Shown in pieces: positions 1 to 64,000 of a stretch of 64,000 nucleotides of DNA (within the stretch, counting starts at the first letter, position 1; each line of letters begins with the position of its first letter). The position numbers and the translations under genes were made by a program. Source of the DNA: Clytia hemisphaerica (lineage: Eukaryota; Cnidaria; Hydrozoa; Leptothecata; Clytiidae); the NCBI GenBank assembly GCA_902728285.1, contig CACVBU010000598.1:400203-464202 (forward strand). Direction: 5' to 3'. The notes under the pieces were generated by a model that made no database searches, was not told where the DNA came from, and saw only the letters and a list, made by a program, of their open reading frames with translations.

Positions 1-984
1 AAATTCACACATCTCTGAAAATGATCAGGCTTTTCATTGACTCATGAAATTTTAATGTTAAAAGGATTGCATAGAAATGACAAATATTATAATAAGCTTG
101 GCTCCTCCAGATGTCTCAGGGAATTATGAAAAAATATTTCATCCATAAAACAAATAAATTCTTTGATTTTTTATTTGAATTTTAGATAACTTCCTTCCCT
201 ATTTTACATTTTACCAAAAAAAAAAGGTAAATAAAAGAGTTTAGAGAAAGGGAAATTTACTCTCCCCTGCTGATCCTTTCTGAGATTCCCAGTTAGTTTC
301 AGGAGATCTATCTTTATTTCTTTTGAAATGAACACTCTACAAAATGCACAAATTTTTATCTGTACATACAATGTCAAGTTTGTCTCCACCGTAACTCAAT
401 CTTTTAATCTCACGTCTAGTATCATAAACTAAAAACCTACAAATAGTTTATTTGTGGATGAAAAAAAAACCTCGAGTGCAATTAAAAAAGTATCTAGAAT
501 TCTTTAATATGAGAATTTGGTTTGGAATAATATCACATTGGCTTTTCAGAATTTGGAATTTAAATCTTGGTGAATAAATCAAGCGATCTCAGTTTATATA
601 ACGGGTTGGCTAATGCTTTAAAAGTCAACATGATGAAAATATCTCACATCTTATAATCACTCAGGAAACATCAAATTCGACACTACGTTACATTTTCTCA
701 CTTTGTCTTTATTGTCGAGATCGATTTTTTCTTTCTCTTGTATCTCCTCCCTTTCTTTCAGTTTTGAAGTTGAAAAATATAAGATGATTCTTTTCATACT
801 AAATTGTGCTATTTTTAAGAAGCCGAGAGTAAAAAATCGCTAGCGAGAGAAAGTCGTCTATCCGTTTAGACATTTTTTAAAATACTATGACAAATTTTGA
901 TCTTATCAGAAAATTAATTCGAAGCTATCTGTCCTGATGATCGTGACTTTCATCTTAATCCTACTTGACCTTTTCTTACGTAAG
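1..984. other. No gene recognised upstream of STOX
   Basis: AT-rich sequence with no coding similarity that I recognise on either strand. Short open frames here are not supported by codon pattern or motifs. The missing 5' exon of the Storkhead-box gene could lie here or further upstream, but no exon with a start codon and a matching donor could be identified. Confidence 0.5.
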
Positions 985-1268
985 GGATTTACATTTGGAA
1001 TTTCAAAAAATTCTTCTCGGTAGACAGACAAATGAAATCAGGGAAAAACATGTTTACTTTTCCCTGGGCAAGCAAAAAATGAACCGAACTCTGGTTCACA
1101 GAATTTTTCTCAAATCCCGTTCCAAAAAACATTTGATATTTCGGGGAATTTCGCAATCAAATGCTGCACTACTTGCAAACTTTGCAGTATTACTTTTTGC
1201 AGAGGAAACTATGTATAATCTTTTTAACTGTATTGAAAATATGTGTGCTGATTTAGGATGCCAACTAG
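985..1268 (+). CDS. STOX N-terminal exon (proposed)
   Basis: The frame encodes a basic, hydrophobic segment with LIFRGI and VLLFAEE. Its order resembles the N-terminal part of vertebrate STOX1, where LAFQGWL is followed by VLL. The frame closes with TAG at 1271, but a phase-1 donor lies just before it, and joining to 2535 keeps the frame. The acceptor ACGTAAG|G at 983-984 is a guess. The similarity is weak and rests on memory of the family. Confidence 0.5.
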
Positions 1269-4200
1269 GTTAGATTTTCTGATTGCTAAATGCATCGAGT
1301 TCAGTTGTTTAACTGGTCTTTCCATTCCGGTAGTGGAATAATCTTGGGTACTTGACAAAAACTGGAGTCTACTGTAAGAATTTCTCTAGAATGGAATAGT
1401 TTAAGCTTAGCCTAGCCAAAATATTGTGGTCAATGGAGAATGTCAGCGTCTAGAATGAACGGAGTCCAGTTGATTAGTTTTAATTACACCCAGTATCTAT
1501 TATTTCCTTTGATAATTACGGCTCTGCGGTAGATGACAACATAATGCATTGCTTCTTGCCGGCATTTTATATTTTGTTCAATGGAATTTTTCTTGCTTTT
1601 GACTGATTAGTTGTACTCTGTTTATATGAATGAACTAGTAATTACATTTCAATTATGATATTTCTCCCTTACAATAATTTTGAGTTGTTCTTAAGTATAC
1701 CGATAAATTTTCTTTTTGCTACTTTACTCAGATTAATTATGGAGATTTCATATCAGAAGCCAAAAGTTTTTTCGGATATTTTCACAAATTAGTGTTGTTT
1801 TTTTATTTCGCGTAGATTTAATTTTTTGAACCAGCAAAAAAAATTTATCATATAGTATTGGCCCTGGCCCAGTTTATTTTATTTACGTTGAAAATCCGAT
1901 TTTGGATATTTCATGTGGATTTGATTTCGCGAGTCAGCGCTTTCACGAGATTTGTTCTGTTCGTGAAAGCGTGCGAAATTAAATATGATTGAAGTGGACT
2001 TTTTCCTTGGACTTTTTCCTTGGACTTTATATAAACCGAAACTGTAAATCCTTCAATAGCTTTAACATCCCTGTCTGATTGATCGGTTTGATAAATTTTC
2101 CAGTAGTGGTGATTCTATATTTTACAGTGATGGTATAGAATTCAACAGCGTTTATTTTATGGTGATTTCGCGATCGTTGGTCACCAGCCCTCTTCCGAAT
2201 GTAATTGATTTGCTTTAACGCGGTGGGAAGCGCGCTAATGTTAAATTTATTTTAATGAAAGCGGTCTTTTGTATAAGAAGTTTGTTTTCGTTCCGCTAAG
2301 AGGGTAATTTTTGAACCAAGGAGACGACTGGATTAACATCTATAAGACACTATCAAATATTTGTTTATTTCATAATGAGGTGAAAAAAACTCAAAAAGTG
2401 ATACTTATTATGTAGAGACAATTTGATTTTGATGTCAAAACAATGTTTTAAAAACGCAGGGGAAAATGTTTTCTATCATAAAAAATTAGCTGAAGAAAAA
2501 ACGGTACAGTTCATTTTTCGTTGTTCAATTTTAGGAATTATTCGTGATTGCGTCGTCGAGATGATCCCTCAATCGCCCTTCATGTCGTTAACCACCGCCT
2601 TGTTCGAAGCCGTCGCCGATCTCAACCATCAAAACATATTTCCAACCAAAGACATCCTTCACGAATATCTACGTAAACATTACCCTGAGATTAAGACTCC
2701 CGATACGAAGATCATACATGAATGCTTAGGGAGACTGATCAAGAATCGAAGGTTATATCATAACGGGCGTGGTTACTTTATCTTGTTTAATGAGAATGTT
2801 CTCAATGAAGTTATCTCATTGAAATCAAGTTTAAAACCTTTAACAAACGACACCACAAGCCTTGAACCTTCCATTATCGGGTTTAAAATGATGGACTCGC
2901 GTACTTCAAGCTCTGGACAAACTGACGGCCATACTGACCTTCCAACTGATTTAGATCATCGCTCACAAGGAGGAGACGTTTATCAAAACATTCAACGACA
3001 TCAAAGTGTTGATACTTTGACAGAAGTCACAGCACTAGCTGATGGCGTGGCTAATATATCTGAATTATACACGCCCAAATTACACAGGACCTCATTTGGA
3101 GGGAAATTGTTTCGCAAAAACAACAATAAAGCAGAAAAAGGAGCGATCGAAAAAACACATAAAAACCACGCGAAGATGTTTTCGTGTAGCACTGCAACTG
3201 ATAGTATTATTCTCTCTAATGATCTAATCAATACGCCCTCGCGTGTTCCCATTGTTCAGGGAACAGAAACAATGACCATTCAAAACAAAGACGTTCTTGA
3301 CAGTGCAACCATGAGCGACGTCACAGACGTTCAGAGTCCGTCAATGTCTGGTCGTCGTCGCAAAGTCAAACGAAGCAAAAGTTTCGGTGGCAAAAATCGT
3401 CGTGAACCACGAACTTCCTCAAATAAGGAGGTTTCGTTTGCGTTGATCGGCTCACCGAGAGATAGCAACGGTTCAAACGACGACGAATATCCAAAACGTT
3501 TTCAAAGAAGCCACTCTTTCGGTGTGGGTTACCATAGAGATAAATACCAACGACCCTCGTTTTCTGAACGGCCCACTATCGCACGTGCAGAAAATATTAA
3601 ACTTTCAACGACTTCGAATAATACATGTAGTTCCAATGAAAATACTTTCGACCACACTTTCGTGACGGAACTAGATGAGACGTACGACGACATAGAACCG
3701 TCTTTTGTTGACGATAATATACCGGTGTTCGATGATGGACCCGAACTCTCTCATAGACCGGATATGTTGCCCGTTGTTGATACATCGACTTTCGAAACGT
3801 TAGAGAATTATAAAGACCTTGGAAGTGCGTTGAGTTTACCACGCATAAATGATAAAGGGATCAATTTTAACATGGTAGATTTGCTATCACCGACAAAGGA
3901 GGAATGTTTAGCGGAAGAATTGAAACAAGCTGGAGAGGTGGATATAGATTCTTTGGAAAAAGAGACGAGACTTTTGAGTCCTCGATCACGCAAGAAACAC
4001 GGAACGCCTTACGAAAGTCAGTACATTACAGAAGCTGTCGATCAAAGTGAAGAGATATGTCAAGCTCTTGAGGACAGCAAAAGGGATAAGAATTCGAACT
4101 ACCTTTCTGATAGAAGTTCAACAACACCGACAGGTAGCAAAAGCAGTAAATCTACCAAAGGTGTCAAAATGAGGAATCGATCCAAATCAAGCGAAGATGA

Positions 4201-4282
4201 ACGTAAACGAAATCAAAAGGAGCGAAATTCGTTATTATTTGAAGAGAAACGACCCTCACTCAAAGTGATGGGGATGGTATAA
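985..4282 (+). CDS. Storkhead-box (STOX/knockout-like) winged-helix protein, 5' end incomplete
   Basis: Two coding exons are proposed: 985-1268 and 2535-4282. The intron splits a Gly codon (phase 1), with donor CTAG|GTTAGA and acceptor TTTTAG|GA. The second exon opens with the Storkhead winged-helix domain (about 2541-2795), recognised by the pattern ending in YHNGRGYFIL, which matches the YxTGEGYFIV end of animal STOX1/2. Family knowledge: STOX proteins are nuclear and cytoplasmic winged-helix regulators. After the domain comes a long Ser/Thr-rich disordered tail with three R-x-S-F-G type motifs; the first is followed by KLFRK, resembling the conserved FGxxLF segment of vertebrate STOX. The stop is at 4280-4282. 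No in-frame ATG precedes the first exon's conserved part, so an upstream exon is required. An ATG at 2423 reads into the second exon, but its first codons look intronic. Confidence 0.75.
1269..2534 (+). other. Intron of the STOX gene
   Basis: A 1266-bp intron with GT and AG ends. Nothing coding is seen inside. A short tandem duplication of GGACTTTTTCCTT occurs near 1998-2025. Confidence 0.5.
2535..4282 (+). CDS. STOX main exon: winged helix and disordered tail
   Basis: This exon contributes about 581 residues. The winged helix occupies roughly its first 85 codons. R-x-S-F-G motifs lie near 3082-3114, 3361-3399 and 3501-3528; their Arg at -3 suits basophilic kinases or 14-3-3 binding, which is inferred from motif shape only. 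The C-terminus is Lys/Arg-rich and ends in Val, as in vertebrate STOX1 and STOX2. Confidence 0.8.
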
Positions 4283-5540
4283 TTTATTCTAATTTATGAC
4301 AAAACAATTTATTTATTTTCTGGGATAACTATAATTTTAGCAGGCAATTTAGTTTTGTATATATTTAAAGCGAAAAATTAGAAGTTAAATCTAATCTTCA
4401 CATTAAGGAATTCATCACTTTATTCTCCATGGTTTTGGTGGAATACCTGAAGATCACATTATCAAGAACATTTCGGCAGAATAGTAAACTCGTTAAAACA
4501 ATGAATAACCTTTAACCCGTTCTCTCCTGTGCTTAATTTTGAGCAAGGGGGTTGGTACTCTTGTAGAAAATGCATGAAATGGGGTGTCAATATTAAGTAA
4601 TTTTGGGTGATTTTCCCAAAAAACCCTAGGAAAATGAAGGTTTTGGCACTTTTTCAGAAAGATTTCATAAAATTCGGGGAGGATGGTTATTATAAAATGT
4701 CATATTAGTGAGATCTGTTAGCACATAAAAACGTAAGAATACTTACGTTTATTACGTTTTATAACCAGATTTAGTGTTTTATACATGAATCCATGTCAAA
4801 ATTTGAAGTTCCATCTGATGCTTGGGTCTAAACAACATAGGAAGGCTTAAAACATCCAAAAAAATTAGTTGGTTTGTACACTGTGCTCCTGAAGGGAGAA
4901 CGCTGCGTTGATTTGCCTTGTAAAGCTCGAAATCTAAGTTTTAGTATTCTGTAGGATTTAAAGCTTTTAATTCAATTTGAACATCGGAATCGGAAAAAGC
5001 AATGAATTTTTATATGAATTCATGTATAAAACATGAAATTTGGTCAATTTGTACTAAAATTACGAGGTTTTTAAGTTTTGCCTGGAAAGGCTTATGATGA
5101 CGTCATCAAAAAACTTTCAACCTCCATAACTTTTGACAGGAAGATTTTCAAGGCATGTTTTATACCTCAATTTTTATCAGCATTTCATGCTCTTTCCGCT
5201 GGAACCATCAGATTTTGAATATTTTCAAAAAAATAATTTTTTGACCAGCCACCTGATGACGTCATCTGGCAGGTGTCCAGGTGGCAAAATTTGGTGTTAT
5301 TGTTAAAAATTAAGTTTTAGACCCTCTAAGGATCATCTATGCCAAATTTCATGCTTTAATCACCATCTGAAGTATTTTTGTGCTAACATATAGAGACTCT
5401 GGATTAAGACAATTGATATGCAGGCTTTGTCCTATATCAAAAACTATTTTAGGGGATGCGTGCAGCCTAGCCGTCTCGAAGGACAAATGATTTTGTAGCA
5501 TGGTGGATTTTTGGTGGAAGTCATGGTGGAAGTTTGAAAA
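4283..5540. other. Intergenic region, noncoding repeat-like sequence
   Basis: No gene is seen. The stretch 4510-5450 has low-complexity AT-rich text with TGACGTCA-type motifs and two related segments around ATGAATTCATG, suggesting a decayed repeat. I cannot define its ends. Confidence 0.35.
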
Positions 5541-5544
5541 TTTC

Positions 5545-5715
5545 CGTTGTCACAGGAAATAAGTACTCCCCGGAAAAAGTACTCCCCAGTACTTATTTCC
5601 CTTATTACTCGCCGGTACATATTTCCTAGGAAATAATTACTCCCGGGAGTATATTTTTCCTAGGAAATTTATACCACCTACAGGAAAAAAGTACTCCCCT
5701 TAGGTACTTTGCTTG
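5545..5715. repeat. Dispersed repeat with AGTACTCCCC blocks
   Basis: Several copies of AGTACTCCCC and TTTCCTAGGAAA alternate here. A second copy of the block, starting GTGTCACAGG, is at 47305-47375, where it abuts a LINE fragment. It is a dispersed minisatellite-like repeat of unknown type. Confidence 0.5.
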
Positions 5716-7189
5716 AAAGGGGCTTTTCCAAAAAGAATTTGAATAAGATAAGAACACATATTTCTAAATTCTTCGCCGGCTGCTTCTGGTATTTGGACTA
5801 TCAACTAGTGCTTGTCTTTGATGTATAACTTTGATTTTACAAAAATATTTCAAGATTTCGATAATGTTAAGTCCAAACTGAAAATCATCATCTTAAGTCA
5901 CAGATGTATCTGCATTTTCTGAAAGACATTAGGTGAAGAAAGTTTCCTATATCCCATTTTCATAACTTATTTTCAAAACCCAAGGAGCTAGAGTGAGTTA
6001 TATGTGCAATTTTAATCTAGTGCTGTAATATTTCCTACAGACGCAAATATGTTATTTTTAATCTGTCTTAAACCATCAAAAGCAGACTAACTTTTAAGAA
6101 TAAACATCATTCTTTCAAAGTTAACAAAATTCGTCTAATTCTGAATAATCTAAAGGTCAGGATCCTCATTTTGATAACGGCCTACGTTTTCGGGGCCTCC
6201 TCCGTTTCGGGAGCTATATACTGTAGGGTCTTACAATTAATTACAATTTTGGAAAATTGTTAACTGTTTGGGAAAATGAAGAAAAACTCCTAAAAAGATT
6301 CAAAAAATGGCAAAAATTTGAACTTAGGACTTCAAGGATCCAAAAGTACAAAAATGGTCCAATTAGGCTCAGAATATAGCCTGGAAGTTGATAATGGCTA
6401 CCCAAATTGAAATATTCAATTACATTTAACAGATAAACCAAAAGCGACTTTCTCGCCCCAACTTCCAAAATTCTTGATATTTTTTGACGCAGATTGTATA
6501 TAGCTGTAAGCAGGAGGCTTCAAACAAAGTACCTCTGTACCAAGAAGGAACTTTCTAGCAAAAAAGGGTAAAAAGTTGAAGCATTCGTTGAAAAACTGAA
6601 AGCAAAACAAAGTTTAGTCCTGTTCACCGTGATTTACTTTTAGCCTACTTCTAGTAAAAACCAAAAAAATATTTTCAGTTGAATTGAACGACATTGTTAT
6701 GGTTTGATATAAATCGCAAAAAAATATGAAATAGATTATTTAAACAAAAAATTACAGATTTATTCAGTGTCTATGCTACATATTAAAAAAAAAATTCCTT
6801 CAATTTTACAGTTAACGACAATTTTCGGTAAGTAATTGGACACTTAAGTATGGTTCCTTAGTGATATCTTTAGACCCAAGTATTATTGCTTCTACAGAAC
6901 ACCCTCGTATCCTAACCTTTAGGATCCCCTCCCCACTTGGGAAAAAAACTCGAAAAGCTAACGAATGAAGAGCTGTCAGGCATTAAGAATAGATTTTAGA
7001 TATTTTTTCTCACCATGATGATTGCTTAAGTAGTTTTGTTATACGGGGATGCAGCGATTTGAGTGATCGAATAATAAATTACTGTATGAATTATATCGAG
7101 ACCAACATCGTATGAGCAATTAATTTTAGAGAAAATAAATGTGTTTGTGTAATATGGTGACAATACCTCTGCAACAAACAATGACTACT
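5716..7189. other. Intergenic region, no gene seen
   Basis: AT-rich, without recognisable coding or RNA features. Short open frames on the minus strand near 6241-6610 have no family resemblance. Confidence 0.4.
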
Positions 7190-7193
7190 TTAA

Positions 7194-7547
7194 TGGGATA
7201 AACTTTCGCGGGGATTAAATTTCGCGGTTGAGCCTATCTGCGAAATTCAAAAATTTCGCGGGCTTAATTTCGCGTGTGGCACTATTGGGTGGCAATATTT
7301 TCACGATTTTGTGACTTCTACTGTCAAATCATGCATATTGGTTGTTGAAATACACATTATTTGCGCCTTTCTGATGCAAGTAACCATTCAGATAGTATTT
7401 ATTTGACATATTTTGAGTTTTGTTCAGAAATATTTCGCGGATGAGGCCCTTCCAAATTTCCAATGGGACTTAATTTCGCGGATTTTCGCGGATGACACCC
7501 AAATCCGCGAAATCCGCGAAGTTTAATCCCCGCGAAAGTTTATCCCA
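7194..7547 (+). mobile_element. TTAA-flanked MITE, CGCG subtype (copy 1)
   Basis: The element starts TGGGATAAACTTTCGCGG, ends with the inverted complement, and is bounded by TTAA at 7190-7193 and 7548-7551. It carries many CGCGAAA/TTTCGCG motifs near both ends. It is the same subfamily as 61572-61917, inserted in the opposite orientation. A TTAA target is typical of piggyBac-like transposases. There is no coding capacity. Confidence 0.8.
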
Positions 7548-7610
7548 TTAAAATATAATTACCGACAACAAAAATTAAGACCGTGTGAGACAGGGGTGTG
7601 AATATAATAG

Positions 7611-7858
7611 TCATCCTGCACTAGCCTCGTTTTGATTTCGTGTTTTGGATTTCTTCTCGCGGTCCAATCGTTTTTCTTCGAGTTCTGTTTTTATTTTGCT
7701 CACTTTCTCGTTTAACAAAGATTCATATTCTTCTTTACTGGTAGCAGAAGTATACATATCTTCTTCAACTTTTTGGGCGTATAAAACTAGATTTTCCATT
7801 TGTTTGTTTTTTGTTGTACTTGGCTCGTCGACTCCTTGTGGTACAATGGCAGCAAATA
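7611..7858 (-). pseudogene. Second KIX copy (KIX-A), helices 2 and 3 exon, frameshifted
   Basis: The frame from about 7853 down to the stop at 7611 is open. It is very close to CBP in the loop and helix 2 ([22 protein letters not shown]), but helix 3 is remodelled: where CBP has [11 protein letters not shown] it reads YESLLNEKVSK. The base count after the acceptor is one more than in CBP or KIX-B (TATTTGCTGCC against TGTTGCTGCG and TATTTCTGCC), so splicing from 8090 puts it out of frame and soon hits TGA. A downstream AG (CCAAG|T) would restore frame but drops about 13 residues. A recent pseudogene, alternative splicing or a sequence error are all possible. Confidence 0.6.
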
Positions 7859-10800
7859 CTGAAATAAATAAGTAGATGGAATGTAATGAAAATGAATACC
7901 ATGCAAAAAATTAAATTAACAAAGATTTTCAAATTGAAACAAACTGGCAGTTGAACAATGAAATTATAAGAATATTGACAACATTCTTCTTCAACCTTCT
8001 TTTCAAGTGTGAGGATCGGTCGAGATCGTAAACAACTAATCAAGCTGGTCTCACCTGGGAAATCGCAAAGCCTTAACAAAAATACTTACAGTTCATCAAT
8101 GTGTTCTCTTCTTTGTGTTTCAGTAATCGATTCATGCCAATCTTGACTTGGTTTGCAAAGTGGAAGTGATCTTCAAAAGTAAAACTAAGTAAGAACTTCT
8201 CAGTGGGGATGGTTTTGGAGTGCATTTCTTTTCCTATTCTAAACAAAAACTAAGTCAAATTCCCAATGGAGCTGAAATTATGGGGTAATTTTCCCACCGG
8301 GAACAGAATTTTGGCCAAATTTTTCAGTGGGGCGGGGGTCCCACAGGGTCTGTGACACAGGGCTGTCTTTAAGCTGCAGGGCTGTCTTTAAAATTCTAGA
8401 AGTTTGCAGGAGAATCGATTTTTTCAGTCAATTTGGATGTACTTATGATGAAACTTAAGTTTTATAAAAATTCAAAAGAAAAAAATGGTGACACTTCTTC
8501 AACGTTGCTTTAAATGAGAGTGAGAATTACCCTTGATCTATATTTTCAGCTTCTTGATTTGTTGCTTCTACTTCCTTCGTCTCTTGCTCTTCACTTGGAT
8601 TCCCTCCAGCACATTCTTCTTCTTTACGTTTCTTCACCGTCGTTTCATTTTCTTCTTCCAATTTAGATGCCCTGAAAGAGTCAACGGGTTGAAGCCTTTT
8701 CAAGCAGTCGCTTCTCTTGAGCTGTTACGTTATCAGAAGCTATCACCGTCGTATTTCTTAAAGATTTTATGTTGAAGGAAATCTTGATGAAAGCTTGAAA
8801 AATGTCACTCTGACCTTTTTAGAATCATTTTAAGAAGAATTCGTCTGTAAGTCTAAAAATGGTCACTTAGTAATTTGAATCTGATTACTTGACCATGTTT
8901 TTACTTTGAGATATCCTTCAGAAGAAATGCGTATCGTGTATGAAATTCTCGTCCGAGAGTTACCTTAAATTTGGGGTAACCAAAATTTGCATAAATTTAC
9001 ATAATTTCGTCACATCCAATCAAAGAATGAAAAAAATGAAGTCATTGTGCTGTTGTTTTCATAATTATCAATTTTTGCGGAACGTGCGTTTGTGATTCTT
9101 ATAGATAAACATGCATTTTTGAGCCCAAATTTGCCCAAAAATATGTATTTTTGAAAATCGGGCTCCGTCACATTCGAGGGTTTATAGTTATGCATCTTTG
9201 TGAAAAAAATCATAAAGAATGAAAGCGCCAACCTCGAGAAAAGGTAATACCTAGAAGTAATTGATAATGTGCTGATAAAAAAATATCTTATTTGGCCAAA
9301 AACACGCCAAGTAGCCAAAATTTCATTTCTAAACACACACATTCTTCAAAAGTAAGCCCTCGTGAGCAAAAAAAAACATCTATCTCATAAAAGAATTGAG
9401 TAATTTGACTAAGAACATTGATGTATACTTATTGATAGTGATTCTTATAGATAAACATGCGTTTTGTGAGCCAAAAAAAATGTCTTGCAAAAATATGCTT
9501 GAGCCATCTTTTACCTTTGATGGTACCCTACTTTCATGCAAAAAATTAGAAAAAATTAATGATCCAATTTTTCACAAAGTCTAAAAAACCCGTTTTTTAG
9601 CCGTTTTTTGGCCCAAATTTGGCCCAAAATTTTTTTCTTTCGAAAATCGGGCTCCGTCACATTCGAGGGTTTATAGTTATGCATCTTTGTGCAAAAAATC
9701 AAAAAAAACTAATGAGCCAATCTCGAGAAAAGCTGGTAACGAACGAACGAACGAACGAACGAACGAACGAACAACGGTTAATTCATAGGACCTCCACCGG
9801 GGTAGGTCCAAAAAAGAAAAGACGGAGGTAAGTTGGGGCAGAAATATTTTAGACGATACGCATCCCCTATATATTAGACTTACTCTTCAGTAGGTTCCAA
9901 ATTCATCAATTCATTACATAAAGTAAGTTTAAAAAAGTCACTGAAATTGAAATTTCAACGTCACCAGTCTGTTCTACCTTAAGGGAACTAATTTTTGCGG
10001 GAACTAAATTTTGCGGTTTTTGCGGATTTAGACCCAAACCGTAAAATTAAGTTCCCGCAAAATTTTTCAAAAACACAAAGGTCGAATAATTCACAGTACG
10101 GCTCTAAATTTCTTTCAAGTGAGAAATCCGCAAAATTAAGTTCCCGCAAATATTAAATATTAAATCTTGAACTGCGAACCGCAAAAATTAGTTCCCGCAA
10201 AAAATAGTTCCCTTAAGGTATATTGTTCGTTTTATACCAAGGAAAGTCTTTAGACCAATCCAACAAGGTAACTTAAGGGAAGAAATTTTCGCGGAATTTA
10301 ATTTCGCGAATGAGCCAATTTCAAAAGTTTCACGGAATTTAATTTCGCGATTGAGAAATTTCAAAAGAATTTTTTTTACAGAGAAAATGTTTTTCATATT
10401 TTTCATTGATTTCAAGACATATTTCAGTCACATTAACAAACTTTAACAACAAAATAATAACATCAAAGATGAATGTTTCTATGATAAGTCATGATTAAAC
10501 TTCATCGCCGTCTTCCTCCAAAGAAATCGAATTTCGCGATTTAGCCATTTTGGTGTGTTTCGCGGAAATTAATTTCGCGAAAATTAATTTCGCGAGTTAC
10601 GCCCAAATTGGCGAAATTACTCGCGAAAATTTTTTCCCTTAAGGTAAGTTTAAATTATACATACTGTATTATTTCGAATAAACGTCCATCTTTTAAACAC
10701 CCCCTCGAATAAACGCCCGTCCTTTAAGGAAAATGTTTGATATTTTCGTATTATATGAAGAAAAACATAGATTTACAACTATGATTGTATTCTTTTTTTT

Positions 10801-12569
10801 ATTCGAACTGATTTTGACGAAGTTCCACATCCCTAAATTGACATATTTGTACTGAAATAATAATGAAAAGGCAAAATGGTTTCAATTAACGTTACTAAAG
10901 TGACCTTGGTTCATTCGAATACGGTATTCAAAGTTAAAAAGGCTATTTTTGAGAATTTTTTTATGTCAACACTTTTCATTCCGATAGGAGGTTAAGAATT
11001 CACTCACCTTTGTCCTTCTGCGTCTCTTTTCATCGCTTCTTTCACGTATCGCTTTCTTTCATTGCGCTTATCCTCCAATTCTGTTTGAATATTGTGGACT
11101 TTATCTGCTAACAAGTGAAAATAGTCTTCTTTACTGGCGGCAGAACTATAAAGTTCTTCTTCAGCTTTTTGAACGTTTGAAATAAGGTTTTTCCACTTGT
11201 TTGTTTTTGTTGTACCTGGCTCGTTGATTCCTTGTGGCACAATGGCAGAAATACTGAAAAAAGAATGGACAGTTCTTGTGGGGTTCTTGTGCTTATCCTT
11301 ACTTTTTGATATCCTCAACATCAACGAACGGTTTCAAGATACCTTCCAACAAACACCAGTCATTGCGTATAGACGCAACAAAAACTTGAAAGATCTACTT
11401 GGACAAACATCAATATCCGATAACAAAGTCACAAGAAAACAACAAAAACTGAAAGGAAAGTGCCAGCCTTGCTTAACAAGGATAGGAAACCTTTGCTGTA
11501 AACAAATAATGTCAACCTCAACCTTCACCAGCCAACAAACCAAAAGGACATACCAGATCTTCCAAAACGTTAACTGCAAAAGCACTCGTATCATCTACCT
11601 CCTGGAATGCAACTAATGTCACATCAAATATATTGGAAAAAGCGAGACCCAATTCAATCAAAGACTCAATAACCAAAGAAGTAATGCATACAGACCACGA
11701 CAAGAGACAATCCCAGCGTGTAAACATTTCCACCAAACCAACCACGATTTCAACAGAGACGCAAAGTTCACCATCATCGAGCAGATCAATGAGACAGATA
11801 TAGAAAGAATGAAAATGATAATACTACAGAGAGAAAACTTCTGGATCAAAGAACTGAGAACCCTCACACCTCATGATTGAACCAAGAACTCAATCTTCTC
11901 CAACCGAGCGCCTAAGTCTGATTTACACGTTCATTTTAGACCAAATTCAACTTATCAGATGGCCCCATTTACACCAACCCATTTTCAAGCCGAAATCGCC
12001 TAAAATGACATATTTGTCCAATTTGACGTCAAATAATTTTGTATAGAAACACTTTTTTTTATATAGAAATATCATTCCCTTGAGAACGGACTGAGTCCGA
12101 AACATGTCGGGAAAAATCAAAATATAATAGCCGCATTCTTTTTCACCGTCCAACATATCCTTACTTTTTGATTAAGAGCAGTGACCCTGGGGTAAAGGGT
12201 CGGGGTTGCAACCAGTCAAGGTGACCGACGGGGACCAATTGTGTTTTTCAAGGAAACAGAAATGCACTGTAAGGGTGTGTTTTACGAAAATTGCAAATGA
12301 ATTTTGAAATAGTTTGTAATTTTGTGCTCATTAGAAAGGTAGTCATGAGTCATTAAAGTCATGAATATAAAATATTTTCGAGTACAGAAAATTTAAAACT
12401 GTAAAAAGATTTTCAAAAAGATTTGTTATCTGAAATTTATCACAAAAACCAACAAACGAGCCCATTTTCTTCCTTTTTCTTGTTAAACTAGTATACTTAC
12501 AGTCGATCAACTAGATGTTTACGCTGGCTTTGATTGATTCTGCCTCTCCAATCATCATTTGAAATGTTG
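7611..12569 (-). CDS. Tandem double-KIX-domain gene (CBP-derived), 5' end not found
   Basis: Six exons are proposed on the minus strand: 12501-12569, 11008-11253, 9884-9940, 8531-8671, 8090-8170 and 7611-7858. All internal junctions are phase 2 with good GT-AG sites. The first two encode a KIX domain closely matching the KIX of the CBP gene upstream. The third and fourth encode an acidic, lysine-rich linker. The last two encode a second KIX. The KIX intron sits at the same codon and phase as in CBP, so the exons were copied as a pair, twice. No TAZ, bromodomain or acetyltransferase exon is seen. KIX binds activator helices such as phospho-CREB, Myb and MLL, so a decoy or adaptor role is possible (inference). 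The last exon has one extra T after its acceptor that shifts the frame. The first exon and promoter were not found. Confidence 0.6.
8090..8170 (-). CDS. Second KIX copy (KIX-A), helix 1 exon
   Basis: The exon encodes QDWHESITETQRREHIDEL, aligned to CBP KIX helix 1 (GWH at the start, last Leu codon split CT|GTAAGT). It is more diverged than KIX-B. The acceptor TGAAG|A gives the phase required by the preceding linker exon. Confidence 0.65.
8531..8671 (-). CDS. Linker exon 2 of the double-KIX gene (proposed)
   Basis: A 141-nt symmetric phase-2 exon (acceptor TTTCAG|G, donor GG|GTAATT). It encodes a Glu/Lys-rich segment with the basic cluster VKKRK, a possible nuclear-localisation signal. It is disordered by composition. 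It could be omitted or joined by exon skipping without changing frame. Confidence 0.5.
9085..9814 (-). repeat. GGACCTACC-end modular repeat, copy near 9 kb
   Basis: Imperfect modules contain CGGGCTCCGTCACATT and GATTCTTATAGATAAACATG (twice, near 9085 and 9437). They end with a (GAAC)n microsatellite at 9741-9772 and the terminus GGTAGGTCCAAAAAA. The orientation is opposite to the copy at 41514-42421. Noncoding. Confidence 0.6.
9884..9940 (-). CDS. Linker exon 1 of the double-KIX gene (proposed)
   Basis: A 57-nt symmetric phase-2 exon with acceptor TTTCAG|T and donor GA|GTAAGT. It encodes a short hydrophobic-acidic segment ending LMNLEPTE. There is no family match; the call rests on good splice sites and conserved phase only. 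Confidence 0.45.
9983..10212 (+). mobile_element. TTAA-flanked MITE, TTTGCGG subtype
   Basis: Terminal inverted repeat GGGAACTAATTTTTGCGG, TTAA at 9979-9982 and 10213-10216. The internal motifs are all of the TTTGCGG/CCGCAAA type and the interior repeats GTTCCCGCAAA. It lies in the intron between the first KIX copy and the linker exon 9884-9940. Confidence 0.75.
10277..10638 (+). mobile_element. TTAA-flanked MITE, TTTTCGCGG subtype
   Basis: Starts GGGAAGAAATTTTCGCGG and ends AAAATTTTTTCCC, bounded by TTAA at 10273-10276 and 10639-10642. It is only 60 bp from the previous element. All motifs are the CGCGAAATTA type. Confidence 0.75.
11008..11253 (-). CDS. First KIX copy (KIX-B), helices 2 and 3 exon
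   Basis: The exon reads in frame from the previous one and includes the identical block [12 protein letters not shown] of helix 3, then a basic tail (KRNERKRYVKEAMKR). Compared with CBP, helix 2 is diverged and the tyrosine equivalent to human CBP Y658 is His. The exon ends at the donor AAAG|GTGAGT, one base before an in-frame TGA, so splicing onward is expected. Confidence 0.75.
11311..12155 (+). mobile_element. Penelope-like element fragment, GIY-YIG endonuclease end
   Basis: The plus-strand frame from 11311 encodes the C-terminal part typical of Penelope-like elements: PVIAYRRNKNLKDLL, a Cys-bearing IIYLLECN, then CHIKYIGKS (GIY-YIG nuclease) and a tail ACKHFHQTNHDF followed by FWIKELRTLTPHD. 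An in-frame TAA replaces a residue of the CxxC pair near 11614 and another stop follows PHD. It is flanked by the exact 17-bp direct repeat TATCCTTACTTTTTGAT (11294-11310 and 12156-12172), a target-site duplication, so this is a 5'-truncated insertion. It sits within the intron between the two exons of the first KIX copy. Confidence 0.8.
12501..12569 (-). CDS. First KIX copy (KIX-B), helix 1 exon
   Basis: The exon encodes DDW followed by a helix whose stretch [10 protein letters not shown] is identical to the CBP KIX helix 1 at 24552-24641. The donor CT|GTAAGT interrupts the same Leu codon as in CBP. Two overlapping acceptors occur (start 12569 or 12571); 12569 gives the same phase as CBP. 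Confidence 0.7.
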
Positions 12570-14117
12570 CTCTAAAATACAAAACGAAAGCAATCAAGTG
12601 TACACAAATTATAAAAATTCATAGTGATTTGAACTCCTCGAAGGTAAAATCAGCAGAATTGTTTATGACATACACGAGCAATTTAGAAAATAAGAATTAT
12701 GGAGGAGTGTACTTTCCATTCAAGTTTCAATAAATAGGATCTCCTCCAAAGATCACATTTTACAAACTACTCGTCTCAGACGATTTTTCCGTCTCTTCAG
12801 TATAAATGAAACTAAAGTCTATCCAGATATAATTGGCAGTGGAAACAAGAATGCCTGTAACTTTTGATAGTCAAATATAATTTAGAAATTTTTTTTTGCT
12901 TGTTTTAGAGAATCAAAAGCGCTATATTTGAATGTATTTTTGGTTGAAAAATTCGCGATTTTTAGCGGTTGAATTTGCGATGGCAAAAATTGGGCTTTTT
13001 TTCTACTTATGCTACCAGTAAAAATGAGTCATCTTAACGTACAGCGTTAAGATGGCTCAAACTGAACTCGTCCTTTGTATTATTAATTAGAATCTAAATC
13101 AACAAAACAATACGTCACCATCAGGTACCATTTATAGACTTTTACTATTTAAAGACTTTTTCTTAGACTTTTCAAATTTCGATGTAAATCTTCAGCTCCT
13201 TCTACAAATTCCGTTAAAAAATAGGTCACGAAGAAACCTTTTCATGGTCAAATTCTGTGAAACAAGAGCACGTGTCATATACTTTTAGGGTACTTTTGGT
13301 GCCGAAATTCTATTGTAATGTCACGTGACCTCGGTAGGATCTCTACCGAAATACGGCTCACTTTACAGCCAAAGCACGCTATCTAGCCATTCGGGCATTA
13401 TAAATCTGTTGGGGTCACCTGTCATAACCGTGCATTTTACAGACCGGCCAAAATTGCCCTCTTTGCCTAAATTAGCCCTAGGTTACTGTATCTTAGGATT
13501 GGAAAATACTATTGGCTTGGAATTATGACAAGGATATTGCACTTGGCAATCCTGAGAAAAAAGGCAGTCTCGTGGGTGGTTAATATTAGCGATTTTAACA
13601 CTAAAAATATAAAAGAATGGCGTTAGATGTTAGGGCGGTAGATTCTCTATACCAGTTTTGTGTAAATTTAAAACGCATTAAATGATAATTCCTAATTTAT
13701 GAGGATTTTACTTAAATAAACTGTACTTGAATAAAAGAGATTTTATTCTTGGTCAAAGCAGATCAAAGTTTTCCGGTTTAGATGGTTTGTAAAATTCCAA
13801 CCAAGTATTTGCAAACTACCTAAGATTTCAATATCTACCTTTGGTGAAAATTTTAAGTCAACAGCTCTAGTAGGTCCTGACCGGTGTGACCGGTCTGAAA
13901 AGTACCAAATATGACACCAATCTTTTTCAGTGACAGTTTTTTGCAAAATAGCCATTAAAAACAAATGTACCAATCAGGCAGGTGGCTGAACAAATCGTTG
14001 TTTGCAAATCATCTCTAATTATCCATACTTTTACCAATGGTCGAAATTTCAAGTTCATAGCTCTTGCCAATCTTGAGATTTTAAGCCCCCCCCTCCAGAA
14101 TGCTTCCCCTAGTAAAA
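12570..14117. other. Region upstream of the double-KIX gene; no exon recognised
   Basis: The missing 5' exon and promoter of the double-KIX gene should be here or beyond. I found no minus-strand start codon followed by a convincing phase-2 donor. A short perfect inverted repeat (CATCTTAACG, 5-nt loop) lies near 13032-13056. Otherwise AT-rich noncoding sequence. Confidence 0.4.
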
Positions 14118-14533
14118 ACAAGCTAGATGCTGAATGGACCTACCTGATGATGAAAGTTGGATAGCAATACGAGGAGAAAAAAACCAGTCAAAAAATGTAC
14201 CGTTTAGCTGTTCCGGCGATTTTTAGAAAGTTCCGGCTTCAAAAATCAGTTTTATTGACAATTGAACCATGCTTGATCGTGGACAATGCTATTAACAATG
14301 TTTTTGTGTGAAAAAACAACCAATTATAAGGAAAAAGTCCGATGAAAATCTGCAAAAACGGCGATTTCCGGCATTTCGGCATTTTCGGCCGGAAAAGAAT
14401 TTTTGTCAAAAATCGGACTCTGCCATGTTTTGGGCATTGCTAATACGCATAATAATACGTAACAGACGGACGGACGAACGGACGGACGGACATCGGTTAA
14501 TTTATAGGACCTCCAAGGTAGGTCCAAAAATGG
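14118..14533 (-). repeat. GGACCTACC-end modular repeat, short copy
   Basis: Left edge AGATGCTGAATGGACCTACC, right edge GGACCTCCAAGGTAGGTCC. It contains a GGAC/GAAC microsatellite (14463-14492) and modules with TTCCGGC and AAATCGGACTCTGCCATG. It is inverted relative to 41514-42421. Confidence 0.6.
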
Positions 14534-14850
14534 AAGGATTTTAAGCTTAAAATTTATTGAATTTGGCTAAATATTGACGGAAAAGTCTCTTTTACATTCT
14601 TCCACTTTGTACCACACGTTATTTTCTTCAGCCAGAATCATAAGCTTTGTTCGTTGCTTTTTAGCATTACTTAGTCAAAAAGGTTACATCCTAAAAAAGT
14701 CATCGTCCTCACTTTTTTGAAGTCGTCATCAAACTAGTATACCTCTATTTGCCTTAGTTTGGGCTTAGGGCTTAAAGTGTTAAAAAAATAAGAGCAGCAG
14801 AGCATCGGTAAATTTACTGGTTTTTATAAAAAAAGAGTACAGCTTAAATG

Positions 14851-15140
14851 GGGCCTGGAATTCCCGAGTTATTTTTTTCCGAGTTATTCTTTCGAATTAT
14901 TTTGCATGTGACGTCATAATTTCAGTTTTTATGAGGTCACCACAAAAGTGATAACTCGAGAAGTTAAAGACACGAAAAGAAACCAAGTTACAAAACACCA
15001 AATAACTCGGAAAGTTAAAAACTCAAAAACAACTCGAGTTATTATTTTTGTGATGACGTCATAATGACGTAACAAAACTGAAATTATGACGTCATATGTA
15101 AAATAACTCGGATAAAATTAACTCGGGAATTCCAGGCTCC
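14851..15140. mobile_element. Palindromic MITE with GGCCTGGAATTCCCGAGTTA ends
   Basis: Long inverted arms meet near the middle and contain repeated TGACGTCATAA and AACTCGAG motifs. The flanks AGCTTAAAT and AACTTAAAT match at 8 of 9 positions, consistent with an 8-9 bp target duplication (hAT or Mutator type). No coding capacity. Confidence 0.75.
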
Positions 15141-16831
15141 AACTTAAATTGTTGGGTTACCAGTCATTTTTCACCACACATCCATTCTTGCAAATCAAGC
15201 CATACATATTGATTCAATGCCATAAATGAGCAATGTTCAATCAACTGTTTTTGACATTGTTTCTTTTATTCAGTTTTCGTTATAAGTTATCTAAACGAGA
15301 CAAAGAAAAGATATAATATATGTAGTATACCATTTTTCAAACATAAAGACAGAAATCACTTTATGGAAATCTAAATCTCTAGAGCATATTTTGGTGGATG
15401 ACAGGCTACAGAGAAAGACTAGAGGTTTTATATATGATACACAGTAGAATTTCAAAGTGTCAGATAAAATTCTAAGTAAAAAGGACACAGACAATAAACA
15501 GATTGACAGGGGGTAAAAACGAATAAAAACGCGTATTTCTGTAGTAAAAACTAAAATTTTACGATATCTTTAGTTGATAATTGTAGCAAGCATCGATATT
15601 ATTCACAAAATATCCCAATAAAATTCGGACATGATTCGTAAAAAATAAAAAGTACCAAAACGCAAAAAGAATTCCTTTAAGTACAAGATATGATCAAAAA
15701 TTAAATTTAATTTATATTGTAGAGATAACTAAAAAAAAAGCAATCTAAAAGAAGCTTTTTTCCAAAATATTCTTACGATTTCTTACGGACTTAATGAATA
15801 TTATTACTGACTTCACACAAAATCGACAGCGACAATGATGAAATTTCGACGACATTTTAAATATTATTGATTTTATCTGTACAGATATAAAAAATAACAG
15901 TAACATGACTGGAAAAGGGGTTAAGGACCGTTGGAAAGTTACCTCCAAATTGTATTTCAATTTTCCGTGTTAAAAATTAATGGCCTGAATAAATTTCTCT
16001 TTTTACAAAAAATGAAGTTTTATTAATTTAAAGTTGAAGAAAAAAATGTTGACAAAAAAATAATTTTACTGATAAGCAAGATGTAATAAACAATTATGAT
16101 GAAAACAAAAAAAAAGTGATCTTAAAAACTAGGCTAAAATTTCTTGGTCGTTCTCAATACAAAATCTATGGTTAATAATGCTTCCATTGTAGTAGTAAAT
16201 ATAATATTATTAATACTAAAGACTTCTTTTTCCATAACAGTATATAATACAATTTCTATTCGTGGTTCAAAAGTAATTTCTCTCCACGAAAAGTTACGGA
16301 GTAATTTGAAAACTTTCCTCCTGGAGGACTATAATAAAAGAGGCAATTCTACGACCAAACTATGTCTTGACCTCTGAGATACTCTTTTCATAATAATAAC
16401 AATAATACAATATCTTTTAAAAACAAACCCTTTACACAAATGATGGAGGATTCGAAAATATAAAAATGGCAATTTGTTTGACGGTCTTGAAAGGGAAGTG
16501 TAATAATGAGCCTTACGTGAATGCGAAATCTTCATTAGGCCATTCTAGAGACTACCAACAAAACACAATGTGGGCGGACAAGCGTGTGTGATAGGCACTA
16601 GCTAGTCTCGTTTGAAAAAATAACACAACTAGGCAGGTATCCCTTCCCTTCAGAATCATAAAAAATCGATATAAGTCAGGCAGCTCTTACGCGAATAAAT
16701 AGTTCCAAAAAAGTATAAATAATTTTATTTCGTTTGAGCTATTGTGTAAGTAAAAGCGGCCAATGACATGATCTGTTTTCGTTTTTGGCGATAGAAGATA
16801 GCAAAACTAAAGAATACAGAGAAGCGATATA
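15141..16831 (-). other. Probable 3' UTR and downstream flank of the CBP gene
   Basis: AT-rich sequence directly after the CBP stop codon. The minus-strand signal AATAAA occurs about 100 nt beyond the stop and again at several places further down (for example near 16020 and 15264). I cannot tell which is used. No other gene is seen. Confidence 0.4.
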
Positions 16832-18682
16832 TCATAGCGACTCAGCAAACTGCAGTAAAATATCATCTTGTTCATTAACAGGATTATTATCAAGCATTTG
16901 ATGTTGTGACATGTTGCTCCCCGGCATCTCCGATTTAACGGAGGACGGTTGTAAATTGGAAGAAGGGTCCATGTTTGGTGTGTTAGCTTGTTGTGCCGGT
17001 GAATTGATGGAATGCATAGCAGGCGAAGTTAAGGGTTGATTGGATAGCGGTTGAGCGGGAGAAGGTGACATGTGTTGTTGTTGTGCTTGTTGCTGAGGAG
17101 ACATGACGGGATGAGGTGAAGGCGCTCGCAGGTTCGGTGAAGGCGACATCGAAGGACGTGGTGAAGGGTTCGACATTTGATTGGCCATCTGTTGCTGTTG
17201 CGGAGGTGACATGATTCCTGCTTGGTTCATCATTTGGTTCATGCCTTGATTGACACGATTGTTGTTCGCTGCAGCAGCCATCATTTGTGGTGTGGTTTGG
17301 TTGTTGTTCGGAACCATGTTCTGACCAGGCGGTAACATAGCGTCATTTGAAAACTGTCTATTCATTCCCATAAGAGCAGGGTTCATTTGTTGGTTGGGCG
17401 TCATCTGGTTGTTAAAACCAGGCCCACTCATTTGGTTCATATTAACATTGTTCATATTAGCAGCAAGAGCCATCCGCTGTCGGTATTGTTGCTGCTGTTG
17501 CTGTTGTTGTTGGAAACGAAGTTGTTGAAGCCATTTCTGTTGTTGTAAAGACGACATTGGCATTCCCATTGGACGCTTCGGAGGCATCCCGTAACGATGG
17601 AAAGGACCGCGCGGACCAGCACGATTTTGTATTGCGTTGAATAACTGTTGCATGGGGACTTGGCTATTAGTGTTCATATTAGGGTTCATCATCATACCAG
17701 GGTTCTGAGGGTTTTGTTGTGGTATCATTTGGTTTGTGCTCATGTTGGGCGGAACGTTCATTTGTTGTTGATTGAAATTGTTCATATTATTCATCATGCT
17801 ATTGTTCTGGTTTTGTTGTTGTTGCTGTACATTCATCATGTTATTTTGTTGCATGTTATTATTGTTGGGGAAATTATTTGGTCCAGCGAATCGCGGTTGT
17901 TGTGGTTGGTTTGGATTCATCATGTTCATATTACGGTTGTTGATATCGTTTGTTTGTTGCGGTGCGACCACCGGTGGTGGTGGTTTAGCAGTGACGTTGG
18001 GTGGTGGAGGGGTACCTGAAATGGAGGTCATGTTGATCGGTTTTTGTTTGATTTGCATAGGTGGTGTTCCCATGGGTCGTTGTTGTGCAGGGTTGAAATT
18101 CATAGTGGAAGAATTTTGGGAGTTTTGTTGCATGGATTGTTGCTGCTGTTGCTGAGCCTGTTGCTGTTTTTGCGCTTGTTGTTGTGCTTGTTGCTGTGCA
18201 GCTTGAGCCTGTTGCTGTGCTTGTGATGGCATGTTCATTGTAGCGATACGACGACGTAAGATTTGACGTTGGTGAAGTTTTTGTTGCAATTGTTGTTGCT
18301 TCAATTTCTGTTTGATGTGTTGACAGTAAGGAACCAGACACTGAGAACGTGTGCACGATTTGGCGTGATAACAACACAACGCAATGAGCTGCTTGCAAAT
18401 GGGACATCCTTGAGTCGTTTTCCTTTTGCAATTTTTGGCGTGGGAAACGACTTTCTTCATCTTCAAGCACGCTTGCTTATTGCACGTTTTCGCGTTACAA
18501 TATGTTGCATGGTCCAAGGATTCGATACATCGTTCGATTGATTTACGTCGAGCTTCTTGGGCGTTGATGGCGCTTGTTTTGTTGGCGCTATTTGGTTGTT
18601 CAGTTTCAATATCCAGACCGAGTTTCTCCATTTTATGCTCGTGACCTTTGTCCTTGTAGCAAATTGTACACAGGTCGAAATC
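16832..18682 (-). CDS. CBP exon 21: ZZ end, TAZ2, Gln-rich C-terminus
   Basis: [18 protein letters not shown] completes ZZ, then TAZ2 ([15 protein letters not shown] to CQHIKQKL). The remaining roughly 450 residues are Gln/Asn/Met/Pro-rich, with SPSPRPS-type repeats and the conserved acidic end. The segment where NCBD normally lies shows only [20 protein letters not shown]-like sequence. Stop TGA at 16832-16834. Confidence 0.95.
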   Translation of the reverse strand, partial: DFDLCTICYKDKGHEHKMEKLGLDIETEQPNSANKTSAINAQEARRKSIERCIESLDHATYCNAKTCNKQACLKMKKVVSHAKNCKRKTTQGCPICKQLIALCCYHAKSCTRSQCLVPYCQHIKQKLKQQQLQQKLHQRQILRRRIATMNMPSQAQQQAQAAQQQAQQQAQKQQQAQQQQQQSMQQNSQNSSTMNFNPAQQRPMGTPPMQIKQKPINMTSISGTPPPPNVTAKPPPPVVAPQQTNDINNRNMNMMNPNQPQQPRFAGPNNFPNNNNMQQNNMMNVQQQQQNQNNSMMNNMNNFNQQQMNVPPNMSTNQMIPQQNPQNPGMMMNPNMNTNSQVPMQQLFNAIQNRAGPRGPFHRYGMPPKRPMGMPMSSLQQQKWLQQLRFQQQQQQQQQYRQRMALAANMNNVNMNQMSGPGFNNQMTPNQQMNPALMGMNRQFSNDAMLPPGQNMVPNNNQTTPQMMAAAANNNRVNQGMNQMMNQAGIMSPPQQQQMANQMSNPSPRPSMSPSPNLRAPSPHPVMSPQQQAQQQHMSPSPAQPLSNQPLTSPAMHSINSPAQQANTPNMDPSSNLQPSSVKSEMPGSNMSQHQMLDNNPVNEQDDILLQFAESL

Positions 18683-21600
18683 CTGAAAAGACATTTTAAA
18701 ATAATAACAATCAATTTATAGTCATTGGTTGATCATGGATCATGTACGACGTCTTAAATCCCTAGAATGAAAAACTTAGGAAGCAAACGTACCTCACAAA
18801 CAGTACAATGAAGTCTCGTGATGATTTGACGTTTACAAACGTTACAGTTATAGACGAATTTGTCAGATCCTTGGTTATGAAGTTCAGCCAGCATAGCCAT
18901 ACTTGAGAATTTGGCTCGACGCAGACTGGCAAACTCCCAATGTTTGTCTCTCGATGTTGTGAGAAAAGCGTCTCGGCCGTCCATGATGTCACTCTGCATC
19001 AATGGATCAGGATCCTCAATTTTGTCCGTTGGCTCTTCTCCAGGTTTGTAAAATCGAATAACGAAGAAAGACTGTTATAAAGAAAGAAAGAGAGATATAT
19101 CGTCAAAAGAGTGAATTGAAAAAGGTAACGAATAGACATTAGAAATAATTATTTGGTGTAGTTGTAGCTTAAGTTGACTTCACAAATTCTTATCACATAG
19201 TATAATAAAACCACTGAGCTAGTGATGCATTGGGAGTAAGATCATTTGAGAATTGTATTAAAAAAAGTTACAAACCTCCTTGTATTTTTCCATGATGGTG
19301 AAAATACGTTGAGAAACTTCACAGCTTCCCCAATTATTTGTAACGTTCTTCTTAGCTGGGGTTTTGTTGAGCTTGTTTTTCTTCGTAGTCTTTTTGTTTC
19401 CACGTTTGCCTTTGGTCTTTTTACCAGTCGATGTAACAACCTACAGATAAAGAACAATAATTATTCACAAAAATCAAAATAGAACAACTATTAACTAAAA
19501 TTTACAGTGCGATTTGAAAGGAAACTGACTAAAATATTGGGCATACCATATCTTCAGAGGCAACTTCCTCGTCATTTTCAGCTTCAGCTAACTGAGCAGC
19601 TTGGAGAGCTTCGTTTTTCTTTCGTTCTTCTTCTTCGTTTATCACCTCACGAATACTATCCTCGATTTGATTGGGCCAATAATCACCATCGAAATATGGT
19701 AAGTTTAAAGGGCTTTTGACCAAGTCGTTGATAGCTTGTGTGTAGATGTCCTGCAAAAAAAATCAAAATCCAAATATTGTTATTAAGAATGATAAACAAA
19801 AAATAAATTTTCAGTCGATTTCAGTGATTCCAATAGTTCATCAAAGCAGATAGGCTTACTTTATATTCCACAAGAACGTCGTCCTTTTCTGATTTCTCCA
19901 ACATCCGCTTATACCATTCGACCAACCGTTTGGATTTGGGAATCTTCTGCTCAGGCGGATGACAATGGAAGATGTAATCATCGCCCTCACTGGGTGGACA
20001 TGACCAGATGTGTGCCCAATGAAACCTAAGAAAAAGACGGAAATGATGCAAAATATTTAAATTAACATGCATAAAATATGAAATTTGATGCTTAACAAAA
20101 AACTTGTTAAAAAATATTAATTTTAAGATGCAGCGGGTATTGAAAGTTTATTGAGAATAAATTTGAACTTACCCTCTTTTTTTGCAGAATTCAAAGTAAC
20201 CAATCAAAATTTCCCAGTAGACATTAGTTTTGAGGTGACGTGGGCGAAAGAAATGAACACTATCAAGATATGAGAGGTAGATTCGGTTCCTGTTTGGTTC
20301 AGGACAATCAGACCCAAATTCTTGAGTATGCATTCCAAAGAAACAGACATCAACTCCATCAATTTCTTCAAAAGCAAACAATGCTCTGGCTCGGTATGGA
20401 AAGCTTTCGGGAAAACCTTCCTTTGAATAGCGATCGCGCATTCCAGGACGAACATCGACACTTTTATTTTGGCTACTGACAACTCGAATGTGTACATAAC
20501 CAGCAGTATCACTATTTTCAGCGGTTTTCAGATAGCCATTAACCCGTTTTTCGATGTGTTCACCCAACTTGGTTTGCGGTAACCTCTTTGCATTGAACCG
20601 ATTTTCTTTTCGTTCACCCAAACTTTTAGATTCTCTACACCCGTCACAAACAAACCTATAAAATGAAAACACATAAAAACAACTATGAGAAATCAAATCT
20701 TCAATCGTGTTTTAAATCAATAACCTGATCAAGTATTCATTTTGAACTGAAAAATTATGACAAATAAAATGATAAGCATAGAAGCAAAATACTTACCCAT
20801 TTTCCCAAATAAAATCCAAATGAAGAACGCAAACTTGATGCATCTTCCTCTTGCACTCAGTACACTCTACAAACCTACAAAGTTAGCAAAGGTAAATTTG
20901 AAATAAGGGTTGGTATAATAATCAATCGACATTTGCATCAATAGAACTTCGATCTAGCGCCGATATTGTTTGGATGAATACAGAATAATACAAAAGATTA
21001 TCAAGGAGTAAGACTTACGGTTCTTTATCCAGATGATCATTCTTCTTCTTTTTGAAGTCACTTTTAGGCACGTTGCTATTATTGGACGTTTTTTCTAATA
21101 TTGTGTCTTCACCAAAATTGATGGAATCACCTTCGAAGGCGTTGAAACAATTTTCACAATAGTGATACCTGTGAAAACAAAATTTGAATGTTTTAGCTAT
21201 GAAAAGATTCCAATGAGCAAGAAAAAGCAAACAATTCTTAACACAACTTATTTGTTGAATGGTTTTAGGAACCTTATGAATATTTCAAGTTACCTGTCTT
21301 GGTAGGAATAGTATTGTTTATCTCGACCGATTGTGCATGAACCATTTTGACCAAGACAATACAAAACTTGAGGATTGAAAAGATGCTAAAACAAAGAAAT
21401 TAATCTATTAATTAACTGTGTAACACAAGTTGATAATGTTGAAAACATTAAAAACTTTATTGAATTTTGAAAACAAGTTGAAAATTGGAACACTATGCAG
21501 CCAAGTAAAAAGTTCCTTTTACATATGAACTGAACAGTTACTCTTGACAGGGATATAAATGAATACTCTCTGTCATTTTAGAATTTGGACGTGATATTTA

Positions 21601-24600
21601 AATTCTAAGTTATTTGTTTAACTGAAAGATGCTTAATAACAAGAGGAAGCAAAATGAAACCATACCTTACTGCCACAACAGTAACCAAGTTTCTTCATCA
21701 CTGGATCAATGTCAGCTTCAAATATATCATAAAGCTAAAAAAAAGCCAATGTTTTTAGGTCGTTTATGTCACCTTAAGTATTAGTATTTCATGGGGCAAA
21801 GACATAATATAATCACACAAAAATTTTCATTAAAGTGCAGATTAAAGGTCTTACTTTTGAACAGTATTTATAAACTTTCGTTGTCTTCTTGTTGTATAAC
21901 CAAGCATTTTCAAACATTAACCTCATGTCATCGCAAAACTAAGAAGATTGAAAATTGAAAGGTTAGAAACTCATAATTGCAAATTGATTACAAGTTCAAT
22001 ATTGATGAATCAAATATTAGATCAAAAATAACATCACAGTTAAAAACACTATTTTTCGTCCACTAACGGAATGAACAAATTCAGTATACTTACACCCCAG
22101 GGATCCTTGTAGTCACCATTGTCCAATTTACTTTTGATTGTTGACAAATCCATTGGATTCTTGACAATGTGAAAGTAATCCTAATAAAGTGAGGTAAAGG
22201 AATTTGGTAAGGGCCTATAATAAATAATCAATTTTTTTGAGATTCAAAGACTAAGGAATAGAATAAAATGCTTTTTGAAAAACGTTTATACTTACTGGAA
22301 TTCCTAGTTGGTCTGGGTTGACGGGAGTTAAGAAAGGTCCAGATTCTGGATCTATTTTGTGAACTTTATCAAAGACTGGCATCAAACTTTCAATCAATTC
22401 TTCCTTTGTCCATACTAATGTGAGAATTTCAAAAAATGGTTTAAAACATGCAAAAGTAGATTGTTTTGGATAAAAATACTTAAAATGAATGAGTCAGCAA
22501 GGAAAGTAAATATAGCTTTTAACTTACTTTTATAGACTTTTGGCTTGACTTCAGTTTTGACAGTGGCAGGGGATCCTGATGCTTCAGTCTTTACGACAGC
22601 ACTTGAAGAAGAGACAGTGGCTGATGTTGTTGCAGTAGTTGTTGATGTAGAAGTGCTTTCTGATATTTCCATTTTCACTTCAGTTTTGATGTCCGGTTTA
22701 ACATCTTCTGTTGAAGTTTGCATGGGAGATGGTGGTTCCGTTTTCACGTTTGAATTACAAGATAATAGGGATGTTTCAGTTTTAGGAGTTTGCAAGCCTA
22801 AAGCTGAAGAAGTGAGAGTTGAAGGAGTAGACGATGGTTGCGTGGAAATTTGGTCAGTACTACTAGTTGGAATACACGAGCTCATTACTTGATCTTCCAC
22901 TTTGACAGGGTTAGAGAGACTTGTCGGTAAGTTTTGAGAAGGTAAATTGTTCATAGAGTTTGGTTGTTGATTCATTTGAAAGTTGTTCACAGGCTGTTGG
23001 TTTGGTTGTGATTGAAATTGGTTGTTCTGATTTTGAGACAGTTGTTGTTGTTGCTGCTGAGGTAAATTTTGGTTTTGATTATGTTGTTGCAACTGCTGGT
23101 TCATCTGCATGGTTTGGCCAGAATTTGCAAACATTGCAGGGTTGTTCATTCTATTGATCATATTTGGTCGATGTTGTTGCATTTGATTTGGCATTTGCAT
23201 GCCAGGTAGTTTTTGATTCATCATGCCAGGGAATCTAGGTTGTTGATTGGGTATACCTCTTTGCATTGCCATATTTGCTGAATTGAGCTGAAAAAAGAAT
23301 ATGAAAAATCAGCTACAAGTAAAATATAGAATTAAAAATATGAGATGTTTTAAAATACCTTTCAAAATAGCTGTAATTGAATGAAAAAGACACCTGGGAA
23401 AGATTCTTTTTCATAATTCTAGTCTGGGCCCTAATCTTTCTTAAAAGTAGTATGAGAATAGGGAGAAAATTAGTTGTACAGTTTATGAAAATTGGACTAC
23501 GGAAATACTTGAAAGATAAAAAATTGACAAAAAAGAAATTGTGAACAAATGGGTTTCTGTCTTTCATAAATTAGATTCTAGGTAAAATTTGTTTTAAGCT
23601 CCTACATTGCTGATTATGTAGCATTTCCATGTGAAAATAGGAATATTTTGTCTGTAGAAGTTACCTGTAACTGTTGCGCCATCCTTGCTTTCGTTTCATT
23701 GATCATTGCGTTTTGCATGTTTGGAAAGTGATTGGTATTGTTTGAAAGAGAGGTGTTTGTTGAAAGAGAACTGCTGACAGCATTACTGTTACTTGTGTTG
23801 TTCATAAATTCTGACATAGATGTTGCTAGGCTATTAACTTTATTTTGTTGTTGTTGTAGATTATTGAATTGATTCATTATTCCTACAGATGTTGGGTTTT
23901 GTTGTTGTTGAATGTTATTGCCTGCCATGTTGAGACCTCCTTGAGCAAGTGGGTTAGTGTTATTGTTTTGTTTTTGCCTTCTTGCTCGTTCTTGACGCTT
24001 CTCTTCTAGTTCTTTTTGAATTTTGTATATCTTTTCTGCTAACAAGTGAAAATAGTCTTCTTTACTGGCAGCAGAAGTATACATATCTTCTTCAACCTTT
24101 CTGGCGTATAAAACTAGATTTTCCATTTGTTTGTTTTTCGTTGTACTTGGGTCATTAACTCCTTGTGGAATAATCGCAGCAACACTGAAGTGAAAAGATT
24201 TAAAACATTTTAATATCAATGAAAGAAGAAAATATGTCAAAAGAAGTCCAATTTTGATATCTTAAGGGAAGAAATTTTTGCAGGAACAAATTCTGACAAA
24301 TTTTCATAGAATTCAATTTTGCGTTTTTTTGACAAATCCACTAAAATTAAATACCAGGAAACACTAATATTCTCAGGATTTTTAAAAAGTCACCTCTATT
24401 ATTGGTCTTTTGAAGGGCAAAATAGGCCATTTTGTTAGCAAAAAACTTCTGAATTTTTGACAAAATTAAACTTCACAAAAATTTCGTCTTTTAAGGCAAG
24501 TCAAAATCTAATTCCATTAAACATAAAGATAAGTGAAACTAAAAAACTTACAGTCTATCAACCAAATGTTTACGCTGGCTTTCCGTGACAGATTTATGCC

Positions 24601-27600
24601 AACCTTCCTTGTCCTTGGTCACAGGTTGATTTGGAGTATTGCTATAATAAAAGATTTTTTTGGTAATCACGAATTTGCTCATGTACCAAAATAAATTATT
24701 TCATGACAATTAAAGCTAACAAAACGATGTACAAATTAAGCTTGGCTGAAGAACTCACTTTGTAGTATTTGGCTGGTTATTCATCATTGGCTGTTGAGCT
24801 TGCTGGGGTTGTTGTTGTTGTTCATTATTACCAGCAATTTTCTTCAAATCGTTTTGATTTGGAACCCTTCTGTTTGTTGGATGTGGTCCATTTTTCAATG
24901 GTAAGCAAACTGGACAGTCAGTTCTTGTACAAAACTTCCAATGCGTGATGATTTGTCGAGATGATGCGCAATGAGCAACTAAAAAGAAAAGCAATTTTAT
25001 GATTATTTTGTTGCATTCTTGTACTATATGAATATGATCTGATCTGCTCTAGCATTTTTAAATACATATCATATTCACGAAAATGTGCAAAAAAAGTTCC
25101 TGAAGGTAATTTTTGTTGAAACTCTTTGGTTTCTTTGCTTTTTAGGTACAATTTAAGTATTATCTCCTACCTTGACAAGATTTTCCAGCTTTACAAACAG
25201 TCATGTGGTTTAATACGCCTTTCATTGTTCTACAATGTGGCAGATCACACGGTTTGTAGTCTCCATTTGCTTGTTGCTCTCTTCGTTGACATTTGTGTGC
25301 ATGAAGTAGTAAAACCAACTGCTGTTGTATGAGTCTCTTTTTCTCTGGGTCTGTAGTGTTTGGGTGCTGATTGGGGTTGTTTTGATTGTTTGAATTCTGA
25401 GTTGGGATATTGTTCTAAAAAAAGAGCAATATTCAATTTTTGATTTGATTTCCAAACTTTCTATGGTACTTTAAAGATGATTAATATATAAATATCCTTT
25501 TACACTCAGATCATGTGCTTACCATAGATGGGTCATTTCCAGGAATGTTAGGAAGTTGGTTTTGGTTATTCAAATTTGCATCCAAGACATTTTGATTAGG
25601 TGGTGGTCGATTCATTTGATTTCCAATTTGGTTGTTTGCAATATTTGACTGTTGAAAACCAGAATTGGCATTCATAATATTGTTTCCAATTTGATTGTTC
25701 ATATTATTAATGTCAAAATTTCCACGTATTTGTCCAGGCTGGTGATAAAAAAAAAAATTTATAAAGATTATTACGCAAAGTAAAAGGGTTCTTTGGACAA
25801 ATATATTATCACTAAAGCAGTGTTGCCAAAAAAGCTGATGATTAATTATATAATTAAAAATCTAACTAAAGGAAAAGCAAATACAAAGTTTTCAAAACGT
25901 GAGGCATACTTTGTTGTTTTATAAAAAAATCTATTTTTTGGCCTTCAAAACACACAAAGGTCACATTAATGCTCTGCGCCTTTGATAAAAAGATGAAAAT
26001 TGTGCACAAACCATTCTATTCATGTTCATCATTCCTTCTTGGGAGGGATCCATCATCTGATTGATCATGTTTGGTGGAAAATTCATTGGAAAATTTCCAA
26101 TGTTTTTAGGTCCATTCATACGATATTGTTGCATGTTGTACATGCGGTTATTAATCATCATTCCAATGTTACCTCCAGCCGGATTAGCATTAAAATTTTG
26201 TCCTCTATTTGCCATCATATTTTGAACATTTTGACCAATGGCATTCATAGGTGTGCTTATATTCATTTGACCATTAAACATGGAATTGGATGGCATCATC
26301 GCATTTGAGTTATTATTCATATTGTTCATTGGGTTGGAGAAAATGTTGTTGTTTGAGTTTGGCATTGAAGAAGATAGTGACTGGTTACTGAAATTTCCTC
26401 CAGTGTAAGCTATTGATGATGGTAAATTGCCACTGTAGGCCATAGTAGAGGCTGAAGACATTGGATTGAAATTATTTGGCATTGAAGATATTATATTGTT
26501 ACTAAATTGCGTATTATTTATAGAACTACTATTGTTATTCAGGAAATTTGAATTTGAGTTTGCGATACTAGCACTGACAGGTAGCTGTGGATTTCTGATT
26601 TGATTTACCATTGGAGTTGGAGGAGTGGGCATTCCAGCTGTACTTATAGGTCCATTATTGGGAGGCAAATTTTGTTGTAGATTCCCCCCAACATTTGGTC
26701 TTGGACTCCTCATCCCGAGACTTTTGGCATTGGCATTGACTTGATCATTTCCAGCATTTACAGCACCGCCCTTGCTGAGAGATGCGGAAAGTGATGTTGG
26801 TCCATTTTGTTGAATTGAGTTATCAGTTCCAGAATTAAAGGGTTCCAGCCCTGCCATTAAATCTCCATTTGAATTGATGTCATTCTCTGAGCCACTATTT
26901 GCCACCATAACAGAATCAGGAATATCATCCAGAATATCCAGTGAAAATCCTAAAAGTAAAGAATTTTCAAATGTAATTCTTTATTTCTACAGGTTTTTCT
27001 TTCACCCAAAACTTAATGTTATATCATTTTCCTAAGAAAGTTTTTTTTATACCCCAAAAAAGAATAATTAAGTAAACCAAACTAAAAGGAGCCCAGTGGC
27101 AAGTAATTCTAAACCATTAAAATTATTTTTCAATTAAGACTGTTTAAACCAAGATCTGGGTTTTAAAAGAGATATTAGCAAAACTAAAACTATAAACATT
27201 TTTAAGAGCATTTCAGCTGTCGAATGTTTTGCTTACTTGATATTACCTTGTACAATTACATTGAATCAAGGAAATAGCTAATTTAAAACCCAATTTAAAA
27301 AAAAATATATTATGTGAAAAATTATAAATATTTAGAATATTTTATAGCCAATTTCATCCATTTGAAATTACTCCAGGAAAATTGATATTCGCTAAATAAG
27401 TTCTAAACTAAGTACTACTTTATGCAATTTATTTGCAAAAAAAATTCTCCAGTTCGGTCCAGTTTATAAATTTTTCAAACAGACAGAAACAAAAAAGTTT
27501 ATAAGGAATTGTTTTTGGTCCTGTTTGGTCTACAGCTCTCAGAGCTCTAATAGAATTTCATTTTCAAAGGCTTTTAAAACCGAATGAAACTAATTCATAG

Positions 27601-29616
27601 AACTAGATCCAGTTCTTCATTTTTAAGATAAAAACAGACAGAAAATTGCACATTTCGGAAAATTTCCTAAAAACAAAATCATTGTGGAAATTAATCCACG
27701 TAAGGTATGTGCAAGGTTTTATTGAATTATATTATCAAGAGGTTAGCTATCAAGCAAAGTTCCGAGCACTTAATATCTGTTTCTTTCTCTCCTGAGTTTT
27801 GACCCCAAAATTGAAAAATCTTGAACAACAATACATAAGGACCTTCACCTTTTGGTTTAGATAAAATCTCAGGGGCATTTCAAATATTTTACATAATCGC
27901 ATATTCACATAAAATGATTAGACAGAGAGATGTTCAGTGAACTTGGAAAATTGGGATAAATTCTCACAAAATTTGAAACTGAAACTGAAAATTTGGAACA
28001 TATACAAAGCCTCTAGGGTATATACCCCTATCATGCAGATTTTGCTCATCGATTTTGGTAAAATTTGACCCTGATTTCCTGATTTTTCTTTAAAAAAGTT
28101 TCCCAATAATGTCAAAATTTCAATCACCCTATCATGCTAACAAAAAAAGTTGAATCTGATCACACCAAAATTTTGATCACACAAAAATTATTAGAGTCAT
28201 GCCATCACCCAAAAAAAGGCCCAAATCAAATTGTAGCCATTTTCAGGAAAAAAAAATTTAGGTCTTGATGCAAAAGTTGTTTGGGAGATCGCGATGATCT
28301 TTTGAATAACTAAGCAGTTACCTAGAGATAAGATAATTTATCACACTTTTACTGGCTAAGCAATAGTAATGTATGTGGAGTAATTTGTTACTCAATAGAC
28401 CGTGGCGTTCTCCTTTAGGCGACAATCAAAAATATGTTCCATTCGGGTCCTAAAACATCTTCAAATCAAGTCGGTCGGTCGGTAGTAAATTTTGTTGGAT
28501 TTTTAAGATCTAGTAAATCCTGATGAATCAAGTCGGCAATCAACAGAATCTTATGCTGCCATCTTTAATTTGCCAAACTAAATGTGCGCGCGCATGTGTT
28601 AGCCTTAAAGTGGTCCTTATTTTCGGCCCCCGACCGCGTTGCTGAATTTTGACATGAAAATTTCAATAAGGCGGACGGACGGAACGCAACATATTTTTGA
28701 TTGCCGCCTTAACAACTATAAGGGGTCACTCACATATCGATTTTTCCTGCAACTAACGTCATTGTGACGCTATCTGAAGAACCCCCCCACCCCCCTTTCT
28801 TAGCGTCATTTACATAAATATACCAAAAATCGATGAAAATAACTTTTCTTCTCTATTACAGATATTGATATTCCAGCCACATTGATTTTTGTGCTTTGTT
28901 TCGCATGGTTTTAAAACCAGTGGTTTTGACTTATGACTTTCACGTTTGTCCCCAGACAAACGGCTCGTTGTTTTGTCATATTTATGTAGACGGTCCGTCA
29001 GCGCGGCCCTTGTATATCAAAATACGGCCCATCTATTTTTTATTGTGGTATCTCTGTTTTTATGATTAGGGAGATAATAACATATTCCTACAAACGTAAT
29101 GGAAGGGTATTGGATATCATCTCTGTTATATTTTATGCGTTTGAATTAAGATGGCCGGTGTAGCGAAGGATGGAATACAAAATGTTACAGGTTTGAAAAT
29201 TGATATTCTGTTGAAATTTCTTAGCGTCATAGGCTCTGACCCCCCACCCCCTCGTGTCACAATGACGTTAGTTGCAGGAAACATCGATATGTGAGTGACC
29301 CCTAAAAATGTAAAATTTAGGTCTGACATATGAATAAAATTTTATGTATAGCTAAACAATACAATTTTTTTAAATTTTTATGCATTTACACAGCAACAAG
29401 ACCACACATTTCTGCAGTTCACAAGGGGCCCTATAGGTGGTTTCAATGAATAAAGCAATAGCAATTTCAAATAGACTCAACCTGCCATATAAATACTTTT
29501 CAACAAATCAGAGCAAAATATATACCTGCATCAACCGTAGGTGTTTCAAGCTCACCAGATCTGGCTTTTTTGGCTGGGGGACCTGCAGTGTCCCCCATGA
29601 TGTCTGTTTCTGCCAT
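16832..29616 (-). CDS. CREBBP/EP300 ortholog: CREB-binding protein / p300 histone acetyltransferase
   Basis: I resolve 21 coding exons; they total 6906 nt with phases that agree at every junction, giving 2301 aa (human CBP 2442, p300 2414). Domains in order: N-terminus MAETDIM with a PPAKKAR nuclear signal; long Asn/Met/Gln-rich disorder; TAZ1; KIX; Gln-rich then Ser/Thr-rich region with sumoylation-type sites; bromodomain with the acetyl-lysine Asn (AWLYN); RING/PHD zinc region; acetyltransferase with HIW and the catalytic WYKRM; Lys-rich autoinhibitory loop; ZZ; TAZ2; poly-Gln tail. It acetylates histones and regulators and bridges activators to transcription in the nucleus. The C-terminus [11 protein letters not shown] resembles the end of vertebrate CBP (DTLEKFVEGL). 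I see no NCBD helix bundle in the tail. The start ATG at 29616 has A at -3 and G at +4; an in-frame ATG lies at 29628. Confidence 0.95.
18793..19071 (-). CDS. CBP exon 20: end of acetyltransferase domain, ZZ first half
   Basis: Starts [11 protein letters not shown], includes [17 protein letters not shown] and [20 protein letters not shown], which holds the first ZZ zinc ligands. Confidence 0.95.
19276..19440 (-). CDS. CBP exon 19: Lys-rich autoinhibitory loop
   Basis: Contains [11 protein letters not shown] and [13 protein letters not shown], a loop that is autoacetylated in p300. Ends [10 protein letters not shown] before donor GAG|GTTTGT. Confidence 0.9.
19547..19750 (-). CDS. CBP exon 18: acetyltransferase C-terminal part
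   Basis: Encodes [18 protein letters not shown] followed by an acidic/basic helix [15 protein letters not shown]. Confidence 0.95.
19860..20025 (-). CDS. CBP exon 17: acetyltransferase active site
   Basis: Encodes [20 protein letters not shown] and EWYKRMLEK. The Trp and Tyr equivalent to p300 W1436 and Y1467 are present, so the enzyme should be active. Confidence 0.95.
20173..20655 (-). CDS. CBP exon 16: acetyltransferase core
   Basis: Starts FVCDGCR (last PHD ligands) and runs through the acetyl-CoA binding core, including [19 protein letters not shown] and [12 protein letters not shown]. About 160 codons and very conserved. Confidence 0.95.
20797..20874 (-). CDS. CBP exon 15: PHD finger
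   Basis: Encodes [18 protein letters not shown] with paired Cys and His zinc ligands, ending IWENG. Confidence 0.95.
21019..21168 (-). CDS. CBP exon 14: RING-like zinc segment
   Basis: Encodes [20 protein letters not shown], then a Lys-rich stretch [13 protein letters not shown]. Confidence 0.95.
21294..21385 (-). CDS. CBP exon 13: start of the CH2 zinc region
   Basis: Encodes [20 protein letters not shown], matching the LCCYGKQLCTIPRDAxYY segment of vertebrates. Confidence 0.9.
21666..21734 (-). CDS. CBP exon 12: bromodomain end
   Basis: Encodes [20 protein letters not shown], the last bromodomain helix leading into the zinc-rich region. Confidence 0.95.
21855..21938 (-). CDS. CBP exon 11: bromodomain, acetyl-lysine pocket
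   Basis: Encodes [20 protein letters not shown], containing the conserved Asn that holds the acetyl group. Confidence 0.95.
22094..22180 (-). CDS. CBP exon 10: bromodomain
   Basis: Encodes [19 protein letters not shown] and ends DPWG. Donor GGT|GTAAGT; an overlapping donor two bases upstream would break the frame. Confidence 0.95.
22296..22414 (-). CDS. CBP exon 9: bromodomain start
   Basis: Encodes [19 protein letters not shown] and ends NPDQLGIP, matching the first helix and ZA loop of the CBP bromodomain. Confidence 0.95.
22528..23287 (-). CDS. CBP exon 8: Gln-rich region with six sumoylation-type sites
   Basis: First part Met/Gln/Pro/Asn-rich. The last part holds six psi-K-x-E matches ([24 protein letters not shown]). 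This is the position of the repressive CRD1 segment of p300, which carries two such sites. Donor A|GTAAGT. Confidence 0.85.
23665..24184 (-). CDS. CBP exon 7: KIX helices 2 and 3, then Gln/Asn-rich
   Basis: KIX continues [19 protein letters not shown] and [18 protein letters not shown], keeping the tyrosine equivalent to human Y658 that contacts phospho-CREB; human Y650 is Phe here. The loop between helices 1 and 2 is about two residues longer than in human. Confidence 0.95.
24266..24490 (+). mobile_element. Decayed TTAA-flanked MITE in CBP intron 6
   Basis: Starts GGGAAGAAATTTTTGCAGG, bounded by TTAA (24262-24265 and 24491-24494). Its motifs are eroded. It lies between the two KIX exons of CBP. 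Confidence 0.5.
24552..24641 (-). CDS. CBP exon 6: KIX helix 1
   Basis: Encodes [18 protein letters not shown]. The donor splits a Leu codon. This exon is the parent of the duplicated exons at 12501-12569 and 8090-8170. Confidence 0.95.
24759..24978 (-). CDS. CBP exon 5: TAZ1, end
   Basis: Continues with [16 protein letters not shown] and CPVCLPLK, completing TAZ1. A Gln/Asn-rich linker follows. Donor AAA|GTGAGT, phase 2. Confidence 0.95.
25171..25414 (-). CDS. CBP exon 4: TAZ1, first part
   Basis: Encodes [20 protein letters not shown] and the zinc ligands of the first TAZ1 zinc sites (HKCQRRE, CDLPHC, HMTVC). Nearly identical to vertebrate CBP. Ends CAAG|GTAGGA inside the CQV codon run. 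Confidence 0.95.
25523..25738 (-). CDS. CBP exon 3: Asn-rich linker
   Basis: 72 codons, phase 0 on both sides. Asn/Gln-rich, with repeated NNQIGN. Acceptor ACCAG|CCT, donor ATG|GTAAGC. Confidence 0.8.
26012..26949 (-). CDS. CBP exon 2: N-terminal disordered region
   Basis: Begins [11 protein letters not shown], equivalent to the LFDLEHDLPDE block of p300, then about 290 residues rich in Asn, Ser, Met and Gly. No LxxLL box is visible. Acceptor TTTTAG|GA, donor ATG|GTTTGT. Confidence 0.85.
26950..28417. other. CBP intron 1, part without recognised features
   Basis: AT-rich intronic sequence. The segment 28255-28400 is related to 33640-34080 (shared text around GATAATTTATC and GTTACTCAATAG), so it is part of another dispersed repeat. 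Confidence 0.4.
28418..28708. mobile_element. MITE with GGCGRCAATCAAAAATATGTT ends
   Basis: About 290 bp with inverted ends containing CAATCAAAAATATGTT and TTAA-like flanks (TTTA on the left, TTAA on the right). Located in CBP intron 1, just before another MITE. Confidence 0.6.
28721..29303. mobile_element. MITE with AGGGGTCACTCACATATCGA ends
   Basis: About 580 bp. Inverted arms of roughly 80 bp contain AACTAACGTCATTGTGACG and runs of C. A decayed single end of the same family lies at 34188-34245. Inside it, at 29150, is an ATG in a strong context followed by a splice-donor-like site; I do not call that a gene. Confidence 0.7.
29526..29616 (-). CDS. CBP exon 1: start codon and nuclear signal
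   Basis: Encodes MAETDIM and PPAKKAR, matching the MAE...KRAK start of vertebrate CBP. Donor GCAG|GTATAT is chosen; a second donor TCTG|GTGAGC nine codons earlier is also in phase, so two isoforms are possible. Confidence 0.75.
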
Positions 29617-31000
29617 TATTGCTGACATGATACCTACTGGTAAAGAAAAGTGGGTAATTAATTTGAAAGGGTATACAATTTGTGAAATCAACTAATTAAC
29701 AGCCCGTTTAAGGATTTTAAGCCGATGGAACAATTATTCAGACCAAATTATTGCGAATATTCTCAAAGAAGAGCAAAACACAGGTCGAAATCTTCAAAAA
29801 TGCGATTAAAGAAAAATAAACAATGTGTAAAATACCATCATGGCCGCCGTTACAACCAGGGACACAAAACAAACCGCCTCTCGAATTTTATGTTTATAAA
29901 ATTCCTCCTCTACACATTATCATCTTTTTGGTGACTAAAGGAGAAAACGAGGTCTCTATTTCCGCTAAAATGTGGTAGATTCCAGTCACGATGGGCTAAT
30001 ACCATTAAATTTCTACTTTATAATGCCAAAATCTTCAGTCTCGATAAGAAAACTTTTACTTCAGAATATCAAGCGAAACATAGCACTTTGCGGGGGATCT
30101 GAAAGGAAAATTCGTCACTATGCATAATTTAACATAAATTATAATAATAGCTTTTGCCGTGTCATGTTGGCAACTAAACTGTAAGAGGATGCGTGATCTA
30201 AAAATTCAGGTTCTCTGGATAAGTTTTGTCAAAAATTTTCATTTAAGAAACAAATGAAACTTCGTCTTTTATTATGTAATTACAATTTTAACTAATCTTG
30301 CATGATTTTTTTTCCAAAGCTTCTGAAATTTTATTTCAGCTAAGTTTTAAAATATTAAAGGATCAATAGCCAACACGGATATTTGGAGCGCTTCGTAATT
30401 TATGCAATTGAATGTTTTAATTTTCTTCACTTTTTGCCGACATTGTGCCGACAAATACGACAAATGGCGTCAAAAAGTCAATCGCGAACCAAAACAATCG
30501 GACGAGAGGTGGTCGTCTGTTCATTTTGTAGGGGCCCGAAAAGCAGTCAACTCGACTCGAACTGTTGAAACATCACTGCACTGGCAGAAGCAGGATAAGT
30601 TTTATACTCTCTATGTTTATCCATTTACTCTTCATTCATATGAAAGTTAACACTTTTTTTCGGTATACCTTGCCTTAGATTTTTTCTCTTCTCCTTGAAC
30701 CTTACAATGTCCATCAGTTAAGCTAAACTTTTCCCACCACTACTCCATGGCTTCGATTTTTCTGGTCGGGCTTCTCCCTTCTCCTCAGAATTGTCTTTTC
30801 TTTCTCAGATCTCTGCCGTTAAGCCCTGTGTCTCTTAGTTATCTTGCTGCAAAGGTTTAAAATTATCTAGACAGGACAAGATGCTACTAAAAAGAAAAGC
30901 TAAAATAAGTTAGAACATAAAATGGTTTGGCGAGTTGAGTTGTTGAAATAATACCTCCCCTGTTAAACAACAGAGGAGTCCTGGAGGGGGTAGCCTAGGC
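29617..31000. promoter_or_regulatory. CBP upstream region, probable 5' UTR and promoter
   Basis: Lies directly upstream of the CBP start on the minus strand. A locally GC-richer, CpG-bearing segment at 30420-30600 stands out from the AT-rich surroundings and is the best promoter candidate. No TATA box can be assigned. A plus-strand open frame of about 80 codons there has no recognised family. Confidence 0.3.
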
Positions 31001-31209
31001 AAAGTGCAATACTGGAAGTTGGTCAAATATCGACATCCCTCTTCTAATAATTCCAAAACCCTTCTTTAGATGTTAGAGTAAGGAATAATGTGAAGGTGGT
31101 GGAATAATTACTGATACACTGATGGAAACTTTTTTCTTTGCTTTTAGCGATCAGAGAGGTTTTTTTATTTTTTGTCTATCAGTGATTCTGACCTTCTAAT
31201 TACCTTTAA

Positions 31210-31534
31210 GGAAAATTTTTTGGCAGATTTGGCGGATTTAGCCAAAATCCTGCAAATTAAGTTCCCGCCAAAATTTATTTTTACCTCCATCCACCAAATT
31301 AAATTCCCGCCAAATTTATTTTGTTTAACGCATTCCCCAAATTGGTGCTATTTCACGCCTTGAAACAGGTTTTTTTGCTTATTTGATATCAATTCTAGCC
31401 AAAAATATACTGCAACCGCCAAATTCAATTCCCTTCAAAATTTTAATTTTTCCAGCCATCCGCCAAATTAAATTCCCTCTGAAAAAACTTTTTCGGCTAT
31501 CTGCCAAATTAAATTCCCGCCAAAATTTCTTCCT
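31210..31534 (+). mobile_element. TTAA-flanked MITE, TTGGCGG subtype
   Basis: Bounded by TTAA at 31206-31209 and 31535-31538. Internal motifs are of the GCCAAATTAAATTCCCGCC type with no CGCG motifs. Inserted in the left arm of the larger inverted-repeat element. Confidence 0.75.
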
Positions 31535-31896
31535 TTAAGGTATTGCAATCTTTAAAAAGGGTGTAGAAATTAGAAGAATGGATGTTGACATTAGACCAAC
31601 TTACGGTAGTCTTTTGGGAAAACACAACAGCCTTTTGAATTTCGACAACCTTCTTTAGGAACAGGAATAATAGAATGTAGTTGTCTAAGAAAACAGCTAT
31701 TTTTTTTAGAATCTTCCTTACAATCTAGTTTTTCTATTTATAAAAAGTAGATTGCTGACGTGTGGAAAGGAATTTCGGCATGACTGATCCTTTTGTTTCG
31801 ATAATAACATCAAAGCGGGAATTAATTTTCTTCTCGTTTCTTTCTTTCCTTTTTCTTTCTTATCAGTTCACGCTTTCCCTCGCCACTCTCAAATCG

Positions 31897-31967
31897 TGGT
31901 TAGCTCAAGCAGTTAGATCGTCTGTGTCATATGCATGGGGCCCCGAGTTCGATTCCGATGGGTGTCC
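31897..31967 (+). repeat. tRNA-like (SINE-type) segment
   Basis: TTAGCTCAAGCAGTTAGA resembles a tRNA A box and GAGTTCGATTCCGA a B box, spaced as in a tRNA. The acceptor stem does not pair well, so this is a tRNA-derived pseudogene or SINE head rather than a working tRNA. An inverted relative is at 33196-33250 with the central (anticodon-arm) part deleted. Confidence 0.6.
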
Positions 31968-32010
31968 AATTTTTCAATTCTTCAATTTTCTTTTTTTAAT
32001 TCTCTTTCTT

Positions 32011-32575
32011 CAGTCAAGACTTTTTGCCAAATTAGGAAAGTTTTTCTAATTAGGAAAGAAAAGCTTTCTTAAATAGGAAAGTAACGCTTGTTTTACTGTT
32101 TTTCTCCAGGTCAAAACAATATTCGCACACTCCTAACGACGATAACACAACTGGTTACGATGGACCAAACTGAAATCGAAAGAATTAAAGTCAAAAGTGA
32201 CCGCACGTCCGAGATATACCCTTATGAAGAACTTCAGGCAAAACGCGTTTCGAAAAATGTAATAAAACCCTTTCTACACTAAAATTTGATATGTAGACGG
32301 GCTCTTAAATTGTAAATATCAAAATTCAAAATGGCGTATTATATCCAATCAGAAACAGTTTTAAAAAAAGTCCATCCATCGTATTCACGCATGGCCGAAT
32401 ATAAAAGCGCGCGAAAAAAAACTTTCCTTTTTAGGAAAGTTTTTATTTATGGCGGCGTCTACGAAAGTGGAGGTCACCATTTCTTTTGATTTTTTTTGCA
32501 TAATCTCAACTTTGGTGTAAAGAAAGTCGCAAAAATTTTGAAAAACTTTCCTAATTTAGCAAAAAGTCTTGACTG
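32011..32575. mobile_element. MITE with CAGTCAAGACTTTTTGC ends
   Basis: 565 bp with inverted ends of about 35 bp including CTAATTTRGCAAAAAGTCTTG, flanked by TTCTT on both sides (32006-32010 and 32576-32580). Internal AGGAAAG/CTTTCCT blocks recur. It holds a 64-codon frame (32088-32282) without family match and a TATAAAA box near 32399 followed by GCGCGCG. Confidence 0.65.
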
Positions 32576-33195
32576 TTCTTTAATAATAAGTTCAATCAAA
32601 CAAGTAACTAGCATATATTACCTGCGCTCTCTGTCTAAGGTTTAGATAAGCTATGATGGCATCACTTAATAAGAACTTTTTTTAAGTTTTTTTTTCTTCA
32701 ATCTTTTTTTGCTACAAGCGATTATTCAAGGCTGAGATATAGAAGAACAGGTATAGGCGTTTGCGCCTGCGTTTGCTGACTGACAGTTTCAGTTTCACTT
32801 TCACTTTCAGCCAGTGAGTGAGCGAGCGATTCTTTGTAAGAGAATCATCAAATAACTTCTTTCAGAATCATTGAACTTCTCGTTTTATACTTTAAAGGCA
32901 GAATAATAATTGATTTCCGGGTAAAAATGTTTGGCACTTGATCCAATCGTTTGCTTATCTTTCTTGCGTGGTCGTTATTTGAATTTCAGTTTTCAATGCT
33001 TATAAAATACAGTTGTTATAAAAGTATAAACTCCTCACTAGGAGGGCAACAGATCATAGATTCAAATTGAACGCGTAACTTACTAATAGCAATTAACATT
33101 ACATAACCCGTCGATATCTCTTCACTCTAATGAAAATGTGATACAAAATTAAAGTGGTGAGAGAATCACAAACAAAATCAAGAATTGAAAAAATT

Positions 33196-33250
33196 GGACA
33201 TCCATTGGAAATCGAACTCGGAGACGATCTAACCGCTTGAGCTAACCAAG
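33196..33250 (-). repeat. Deleted tRNA-like segment in the opposite arm
   Basis: Reads TTAGCTCAAGCGGTTAGA and GAGTTCGATTTCC on the minus strand, missing about 20 nt between the boxes compared with 31897-31967. Confidence 0.55.
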
Positions 33251-33720
33251 CTTTGAAAGTAGTGAGAGAAAGCGTGAACTGATAAGAAAGAAAAAAGGAA
33301 AGAAAGAATCGGGAAGAAAATTAATTCCCGCTTTGATGTTATTATCGAAACAAAAGGATCAGTCATGCCGAAATTCCTTTCCACACGTCACGTCGTCAGC
33401 AATCTACTTTTTATAAATAGGAAAACTAGATTGTAAGGAAGATTCTAAAAAAAAATAGCTGTTTTTTTCGGAATCGCTAATTGAAACTTATTTTCTTTGC
33501 TTAGCAATCAGAGAGAAAAAATTGATTCCATCAGTGATTTTGTCCTTCCTATCATTCCTATCTGTAATGAAGGGTGTCGAAGTTAGAAGAGGGATGTCGA
33601 CATTAGACCAACTATGGTAATTGATTTGTCTTTTAAAAAACAGCTTTTACCTAGAGGCAAGATAATTTATCCTGTTTGTAATAGATGTTTTAGCGAACGC
33701 GATGGTCTTTTGAATAACTA

Positions 33721-33929
33721 CCGTGAAGTCGGGTAACTTGCATCAGTGGAGGGAAACTTGCATAGCCCTCAAACGAACGACCTGGCTGGTCATTAAAATA
33801 CAAAATTAAATCAAAAGAAACCTGATTTTCAAAAGAATTGCGGACGACTTCAATTTGTATTTTAATACCTAATTCATTTGAGGGCTATGCAAATTTCCCT
33901 CCACTGATGCAAGTTACCCGACTTCACGG
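33721..33929. mobile_element. Palindromic MITE with CCGTGAAGTCGGGTAACTTG ends
   Basis: 209 bp with TA on both sides. Long arms contain GAGGGCTATGCAAATTTCCC-like text. A partial relative (one end only) is at 56022-56110. TA targets suggest a Tc1/mariner-like transposase. Confidence 0.75.
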
Positions 33930-34741
33930 TAATTACTCTATATACCTTACTTTCCCTCAGCCAATTAAAACATGATAAATTATCTTGTCTCTAGGTTACT
34001 GCTGTGGAGTAATTAGTTATTCAAAAGACCTTTGTGTTCGCCAAAACAATTATACTAGTGTAATTTGTTATTCAATAGGCCGTTGCAAGCTCCAAAACGG
34101 CTATACAAGGGCTAGCCCCTGGTCAGTGCTCCTTTCTTTCAAGTTCTGAAAAATGACCTTTTTTGCTTCCATGTAGCTATCACTTAGGGGCCACTCACAT
34201 ATAGCTTTTCCCACGACTAATGTCTTAACGTCAGCTTATCTAAAGGTTATATGTCTAATGTTGTGGTTTTTCTCTAAGAGATGAGAGAGGATATAATTAT
34301 TTCTGGTTTTCAAGTGAAGTAAATAAAGTTAGTCTTTCTTCCAGTTAGTGTAACACACAGCTCGCAGGTTACAGGTCACAGGTTACAGGTCAGCTTTAAT
34401 TACTGTAAAACAAAGAAAATGTTTGAAAAAACACTTGTTAATGTCAAAAATATCATTCTATTATGAATTCAATGAGAAACGTAACATCTAGGTCAAAGTT
34501 TCAAATTGACAACTATGAGAAATCTTGTTTTTGGATATTAACAATGGTATTACGAATCATGCGAGGATATGTAAAGAGGGACAGAAATGGGATGATGTAT
34601 CGCTCTTAAAAGAGAGGAAAATAAATTTGATAGGAAGGTGCGAGAACTGGCCTTTCTTCTACAAGGTTACACTTTATCATAATGCAAAGCATGCATGCAA
34701 GTTTTATATTAGTACTATCTTTTTGCATAGTATTACCTTAA

Positions 34742-35088
34742 GGGGATTAATTTTCGTGGGGATTATATTTCGCGAATTTCGCGAGTTTTTCCAAAATTTG
34801 CAAAAATTAATCCTCGCAAAAATTTTAAAAACCTTTGGATTTGCGAAATTCGCAAAATAAAATCCTCGCAAAAATTAAGTTTTTAGAGATACGTAATTTT
34901 AAGGGGTTTTTTAGACATAATTTCCCTTTGTTTAAACAAAAAACAAGCCAATTTCTCGCAAAACTCGCGAAATTTGATCCTCGCGAAAATTTAGAATTCC
35001 CGTCTTCGCGAAAATAAGTCCCGCAAAAATTAAATTATTTCGCGAAAAAATTGTCTCGCAAAAATAAGTCCCGCGAAAATTTATCCCC
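34742..35088 (+). mobile_element. TTAA-flanked MITE, CGCGAAAATT subtype
   Basis: Starts GGGGATTAATTTTCGTGGGG, ends GCGAAAATTTATCCCC, TTAA at 34738-34741 and 35089-35092. Repeats TCGCAAAAATTAA and TCCCGCGAAAATT inside. Confidence 0.8.
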
Positions 35089-35092
35089 TTAA

Positions 35093-35931
35093 GGTCGCAT
35101 ATTTTCCTATGAAACCTCACCACAGCAAATTTGCTGCCATTGCACCTGCATATAATCCAAGATGGCGAGATAAAAATCAAAAAGGTATATTAAAACAATA
35201 TAGTAAGACTAGTAACTAGACTAATAACTGATCAATAGGGGTGGTAGTTTTCTACCACTTTAAAGGGTGGGTTAAAAAATCAAATTAGATCGGACAGAGA
35301 TCAATAATTTTCATCACAGAAAATCTTAGTCCCGGAGGGGGGGGGCTTTCTAAAGAAAAAATCTGAACAAGGGGGATTGGAAATTCTCCTGGAAAAGGGA
35401 GGGACTGATATATATATATTCTCAACAAGTGGTATTATTGACCAGACATTTTCAATCTCGAAAGATTTTTTCTAATTTCTAGGGGATTGAAGATTTGTTG
35501 ATTGTTGTCACATTTTGAGGTCCAAGTACAGAAAGCTTAGAGATATTTACTTTGCCTATTCACCCATATCACCATTATCATTACAAACCATTCAAAGATA
35601 TGTTTTTTTCGAATTGAGGAGAAATCTTATACGAGCAAGCCAAATGTTCAATACAAAAAAAGTAGGCTCCAAGAAAAAAGTTTTTCAGGCACACCTTTTA
35701 CAATTTATTACAATGATGAAAACTTGAGTAAAGTTGGTATCTCAAAACTGTACTTTGAAAATAACAGCTAGTAGTAGCTAACTTCAATTAGAAGTAAAAT
35801 ATTTCCAGAAATCAATGGTTTTATGGCAAATATGGAACGAGTCATAATTAAATATACAAAAAGGAAATGTGATTCTAAGGTCATCAATCCACCTTATTCT
35901 TTTCTTTAATGAGTTGTGTTTTTTTATTCAG
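35093..35931 (+). other. Upstream of COX6C; possible noncoding first exon
   Basis: COX6C needs an upstream 5' UTR exon because an acceptor lies at 35930-35931. One candidate ends near 35184 (CCAAGATGGCGAG followed by AAAAAG|GTATAT); its small ATG frame stops at once. This is speculative. Confidence 0.3.
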
Positions 35932-35959
35932 TGACCAAAGTATAAACAAAAACATCAAA

Positions 35960-36166
35960 ATGGCTCCTCAATTACGTAATCTTCTTCAACGAAAAGTTAC
36001 TTCGACTATTGGAATTGGTATTGGTTTAGGATTAGCTTCTGCATTTACCTGGAAATTCGCTCACGCAGATCCCAAGAGAGCAAAATACGAAGCATTCTAT
36101 AAAAACTATGATGCAGAGGCTGAAGCCAAAGCCCTTGAAGCAAGACTAGCTGCAGCTGGAAAATAG
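35960..36166 (+). CDS. COX6C: Cytochrome c oxidase subunit 6C
   Basis: 68 aa, close to the 75 aa of human COX6C. The protein is a small nuclear-encoded subunit of respiratory complex IV in the inner mitochondrial membrane. The sequence shows a short basic N-terminus, a Gly/Ile/Leu transmembrane helix (about residues 14-32, IGIGIGLGLASAFTWKF) and the hallmark KRAKYEAFYKNYDAEAE, matching AYADFYRNYD in mammals. The single coding exon starts after the acceptor TTATTCAG at 35930-35931, leaving a short 5' UTR before ATG 35960. An upstream in-frame ATG (35909) lies before that acceptor and is therefore intronic. The Ala/Glu-rich C-terminus differs from vertebrates. Confidence 0.88.
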   Translation: MAPQLRNLLQRKVTSTIGIGIGLGLASAFTWKFAHADPKRAKYEAFYKNYDAEAEAKALEARLAAAGK

Positions 36167-37265
36167 ATATTTTGGAAGTGACCAACAATGTTTTTTTAAT
36201 TTTATTGATGAATATTGTGTAATTGAATTGTTTATAAAAAAGTTCTTACATCAGATTTTTTTGATTCCGTCAATTTATTCTCCTTTAACCCATAGAGAAA
36301 ACAGTTTGAAAATCCATGCTAGTGCTGATTAAGTTAGGATTTACAATTCCTCAGCTTTCTGAAACATATTCTGACTATGACTGTTCCAATGCCCCAAGAA
36401 TTGATTTTTGATGACTTGGATAACTTAAGTTTTTCTTTGCACAGTATACCTTAAGTGTATTGATTTTGGCATGTGCTTAGTTTGGCGGTATTTAATTTGG
36501 CGGATTTCGGAATTTGTAAAATTTGGCGAATGGGGAAATTTATAATAAAAAATTACTTAGTTTTTTAATAAAATTTTAGGTTTTTACCTAAAATGATGAT
36601 TTTATATAGAATTTTTATCTTTAAAAGATTTTGTTAAATTTGGTGAGTGTTTTTGGCAGAGGGTCAATTTAAAAAATATTGGCGGGTATTTGAATTTAAT
36701 TCCAGCCAAAATTAATTCAAAAAGTACGTACGCTCAAAAGTAAGCAAAATTCGACTCCCCCTATCTAACTTGTACTCTCACCTACGCTTTGACAGTACCC
36801 CCTCCCCCCACTTCCGCGTACGTACAATCTTCCGATTACCCCCCTCTAGGGGTCCTCTAGGAAAAAAATTTTATAACAGAAATAGACTGACGCAAGTTCG
36901 GTCTTGATTTTAATGATATAAATTTTTCAAGACCAGATCAAAGTTAAAGAAACTTAGATTATAATAGGTTATACTCTTGTGTTCTTAATTGTAGGGGGGT
37001 GTTGTGCGCAGAAATGTAATACTTGCGCAAAAATGTAATACCTGCGCAGAAATGTAATACTTCCTGCGCAGAAATGTAATACCTGCGCAAAAATGTAATA
37101 CTACCTGCGCAAATTTGTAATACTCGAGCTGCGCAGAAATGTAATACTTGTCTGCGCAGAAATGTAATTTGGAATTTGTTATCCTTTCAAATATCATATT
37201 CTATTCTTCGAAGAAATTAACTTCAACAAAAAGACTTAGAAATTTTTCGATTCTTTATAAGAATT

Positions 37266-38998
37266 AAATCTATAACTCTCGTTTTAGGGCAAATTTACTG
37301 TCGGTATATGGTTCTTACAAAGTAAACAAGTAACGATGCAAAAGATGGGCAAATTTGATTTTCTTATAAGAATTTTTTTATAGGAAACAAATCTATAACT
37401 CTCGTTTTAGGGTGAATTGGCTGTCGGTTTATGGTTTTTACAAAGTAAACAAGTAATGATGCAAAAAATGGGCAAATTTATTTTTCTTATAAGAATTTTT
37501 TTTATAAGAAACAAATCTATAACTCTCGTTTTAGGGCAAATTTACTGTCGGTATATGGTTCTTACAAAGTAAACAAGTAACGATGCAAAAGATGGGCAAA
37601 TTCATTTTTCTTATAAAAATTTTTTTTATAAGAAACAAATCTATAACTCTCGTTTTAGGGTGAATTGGCTGTCGGTTTATGGTTTTTACTAAGTAAACAA
37701 GTAATGATGCAAAAAATGGGCAAATTTATTTTTCTTATAAGAATTTTTTTTATAAGAAACAAATCTATAACTCACGTTTTAGGGCAAATTTTCTGTCGGT
37801 ATATGGTTCTTACAAAGTAAACAAGTAACGATGCAAAAAATGGGCAAATTTATTTTTCTTATAAGAATTTTTTTTATAAGAAACAAATCTATAACTCTCG
37901 TTTTCTCGGGTAACTTAATGCATGTCCCAGAATTGCATTAATTTTTCCGCCCCAGTTCCAGTCCCTAAGCCATAACAAACTATACATTTTTTGAAGCGTA
38001 TTTGGATGTAGAATACCGTATTCGGTGTAACTTAAATTCTTTCTCAGTATAATTAGAGATATCTTAAGAAAACCTGATTATGACGTCATGATTGATGACG
38101 TCATAAATACAAAAAGTTGAATATCTCGAGAAATATAAATCAAAACTTTATGAAATTTGGACCAGTGATAAAGTACATTGAGATGTTTCAAAAAGTTTCG
38201 AAAGTATTTCCCAAAATTAATGACGTCAGCAGAAATTGCAAGAATTCGAATTTTTGCGATAAAATGCTGACATCAGCAAATTTTCAAATTTTAAAAAAAA
38301 GATTCTCCTCCTCTTAATGAGTTCTATCATTGGTCCAAGTTTCATAAAGCTTTGAGTATTAGTTCTTGAGATATTCAAATTTTTAAAATTATGACGTCAT
38401 AAATAATGACGTCATAATCACGTTTTCTTAAAAAAACTCAAATTCTGCTGAGAAAGAATTTAAGTTACACCGAATACGGTATTCTACATCCAAATACGCT
38501 TCCAAAAATGTATAGTTTGTTATGGTTTAGGGACTGGAACTGGGGCGGAAAAATTAATGCATTTTTGGGACATGCATTAAGTTACCCGAGTTAGGGCAAA
38601 TTTACTGTCGGTATATGGTTCTTACAAAGTAAACAAGTAACGATGCAAAAGATGGGCAAATTTGTTTTTCTTATAAGAATTTTCTTTATAAGAAACAAAT
38701 CTAAAACTCTCGTTTTAGGGCAAATTTACTGTCGGTATATGGTTCTTACAAAGTAAACAAGTAATGATGCAAAAAATGGGCAAATTTATTTTTCTTATAA
38801 GAATTTTTTTTATAAGAAACAAATCTATAACTCTCGTTTTAGGGCAAATTTACTGTCGGTATATGGTTCTTACAAAGTAAACAAGTAACGATGCAAAAAA
38901 TGGGCAAATTTATTTTTCTTATAAGAATTTTTTTATAAGAAACAAATCTTTAACTCTCGTTTTAGGGCAAATTGATTGTCGGTAAATGGTTCTTACAA
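37266..38998 (+). repeat. 124-bp tandem array, plus orientation
   Basis: About nine units, each with TATAACTCTCGTTTTAGGGC, CTGTCGGTATATGG and GTAAACAAGTAACGATGC. The starts of the first six are spaced 123-124 bp (37271, 37394, 37518, 37642, 37766, 37890). Two subtypes alternate: GGCAAATTTACTGTCGG and GGTGAATTGGCTGTCGG, giving a 248-bp higher-order unit. It is interrupted by the element at 37905-38590. Confidence 0.85.
37905..38590. mobile_element. Palindromic element inserted in the tandem array
   Basis: Ends CTCGGGTAACTTAATGCATG with a near-complete inverted copy. The interior has AATGACGTCATAA pairs and AGAATACCGTATTCGGTGT arms. The host unit reads CGTTTT before and TTAGGG after, so the target duplication is probably just TT. 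Confidence 0.8.
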
Positions 38999-39234
38999 AG
39001 TGAACAATAGATGACGTAAAATATTTTTTATAATGACTCATAACTTTTAACTACTTTTTCTGGTTTTAAATTATTCTTCAAGCTAGGAAATAGGCAGAAG
39101 ATGACAGAATTGGAGAAGTGTTTAAAAACGACTCAATTACACGTTCTTAGTAAGAATACAAACCTTTTTGGAAGTTTTTTGGTATTCTTATTAAGTTATT
39201 GGAAATAAGCGCTTTAAATTAGACCAAAAAAGGC

Positions 39235-39580
39235 TCACCCTAAAATGAGAGTTATAGATTTGTTTCTTATAAAAAAATTCTTATAAGAAAAATAAATTTG
39301 CCCATCTAGTTTGCATCGTTACTTGTTTACTTTGTAAGAACCATAAACCGACAGACAATTCGCCCTAAAACGAGAGTTATAGATTTAATTCTTATAAAGA
39401 AAATTCTTATAATAAGAAAAATAAATTTGCCCATCTTTTGCATCGTTACTTGTTTACTTTGTAAGAACCATAAACCGACAGACAATTCGCCCTAAAACGA
39501 GAGTTATAGATCTGTTTCTTATAAAGAAAATGCTTATAAGAAAATTTAATTTGCCCATCTTTTGCATCGTCACTTTTTTT
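39235..39580 (-). repeat. 124-bp repeat units in inverted orientation
   Basis: Three further units of the same 124-bp repeat on the minus strand (CGAGAGTTATAGAT, GCATCGTTACTTGTTTAC). Together with the plus array they make the centre of the 2.9-kb element a large imperfect palindrome. Confidence 0.75.
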
Positions 39581-40195
39581 TACTTTATACCGACATTCAA
39601 TTAATTTTGAAACTTAAGTTATTGAATTTTATTCTTATAAGAAAAATTCAAATTTTTATGTGAAAATTTTCTAAGTCTATTTCTTGAACTTTTCTTTGTA
39701 GAATAGAATATGACATTTGAAAACATAATGAATTCCAAATTACATTTCTGCGCAGACAAGTATATTACATTTCTGCGCAGCTCGAGTATTACAAATTTGC
39801 GCAGGAAGTATTACATTTTTGCGCAGGTATTACATTTCTGCGCAGGAATTATTACATTTCTGCGCAGGTATTACATTTTTGCGCAAGTATTACATTTCTG
39901 CGCACAACAGGGGTCATTTTGTAATTTTTGGAGAGAACAAATCACCCCATATCACTTTATAATGACCCCCCCTCCCAATTTTATGACCTTTATGCTACGA
40001 AGTGCCAAAATTGGCCAGCAATAACCTTCATTTTCCTAGGGATTTTTAGTCAGCTCAATAGCACTTAATTATGCCCCCCCCCCCATTTTATTGATTTTTA
40101 TATTTTTATATTTTAAATAGAAAGTTCGAAAAAAACTGGAAAAACAGTTTTTTACCCCCTCAGAGCGTACGTACTTTTTGAATGGTCCCTTAAGG

Positions 40196-41130
40196 ATAAT
40201 TCTTGATAACTTTACAGAAAAACCTCAATTTTTAATATGAAAGTTCCTATTTGCCATGTCATTTGCCAACAGTACAGCTGTTCTCGCGAAAATGAGTCCT
40301 TTCTTTTGTTTTTAATGTCGTTGATATAATTAGTTTTTTTTTAAAAGTATTTAAACGTGTTTTCTTTTGAATTTATGAATTTTGATAGGGAATTCTGTAG
40401 CTGAGTGAGAAATGATTTAAACCCATTGACGCTGGTTGAGGGAGGATTGAACATTTGTTACAAGATATCTTTTTATCTTTTTCAGATAAAATTATGTATT
40501 TTTCGTGAGTATGGAATACGACGGATTTTCTTCTTCAATAGTATGTTACATCCAACAAACGGTGAAAGCATGCACAGTCAAGAAGTCTTTCCTATACTCA
40601 AAAGTTGAATCGCCGTAATACTGTTTTGACGCCATTATTTCATACAGATGTTTCATTGGAAAAGGAAGTATCGAATTGTGCTAAAAATGCCCACAAAATG
40701 GTATGTCTTTTTATTTGAATCTGACTGCAGGGCTAAGCCTATTTTGTTGATTCCAAAATCCAAGGAAACATTTTGTCCTTTCTGATCCTTTTCGTAACAA
40801 AATACAATGAATGCAATTTCCACTTTCCTCCTTCCCTCTCCTTAAGATGGATTTTCCCTCGGATTTTCCTTTGCGTAAAGGTCCATAAAGACAGTAAGGG
40901 TCTTTAAAGGCCCCCCAAACTCAGCGGTTTGTGTGAATGCGTGAATGAGCTTTTTCGGTTGTGTGAATGCGCAAAAATTGAAAAGAAATGCGTGAATGGG
41001 TGGGTTGAAAAAGCTTGAGTGAACGTGAAAATCCACTTTTCGATTGCGTCAATGCGTGAATCGGCGCTCATTGCGTAAATGTGTAAATCTTCTTTCTCTC
41101 CGCTGATAATGCGCAAATCTCCCGATTACC
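40196..41130. other. Intergenic region, no gene seen
   Basis: No recognised coding sequence. At 40915-41090 a run of GCGTGAATG/GTGTGAATGCG-like words forms a short degenerate repeat. Confidence 0.4.
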
Positions 41131-41133
41131 TAA

Positions 41134-41341
41134 GGGAACTAATCTTCGCGGGAACTAATTTTCGCGTTTTTGGGTGTCTACCGCGAAAATTAGATCCGCG
41201 AAATGTAATTTTTACAAAAAAGCCTCAAAAACACCTAAGAATATGAAAGAATTTCGGCAAAAAAGTGGGTGTCAACTGCGAAAACTAGTTCCGTAAAATG
41301 CGCTAATTTAGTACCCCTCGCACCGCGAAAATAAGTTCCCT
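41134..41341 (+). mobile_element. TTAA-type MITE, TTCGCGGGAACTA subtype
   Basis: Starts GGGAACTAATCTTCGCGGG after CTAA (a TTAA with one change) and ends AAAATAAGTTCCC near TTGTTAAGG. About 210 bp, somewhat decayed. Confidence 0.6.
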
Positions 41342-41513
41342 TGTTAAGGTATCTAATGTTTCTCCGATTTTTCCCGAAAATGTTTTCAGTTTTCCGAAAA
41401 GTCGGGTTTGTGTGAAACTGGAGGGGAAATTGCGTGAATAAACGACATGGTGTCTGACATTTTAGTGCCGCCCCCTCTGGTGACTATATTTGCAGTGAGG
41501 AAATATGTTTCCA

Positions 41514-42421
41514 TTTTTGGACCTACCTCAGAGGTCCTTTTAATTTAGCCTTTGTTCGTTCGTTCGTCCGTTCGTCTGTTACCAGCTTTTCTCGGGATTG
41601 GCCCATTATTTTTGGACCTACCCCGGTGGAGGTCCTATAAATTAACCTCTGTTCGTCCGTTAGTTCGTTACCAACTTTTCTCAAGATTGGCTCATTAGTT
41701 TTTCCTGATTTTTTGCACAATGATGTAAAATGGCAATGCCTAAAATGTGACGGAGCCCGATTTTCGAAAAAATATATATTTGGGCAAATTTGGGCCAAAA
41801 ACTGCCTAAAAATAGGGTTTTTTGGACTTTGTGCAAAATCCTGTCATTACTTTTTTCTGATTTTTTGCACTGATACAAAATGACAATACCTAAAATGTGG
41901 CGAAGCCCGATTTTCAAGAAACATTTTTTTCCGGCCGAAAATGCCGGAAATATGCCGGAAAAAAACTGTTTTTTTGGCATTTTCTCAAAATTTTATCATT
42001 GTTTTTTTCTGATTTTTTGCTCAAAGATGCGTATTAACAATGCCCAAAACATTGCCGAGTTCGATTGTTGAGAAAAAATTTTTTCCGGTTGAAAATGCTG
42101 GAAATCGCCGTGTTTGCAGATTTTCATTGGATTTTTTCCTTATATTCATTTCTATGTTTTTTACACAAAAACATTATTGATAACAATGCTCACCATCAAG
42201 CATGATTCAATTGTCAATAAAACTGATTTTTGCGACCAGAACTTTCTATTTATTTTTTCCCTATACAACCCTTCCCTGTCCCCCCATCAACAATCAATGA
42301 TGAATTTATTGCGTTATGCATTTTCGCTAAACGCTATATTTTCTGACAGATTTTTTTCATTTTTCTCCTCGCATTGCTATCTAACTTTCATCATCAGGTA
42401 GGTCCATTCAGCATCTAGCTT
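41514..42421 (+). repeat. GGACCTACC-end modular repeat, fullest copy
   Basis: Begins TTTTTGGACCTACC and ends GGTAGGTCCATTCAGCATC. The interior has at least four modules of about 130 bp, each with TCTGATTTTTTGCAC, a TGATGCAAAATGGCAATGCC-like block and GACGGAGCCCGATTTTCG. It includes (GTTC)n. The inverted termini suggest a nonautonomous DNA element; no coding sequence is seen. Confidence 0.65.
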
Positions 42422-43236
42422 GTTTTCTTATTTTTTGCATAGTAATGCAAAATGATAGTACCCGAAAAGCGACGGAGCCCGATTTTCGAATAAGTTTTTT
42501 GGACTTTGTGTGAAATTGCTTCATTAGTTTTTTCTGATTTTTTGCATAAAGATAAAGGGCAGGGTTTTCTAAAAAGTGGCTGAAGCTCTTTTTTTTGGAA
42601 TTTTTTTTTTGACCGTAAAAATCGGATTCTCTTTTTGGGGAAATTTCCTTTTGTCATTTTTAGGGAAAATGAGCATTTCTATCGATTGACTTGGTATTTT
42701 TTCTGATTTTTTGCACACCGATGTAAAATAATATTGTTTAAAATCTGATAGAACCCGATTTTCGAAAATTTTTGGCAAATTTAGGCCAAAAGTGCCTTAA
42801 AAGAATGGGGTTTTTGGACTTTGTGTGAAATTCCTTCTTTAGTTTTTGACTCTTTGATTTTTTACACAGTGATACAAAATTGTAATCCTTAAATGTAATA
42901 CTTCAAGATAATTTAAAAGAAAAAGTTTTAGCCGAATTTGGGCCAAATTTTGGATTTGTGGAAGTTGCTTCATTAGATTTTATCTTTTAAAGAGCTAGAT
43001 TTATCTTTACATGAAAGAAAGGATCGTTTTTTGTTTGTGCCCAAAACTTAGCATGACTCCTTACATCTAAAACATCGAAAAGCCAGTGTGAAACAAGCTC
43101 ATCATGTTTTTCAAGCTTACGTATCTCCTATGCTATGCTGTTATCTTTTCTTTTTCCTTCGAACATTTTCATCTTCATTCAGCATGTTTCCGACTATCTA
43201 TCTCAGGTAGGTCCATTCAGCATGTTGCTTGTTAGA
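42422..43236 (+). repeat. GGACCTACC-end modular repeat, adjoining copy
   Basis: Continues the module series after the end of the previous copy and finishes with its own GGTAGGTCCATTCAGCATG at about 43205. The left terminus is missing. Confidence 0.55.
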
Positions 43237-44234
43237 CCTACAACTATGGCCATAATATTTGGCAAAAAAGGAATTTCGCTGCAAAAATTTAGTAGTTTTT
43301 AATAGGATCCAAAAGCTTGTGAATGGTCCGACTAGGCTGAGAATCTGTTAGGGTAACCCAAATACCCGAAATACCCGATTAGATAAAGTAGAAAGCCTGA
43401 AAATGTCATTCTCGCCGGAACTTTAAATTCTGCAAAACGCTAAAATACCTAGAATACCAACATTAAAAAGCGGTTTTCGAGTATTTCTCGAGATTTTATC
43501 ATTCGTTTTTCCTGCTATTTTGTTCATAGATGCGTATTGTTACTGTCATTTATGTGTCAAAAACCGATTTCTGAAAGGAATTTTTACCGGTGTCACTTGA
43601 CTTACTTGACTTAAGGGCTCTGACCATAGGAATTTTTAATATTTGCCTCTTACAAAATATAAAGTTCTACTTGATGTAGCTAACAAAACTTTGACATGTT
43701 ATACATTTTCTGTTAGGCCAATTATCCGTGAGTCCGAAAATCTAAGGATCGCAATGAAAAAATTTGATGAAGAAGAAAATGAAGACTTTTGCGAAGAAGA
43801 GTATTTCAACTTTGAAGAGCTTATTTTCGGCGAAGAAAAAACATTTTGAAAATTTTTTTGCGGTAGATGGTGTATCTTTTACCGAACTAAAATTCTTTTT
43901 TCGGAAAATGTTTCTAAAAGCTTATTTCTATTTGCTTCAAAATCTTGAAAATAATGCTTTTTGACCAATTTTCCATCCCAATTTTCCATAGAAAAACAGC
44001 CATAATTTTTGATGCATTAATTTAGAAAAATTTTTCCGAAAAATTTAATAAAGTTCAATTCTTTGCGGACAGTTTGAAAAAACTTCGAAACAAAAAGATT
44101 AATTACCCATTAAAAAGGTGATGCAACATATTATTAACGTCTTTTTAGTTCATAACGTCATTTTTGCAATTAAATTTTTAATTACTCTTAAGGGATTTGA
44201 TTAAAATAGTAAATCAAAGGATCACTCCAACAGA
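43237..44234. other. Intergenic region, no gene seen
   Basis: AT-rich. Short open frames at 43643-43964 are low-complexity and unmatched. The 3' part borders the decayed reverse-transcriptase element. Confidence 0.35.
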
Positions 44235-46396
44235 TTGGAAAAGAGACTCAAATTATGGAAAACAGGAAATTTTGAAAACCTGTTACGTGAAGGGCAAGAA
44301 ATCCAAAAGAGATTACTGGCATCTAAACAGACACACAATGAAGACAAAGCGAAAGTTTTCTCAAACCTAATGCTTCAAGGAAAAGTGAACGCAGCCCTAA
44401 AAATGCTGTCACTGGAGGAAATAGAAGTGCACGAAATGAACGATCAAGTCATTCGAGATCTGAAAGCAAAGCACCCGGATGCCCAAAAGATACCACCCGA
44501 AACCTTATACCAAGGACCCATAAACAAAGTGCTACCAACGTATTTCGACGAAATAGATGAAGGAATGGTTTTTAAAGCCATCACACGAGCTATCCACACA
44601 ATGAGAGAGATTTTTGAAAATGATGAAACCGATGCTATAATTCTTGTAGATGCTAGAAACGCGTTTAATTCTCTCAATCGAAGTGCAGCTTTACACAAAT
44701 GTACGCATCTTATGCCCACAGTTCTCATATATTCTAACTAATACCTAACGCATACCAGTTAGGATGATCATATACGGCAGCAAAGACATTATGTCAGTTG
44801 AAGGGACAACCCAAGGAGACAACCTTGCAATGTCTTTTTATGCAATCGGATGGCACCCATGATTGAAAACTTGAAAAGAACTATACCAAGTGTAAAGAAC
44901 GTTGCACTGGTTGATGAAATTACCGGTGCAGGAAAATTTATAGAACTAAAATTTTGGTGGGATGATTACCGAAGGGAAAAAGTATGGATATTACGTTAAT
45001 GAAAGCAAAAGCTGGATGATTGTAAAGGACAGTGACCAGCTCGAGAATGCTAAGCTAATTTTCCAGGACTCGGCAATAAAGTTTACTGCGGAAGGAAAAA
45101 GGCATCTAGCAGCTATAGGGAGTAACAATTTCAGAGAACAGTGCGCAAAGGAAAAAGTCAAGATCTGGTGTGATGAGATGGAGAGATTAAGTGAATATGC
45201 AAAAACACAACCACATGCTGCTTACTCAGCTTTCTGTCACGGTGAAATACATAAGTATACATACTTTATGAGAACTATTCCAGACATGAGAATGTTTATT
45301 GAGCCTTTGGACAACATTATCACTCAAAAGTTCATTCCAAATTTACTTAACTCAATCGTTACCGATCAAGAAAGGCAGCTCTTCTCACTCCCCATAAAGA
45401 AAGGAGGAATCGGGATACCCATTCTATCGGAGACTTGTGACACTCAATTTGAGAACTCAATGTCGATATCATCCCCTTTAAAATCAATCATCGTAGACCA
45501 ACTCGATACACTTCCTGATGCTCAACTAGTGAAAGATATTAAAAATGAAAAACAGTGACTGAAAGAAAAGGACTTGAACGAAAAAGTTCAGTACATTGAT
45601 GAGAACCTTTCACCTCAAATGAAAAAAGCGGTGGAAGATACGCGCCTGCCTGGAGTATCATCATGGCTGTCAGTACTTCCCCTATCGACATATGGTTTCG
45701 CACTGAACAAAGGGGTGTTCAGAGATGCTCTTTTACTGCGATACGGTAAAGATCTCCGTGGTTTGCCATCACACTGTCCATGTGGCCAAAAATTCGATGT
45801 CAACCATGCATTAAACTGCAAGAAAGGAGGCTTTGACATAATACAATCCGTGATTTTGAAGAAGATTTAATTGCAGAGGCCCATAGAGATGTCGAAACCG
45901 AACCAGCCCTCCAGCCGGTTGAAGGAGAACTAATTGATGGACTAGCAGGTGAAAATGCTAGACCAGACATAGAGGAGTTTGGAGATCAGGACAAAATGCC
46001 TTCTTCGACATCAGGGTTACAAACACAAACAGCAAATCCCAAGTTGAAACAAACACAATGAAATGTCTTGAAAAGCATGAGAGAGAGAAAAAGAGACATT
46101 ATAACAATCGAATCATGAACATTGAGCATGGAACCTTCACTCCATTGGTTTTTTCTGTTACAGGAGTGATGGGGAAAGAATGTTTCTCAATGTTCTCAAC
46201 ATATGGCGGACAAGATCTCAAAGAAGAATGAGGAGAAGTATAGTGACGTGATGAACGTAATCAAATGCGAGTTATCCTTCTCAATACTAAGAGCATCCCT
46301 ACTTTGCATTCGTGGAAGTAGGTCACATAGAAAGGACACAAAAGTCACTGATGACTTTTCCACAGTATTTTTAAACGCTAACATGCAAGGTTGAGG
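44235..46396 (+). pseudogene. Decayed reverse-transcriptase retroelement
   Basis: Broken open frames carry the order of a non-LTR-type reverse transcriptase: AIILVDARNAFNSLNR (palm motif), then after a frameshift SVEGTTQGDNLAMSFYAIG, then VALVDEITGAG in place of the usual D-D core, the thumb/connection YGYYVNESKSWMIV, a Cys/His segment CPCGQKFDVNHALNCKKGGF, and a tail EHGTFTPLVFSVTGVMG and LLCIRGSRSH. Stops lie near 44741, 44853, 45558 and 45868. The family recurs in invertebrate genomes, but I cannot give a clade name. The second catalytic Asp is lost, so it is inactive. Confidence 0.75.
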
Positions 46397-46569
46397 TATG
46401 TTAGTGGTATATTTCAATTTTTCATACAGTTAGAACCTTCTTGTCAATTTGGAGTTTTATTCTATTGATTAATATTATATCTAGTCTCGTTAAAGCCAGT
46501 TAACTGGGGGTCCTGGCAAATAATTGAGATTCCATTTAAATGACATTGAAAGTGTTCTTTCCATAGTTT

Positions 46570-47309
46570 CAGAACAGTATCGGAATCGGTCAGTTTAGCT
46601 CTGTTTGCGTCTTTGACTATGTTAAGTGATTTTTTTGGTAGTCCTTCTAGTTCTCTAACAGTTTGAAGAGGTTGTGACTGTCGTTCCTTCTGAAATCATC
46701 CTCAAGTTTGTTAATTTTGGTGTTGAGGTTATCAGCTTTTAACTTTTTGACCGCTGCTTTGACTTCCTTATTTAGGCCAGAATAGGTTTGTTTTACAGCA
46801 TTTGAGTTGGGTTCCTTTAAGAAATCAAGTCGGGCTTTTCTTCTTCGTTCACACAGAGCAGTAAGTTCGGGGGCATGTTTTCAACAGCACGGGATTGTTT
46901 ACGTCCAAAAATTTCACTGGTAATTTCATTTGTTATATTTGTGAATGATTCGTAGAGTTGATCAATATCAGGATCGTTTTCCATTAGTGGCTGAAATCTC
47001 CCTCCAATATGGATTTCGAGGTAGTTTCTGATTAACTCGTTTGATAATTTATCAATATCAAATTTGAAACTTTCCTTTGTGTTCCATTTGATTTTTGGTA
47101 TTTCTTTTAGCAGGATTTTGCACAGTAAAAGTGAGTGGTCTGAACCAATGTCAGCTGAATTGAAAACTCTGCAATTTTTGATTAAGTTCAGTTGATCCTT
47201 CTTAACAAGTACATAGTCGATTTGGTTTTTAACATGACCATTAGGGGAGGTCCAGGTGGATAAACGACAGTTTTTGTGTTTGAATATGGAGTTAAGTTGA
47301 CCGGTGTCA
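46570..47309 (-). pseudogene. LINE fragment, apurinic-type endonuclease region
   Basis: On the minus strand the frame (47309 down to 46817) reads LSTWTSPNGHVKNQIDYVLV and ADIGSDHSLLLCKI, the C-terminal part of the APE-type endonuclease of LINEs, including the SDH triad. A frameshift then continues in another frame through ARLDFLKEPNSNAVK and beyond to about 46570. The 5' side is cut at the AGTACTCCCC repeat. It is a different family and strand from the adjoining reverse-transcriptase element. Confidence 0.7.
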
Positions 47310-50300
47310 CAGGAAAAAAGTACTCCCCAGTACATATTTCCTAGGACAAAAGAAAAAAAGTACTCCCCGTAGATACTATGCTGGGAAGTCGATTTTCAAA
47401 AAAAGTTAGTAATTTGAAATATCAACCAGTTTATGTCTGTATTCGGTCCATCAACTTTGAATTTAAGCGAAGTTAGAACTATGATCGAGAAAGTACGAAA
47501 GTTTTCTGAGGAATTTAATCCGATCTCAGTATATCAGTTAAACCTTAATCTTAATAACTCAAACTTTTTTTATTCTTCGAGCTTTATTAAGTCAGTTAAA
47601 ATTTAGTCGGCTAAAATTTGGCTTCTTTGAGAGACCCTTTACCCCGAGTTGGACTAATTCTTTTAGCTCTAAAACAAGCCTCTAATTTTGTGTTTCAATT
47701 CTTTTTTTCTAAAAAGGGTGTAAATATTCTGAAAAAAAATCCTGCAAAACTTGTAATAGAAAGAGTCGATATTTTACTAGCCCTGAGGCCACTTATAGCT
47801 TTTTGATAGACTGGATGGTGCTGATAAGTGGCCCGGCGTAATGTGGCAGGCTTCATATTTTGGCTTTGCTTGAGGTGGTAGCAAATACATGCCACTAGAT
47901 CCAGTCCCTTTTTAGAGAAAAACAAACATATAAACCATGACCAATGAACAAACCTTTTTCAAATTTTTGAGGTATTTTCATGTTTTTATTATAGTTTCAT
48001 AAAATTTGATGGGGTTTTAGAATATATTTTATTGTCTTGTTGTTTTCTTATGATTTTTGAAAACGAAAGTTAAAAAAATTCAAGATGGCGAAATCCTCTA
48101 GTCTACTTCACTGGACTCAGCGTCATCAAAATCATCAGAAAGCAAAGTTCAGTCAGAACAAGTCATTGCACTAACGTAAATAGATCCTGGGATACACGGG
48201 GACGAGGTTGACTAATAGCCGTCCCCCCGCTAATTAATTTTTCGAAAATTTCCCACCCAGGACATTATTATTCCACCCCGCCTCCCCCCCTGCTTATTAA
48301 TTTTTGGGCTTATTTGTTTTTGAAAGTTCCCTCTTTTGTCCAACTTAGCTGTATTAGCCTCCTTTTCAAAAAATTTCCACCCCCCCCCCCCCCCCGCTTA
48401 TTCCAACCCTCCCTGGCTATTAGGTACCCGAGAATATATGGGGGCTCCTTACCTCTAAAACATTGGAAAACCAGCGTGAAACAAGTTTCATCATGTTTTC
48501 AAGCTTACGCGTCTCTGTGCTACGCTGTTATTTTTTGAACATTTTCATCATCATTCAGCACGTTTCGGACTACCATTATCAGGTAGGTCTATTCAGCATG
48601 TTGCTATTCCATTACAGAAAAAAAGTATTTCATGGTAATGCTCAAAACGTAGCATCGTGCTTTCAAGTCGGAATCCCTTAAAAATCGCCGGAACAGCCGA
48701 AAACAGGCAATTTCGTGCTCCTCAACATCTTACTTTAGTTTATGGAATGAAGAGGTAAATAACGTTTTAAGGGGGCTCGGACTCCAGAGGGTCTTGAACA
48801 TTGAGTTTAAAGCCCCGAAGGGGCCAGAGACGAATCTTTAACCTTTCTCAAGCAAGAGCGTAGCAGTCAGTAAGGATGAAAATGAATTAAACTCGATAGG
48901 GATAGATATTCCCAATTTTTTTGTAGCTAGGGACTTCAAGTCAGACAATTCCTGGGGATGGAAAAATAGCCCAATATTTTTGATTTGTTTATTTGATAAG
49001 TTTCTTTTGGGAAAATAATTACATTTTTGAAAATTTTCAAAATAATTTTCCACTTCGGACGATATTTTGGCCAATTTTCACACTGGAAGGGTCAATGTCC
49101 ACTGGGTCTGTGAGAAGGGGATGTAATATATGGCGCTGGTGTGAAAACCACTGGGGTCACACGTTTTGGATGGGAAATAAGTGGCTTCATTTCTTACTCA
49201 GGAGTTTCGGGGCTTGGTCTGAAGAAGGGGGCTCTAAGGGTAAGAAATTATTGTGGAGAAGCCTTTCATGTCCATAACAAGAAGTAGTAAAACAATTTTG
49301 GAATTATTAGAAAAACTTTCGAAAAGATGAGTAAAAATTACCCATTTTTGGCCTGCTTTGACCATCTCTAATATATTACACGCTTTAAAATATTCAAAGA
49401 CTCACTTTATCATAAGTTATGTCATTTTTATTGGCACTTTTTATTACGTATTTTTCACCTATTCTGGCTACAAAACCTAATTGAAAAGTTCAGAATTGTT
49501 CAAGAACTTCATAGAAGTGTTGTAAAGATTGAATTTGATCAGAACTATCAAAAAAAATTGATTGAGACGTCATCATTTGCAAATTTTATCGTTTCCAGGG
49601 GGTAAAAGTGCAATATTTGCCTTTTTGATTACATACCATACGTGCGGCCCTTAAATGTCCCTTTTCCAAGCTTCCCAATCAAGCATCCTTCTTTTCTGGA
49701 ACGATTTGAACAAGCTTGCGTTGGGTTTCGGAGCATTCCACCGAAGATGTGCCTAGGTGCTTTCGTTGTCGCAAACATCACATACGACAATATAATGATT
49801 CTTTACTTTATTTCTATTTTTCAACTCACGCGATAAAGATGGGCACCACCATCGATAATTGAAGTTGCTTGCTTTTTTTATCCTTATGTCCAATGATACT
49901 GGAGTGAAGTATTGTCTGGTGTAAAGGCTTTCCCGAGTACAGGTTTATCTGGTTTTCTGATCGTCCTTTCTTTGAATAACGGCGGCGACATTGGCGGTGG
50001 TCAAAAGATGTCTCAAGATTGTCTTCTCTTTCAGCTAAACAATCTTGCTTGTGAAGAGTCGAATATCTTTTTGATTAGTTGTCATCTTCTATCAATGTTT
50101 ATAATGGTTTGATCGTGCCCTTACATTTGTTAGAACTTATTGATATGAGAGACATACAAGCCCTTCTGGATTTATGTATCGATTTCAGCGATTTTGTGAT
50201 TGATACAACCATCGGGACTCCCACCCCTATAGAAAATTTGGCCAAAATTCAGTTTTTGGTGAGGAAAACCCTCTACAATTTCAGCCCCACTGGGAAATTG

Positions 50301-51065
50301 ACATTCGTTTCATCCCTATTGAAAATTCAATATAAAAATTGCACTTCAACCCACTGTTTTTATTTTTTATTTTTTGCTTTTAACAATGAAACTTAGTACG
50401 TACTTAGTGCGAAAAAGTACGTACTTACCAGGGATCCATTTTTGTACGCTTGCGTACAGGGGCGAGGGGGTACTCGATTTTCGACATTTTAGTGCGTACG
50501 TACTATGTGGACGGCCCCCTCCCGTAAACCTAGTACTCTCCGGGTATTTGCCTTTACGGGGTATTCCTGACAATGCACCAGGCATTTGGGACTTCTCAAA
50601 ACTGATATTGGCAAATCAAACATCTTTTCTGACGATATCATCAGATTGCCTTATTGTTGATCAAGCCAATTAATGAAAACCAAGAATATACCTGAAGCAT
50701 CTCATTTCATAGACTAACAGCAACAGCTGTGTTTCACTTCAGATTTGAATGTTTCTAAGTATAAATGGCTACGAGGACGATAAGTGCATGGTATAATCGT
50801 ACTTTCAACTTAGACCTTTATTTGCCAAATCTGGCCAAGAAAGCGACCGAAATATGATATGGCTACCAAGCCTTTTCTCCCCTTAATCTTAATATACCAT
50901 TTTTATTGGCTAGAACGCTACTCTTTAGGAAATCGGAATCATTGTCATTACGATCATTATTTTAATAGGTTTTGCATGCATGGTTTTGCGCACATTGTGA
51001 AATATGATCGTCATACTAACTTATGAAAATATATACTACCTTAAGGCAATGATGTAAAAATAATA
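47310..51065. other. Gene-free region with repeat fragments
   Basis: No gene is recognised. It contains an AGTACTCCCC repeat (47305-47375), a 16-nt C run (about 48380-48395), a lone GGTAGGTCTATTCAGCATG terminus of the modular family (48583-48601), a relative of 8200-8340 in inverted form (50220-50310, CAGCCCCACTGGGAAATT), and GTACGTAC words near 50395-50510. Possible exon-like minus-strand fragments at 49640-50060 are not called. Confidence 0.4.
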
Positions 51066-51755
51066 CAGGGTGTCCCTAATTAAAGTATCGAGTCGAAACA
51101 CAACTATGAGTAGAAAGTTTTATGTGCTCTCCCTCTTTTTTATTTGTCATTACGATTAATTTATACTTTTGAAACTTGTGAAAACAATTTTTACATTGCA
51201 AATACTAAATTCACAAATTTGCCTTAGCAAAGAATAAAACATACCCAGGATTTGCAAAATCCCAAATCAGACCAAAGAAAATGTTTTTGGGGTCGGAAAT
51301 TGACTTTCCCAAACTTTGTATCAGAATGGTTATTACCAATATTATTTTACATTGTGATTGTCAATATCCCAAGTTATGATATATACAATTAACAAACTTG
51401 TGAAATTGAATTTTACAACCTATTTTTCTTAAGCTTGTGAAATTAATTTTGTCATTGTGAAAATGAAATTTACGATGACCTTGTGAAAAGAAAGTCTCAA
51501 TGTGAAATAATAAAACCCAATGTTCACAATATCCCAAACTTTATTTCACAAACTATATTTTGAAAATCCGATTTTTAAGGGCCGGAAACAACGTTTCACA
51601 AACTTGTGATCTGCTAATTTTTTCCTGTGCGTTGTAACTACCTTTTGTAATAAGCCTGTGTGATGGAGAACGTTCTTATATTTTAGCGATAACACACACA
51701 AACTTTTCTACTCAATCGCATGTTCAAACTCGATACTTTAATTAGGGACACCCTG
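51066..51755. mobile_element. Tc1/mariner-like MITE, CAGGGTGTCCCTAATTAAAG ends
   Basis: 690 bp with inverted ends of about 28 bp and TA on both sides (51064-51065 and 51756-51757). The interior repeats AACTTGTGAAA/TTTCACAA words. A CAGGGTG start with TA target duplication is typical of Tc1/mariner derivatives. Confidence 0.8.
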
Positions 51756-52310
51756 TAGATAACCAACTTGCATTGATTCTCAAAAAACATCATTGGACAG
51801 AATCGATCACGTGATGTATATTTTTACAAAATTTGGGTTAGAAAAAGTGTATTTTCCTATAGGCAGCCTCACAGAAGGAATTTTTTAATTAGATACTATT
51901 GTTCTATAAACATCCATCTGTTTATTTTGTATCATGCAACCTCCATGCACTTTTCATACGCGAGATATCGCATTTCAAATCACTTTTTCAGATAACAGCA
52001 TTATGAGCGTTTATTTATCCAGATGAAGATTAAGTGGTATCAGGCCGATCCATAGTCAATTTGTCTAAAGATTGGTACCTTTATCTTTTGAAAAAAAATC
52101 CAAAATTTGCAGTAAATAACAATTCAAATTTTTCTATCAATTCAGTGGATGTCAAAAAGTGTGTCAAAATCTAGCTAAAAGTATAACACGCACTGCACAC
52201 AGAGCTTTTTAATAGAGTGCTCATTTCAATAGGAAAACAATGGTTGTTCTCTTGGGAGAAGTGCCTTCTAGAAGTAGTTGGTTATCTATTATTTTTACAT
52301 CGTTGCTTAA

Positions 52311-52639
52311 GGGAAATTATTTTGGCGGGCAGCAAAAATCCTAAAAAAAATTAATTTTGGTGGGAACTTATTTTGGCGAATGGCGAAATTTTTAAATTTT
52401 GGCGGGAACTAATTTTTGCGAATGACAGCGTAAATTTGTTTTATTTTGCCTTATTTTGAGCAACTTTGATGAATTTCAGGGTTCATTATTTTAAGCAAAA
52501 CACAAGAAAAATTAATTTTGGCGGGAACTTATTTTGGCGAGTGAGCAATATATTTAATTTTGGCGCGAACTAATTTTGGCGAATTTCGTCTAAATTCGCC
52601 AAATCTGACAAAATTAGTTCCCGCCAAAATTAGGTTCCC
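52311..52639 (+). mobile_element. TTAA-flanked MITE, TTTTGGCGGGAAC subtype
   Basis: Starts GGGAAATTATTTTGGCGGG, ends CGCCAAAATTAGGTTCCC, TTAA at 52307-52310 and 52640-52643. All eight or so internal motifs are TTTTGGCG; none are CGCG. Confidence 0.8.
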
Positions 52640-52659
52640 TTAAGGTAACCTCTAAAAAT

Positions 52660-52820
52660 AAGATAAGTATGTATTTTAAAAAGTTAGTATGTATTTTTGA
52701 AAGATTTTATTCAAAAATACATACTATCTTTTCAAAATACATATTATCTTTCAAAATATATACTATTTTTCAAATATACATTCCAACTTTCTAAAATACA
52801 TACTATTTTGAAAGATAGTA
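52660..52820. repeat. AAAATACATACTATCTTTC short tandem repeat
   Basis: About six imperfect copies in both orientations of a 16-20 bp word built on AATACATACTAT. Confidence 0.6.
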
Positions 52821-52879
52821 TCTTTGTCTGCTCAGGCGCGTCATATACCTCGTTCCTTTAACATTAATATGTGTCCTAC

Positions 52880-53300
52880 CGTCCGCCCGTCTGATGCAAC
52901 CTTTTCTTAGGATTGGCTTGTTCGATTTCTCTGATTTTTTGCACAATGATGCAAGATGGTAATGCCAAAAATGTGACGAAGCCCGATTGTCGAAAAATAT
53001 TCCGGAAATATGCCGGAAAAACCTGTTTTTGGCATTTTCTCGAGATTGATTTTTTGCACAAATAAAGATGCGTATTTGCAATGTCAATTAAATAATATTC
53101 TAGTGGCTATGGTATTAGCAATGCCCAAAACATGACCGGGTCCGATTTTGAAGAAAAAATTTTTCCGCCTGAAAATGTCGGAAATATGCCGGAAATCACC
53201 GTTTTTACACACACAAAAATATTATTAAAAACAATACCCACCATCAAGCATGCTTCAATTGTCAATGAAACTGGCTTTTGAAGCCAGAACTTTATAAAAA
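52880..53300 (-). repeat. GGACCTACC-family modules, partial copy
   Basis: Contains TTTTTTGCACAATGATGCAA, TGACGAAGCCCGATTGTCG and ACCATCAAGCATGCTTCAAT. No clear left terminus; a GGTAGGTCCCATATACAG end appears downstream near 54212. Confidence 0.5.
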
Positions 53301-53349
53301 TCGCTGGAACAGCCCATTATCGCCGGGAAAACAGGTTTTCTTGAATCTC

Positions 53350-53640
53350 TCGAGCTGTACGGAAAACGGAGACCTGTTGTACATTTTTGGAAAGCTCTCA
53401 AAAAATTAAGATTAGAGATATATTGCAAGTATAGGTGATTTTTGTACCTAACTCGAGATATTAGCCCTTGAAAACCGTGTTTTTCAGCCAGAAACAGCTA
53501 TTTTGTCCAGTTTTTGCGCTTTTTGAGGCTCAATATCTCGAGTTAGGTACTGAAATCACCTATACTTGCAATATATCTCTAATCCTAATTTTTTGAGAGC
53601 TTTCCAAAAATATACAACAGGTCTCCGTTTTCTCGAGCTA
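53350..53640. repeat. Large inverted repeat (hairpin-forming)
   Basis: Arms of about 130 bp (GGAGACCTGTTG, TATATTGCAAGTATAGGTGA, TACCTAACTCGAGATATT and their complements) surround a roughly 60-bp spacer. A transcript would form a long stem. It lies inside the modular repeat region. Confidence 0.7.
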
Positions 53641-54832
53641 AAATTTTCATTAATTTTTAACCCTATGGTTTTTGCCTGAGACCGTCATATTTGTCCGAAA
53701 ATCACACCAAAGTGTCCGAAAAAAAATTGGAAACATAGTAATTTCGATTCCCCTACCCCTTAGCTTTCCAAAAATGTATAACAAGTGCTTCTAACAAAAC
53801 AGTTGAGCGGTTTTACAAAATGCCCTCTACTATACGAGACAAAATTTTTAGAATAAAAGAATAATTTTTGAAAAGACGAAAAGAGTTGTTTTGAATGGAA
53901 CAAGAGAAAAGACAAACGCAACAATACTTTATATCTTTATAAAGTACAAAAATTAGATTTTTCTTTTGTTTTCGCGATTGTAAAATTTGCGAAAAACGCG
54001 AAAATTAATCCACTTGAAACAATAGATAATTGCTACTCAAAATATTATAAATCTTTGTTTGGATTTTGCCTGAAAACTAAGTCTCAAGAATTGCTAATAA
54101 ACTATTTCTTGTATTTTTGTCGAATTTCGAGGACCATTTGTTCATTTTTTTTCAGTCCTATACGTTTCTTATTTTACTTATTTTTCTATTTTCATTCTAT
54201 ATTTATCATTAGGTAGGTCCCATATACAGTGTGCTTGTTTTTGCTAGGGTTTTCTTGATTTATTTTTACAGGGAAGATTTTGTATTTTTATTCAAAATGT
54301 CCATGTTGGAATGGAAAATCACCATTCTTATAAAAAAGCGTGTAGTAGGTAGATGTAAATGATTATAAATGGTCTTTTTTTATCTCTTCTTTTTTCCTAA
54401 TTCAATGTCAATATTTTGACTTCCTATTACATTGTGTTGTGATTATCTGACTAAAGAAAAAAAATTAGTACAAATTGCCTAAAGTTTAAAAAAATAAAAA
54501 TGTTGAGTAAAATTAAATAAGATCTCTAATACTATGTATAAAAGATTATTGAGCTCTCCCAGAAAATACTACAGTATACTGTATATAAAAATAAATTGCT
54601 TTAGTGGTGGATATTACTATTTGCTTACAGCTACTGTTAACTCCCTCACATTCCCTGAAAAGGTAACTAATACAAACACCGAAACACTTATATCCAATCG
54701 TCTTGTTTGTTCTCAATTTGTACATAAAACGAACTCAGGGACAAATCAAATCAAAAATTTTTGCTGATACAACATACATAAATCGCCCAGTGAAAGTATG
54801 TGAATTCATGATAGTAAAAACAACCGTAAAAT
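53641..54832. other. Intergenic region, no gene seen
   Basis: AT-rich with a modular-family terminus at 54208-54235. A 77-codon plus-strand frame near 54534 has no recognisable features. Confidence 0.35.
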
Positions 54833-55054
54833 CTAACAGCCAGATTTTCCATTCATCATATTAACAGATGCAGTTTGAGGTAGTTGAGTTCCTTTTAATA
54901 GCAAGTCTCTTACTCCATTGCACCCAGAACAACAAGGGAAGAAAGGTTGCATCAAGACGTACAAAATGGCACATACAAATCCCAAAGGCCAGCAAACACA
55001 GATCAAAAGAATAAACCATATGATGGTCCACAATGTTTTCTCGCAGTCACCCAT
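54833..55054 (-). CDS. Small cysteine-rich membrane protein, uncharacterised
   Basis: 73 aa in one exon. After MGDCEKT comes a hydrophobic stretch (residues 8-35, one or two short helices split by WPLGF), then a Cys cluster PCCSGC, a helix GVRDLLLKG and a C-terminal GKSGC. A Gly2 and Cys4 start could be lipid-modified (myristate, palmitate), but position 6 is Lys, which is unfavourable for myristoylation. I recognise it as resembling small conserved animal membrane proteins but cannot name the family. It is divergently paired with Rab10, 403 bp apart. An AG at minus-strand position about 55076 could be a 5' UTR acceptor. Confidence 0.65.
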   Translation of the reverse strand: MGDCEKTLWTIIWFILLICVCWPLGFVCAILYVLMQPFFPCCSGCNGVRDLLLKGTQLPQTASVNMMNGKSGC

Positions 55055-55457
55055 GATATTTGCTTTTAAATTTACTTAGGAAAATAGTATTCTATGATTT
55101 TATGTTAAAAATTGCATTCGCTAACAACAGCAATGACAACCTTTGACTTTCCTTTCGTTTTCTTTCGTTTTCTGGACTTTGTTTTTGTTTTGGTAGCCGC
55201 CCAGAATGAGTAATTTGCAGAACGAGTATTCGAATTTTGATTGATTGATTGATTTTACGCAACTTCAATGTTTGGGTTGTGGTCAGTCTTACATGAATTT
55301 AAAAAAACTTCCCGATCAAAATAAGAGCTTACGATGATAAAACCGTGTGATCACGGTGGGCAGCTAGGACTTATACCAATTTTCATCATGCCGTATCAAA
55401 GTCTACAAAAAATTATCTAAAAAACAAAAAAGAAAACTCAATCAATCAAACTTCAAA
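55055..55457. promoter_or_regulatory. Shared upstream region of two divergent genes
   Basis: The 403 bp between the small membrane-protein gene and Rab10 should hold both start regions. TTTCGTTTTC repeats near 55150-55180 and a TTGATTGATTGATT run near 55238 are visible; no TATA box can be assigned. Confidence 0.4.
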
Positions 55458-55584
55458 ATGGCTAAAAAAGCATACGATTACTTGTTCAAACTTCTGCTTA
55501 TTGGAGATAGTGGAGTTGGAAAAACTTGTTTACTGTTCAGATTTTCAGATGATGCCTTCAATACAACATTTATTTCTACAATAG
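55458..55584 (+). CDS. Rab10 exon 1
   Basis: Starts [19 protein letters not shown] and contains the P-loop. The ATG has AAA before it and G after it. Donor ATAG|GTGAGA. Confidence 0.95.
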
Positions 55585-58500
55585 GTGAGATTATATCAAA
55601 TTTCTTCTGGGGAATCCAGGGGTCTTATTGAATTAATCAAGCCAACCTTCTGTCTTTCAAATACATACATGGCCAGAAAGATTCTCCCACTCTTCTGTTG
55701 TATCTATTAAAATCTACTTGATGGCACAGGCAGTAGCTTGAGGCCACTCATAAATCCATTTTAGGGTAGAGCCATCCACAAACTCAGATTCAACTCACAA
55801 AAAAAATTGATTGGACGTTTTATTTACTAACCCTCAGTCCCTTTCCATTAATATCGCTGTGGCAATGAAACTTGATCTCATAATATTCAACCCTCCTTTA
55901 TATTTAAAAAATAATGGAGCTAATTCCTAAACTTTTTCAAGAAAATAAAATTCCCAGAATCAATTATATAGTCCAGGAGGCAGTATGTATTAGGCATGCA
56001 CATTGCAACATTGGTACCGTGAGATCAGGTAACTTGCATAAGGTGGAGGCTAACATGCATAGCCCTCAAATGAATGACCTGGCTGGTCATTAAAATACAA
56101 ATTTAAATCAAAACAAAAATGGTAGAGTAGAGCAAGCGGCACAAGTATTTCAACCGGTATTCCCACGAAGCCATATTTTGGTTTGTATAGAAATTTCGCC
56201 TGTCAAATCTAAACAACAAAATGGTCAAACTCACTAAAGCAAAACATTGCGGCAACGGCATTTCCCTGGATAAAAATTCTGGTCACGTGACCATCCGTGA
56301 TTTTAGACCAATGAAAACGCTTCATTTCCCTGGATTAAAGTTGTGTCTACACTAACACGCGGGAAATGGCTAGTAAAAGAGAGAAAAAACCGGGGGTCAA
56401 ATTAAATTTTTCTTCCTTCTTGCGGCAAACATTAAAGACTTTAAGAGGCCATTTATTTAAGAAAGGGGTGTTATATCATGAATGAATTATGTAAGTAAGT
56501 GATATTTTAAGTAACAAGCTTATTAACAATTTTATTTTGAAGTTTGTTTTTAAAAACAGAACCCCCGTGCTATAAGATGATCTCATCTTATTAACTTATG
56601 GACCCAATTGGAAGTCTTTGTAATACAGATCATTTGGCAGTGTAGTTGCAGCCTATACAAGAATTGGAATCTAAAGTCTGAAGTCGTGTCTCCTTGTCAG
56701 TGACCCCGCAGAGAAGTTTTTAGTTGGCAGACACTGACTTTAGGTTGGTTTGGAAATCGTTTTATTTTGAAATGTAATCTTCACTTTAGATGAATACTTT
56801 TATTTATTTGGATTCATGAAAGGTTCAAGGTTTGTTTACTTTTTATTTCAAATTATTTATTTGATTTATTGAGCTGCAATAGCTGAAACGAAGATTTTTG
56901 ATAGTTATCATCGTGGGCTTGGCTGCCATTTTGAATTTCGATTTTTTTCTCTCCTGTACTCGGCAATTTAGAGGTTGTTCGTAATACGCGATTTGGCTTA
57001 CGCATAACACTTGTGACGCGTGTTCCATAAGGCAAAACAATGGAAATGCGTCAATCCGTTCAGCTGACCAAAATGACACAAAAATGACAAAATGGCCTGT
57101 CAAGACATTTTAATATCTTTTTGTTTGGTAAAGCAATCAATCTCAAATAAAAAAAGTCTTGACAAGGAATCACGTGCGTTTGGTTTGGGAACGCGAAACA
57201 CGAACGCAAACTACCCATGCCTAAACTTTTCAATATATCTCCAGAACTAACAGATTTTTTGAAATTCTGTAAAAAGGTCTAAGTTCCTGAATAGTTTTAC
57301 TATGTTCTGTGAAAAAATCATAACCATCAGTCAAATACTCGTTCGTCTACTTAAGATAAAAGACAAAAATTTGCGAAGAAAAATAAACCTTGAGCACAAA
57401 AGATGCTTTTTTAAACACTTTTTTCCACCGAAAAACAAATAACTTTTACAGACTTACCATCCCCAAACATTGAAGAAGCCTCTACTAATTAAAGTAAATG
57501 AGATGAGATAAGATAAAACCTTAAAATCAACCATAATTTACAACCTTTCGTCTAAAGCAAAAGACGTGCTTTTCTCGCCGCCATCTTGTTTTTCGAATGA
57601 GAATTCTAGAGAATTCCATTCATTTCCAGCTCCCGCGGTCTTTTTTCATCCAATCAGATCGCGTGATTTCACTTTCGCTTTCTCTAGTCCAATAAGACTG
57701 CAGGATTTGAGTCATGTGACATCTCTATTAAAAACCCGCGCGAAATACAGGGGGTCACAAAATAGAAATACAGGGGGTCACACTACTGGCTACAGGAACT
57801 GAAAGCAATCAATTAAGGCCAATATTTTTGGTTTTTCTGAAGGACAAAAGGTATAGGAAGCTTTACTGAAAGAGGGATAAGGCTGGGACAATCTATTTAA
57901 AAGATATGGACAAAAAAAGGCACTTTTTTGGGTGATAATTAAGATTTTACTTAAAAACTTTAATTCTCTTACCCCCGTCTCGGGCCCCCCTGGTATGAGC
58001 AAGGGAACCATGTTGGCCAACCCTACTGAAAATTTCAGATCAAAACAAACAAGGAATTAATTCCTGTATCTCGAAGAAAATTGGAAAAAGCTGGTTTTTG
58101 ACTGTTTCTGATCCTAAAGTGCTATTTTTTATTAAAAGCTATGCAATTTATGTTTGGATTTCTAGAAAGCTTACCCATTCATTGCTAGTACATTTTTTAT
58201 TTGAAAGTAATCTCTTCATGGAATAAAAAGATATAGTCAAATCTTGTAGGGTCATTTTTCAAAAATATTTTGCCAAATTAAATTCGATTTTCGCATTTCT
58301 CCATTTTACCCTACGCAAACGCACGTGGAATAAATGAGCTTTTCATATAGCCAGCAGAATTACCATAGCAATTAGGGGTCTTCGACAAAAAACTTTCAAA
58401 TAAGCTTCAGACCCCCTCCCCCCCTTGCTCTTATCTGCCAAAATTTTTCAAATCCAACTTTTATATCTTCGAAGACACAATTTCCTCAAATCTTGTCGGC

Positions 58501-61500
58501 CATCCCCTTCCCACCCGTCATCGTTGAATTTTTGTCTATTTGTGCACCAACATTGAGTTTGTTCATACCCGCATTGATATTGTTAATCAAAACAAAAGTT
58601 AAAATGACGGGATGAAGTTCCAACATTTCGAAGGAAAAGGCAGCGTGCTGGCCAATAAAAAAGAGCTTTTTATCAAAGCTAGTTCAAAACTGTACTTTTA
58701 AAGCTGCGAATTTGCGCGCAAAGGTGAAAGCAAGTGAATTCATATGCTTTCAGTGGAGTTTGTGGACAAAATCAGAAAGAAATTGGCTGAAAGGATTTTC
58801 ATCTCAATACTTGATTTTTTATCGGCATGTAGTTGGACCCCCCCCCCACCCGGAACGGCCATTCTTGCCATCAATGCGCAAATTTGTGCCAAAAACTGCC
58901 TAAAAATAGGGTTTTTTGGACTGCAATATTGCTTCATTAGTTTTCTCTGATTTTTGGCAGAAATATAGAGGGCAAGGTGCTATAAAAGATGGCTAAAGTG
59001 ATTTTTCCTGGAAAATGTTTGTTTGCCATAAAATATGGATTTTCGTATTTGGGGAAATTCCCTTTTACCATTTGCAAGGAAATTAAGCTTTCTCGGGATC
59101 AGCTGATTGGTTTTTTCTGATTTTTGGCACAATGATGCAAAATGGCAATGCCCAAAATGTGACGGAGCCCAATTTTAGAGAAAAAAAATGTTCCGGATGA
59201 AAATGCCGGAAATTGCAGTTTTTCTGGGTTTTCATTAGACTTTTTCCTTACAATTGGTTGTTTTTTCATTCAAAAACATTATTATATTAATAGCAATGCC
59301 CACCATCAAGCATGTTTCGATTTTCAATAAAATTGATTTTTGAAGCCAGAACTACTTAAAAATCGCCGGAACAAGCTATCTTCGCCGAAAAGACAGTATT
59401 TCTTGAATTTCTCGAGCTTTACTTTATATTTTTTATGAAATTTTGCACACTAATGCAAAATGACAATACCCGAAATGTGACAGAGCCCGATTAAAAAAAA
59501 AAAAAAAATTTGCCGGAAAAACTGTTTTTTTGACATTTTCTCGAATTTTCATCATTAGTTTTTTCTGATTTTTTGCAGAAAGATGCGTATTCGCAATGCT
59601 CAAAACATGTTCGATTTTTGAGGAAAAATTTTATCCGGTTGAAAATATGTTTTTCACACAAAAACATTATTGATAACAATGCTCATCATCAAGCATGATT
59701 CAATTGTCAATAAAACTTATTTTTGCGACCAGAACTTTCTATTTATTTTTCCCCTACAACCCTTCCCTCTCCCCTCATCAACAATCAATGATGAATTTAT
59801 TGCATTTTGCATTTTTGCTAAACGCTATATTTTCTGACAGATTTTTTTCATTTTTCTCCTCGCATTGCTATCTAATTTTCATCATCAGCTAGTGTTTGTT
59901 TTCATTCAAAATTACCAGACGCCGATTGGAGAATTAGTGACTAACCGCCTATCGCCCGATGGGATTAACAAAAATAAAGGGTGTAACTTGCTGCACGGGT
60001 GACATCAAACGTTCCATCGGGTTCCACTACAGATTTTTTCATATTTCAATTTAAAAGCCTACTTGGTGCGAAAGAGAAATTGTGTATTTTGTAATACGCC
60101 GTTCATTAACTCAAATCAAATGACTTTGGAGGTTCAGTGAAATGGTGGCCAAATTGCTGTCCCATGTTTGGTTAGATAGTCCCAAGTTAGAACAGTTGAC
60201 GGTACTTTGCCATGTTTGTTTTCAATTGCTTCGACTGTTTTAAAAACTATAACAAATGACCCAATGTTTATGCCTCGGGTTGTATTTGTTTGACGGCCCG
60301 TGTGGCCCACAAATTTTGCAGATGGCTGGTTTTTTCTGTCGCTTTATATTATGGAGATAAAAAATTTCGGGATTATTGGTGAAAAAGTTTAGAAATTATC
60401 TCCGTTATTTTTTAAATGTAAACTTGCAAGCCATAGCAAAAATAAAGATGGCTGACAAAACAGCGATGGGAGAAGGGTTGAATATTCCACGGTGTTTGGA
60501 AGGCTCCCCTTATAGCTCAGCAAAAAGCCAAGTATATAACCTTCATCAAAATTTAATAATAATCTCTCTGATTCTTCATTAAAAATTTCGATTATCTGTT
60601 TTTATTGAATTTTGTTATTTTGGATAGGTAAAATTTCAGCTTTTTAAACATAACTTTTGATTAAATGAACCAATTTTAAATTTTTTTTCCTACAAAATTT
60701 GAGTTGATCTTTCCTCTATAGAATAAAAAAGAATCAACAAAAGTTCTTTAACTGTAAGCTCACAATATCTTGACAAATATGTTTACTTTTTCTTGCCGCA
60801 CCCAGTATTGAAACAGGGGGCCTGAAAAAAAGAAAACTTTATAACTTGTGTTTTTTTAATAATTTAATGATTTCTCTCGTGGAGATAGTTAGGAAATAAT
60901 TAAAGAACTAGAACAAAAGTTGTTTTGATTCATTTTGAAGTGTTGCCCCTTCTGCATTGACATTTTAAAACGTTTTCTGGGGGTCTTTTTCTGGAAAACG
61001 CTGAGCGCACATATTTTCTGATGATTAAATGCCAGCCATTTAACGATGGCTGCCCAATGTTTTCAATCAAGGTGTCAATCAACAATATTATGCCATGAAT
61101 ATCAAGAAAACCATGATTGCCAAAAAATGTGTTACACTTTCTTATTTTGACACATGGAGGTATGATTTACATGAAAGCTGCCCAAAGAAATCAAGGCTTA
61201 ATTTGCTTACCACCTCATAAAAAAGTCAGTAAGTACAGCATCTTTCAAAAATCACTCAAAATTTTACTAATAACTTTTTAATAACTCTCTGACTAAATGA
61301 ATAATTTTCTCATTTTAGGAATTGACTTTAAAATCAAAACTATTGAAATTGATGGGAAAAAGATAAAGTTACAAATATGGTAGGTATTTAATTTAGAAAA
61401 ATTTATGATATATTTGTTATCTCAAAGTAGAAACTGAACAAACCTACTTCATTTTTCTTGCTAAACCTTTCAAACCTGATACTTATTTCTGATGATTATA

Positions 61501-64000
61501 CAATTCAGTCCTTGTTGAATAGACAATTGGCTACCCTTCTTTTTAGGACCAACCCTGATTAATTACTTTAATGGGATAAATTTTCGCGGGGATTAATTTT
61601 CGCGGATTTCGCGGATTTGGGTGTCATCCGCGAAAATAAGTCCCATTGGAAATTTGAAAAAGGCCCATCCGCGAAATATTTCTAAACAAAACTCAAAATA
61701 TGTCAAATAAATACTATTTGAGTGGTTATTTGCATCAAAGGAGCGCAAATAATGTGTATTTCAACAACCAATATGCATGATTTGACAGTAAAAGTCATAA
61801 AATCGAGAAAATAATGCCCCCCAATAGTGCCATCCGCGAAAATTAATCCCCGCGAAATCTTAAAATTTCGCGGATGAGCTCAACCGCGAAATTTAATCCC
61901 CGCGAAAATTTATCCCATTAAAGTACTTGATTTATTTATTTTAACGAGAAATTATTTGGTATTTCACTAATTGCTCAGCACCTCACTAGTAAACATAGAT
62001 TGACCCCCCAGTCTTATGGTCTAAGATCATTTCAAAAGATTGTCCTAATGGGAGTGTTTTTGTTTTATATTTCTTATAATGTGGTTGTCATTTAAAGAGG
62101 TATTGTACAAAAAGCACATCTAGGCTAAAATGGAAATGTCTTTGATAAAGAAACATTCTACCTGACTTTCTTTTCATAGGTTTTTAATTCTTTTAACATA
62201 AGCAGAAGAAACAGATAAATAAAGTGTTGGATATATTGCAATGATCTTCTATCTTCTTCAATAATTCTCCAAGAAAACCTTTGCTAGGGTTTAACTAAAA
62301 GTTGCTGATTTCTTGACAGGGATACAGCAGGACAAGAAAGATTTCACACAATCACTACGTCTTATTACAGAGGTGCCATGGTATGTATTTACTTGAACCT
62401 TGTCTCATTGGTAATTTGTTAGCAAGTAAAGATAAACCTAAGGAGCTAAATCCCAAAAACAATCACATTCTGGGTTTTCTCACCAGAGATGAAGTTTGCC
62501 AATTGATCTAACCTCAAAATACCCCAAAAGAACCATATTTTTAAATTATATTATTTTTTATAATATGCTAAAATTTTAATAATACCTAAAATTACTGATT
62601 TTCGTCAATTTGTAATCTTTTTTAATGAATTTTTCGTGATTTCTCAAAATTTGTCATAAGTTTTCAACAAAAAAATTTTAAACTTTCTCATTTAAAAAAA
62701 ATTTCTTAAGTCTAATTTAATTATTTTGGCATTCAGGCAATTCAAAAAGTTTAAAAGTATAAATTTTTGCAAGAAATGGATATTATGTTTAAAAAATTAG
62801 CACTATTGAGAAAAATGGTCCCGAGAAGACAAAATTTGTCCTGAGAAGACCAAAATTCTGTGGTCTCTGTCAAAATGTCCATACACATGTACTAAAATAC
62901 CACTTCTCAAAAATGGGGTGGTGGTATGAAAAAAGTAGTACTCGTATATGTCTGAAATTTAATATAGACCCCCCTCCCCTGTTTGAACTGATACTCTGAC
63001 ATTTTACTTTTTACCATCATCAGGGCATCATGTTGGTTTATGACATAACACAAGAAAAGACATTTGATAATATTGCTAAATGGCTACGAAACATCGACGA
63101 GGTAATGCCTGCATGCAAAGATTTAACTGGGATTTTCAAAGTTCCCAATAAAAGTAAAATTCCAAATTATCTGGTCAAAAACCTTTTTTCAGGTGGGGTT
63201 GAGAAACTTTTCAGAATTTAGGTGAGGGTGGGGATGTCCCAAGAAGGTGGGCGGTGGGTTGGGATAAATTTCAGGTTGTGGTTACCCTATGCAGGAGGTT
63301 GACTTTATTCAGGTGCGAAATTATAACTAAAAAGGCTTTTCTTTTGCTTCCTCATATAGTGTGACCGCTCTAAAATGATTATTTATTTGGTCGTATTGAA
63401 TTACGGTTACGGTACACATTTTAATCTCTGTGATTTTCTTGTAGAAAATGCAATAAAGTTCTGCTTGGCCTTTTCGTTGACTAAAGACTAAAAACATTCG
63501 CTCTTTATTAGCACGCAAGTGAAGGTGTTGAAAGAATGATTCTCGGCAACAAATGTGATATGGAAGATAAACGAATGGTCAACAAAGAGAGGGGAGAAGG
63601 AGTAAGAATATTCTGTTCGTTGGGAAAAAGTCTACAGTAAAATCAGAGATTATCCAGTGCCCCTTGAATCCTAAACATTTAATTAATGATCAAAATGTCA
63701 AATGCCTGAAACCTTACTATTGTCCGGAAATTTTTTAGCGATGAAAATCGGTTCTTTAGCGGAAAAGATTTAAGGAAACGTAATACCTCGTTGAGAAGAT
63801 AATTTTGAGCGGCTTAATATGAGACTTTCAATAACTTTGAACCCCACTGATTTTAAATATGTATTAAGATTTTCTCTTTTAGCTCAAAAGCGTCTCGCAA
63901 AAGGTCTCGAGCATTTTTCGGTCAACTTTCATTTGATATAATTTCAGATTGCCCGCGAACACGGAATCAAATTTTTCGAAACCAGTGCAAAAGAAAATAT
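55458..64000 (+). CDS. RAB10: Rab10 small GTPase, 3' end beyond window
   Basis: Exons: 55458-55584, 61319-61379, 62320-62380, 63024-63101, 63512-63601 and 63948 onward. The joined frame is intact. GTP-binding motifs: GDSGVGKT, switch I FISTIGIDFK, WDTAGQE, NKCD and ETSAK. Rab10 rather than Rab8 is chosen because of MAKKx[22 protein letters not shown] and [13 protein letters not shown]. Rab10 directs vesicle traffic from the Golgi and endosomes to the plasma membrane. The first intron is 5.7 kb and full of repeats; introns 2-5 are below 1 kb. The C-terminal hypervariable region and prenylation cysteines are outside the window. Confidence 0.93.
55585..58869 (+). other. Rab10 intron 1, first part
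   Basis: A single-ended relative of the CCGTGAAGTCGGGTAACTTG palindrome is at 56022-56110. At 57550-57750 a promoter-like patch has two CCAAT boxes, CCGCCATCTTG and TATTAAAAACCCGCGCG. No exon is recognised. Confidence 0.4.
58870..59905 (-). repeat. GGACCTACC-family modular repeat in Rab10 intron 1
   Basis: A series of modules with TTTTTGGCACAATGATGCAA, GTGACGGAGCCCAATTTT and ACCATCAAGCATG; its end (59690-59895) is nearly identical to 42195-42400 of the copy at 41514-42421. The GGTAGGTCC terminus is changed to CAGCTAGTG. Confidence 0.6.
59906..61318 (+). other. Rab10 intron 1, last part
   Basis: No exon recognised. An ATG in a strong context (AAGATGGCTG, 60447) opens a 45-codon frame that I do not call. 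Confidence 0.4.
61319..61379 (+). CDS. Rab10 exon 2
   Basis: Encodes [19 protein letters not shown] between acceptor TTTTAG|GA and donor ATG|GTAGGT. Confidence 0.95.
61572..61917 (-). mobile_element. TTAA-flanked MITE, CGCG subtype (copy 2)
   Basis: 346 bp, TTAA at 61568-61571 and 61918-61921. It aligns end to end, in reverse orientation, with 7194-7547, including the interior (GCAAATAATGTGTATTTCAA). In Rab10 intron 2. Confidence 0.8.
62320..62380 (+). CDS. Rab10 exon 3
   Basis: Encodes [20 protein letters not shown] (switch II with the catalytic Gln). Acceptor TGACAG|G, donor ATG|GTATGT. Confidence 0.95.
63024..63101 (+). CDS. Rab10 exon 4
   Basis: Encodes [20 protein letters not shown] and ends RNIDE. 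Acceptor CATCAG|GGC, donor GAG|GTAATG. Confidence 0.95.
63512..63601 (+). CDS. Rab10 exon 5
   Basis: 30 codons starting [20 protein letters not shown], holding the guanine-specificity NKCD motif. Donor GGA|GTAAGA. Confidence 0.95.
63948..64000 (+). CDS. Rab10 exon 6, truncated by window end
   Basis: Encodes [18 protein letters not shown] up to the last base. Acceptor TTTCAG|ATT. Confidence 0.92.
   Translation, partial: MAREHGIKFFETSAKEN

Follow-up and report, generated by a model that had tools for sequence, protein, structure and literature searches.

The KIX domain is the activator-docking domain of CBP. The window, the whole stretch of 64,000 nucleotides of Clytia hemisphaerica DNA that was analysed, carries a CBP gene and, downstream of it on the same minus strand, two extra copies of its two-exon KIX unit, designated U1 (11.0-12.6 kb) and U2 (7.6-8.2 kb). 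A second contig of the assembly, C226, bears the same CBP-U1-U2 trio with an identity of 98.4-98.8% to the window over CBP, and is probably the other haplotype of the window's contig, C417, rather than a recent large duplication. C226 is noisier than the window, with five one-nucleotide insertions within CBP coding stretches, so that one-nucleotide indels on C226 prove little. The features discussed below, numbered as in the window, are:

24552..24641, minus strand: CBP KIX exon 1 (parent)
23665..24184, minus strand: CBP KIX exon 2 (parent)
12501..12569, minus strand: U1 exon 1 (KIX helix 1), with an AG acceptor in the phase of CBP; open on both contigs
11004..11253, minus strand: U1 exon 2 (KIX helices 2-3), ending at the donor AAG/GTGAGT (exon end 11008) or at the TGA 11004-11006
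9884..9940, minus strand: linker A of the initial annotation; suitable phase and splice sites in the window, exon status doubtful
8531..8671, minus strand: linker B of the initial annotation; suitable phase and splice sites in the window, exon status doubtful
8223..8225, minus strand: ATG of an alternative two-exon frame across U2; open on both contigs
8090..8170, minus strand: U2 exon 1 (KIX helix 1), in a CBP-like phase; 4-nt deletion on C226 (window 8134-8137)
7611..7858, minus strand: U2 exon 2 (KIX helices 2-3), with the stop TGA 7611-7613; extra T in the TTT run 7854-7856 (window)

Both copies were recognised by the Pfam KIX profile, U1 with an E-value of 7.9e-17 and U2 with 2.5e-16, the U2 peptide having been joined over a frameshift with one base omitted. 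The corresponding scores of 61.8 and 60.2 bits passed the PF02172 cut-off of 27 bits, and U2 matched solved CBP KIX structures (PDB 1sb0 and others) with an E-value of 2e-19. The intron of each copy sits at the same codon as in CBP, and the GT and AG of the KIX intron are retained in CBP, U1 and U2, in agreement with the initial annotation of two KIX units downstream of CBP on its strand. When the assembly was searched for KIX in six frames, nine candidates yielded eight matches, two of them far below the cut-off; the six above it were CBP, U1 and U2, each on C417 and on C226. Elsewhere in the window, and over the next 10 kb downstream of it, no further KIX copy better than E 1.2 was found. 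MED15 was rejected as the source of the copies, with Pfam Med15_N E-values of 0.0048 for U1 and 0.11 for U2 against the far stronger KIX matches.

Other parts of CBP were searched for at an E-value of 0.01, using open pieces of at least 30 codons from window 16832-30000 as queries; the targets were positions 1-16800 of the window and the initial 23.5 kb of the C226 stretch, a design that could miss shorter exons and masked glutamine-rich parts. The KIX exons matched, and the one other match (E 0.005) came from a piece, 27753-27917, that is not known to be coding. No HAT, TAZ, bromodomain or other CBP part was detected in U1 or U2 in this search, so that at this threshold neither copy combines KIX with the domains of a CBP/p300 acetyltransferase or extends to further portions of CBP. 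The sequence matches, the exon structure and the lack of any other detected CBP part support an origin of U1 and U2 by copying of the KIX exons of the neighbouring CBP gene, as had first been proposed.

When its exons are set to match those of CBP, U1 contains KIX helices 1 to 3 in an open frame on both contigs. Its acceptor is a single AG on C226 and a double AG (tagag) in the window, where splicing at the first of the two would cause a frameshift. At the other end, the in-frame TGA overlaps a near-perfect donor, AAG/GTGAGT, that is present on both contigs. Donors of this strength occur only twice in the 64 kb (both strands) and 0.001 would be expected in 66 nt, and the position of such a donor favours onward splicing over a terminal exon. 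The start of helix 2 seemingly went through small compensating indels, and the single substitution between the window and C226 in exon 2 is a replacement.

The KIX frame of U2, with exons likewise placed as in CBP, is broken on both contigs through different lesions. In the window one extra T follows the AG acceptor at the start of exon 2, which leaves exons 1 and 2 mutually out of frame, while on C226 the lesion is the 4-nt deletion in exon 1. Of the intron position first described, the codon was confirmed for both copies and the CBP phase, with an open frame on both contigs, for U1. Since the two lesions differ, neither is necessarily old. Six replacement changes and one silent change were counted between the contigs over the 72 codons of U2 exon 2, and one of the six was created by the extra T itself; the remaining ratio of 5 to 1 is compatible with neutrality, and positive selection is not claimed. 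Having lost its KIX frame on both contigs by different lesions, U2 is, on the account preferred below, dying.

The exon boundary and phase follow the neighbouring CBP. Mapping of KIX residues showed that Trp591, Arg600 and Tyr640 are retained in both copies. Tyr658 and Lys662, which are phospho-CREB contacts of KIX (PMC3936767, PMC4030872), are Tyr and Lys in the neighbouring CBP; Tyr658 is replaced by His in U1 and by Ser in U2 and Lys662 by Thr in both, so that neither copy has these contacts. Tyr631 is additionally replaced by Asn in U1. The U1 domain should fold, given that the three retained residues are accompanied by most of the aliphatic core, whereas recognition of phospho-CREB or c-Myb is not predicted for it, given the changes of Tyr658 to His and Lys662 to Thr. 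The copies resemble the KIX domain of MED15 in this respect, whose lack of Tyr658 and Lys662 is given as a possible reason for its lack of significant CREB or c-Myb binding (PMC3936767). They differ from the KIX of CBP/p300 in the missing contacts, in Asn at position 631 of U1 and in the absence of any detected HAT, bromodomain or TAZ.

Divergence was estimated by the NG86 method, in which U2 was a composite of window exon 1 and C226 exon 2. The dN/dS values were 0.288/0.848 for CBP-U1, 0.223/0.922 for CBP-U2 and 0.406/0.697 for U1-U2. These ratios between copies (0.24 to 0.58), which the initial annotation had put forward as a check, are far from tight constraint. In a rough neutral model, in which a frame counted as intact if it had acquired neither a stop nor a frame-breaking indel of at least 2 nt, the probability per unit of remaining intact was 0.008, 0.0009 and 0.0001 at 30, 45 and 60 substitutions. 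Frames kept open at a dS of 0.7-0.9, together with this model, support a long maintenance of U1 and U2 as coding sequence. The identity between the copies and CBP is also mosaic. CBP and U2 share a run of 15 polymorphic columns, a length reached in 0 of 20,000 permutations, and CBP and U1 share a run of 10 (p 5e-5). Among CBP-U2 codons for the same residue, 26 were identical and 2 synonymous within codons 28-58, an interval picked from the data, compared with 15 and 16 outside it (Fisher p 2e-4), and the same synonymous test was not significant for the CBP-like tract of U1 (p 0.08 for codons 53-65, p 0.7 for codons 8-16). The CBP-like tracts suggest gene conversion from CBP, and together with the open frames they argue for past function of the copies. 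Conversion from CBP can by itself maintain open frames, which weakens the argument for coding maintenance.

A start exon for U1 was sought on both contigs between the CBP stop and U1, as an ATG followed by an open frame and a donor leaving 2 nt. None was found with a donor score of at least 3.5 and a length of at least 20 nt; this donor threshold was too strict, as the donors of KIX exon 1 in CBP, U1 and U2 themselves score 3.1. Relaxing the search to a score of 1.0 and 5 nt gave three candidates in the window and four on C226. A single candidate of five residues was common to both, and no convincing 5' exon was obtained on either contig in this limited, single-exon search. Comparison of the DNA upstream of U1 and U2 for a shared 5' exon gave nothing beyond a dispersed repeat and a match of 18 nt (E 0.44). 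The CBP exon that precedes KIX, at 24759-24978, joins U1 in frame, as expected from an inherited phase.

The lack of a convincing start exon, the compensating indels, the double-AG acceptor and the replacement substitution mean that U1 may itself be a younger casualty, a copy in decay. In the corresponding alternative U1 and U2 alike would be unprocessed pseudogenes that arose as partial tandem duplicates, were never or are no longer expressed, and are drifting. The loss of the U2 frame on both contigs and the 5 to 1 ratio in its exon 2, as expected without constraint, fit this reading, as do the lack of a convincing 5' exon and the compensating indels of U1. It is nevertheless on the unlikely side, since U1 is open over both exons on both contigs, the GT and AG of the KIX intron are intact in all three units, and retention of the frames at the observed dS is improbable under the rough neutral model.

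The initial annotation had joined U1 and U2 through linkers A and B into one spliced gene with two KIX domains. In the window the linkers are the only segments with splice scores at least equal to their own, and they chain in phase. In shuffled controls, with thresholds derived from the linkers themselves, one in-phase exon was obtained in 8 of 100 sequences and a two-exon chain in 3 of 100. The phase and acceptable splice sites reported for the linkers were accordingly seen in the window, but on C226 both are damaged, linker A by a 4-nt deletion and linker B by the loss of its AG acceptor together with changes of -1 and +3. U1 can be joined in frame to U2 exon 1 in the window directly, through linker B or through both linkers, and all three joins reach a stop 30 codons into U2 exon 2. 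The six-exon fused gene as assembled was thus ruled out on both contigs and, with U2 frame-broken on each, neither encodes a complete protein with tandem KIX domains.

Such a tandem-KIX product lacking acetyltransferase would still be encoded if intact alleles segregate and the extra T either arose in assembly or marks a null allele. The exceptionally strong U1 donor, the in-phase linkers, the in-frame joins and the unlike, not necessarily old lesions of U2 are in its favour; we consider it doubtful in view of the stop in the window and the damage on C226. Furthermore, linker B and U2 exon 2 differ between the contigs at 15 of 388 positions compared with 23 of 1803 in the surrounding noncoding DNA (Fisher p 0.002), the opposite of constraint, for a grouping that was chosen post hoc and excludes linker A (0/57) and U2 exon 1 (1/81). 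The TGAs of U1 and U2 lie at near-equal distances beyond KIX (66 and 63 nt), as if each copy could once have ended there, a weak argument because the two TGAs do not coincide in the alignment of the copies. The fuller proposal of a young animal gene with two CBP-derived KIX modules, devoid of acetyltransferase and phospho-CREB contacts, fed by conversion, segregating as intact and broken alleles and serving as a decoy or bridge for activators whose binding to KIX does not need those contacts, is improbable. That U2 is a two-exon gene of its own, read from ATG 8223-8225 to the stop at 7611 in a frame that the inter-contig indels of 2, 2, 4 and 1 nt (summing to 9 nt) leave open on both contigs, is very improbable, because this frame reads helix 1 outside the KIX frame in the window and is without the Trp-His of helix 1 on C226, and one in three such totals would be a multiple of three by chance anyway.

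HAT-less partial duplicates of CBP have a parallel in Caenorhabditis elegans, where cbp-2 and cbp-3 are homologs of cbp-1 that are shorter than it and share a 160-kb stretch, likely partial duplications without HAT, and CBP-2 contains the first zinc finger and KIX (PMC10320766). Both were formerly classed as pseudogenes, yet are expressed, and their knock-down affects promoters (PMC10320766). The Clytia locus differs from this single KIX with a zinc finger in that only KIX exons were detected, in two copies that bear CBP-like tracts and of which one has lost its frame on both contigs. Tandem KIX proteins are in print for plants (PMC3936767, PMC5668377): published cases comprise tandem domains in a rice and Arabidopsis study, up to six KIX in Brassica oleracea and one or two in soybean, and stand-alone KIX proteins, mainly of plants (PMC3936767, PMC5668377, PMC10565003). 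The Clytia copies differ from these in deriving from an animal CBP gene and in having no complete tandem frame in the assembly. The novelty first claimed for a tandem KIX protein without acetyltransferase was overstated in view of these cases (PMC10320766, PMC3936767, PMC5668377), and no tandem-KIX animal gene was among the matches listed from titles and abstract beginnings of the open-licence literature.

The account we prefer, held with about even confidence, is that the KIX exons of CBP were copied and then doubled, that U1 is intact and U2 dying, and that the likely product has a single KIX domain and no HAT. On this account a downstream copy was made of the two exons, as the sequence shows, with nothing else of CBP detected in it, and the unit would subsequently have doubled to give U1 and U2. 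Frame retention and mosaic identity point to copies that mostly kept coding over their history while tracts were overwritten from CBP by gene conversion. U1, if expressed, would likely give a protein that has a single KIX domain and lacks acetyltransferase. Its CBP-phase acceptor and the lack of a convincing first exon between the CBP stop and U1 suggest that the 5' exons of CBP itself may be spliced to it, giving a protein with the first zinc finger and KIX but no HAT, which would serve as a decoy or adapter for other KIX ligands.

If U1 is dead, the locus still shows that a domain-sized piece of a conserved gene was copied and partly overwritten by its parent, with loss through different lesions on two contigs. 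If U1 is made, Clytia would have a natural HAT-less KIX protein alongside full CBP, comparable with C. elegans cbp-2, and it could be asked whether competitors of CBP arise by evolution within animals themselves.

A six-frame search for KIX domains across the assembly (417 Mb, 951 contigs) returned eight matches, six above the Pfam cut-off of 27 bits and two weak. The six comprise CBP and two KIX copies, U1 and U2, on the contig that carries the window (C417), together with the same trio on a second contig, C226. The last open frame of CBP ends at 16832, and beyond this position the exon pair encoding its KIX domain has been copied twice:

24552-24641 and 23665-24184, minus strand, KIX exons of CBP, the domain being split over two exons
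12501-12569 and 11008-11253 (to 11004 including the stop), minus strand, KIX copy U1
8090-8170 and 7611-7858, minus strand, KIX copy U2

The copies scored 61.8 (U1) and 60.2 bits (U2) against 92.2 for CBP, bearing out the initial annotation, which had placed two copies of the two-exon unit downstream of CBP. No parts of CBP other than the KIX exons were detected in either copy. Residue identity was 50/84 between U1 and CBP, 61/84 between U2 and CBP (using a U2 composite of window exon 1 and C226 exon 2) and 45/84 between U1 and U2. One weak match (C141:195301-195519, E 0.0099, 16.6 bits) lies below the cut-off inside an open frame of 259 codons and could be a diverged KIX domain, for example of a Mediator subunit. 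Past the KIX copies, on the plus strand, is a Storkhead-box winged-helix gene at 2402-4282 (Pfam Stork_head, E 1.6e-18). A 147-residue open frame at 11173-11616, also on the plus strand, runs from U1 exon 2 into the U1 intron; by eye it resembles the end of a retroelement protein, and it had no Pfam match at E 0.01. Near the copies, at 9980-10650 and 7180-7560, inspection by eye showed short inverted repeats bearing 'cgcgaaatt' or 'ccgcaaaa' arms, which are likely to be small mobile elements.

Positions 85001-125000 of C226 align with approximately 2.1 to 28.7 kb of the window, with identities of 98.4-98.8% in three CBP-bearing blocks and 85-99.5% elsewhere and insertions between the blocks, and C226 is most likely the other haplotype. 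In the window the CBP frames of at least 120 codons are open, while C226, compared over nine stretches of CBP coding sequence totalling 5,359 bases, contains five one-nucleotide insertions and one of 3 nucleotides. The five, found in C226 only and falling against CBP coding sequence at 17340-25283 of the window, are probably assembly noise and call for caution with gene calls on this contig. One-nucleotide indels of C226 are therefore weak evidence, and its 4-nucleotide deletions and lost acceptor are better.

With exons cut as in CBP, neither contig interrupts the frame of CBP or U1 across the tested stretch, U1 continuing to a TGA. On C226 the U1 acceptor has a single AG; in the window the AG is doubled, and the second preserves the frame while the first would not. 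Neither contig preserves the U2 frame: the window carries an extra T directly past the exon 2 acceptor, and C226 a 4-nucleotide deletion that removes Trp-His of helix 1 from the KIX frame. Since CBP and U1 share the C226 length at the first site and the window length at the second, each lesion looks derived and restricted to one contig. The initial annotation had proposed a spliced tandem-KIX protein joined by two in-phase linker exons, A (9884-9940) and B (8531-8671). The three joins tested in the window (direct, via linker B and via both linkers) do hold frame as far as U2 exon 2, where they stop after 30 codons, and on C226 linker A has a 4-nucleotide deletion and linker B has lost its acceptor AG and carries -1 and +3 changes. 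The tandem-KIX protein is thus encoded on neither contig.

That both copies are pseudogenes is rather unlikely. U2 shows no sign of constraint at present: exon 2 differs between contigs by five replacement changes and one silent change in 72 codons, a sixth replacement produced by the extra T being set aside. Linker B and U2 exon 2 together differ at 15/388 positions compared with 23/1803 in surrounding noncoding DNA (p 0.002), a post hoc grouping that omits linker A (0/57) and U2 exon 1 (1/81) and that C226 noise could inflate. In U1 the contigs are separated by a single substitution, located in the 250 bases of exon 2, with exon 1 free of them, which is too small a number to judge by. The U2 replacement count and the search for a U1 5' exon favour pseudogenes but bear less weight than a first reading would give them. 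Divergence and frame retention are signs of past function of the copies. NG86 estimates of dN and dS were 0.288 and 0.848 for CBP-U1, 0.223 and 0.922 for CBP-U2 and 0.406 and 0.697 for U1-U2, with the U2 composite. Under a rough neutral model, the probability of no stop was 0.23, 0.14 and 0.09 for 30, 45 and 60 substitutions, and that of neither a stop nor a frame-breaking indel of at least 2 nucleotides was 0.008, 0.0009 and 0.0001. The model takes an indel rate (16 of at least 2 nucleotides per 143 substitutions in 13,772 sites) that excludes 25 one-nucleotide indels as possible noise, and it is a guide only, ignoring gene conversion and small compensating indels such as the U1-CBP alignment suggests in U1.

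Gene conversion between CBP and the copies is likely, judging from shared runs of 15 polymorphic columns for CBP-U2 (0/20,000 permutations) and 10 for CBP-U1 (p 5e-5); the U1-U2 run was 3 columns (p 0.36). Codons of U2 were identical/synonymous to CBP in a ratio of 26/2 within codons 28-58, an interval picked from the data itself, and 15/16 outside (Fisher p 2e-4). The corresponding values for U1 were 0.08 (codons 53-65) and 0.7 (codons 8-16), making its CBP-like tract less sure.

A single gene running from U1 through the linkers to U2 is likewise improbable. In its favour, the U1 frame ends at AAG|GTGAGT, one of only two donors this strong across the 64 kb with both strands counted, against 0.001 expected in 66 nucleotides; the same letters contain an in-frame TGA. 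This TGA lies 66 nucleotides past AAGCG and that of U2 63 past the corresponding AAACG, so that the copies may originally have terminated at these stops, a point against the fused gene. Free alignment of the tails did not superimpose the two TGAs, however, and this argument is given little weight, which makes the fused gene slightly more probable. Linkers A and B are the sole window segments reaching their own scores, and shuffles gave a single in-phase exon in 8/100 and a two-exon chain in 3/100, a weak test because the thresholds were taken from the linkers themselves. A young gene of two CBP-derived KIX modules lacking the acetyltransferase, with intact and broken alleles segregating, gains from the same weakening of that argument as the fused gene and is still less probable.

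U1 lacks a start codon 5' of its KIX domain, and a search of the interval from CBP to U1 yielded no convincing first exon, although the strict setting of that search would have missed even the donor of CBP KIX exon 1. The CBP exon preceding KIX joins U1 in frame, because the U1 acceptor preserves the CBP phase. A transcript spliced from CBP 5' exons to U1 would encode the first zinc finger, recognised by eye in the pair of exons upstream of the CBP KIX, and a KIX domain, but no HAT. U1 keeps Trp591, Arg600 and Tyr640, of which the last two form a cation-pi pair according to passages of PMC3936767, as well as Leu603, Leu607, Ile611, Leu628, Leu653 and Ile660, with Ile657 replaced by Val. Its other changes are Tyr658 to His, Lys662 to Thr, Tyr631 to Asn and Met625-Glu626 to Trp-Lys. 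In the same passages, binding of phosphorylated CREB and of c-Myb is linked to Tyr658 and Lys662, and the poor binding of MED15 to the lack of both residues; an excerpt of PMC4030872 describes them as phosphoserine partners. With both lost, the predicted protein should not compete for phospho-CREB, which runs against the notion of a general competitor of CBP, but it might hold other ligands.

For plants, proteins with KIX domains in tandem have been published, as portions of PMC3936767, PMC5668377 and PMC10565003 indicate. The putative product of CBP 5' exons and U1 would have the layout of C. elegans CBP-2, first zinc finger plus KIX, as described in part of PMC10320766. As another instance of HAT-less partial CBP duplicates, the locus joins C. 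elegans cbp-2/cbp-3 but differs from them; the tandem protein is without evidence, and the value of the locus lies in its real anatomy, the unusual piece copied and the visible decay of one copy.
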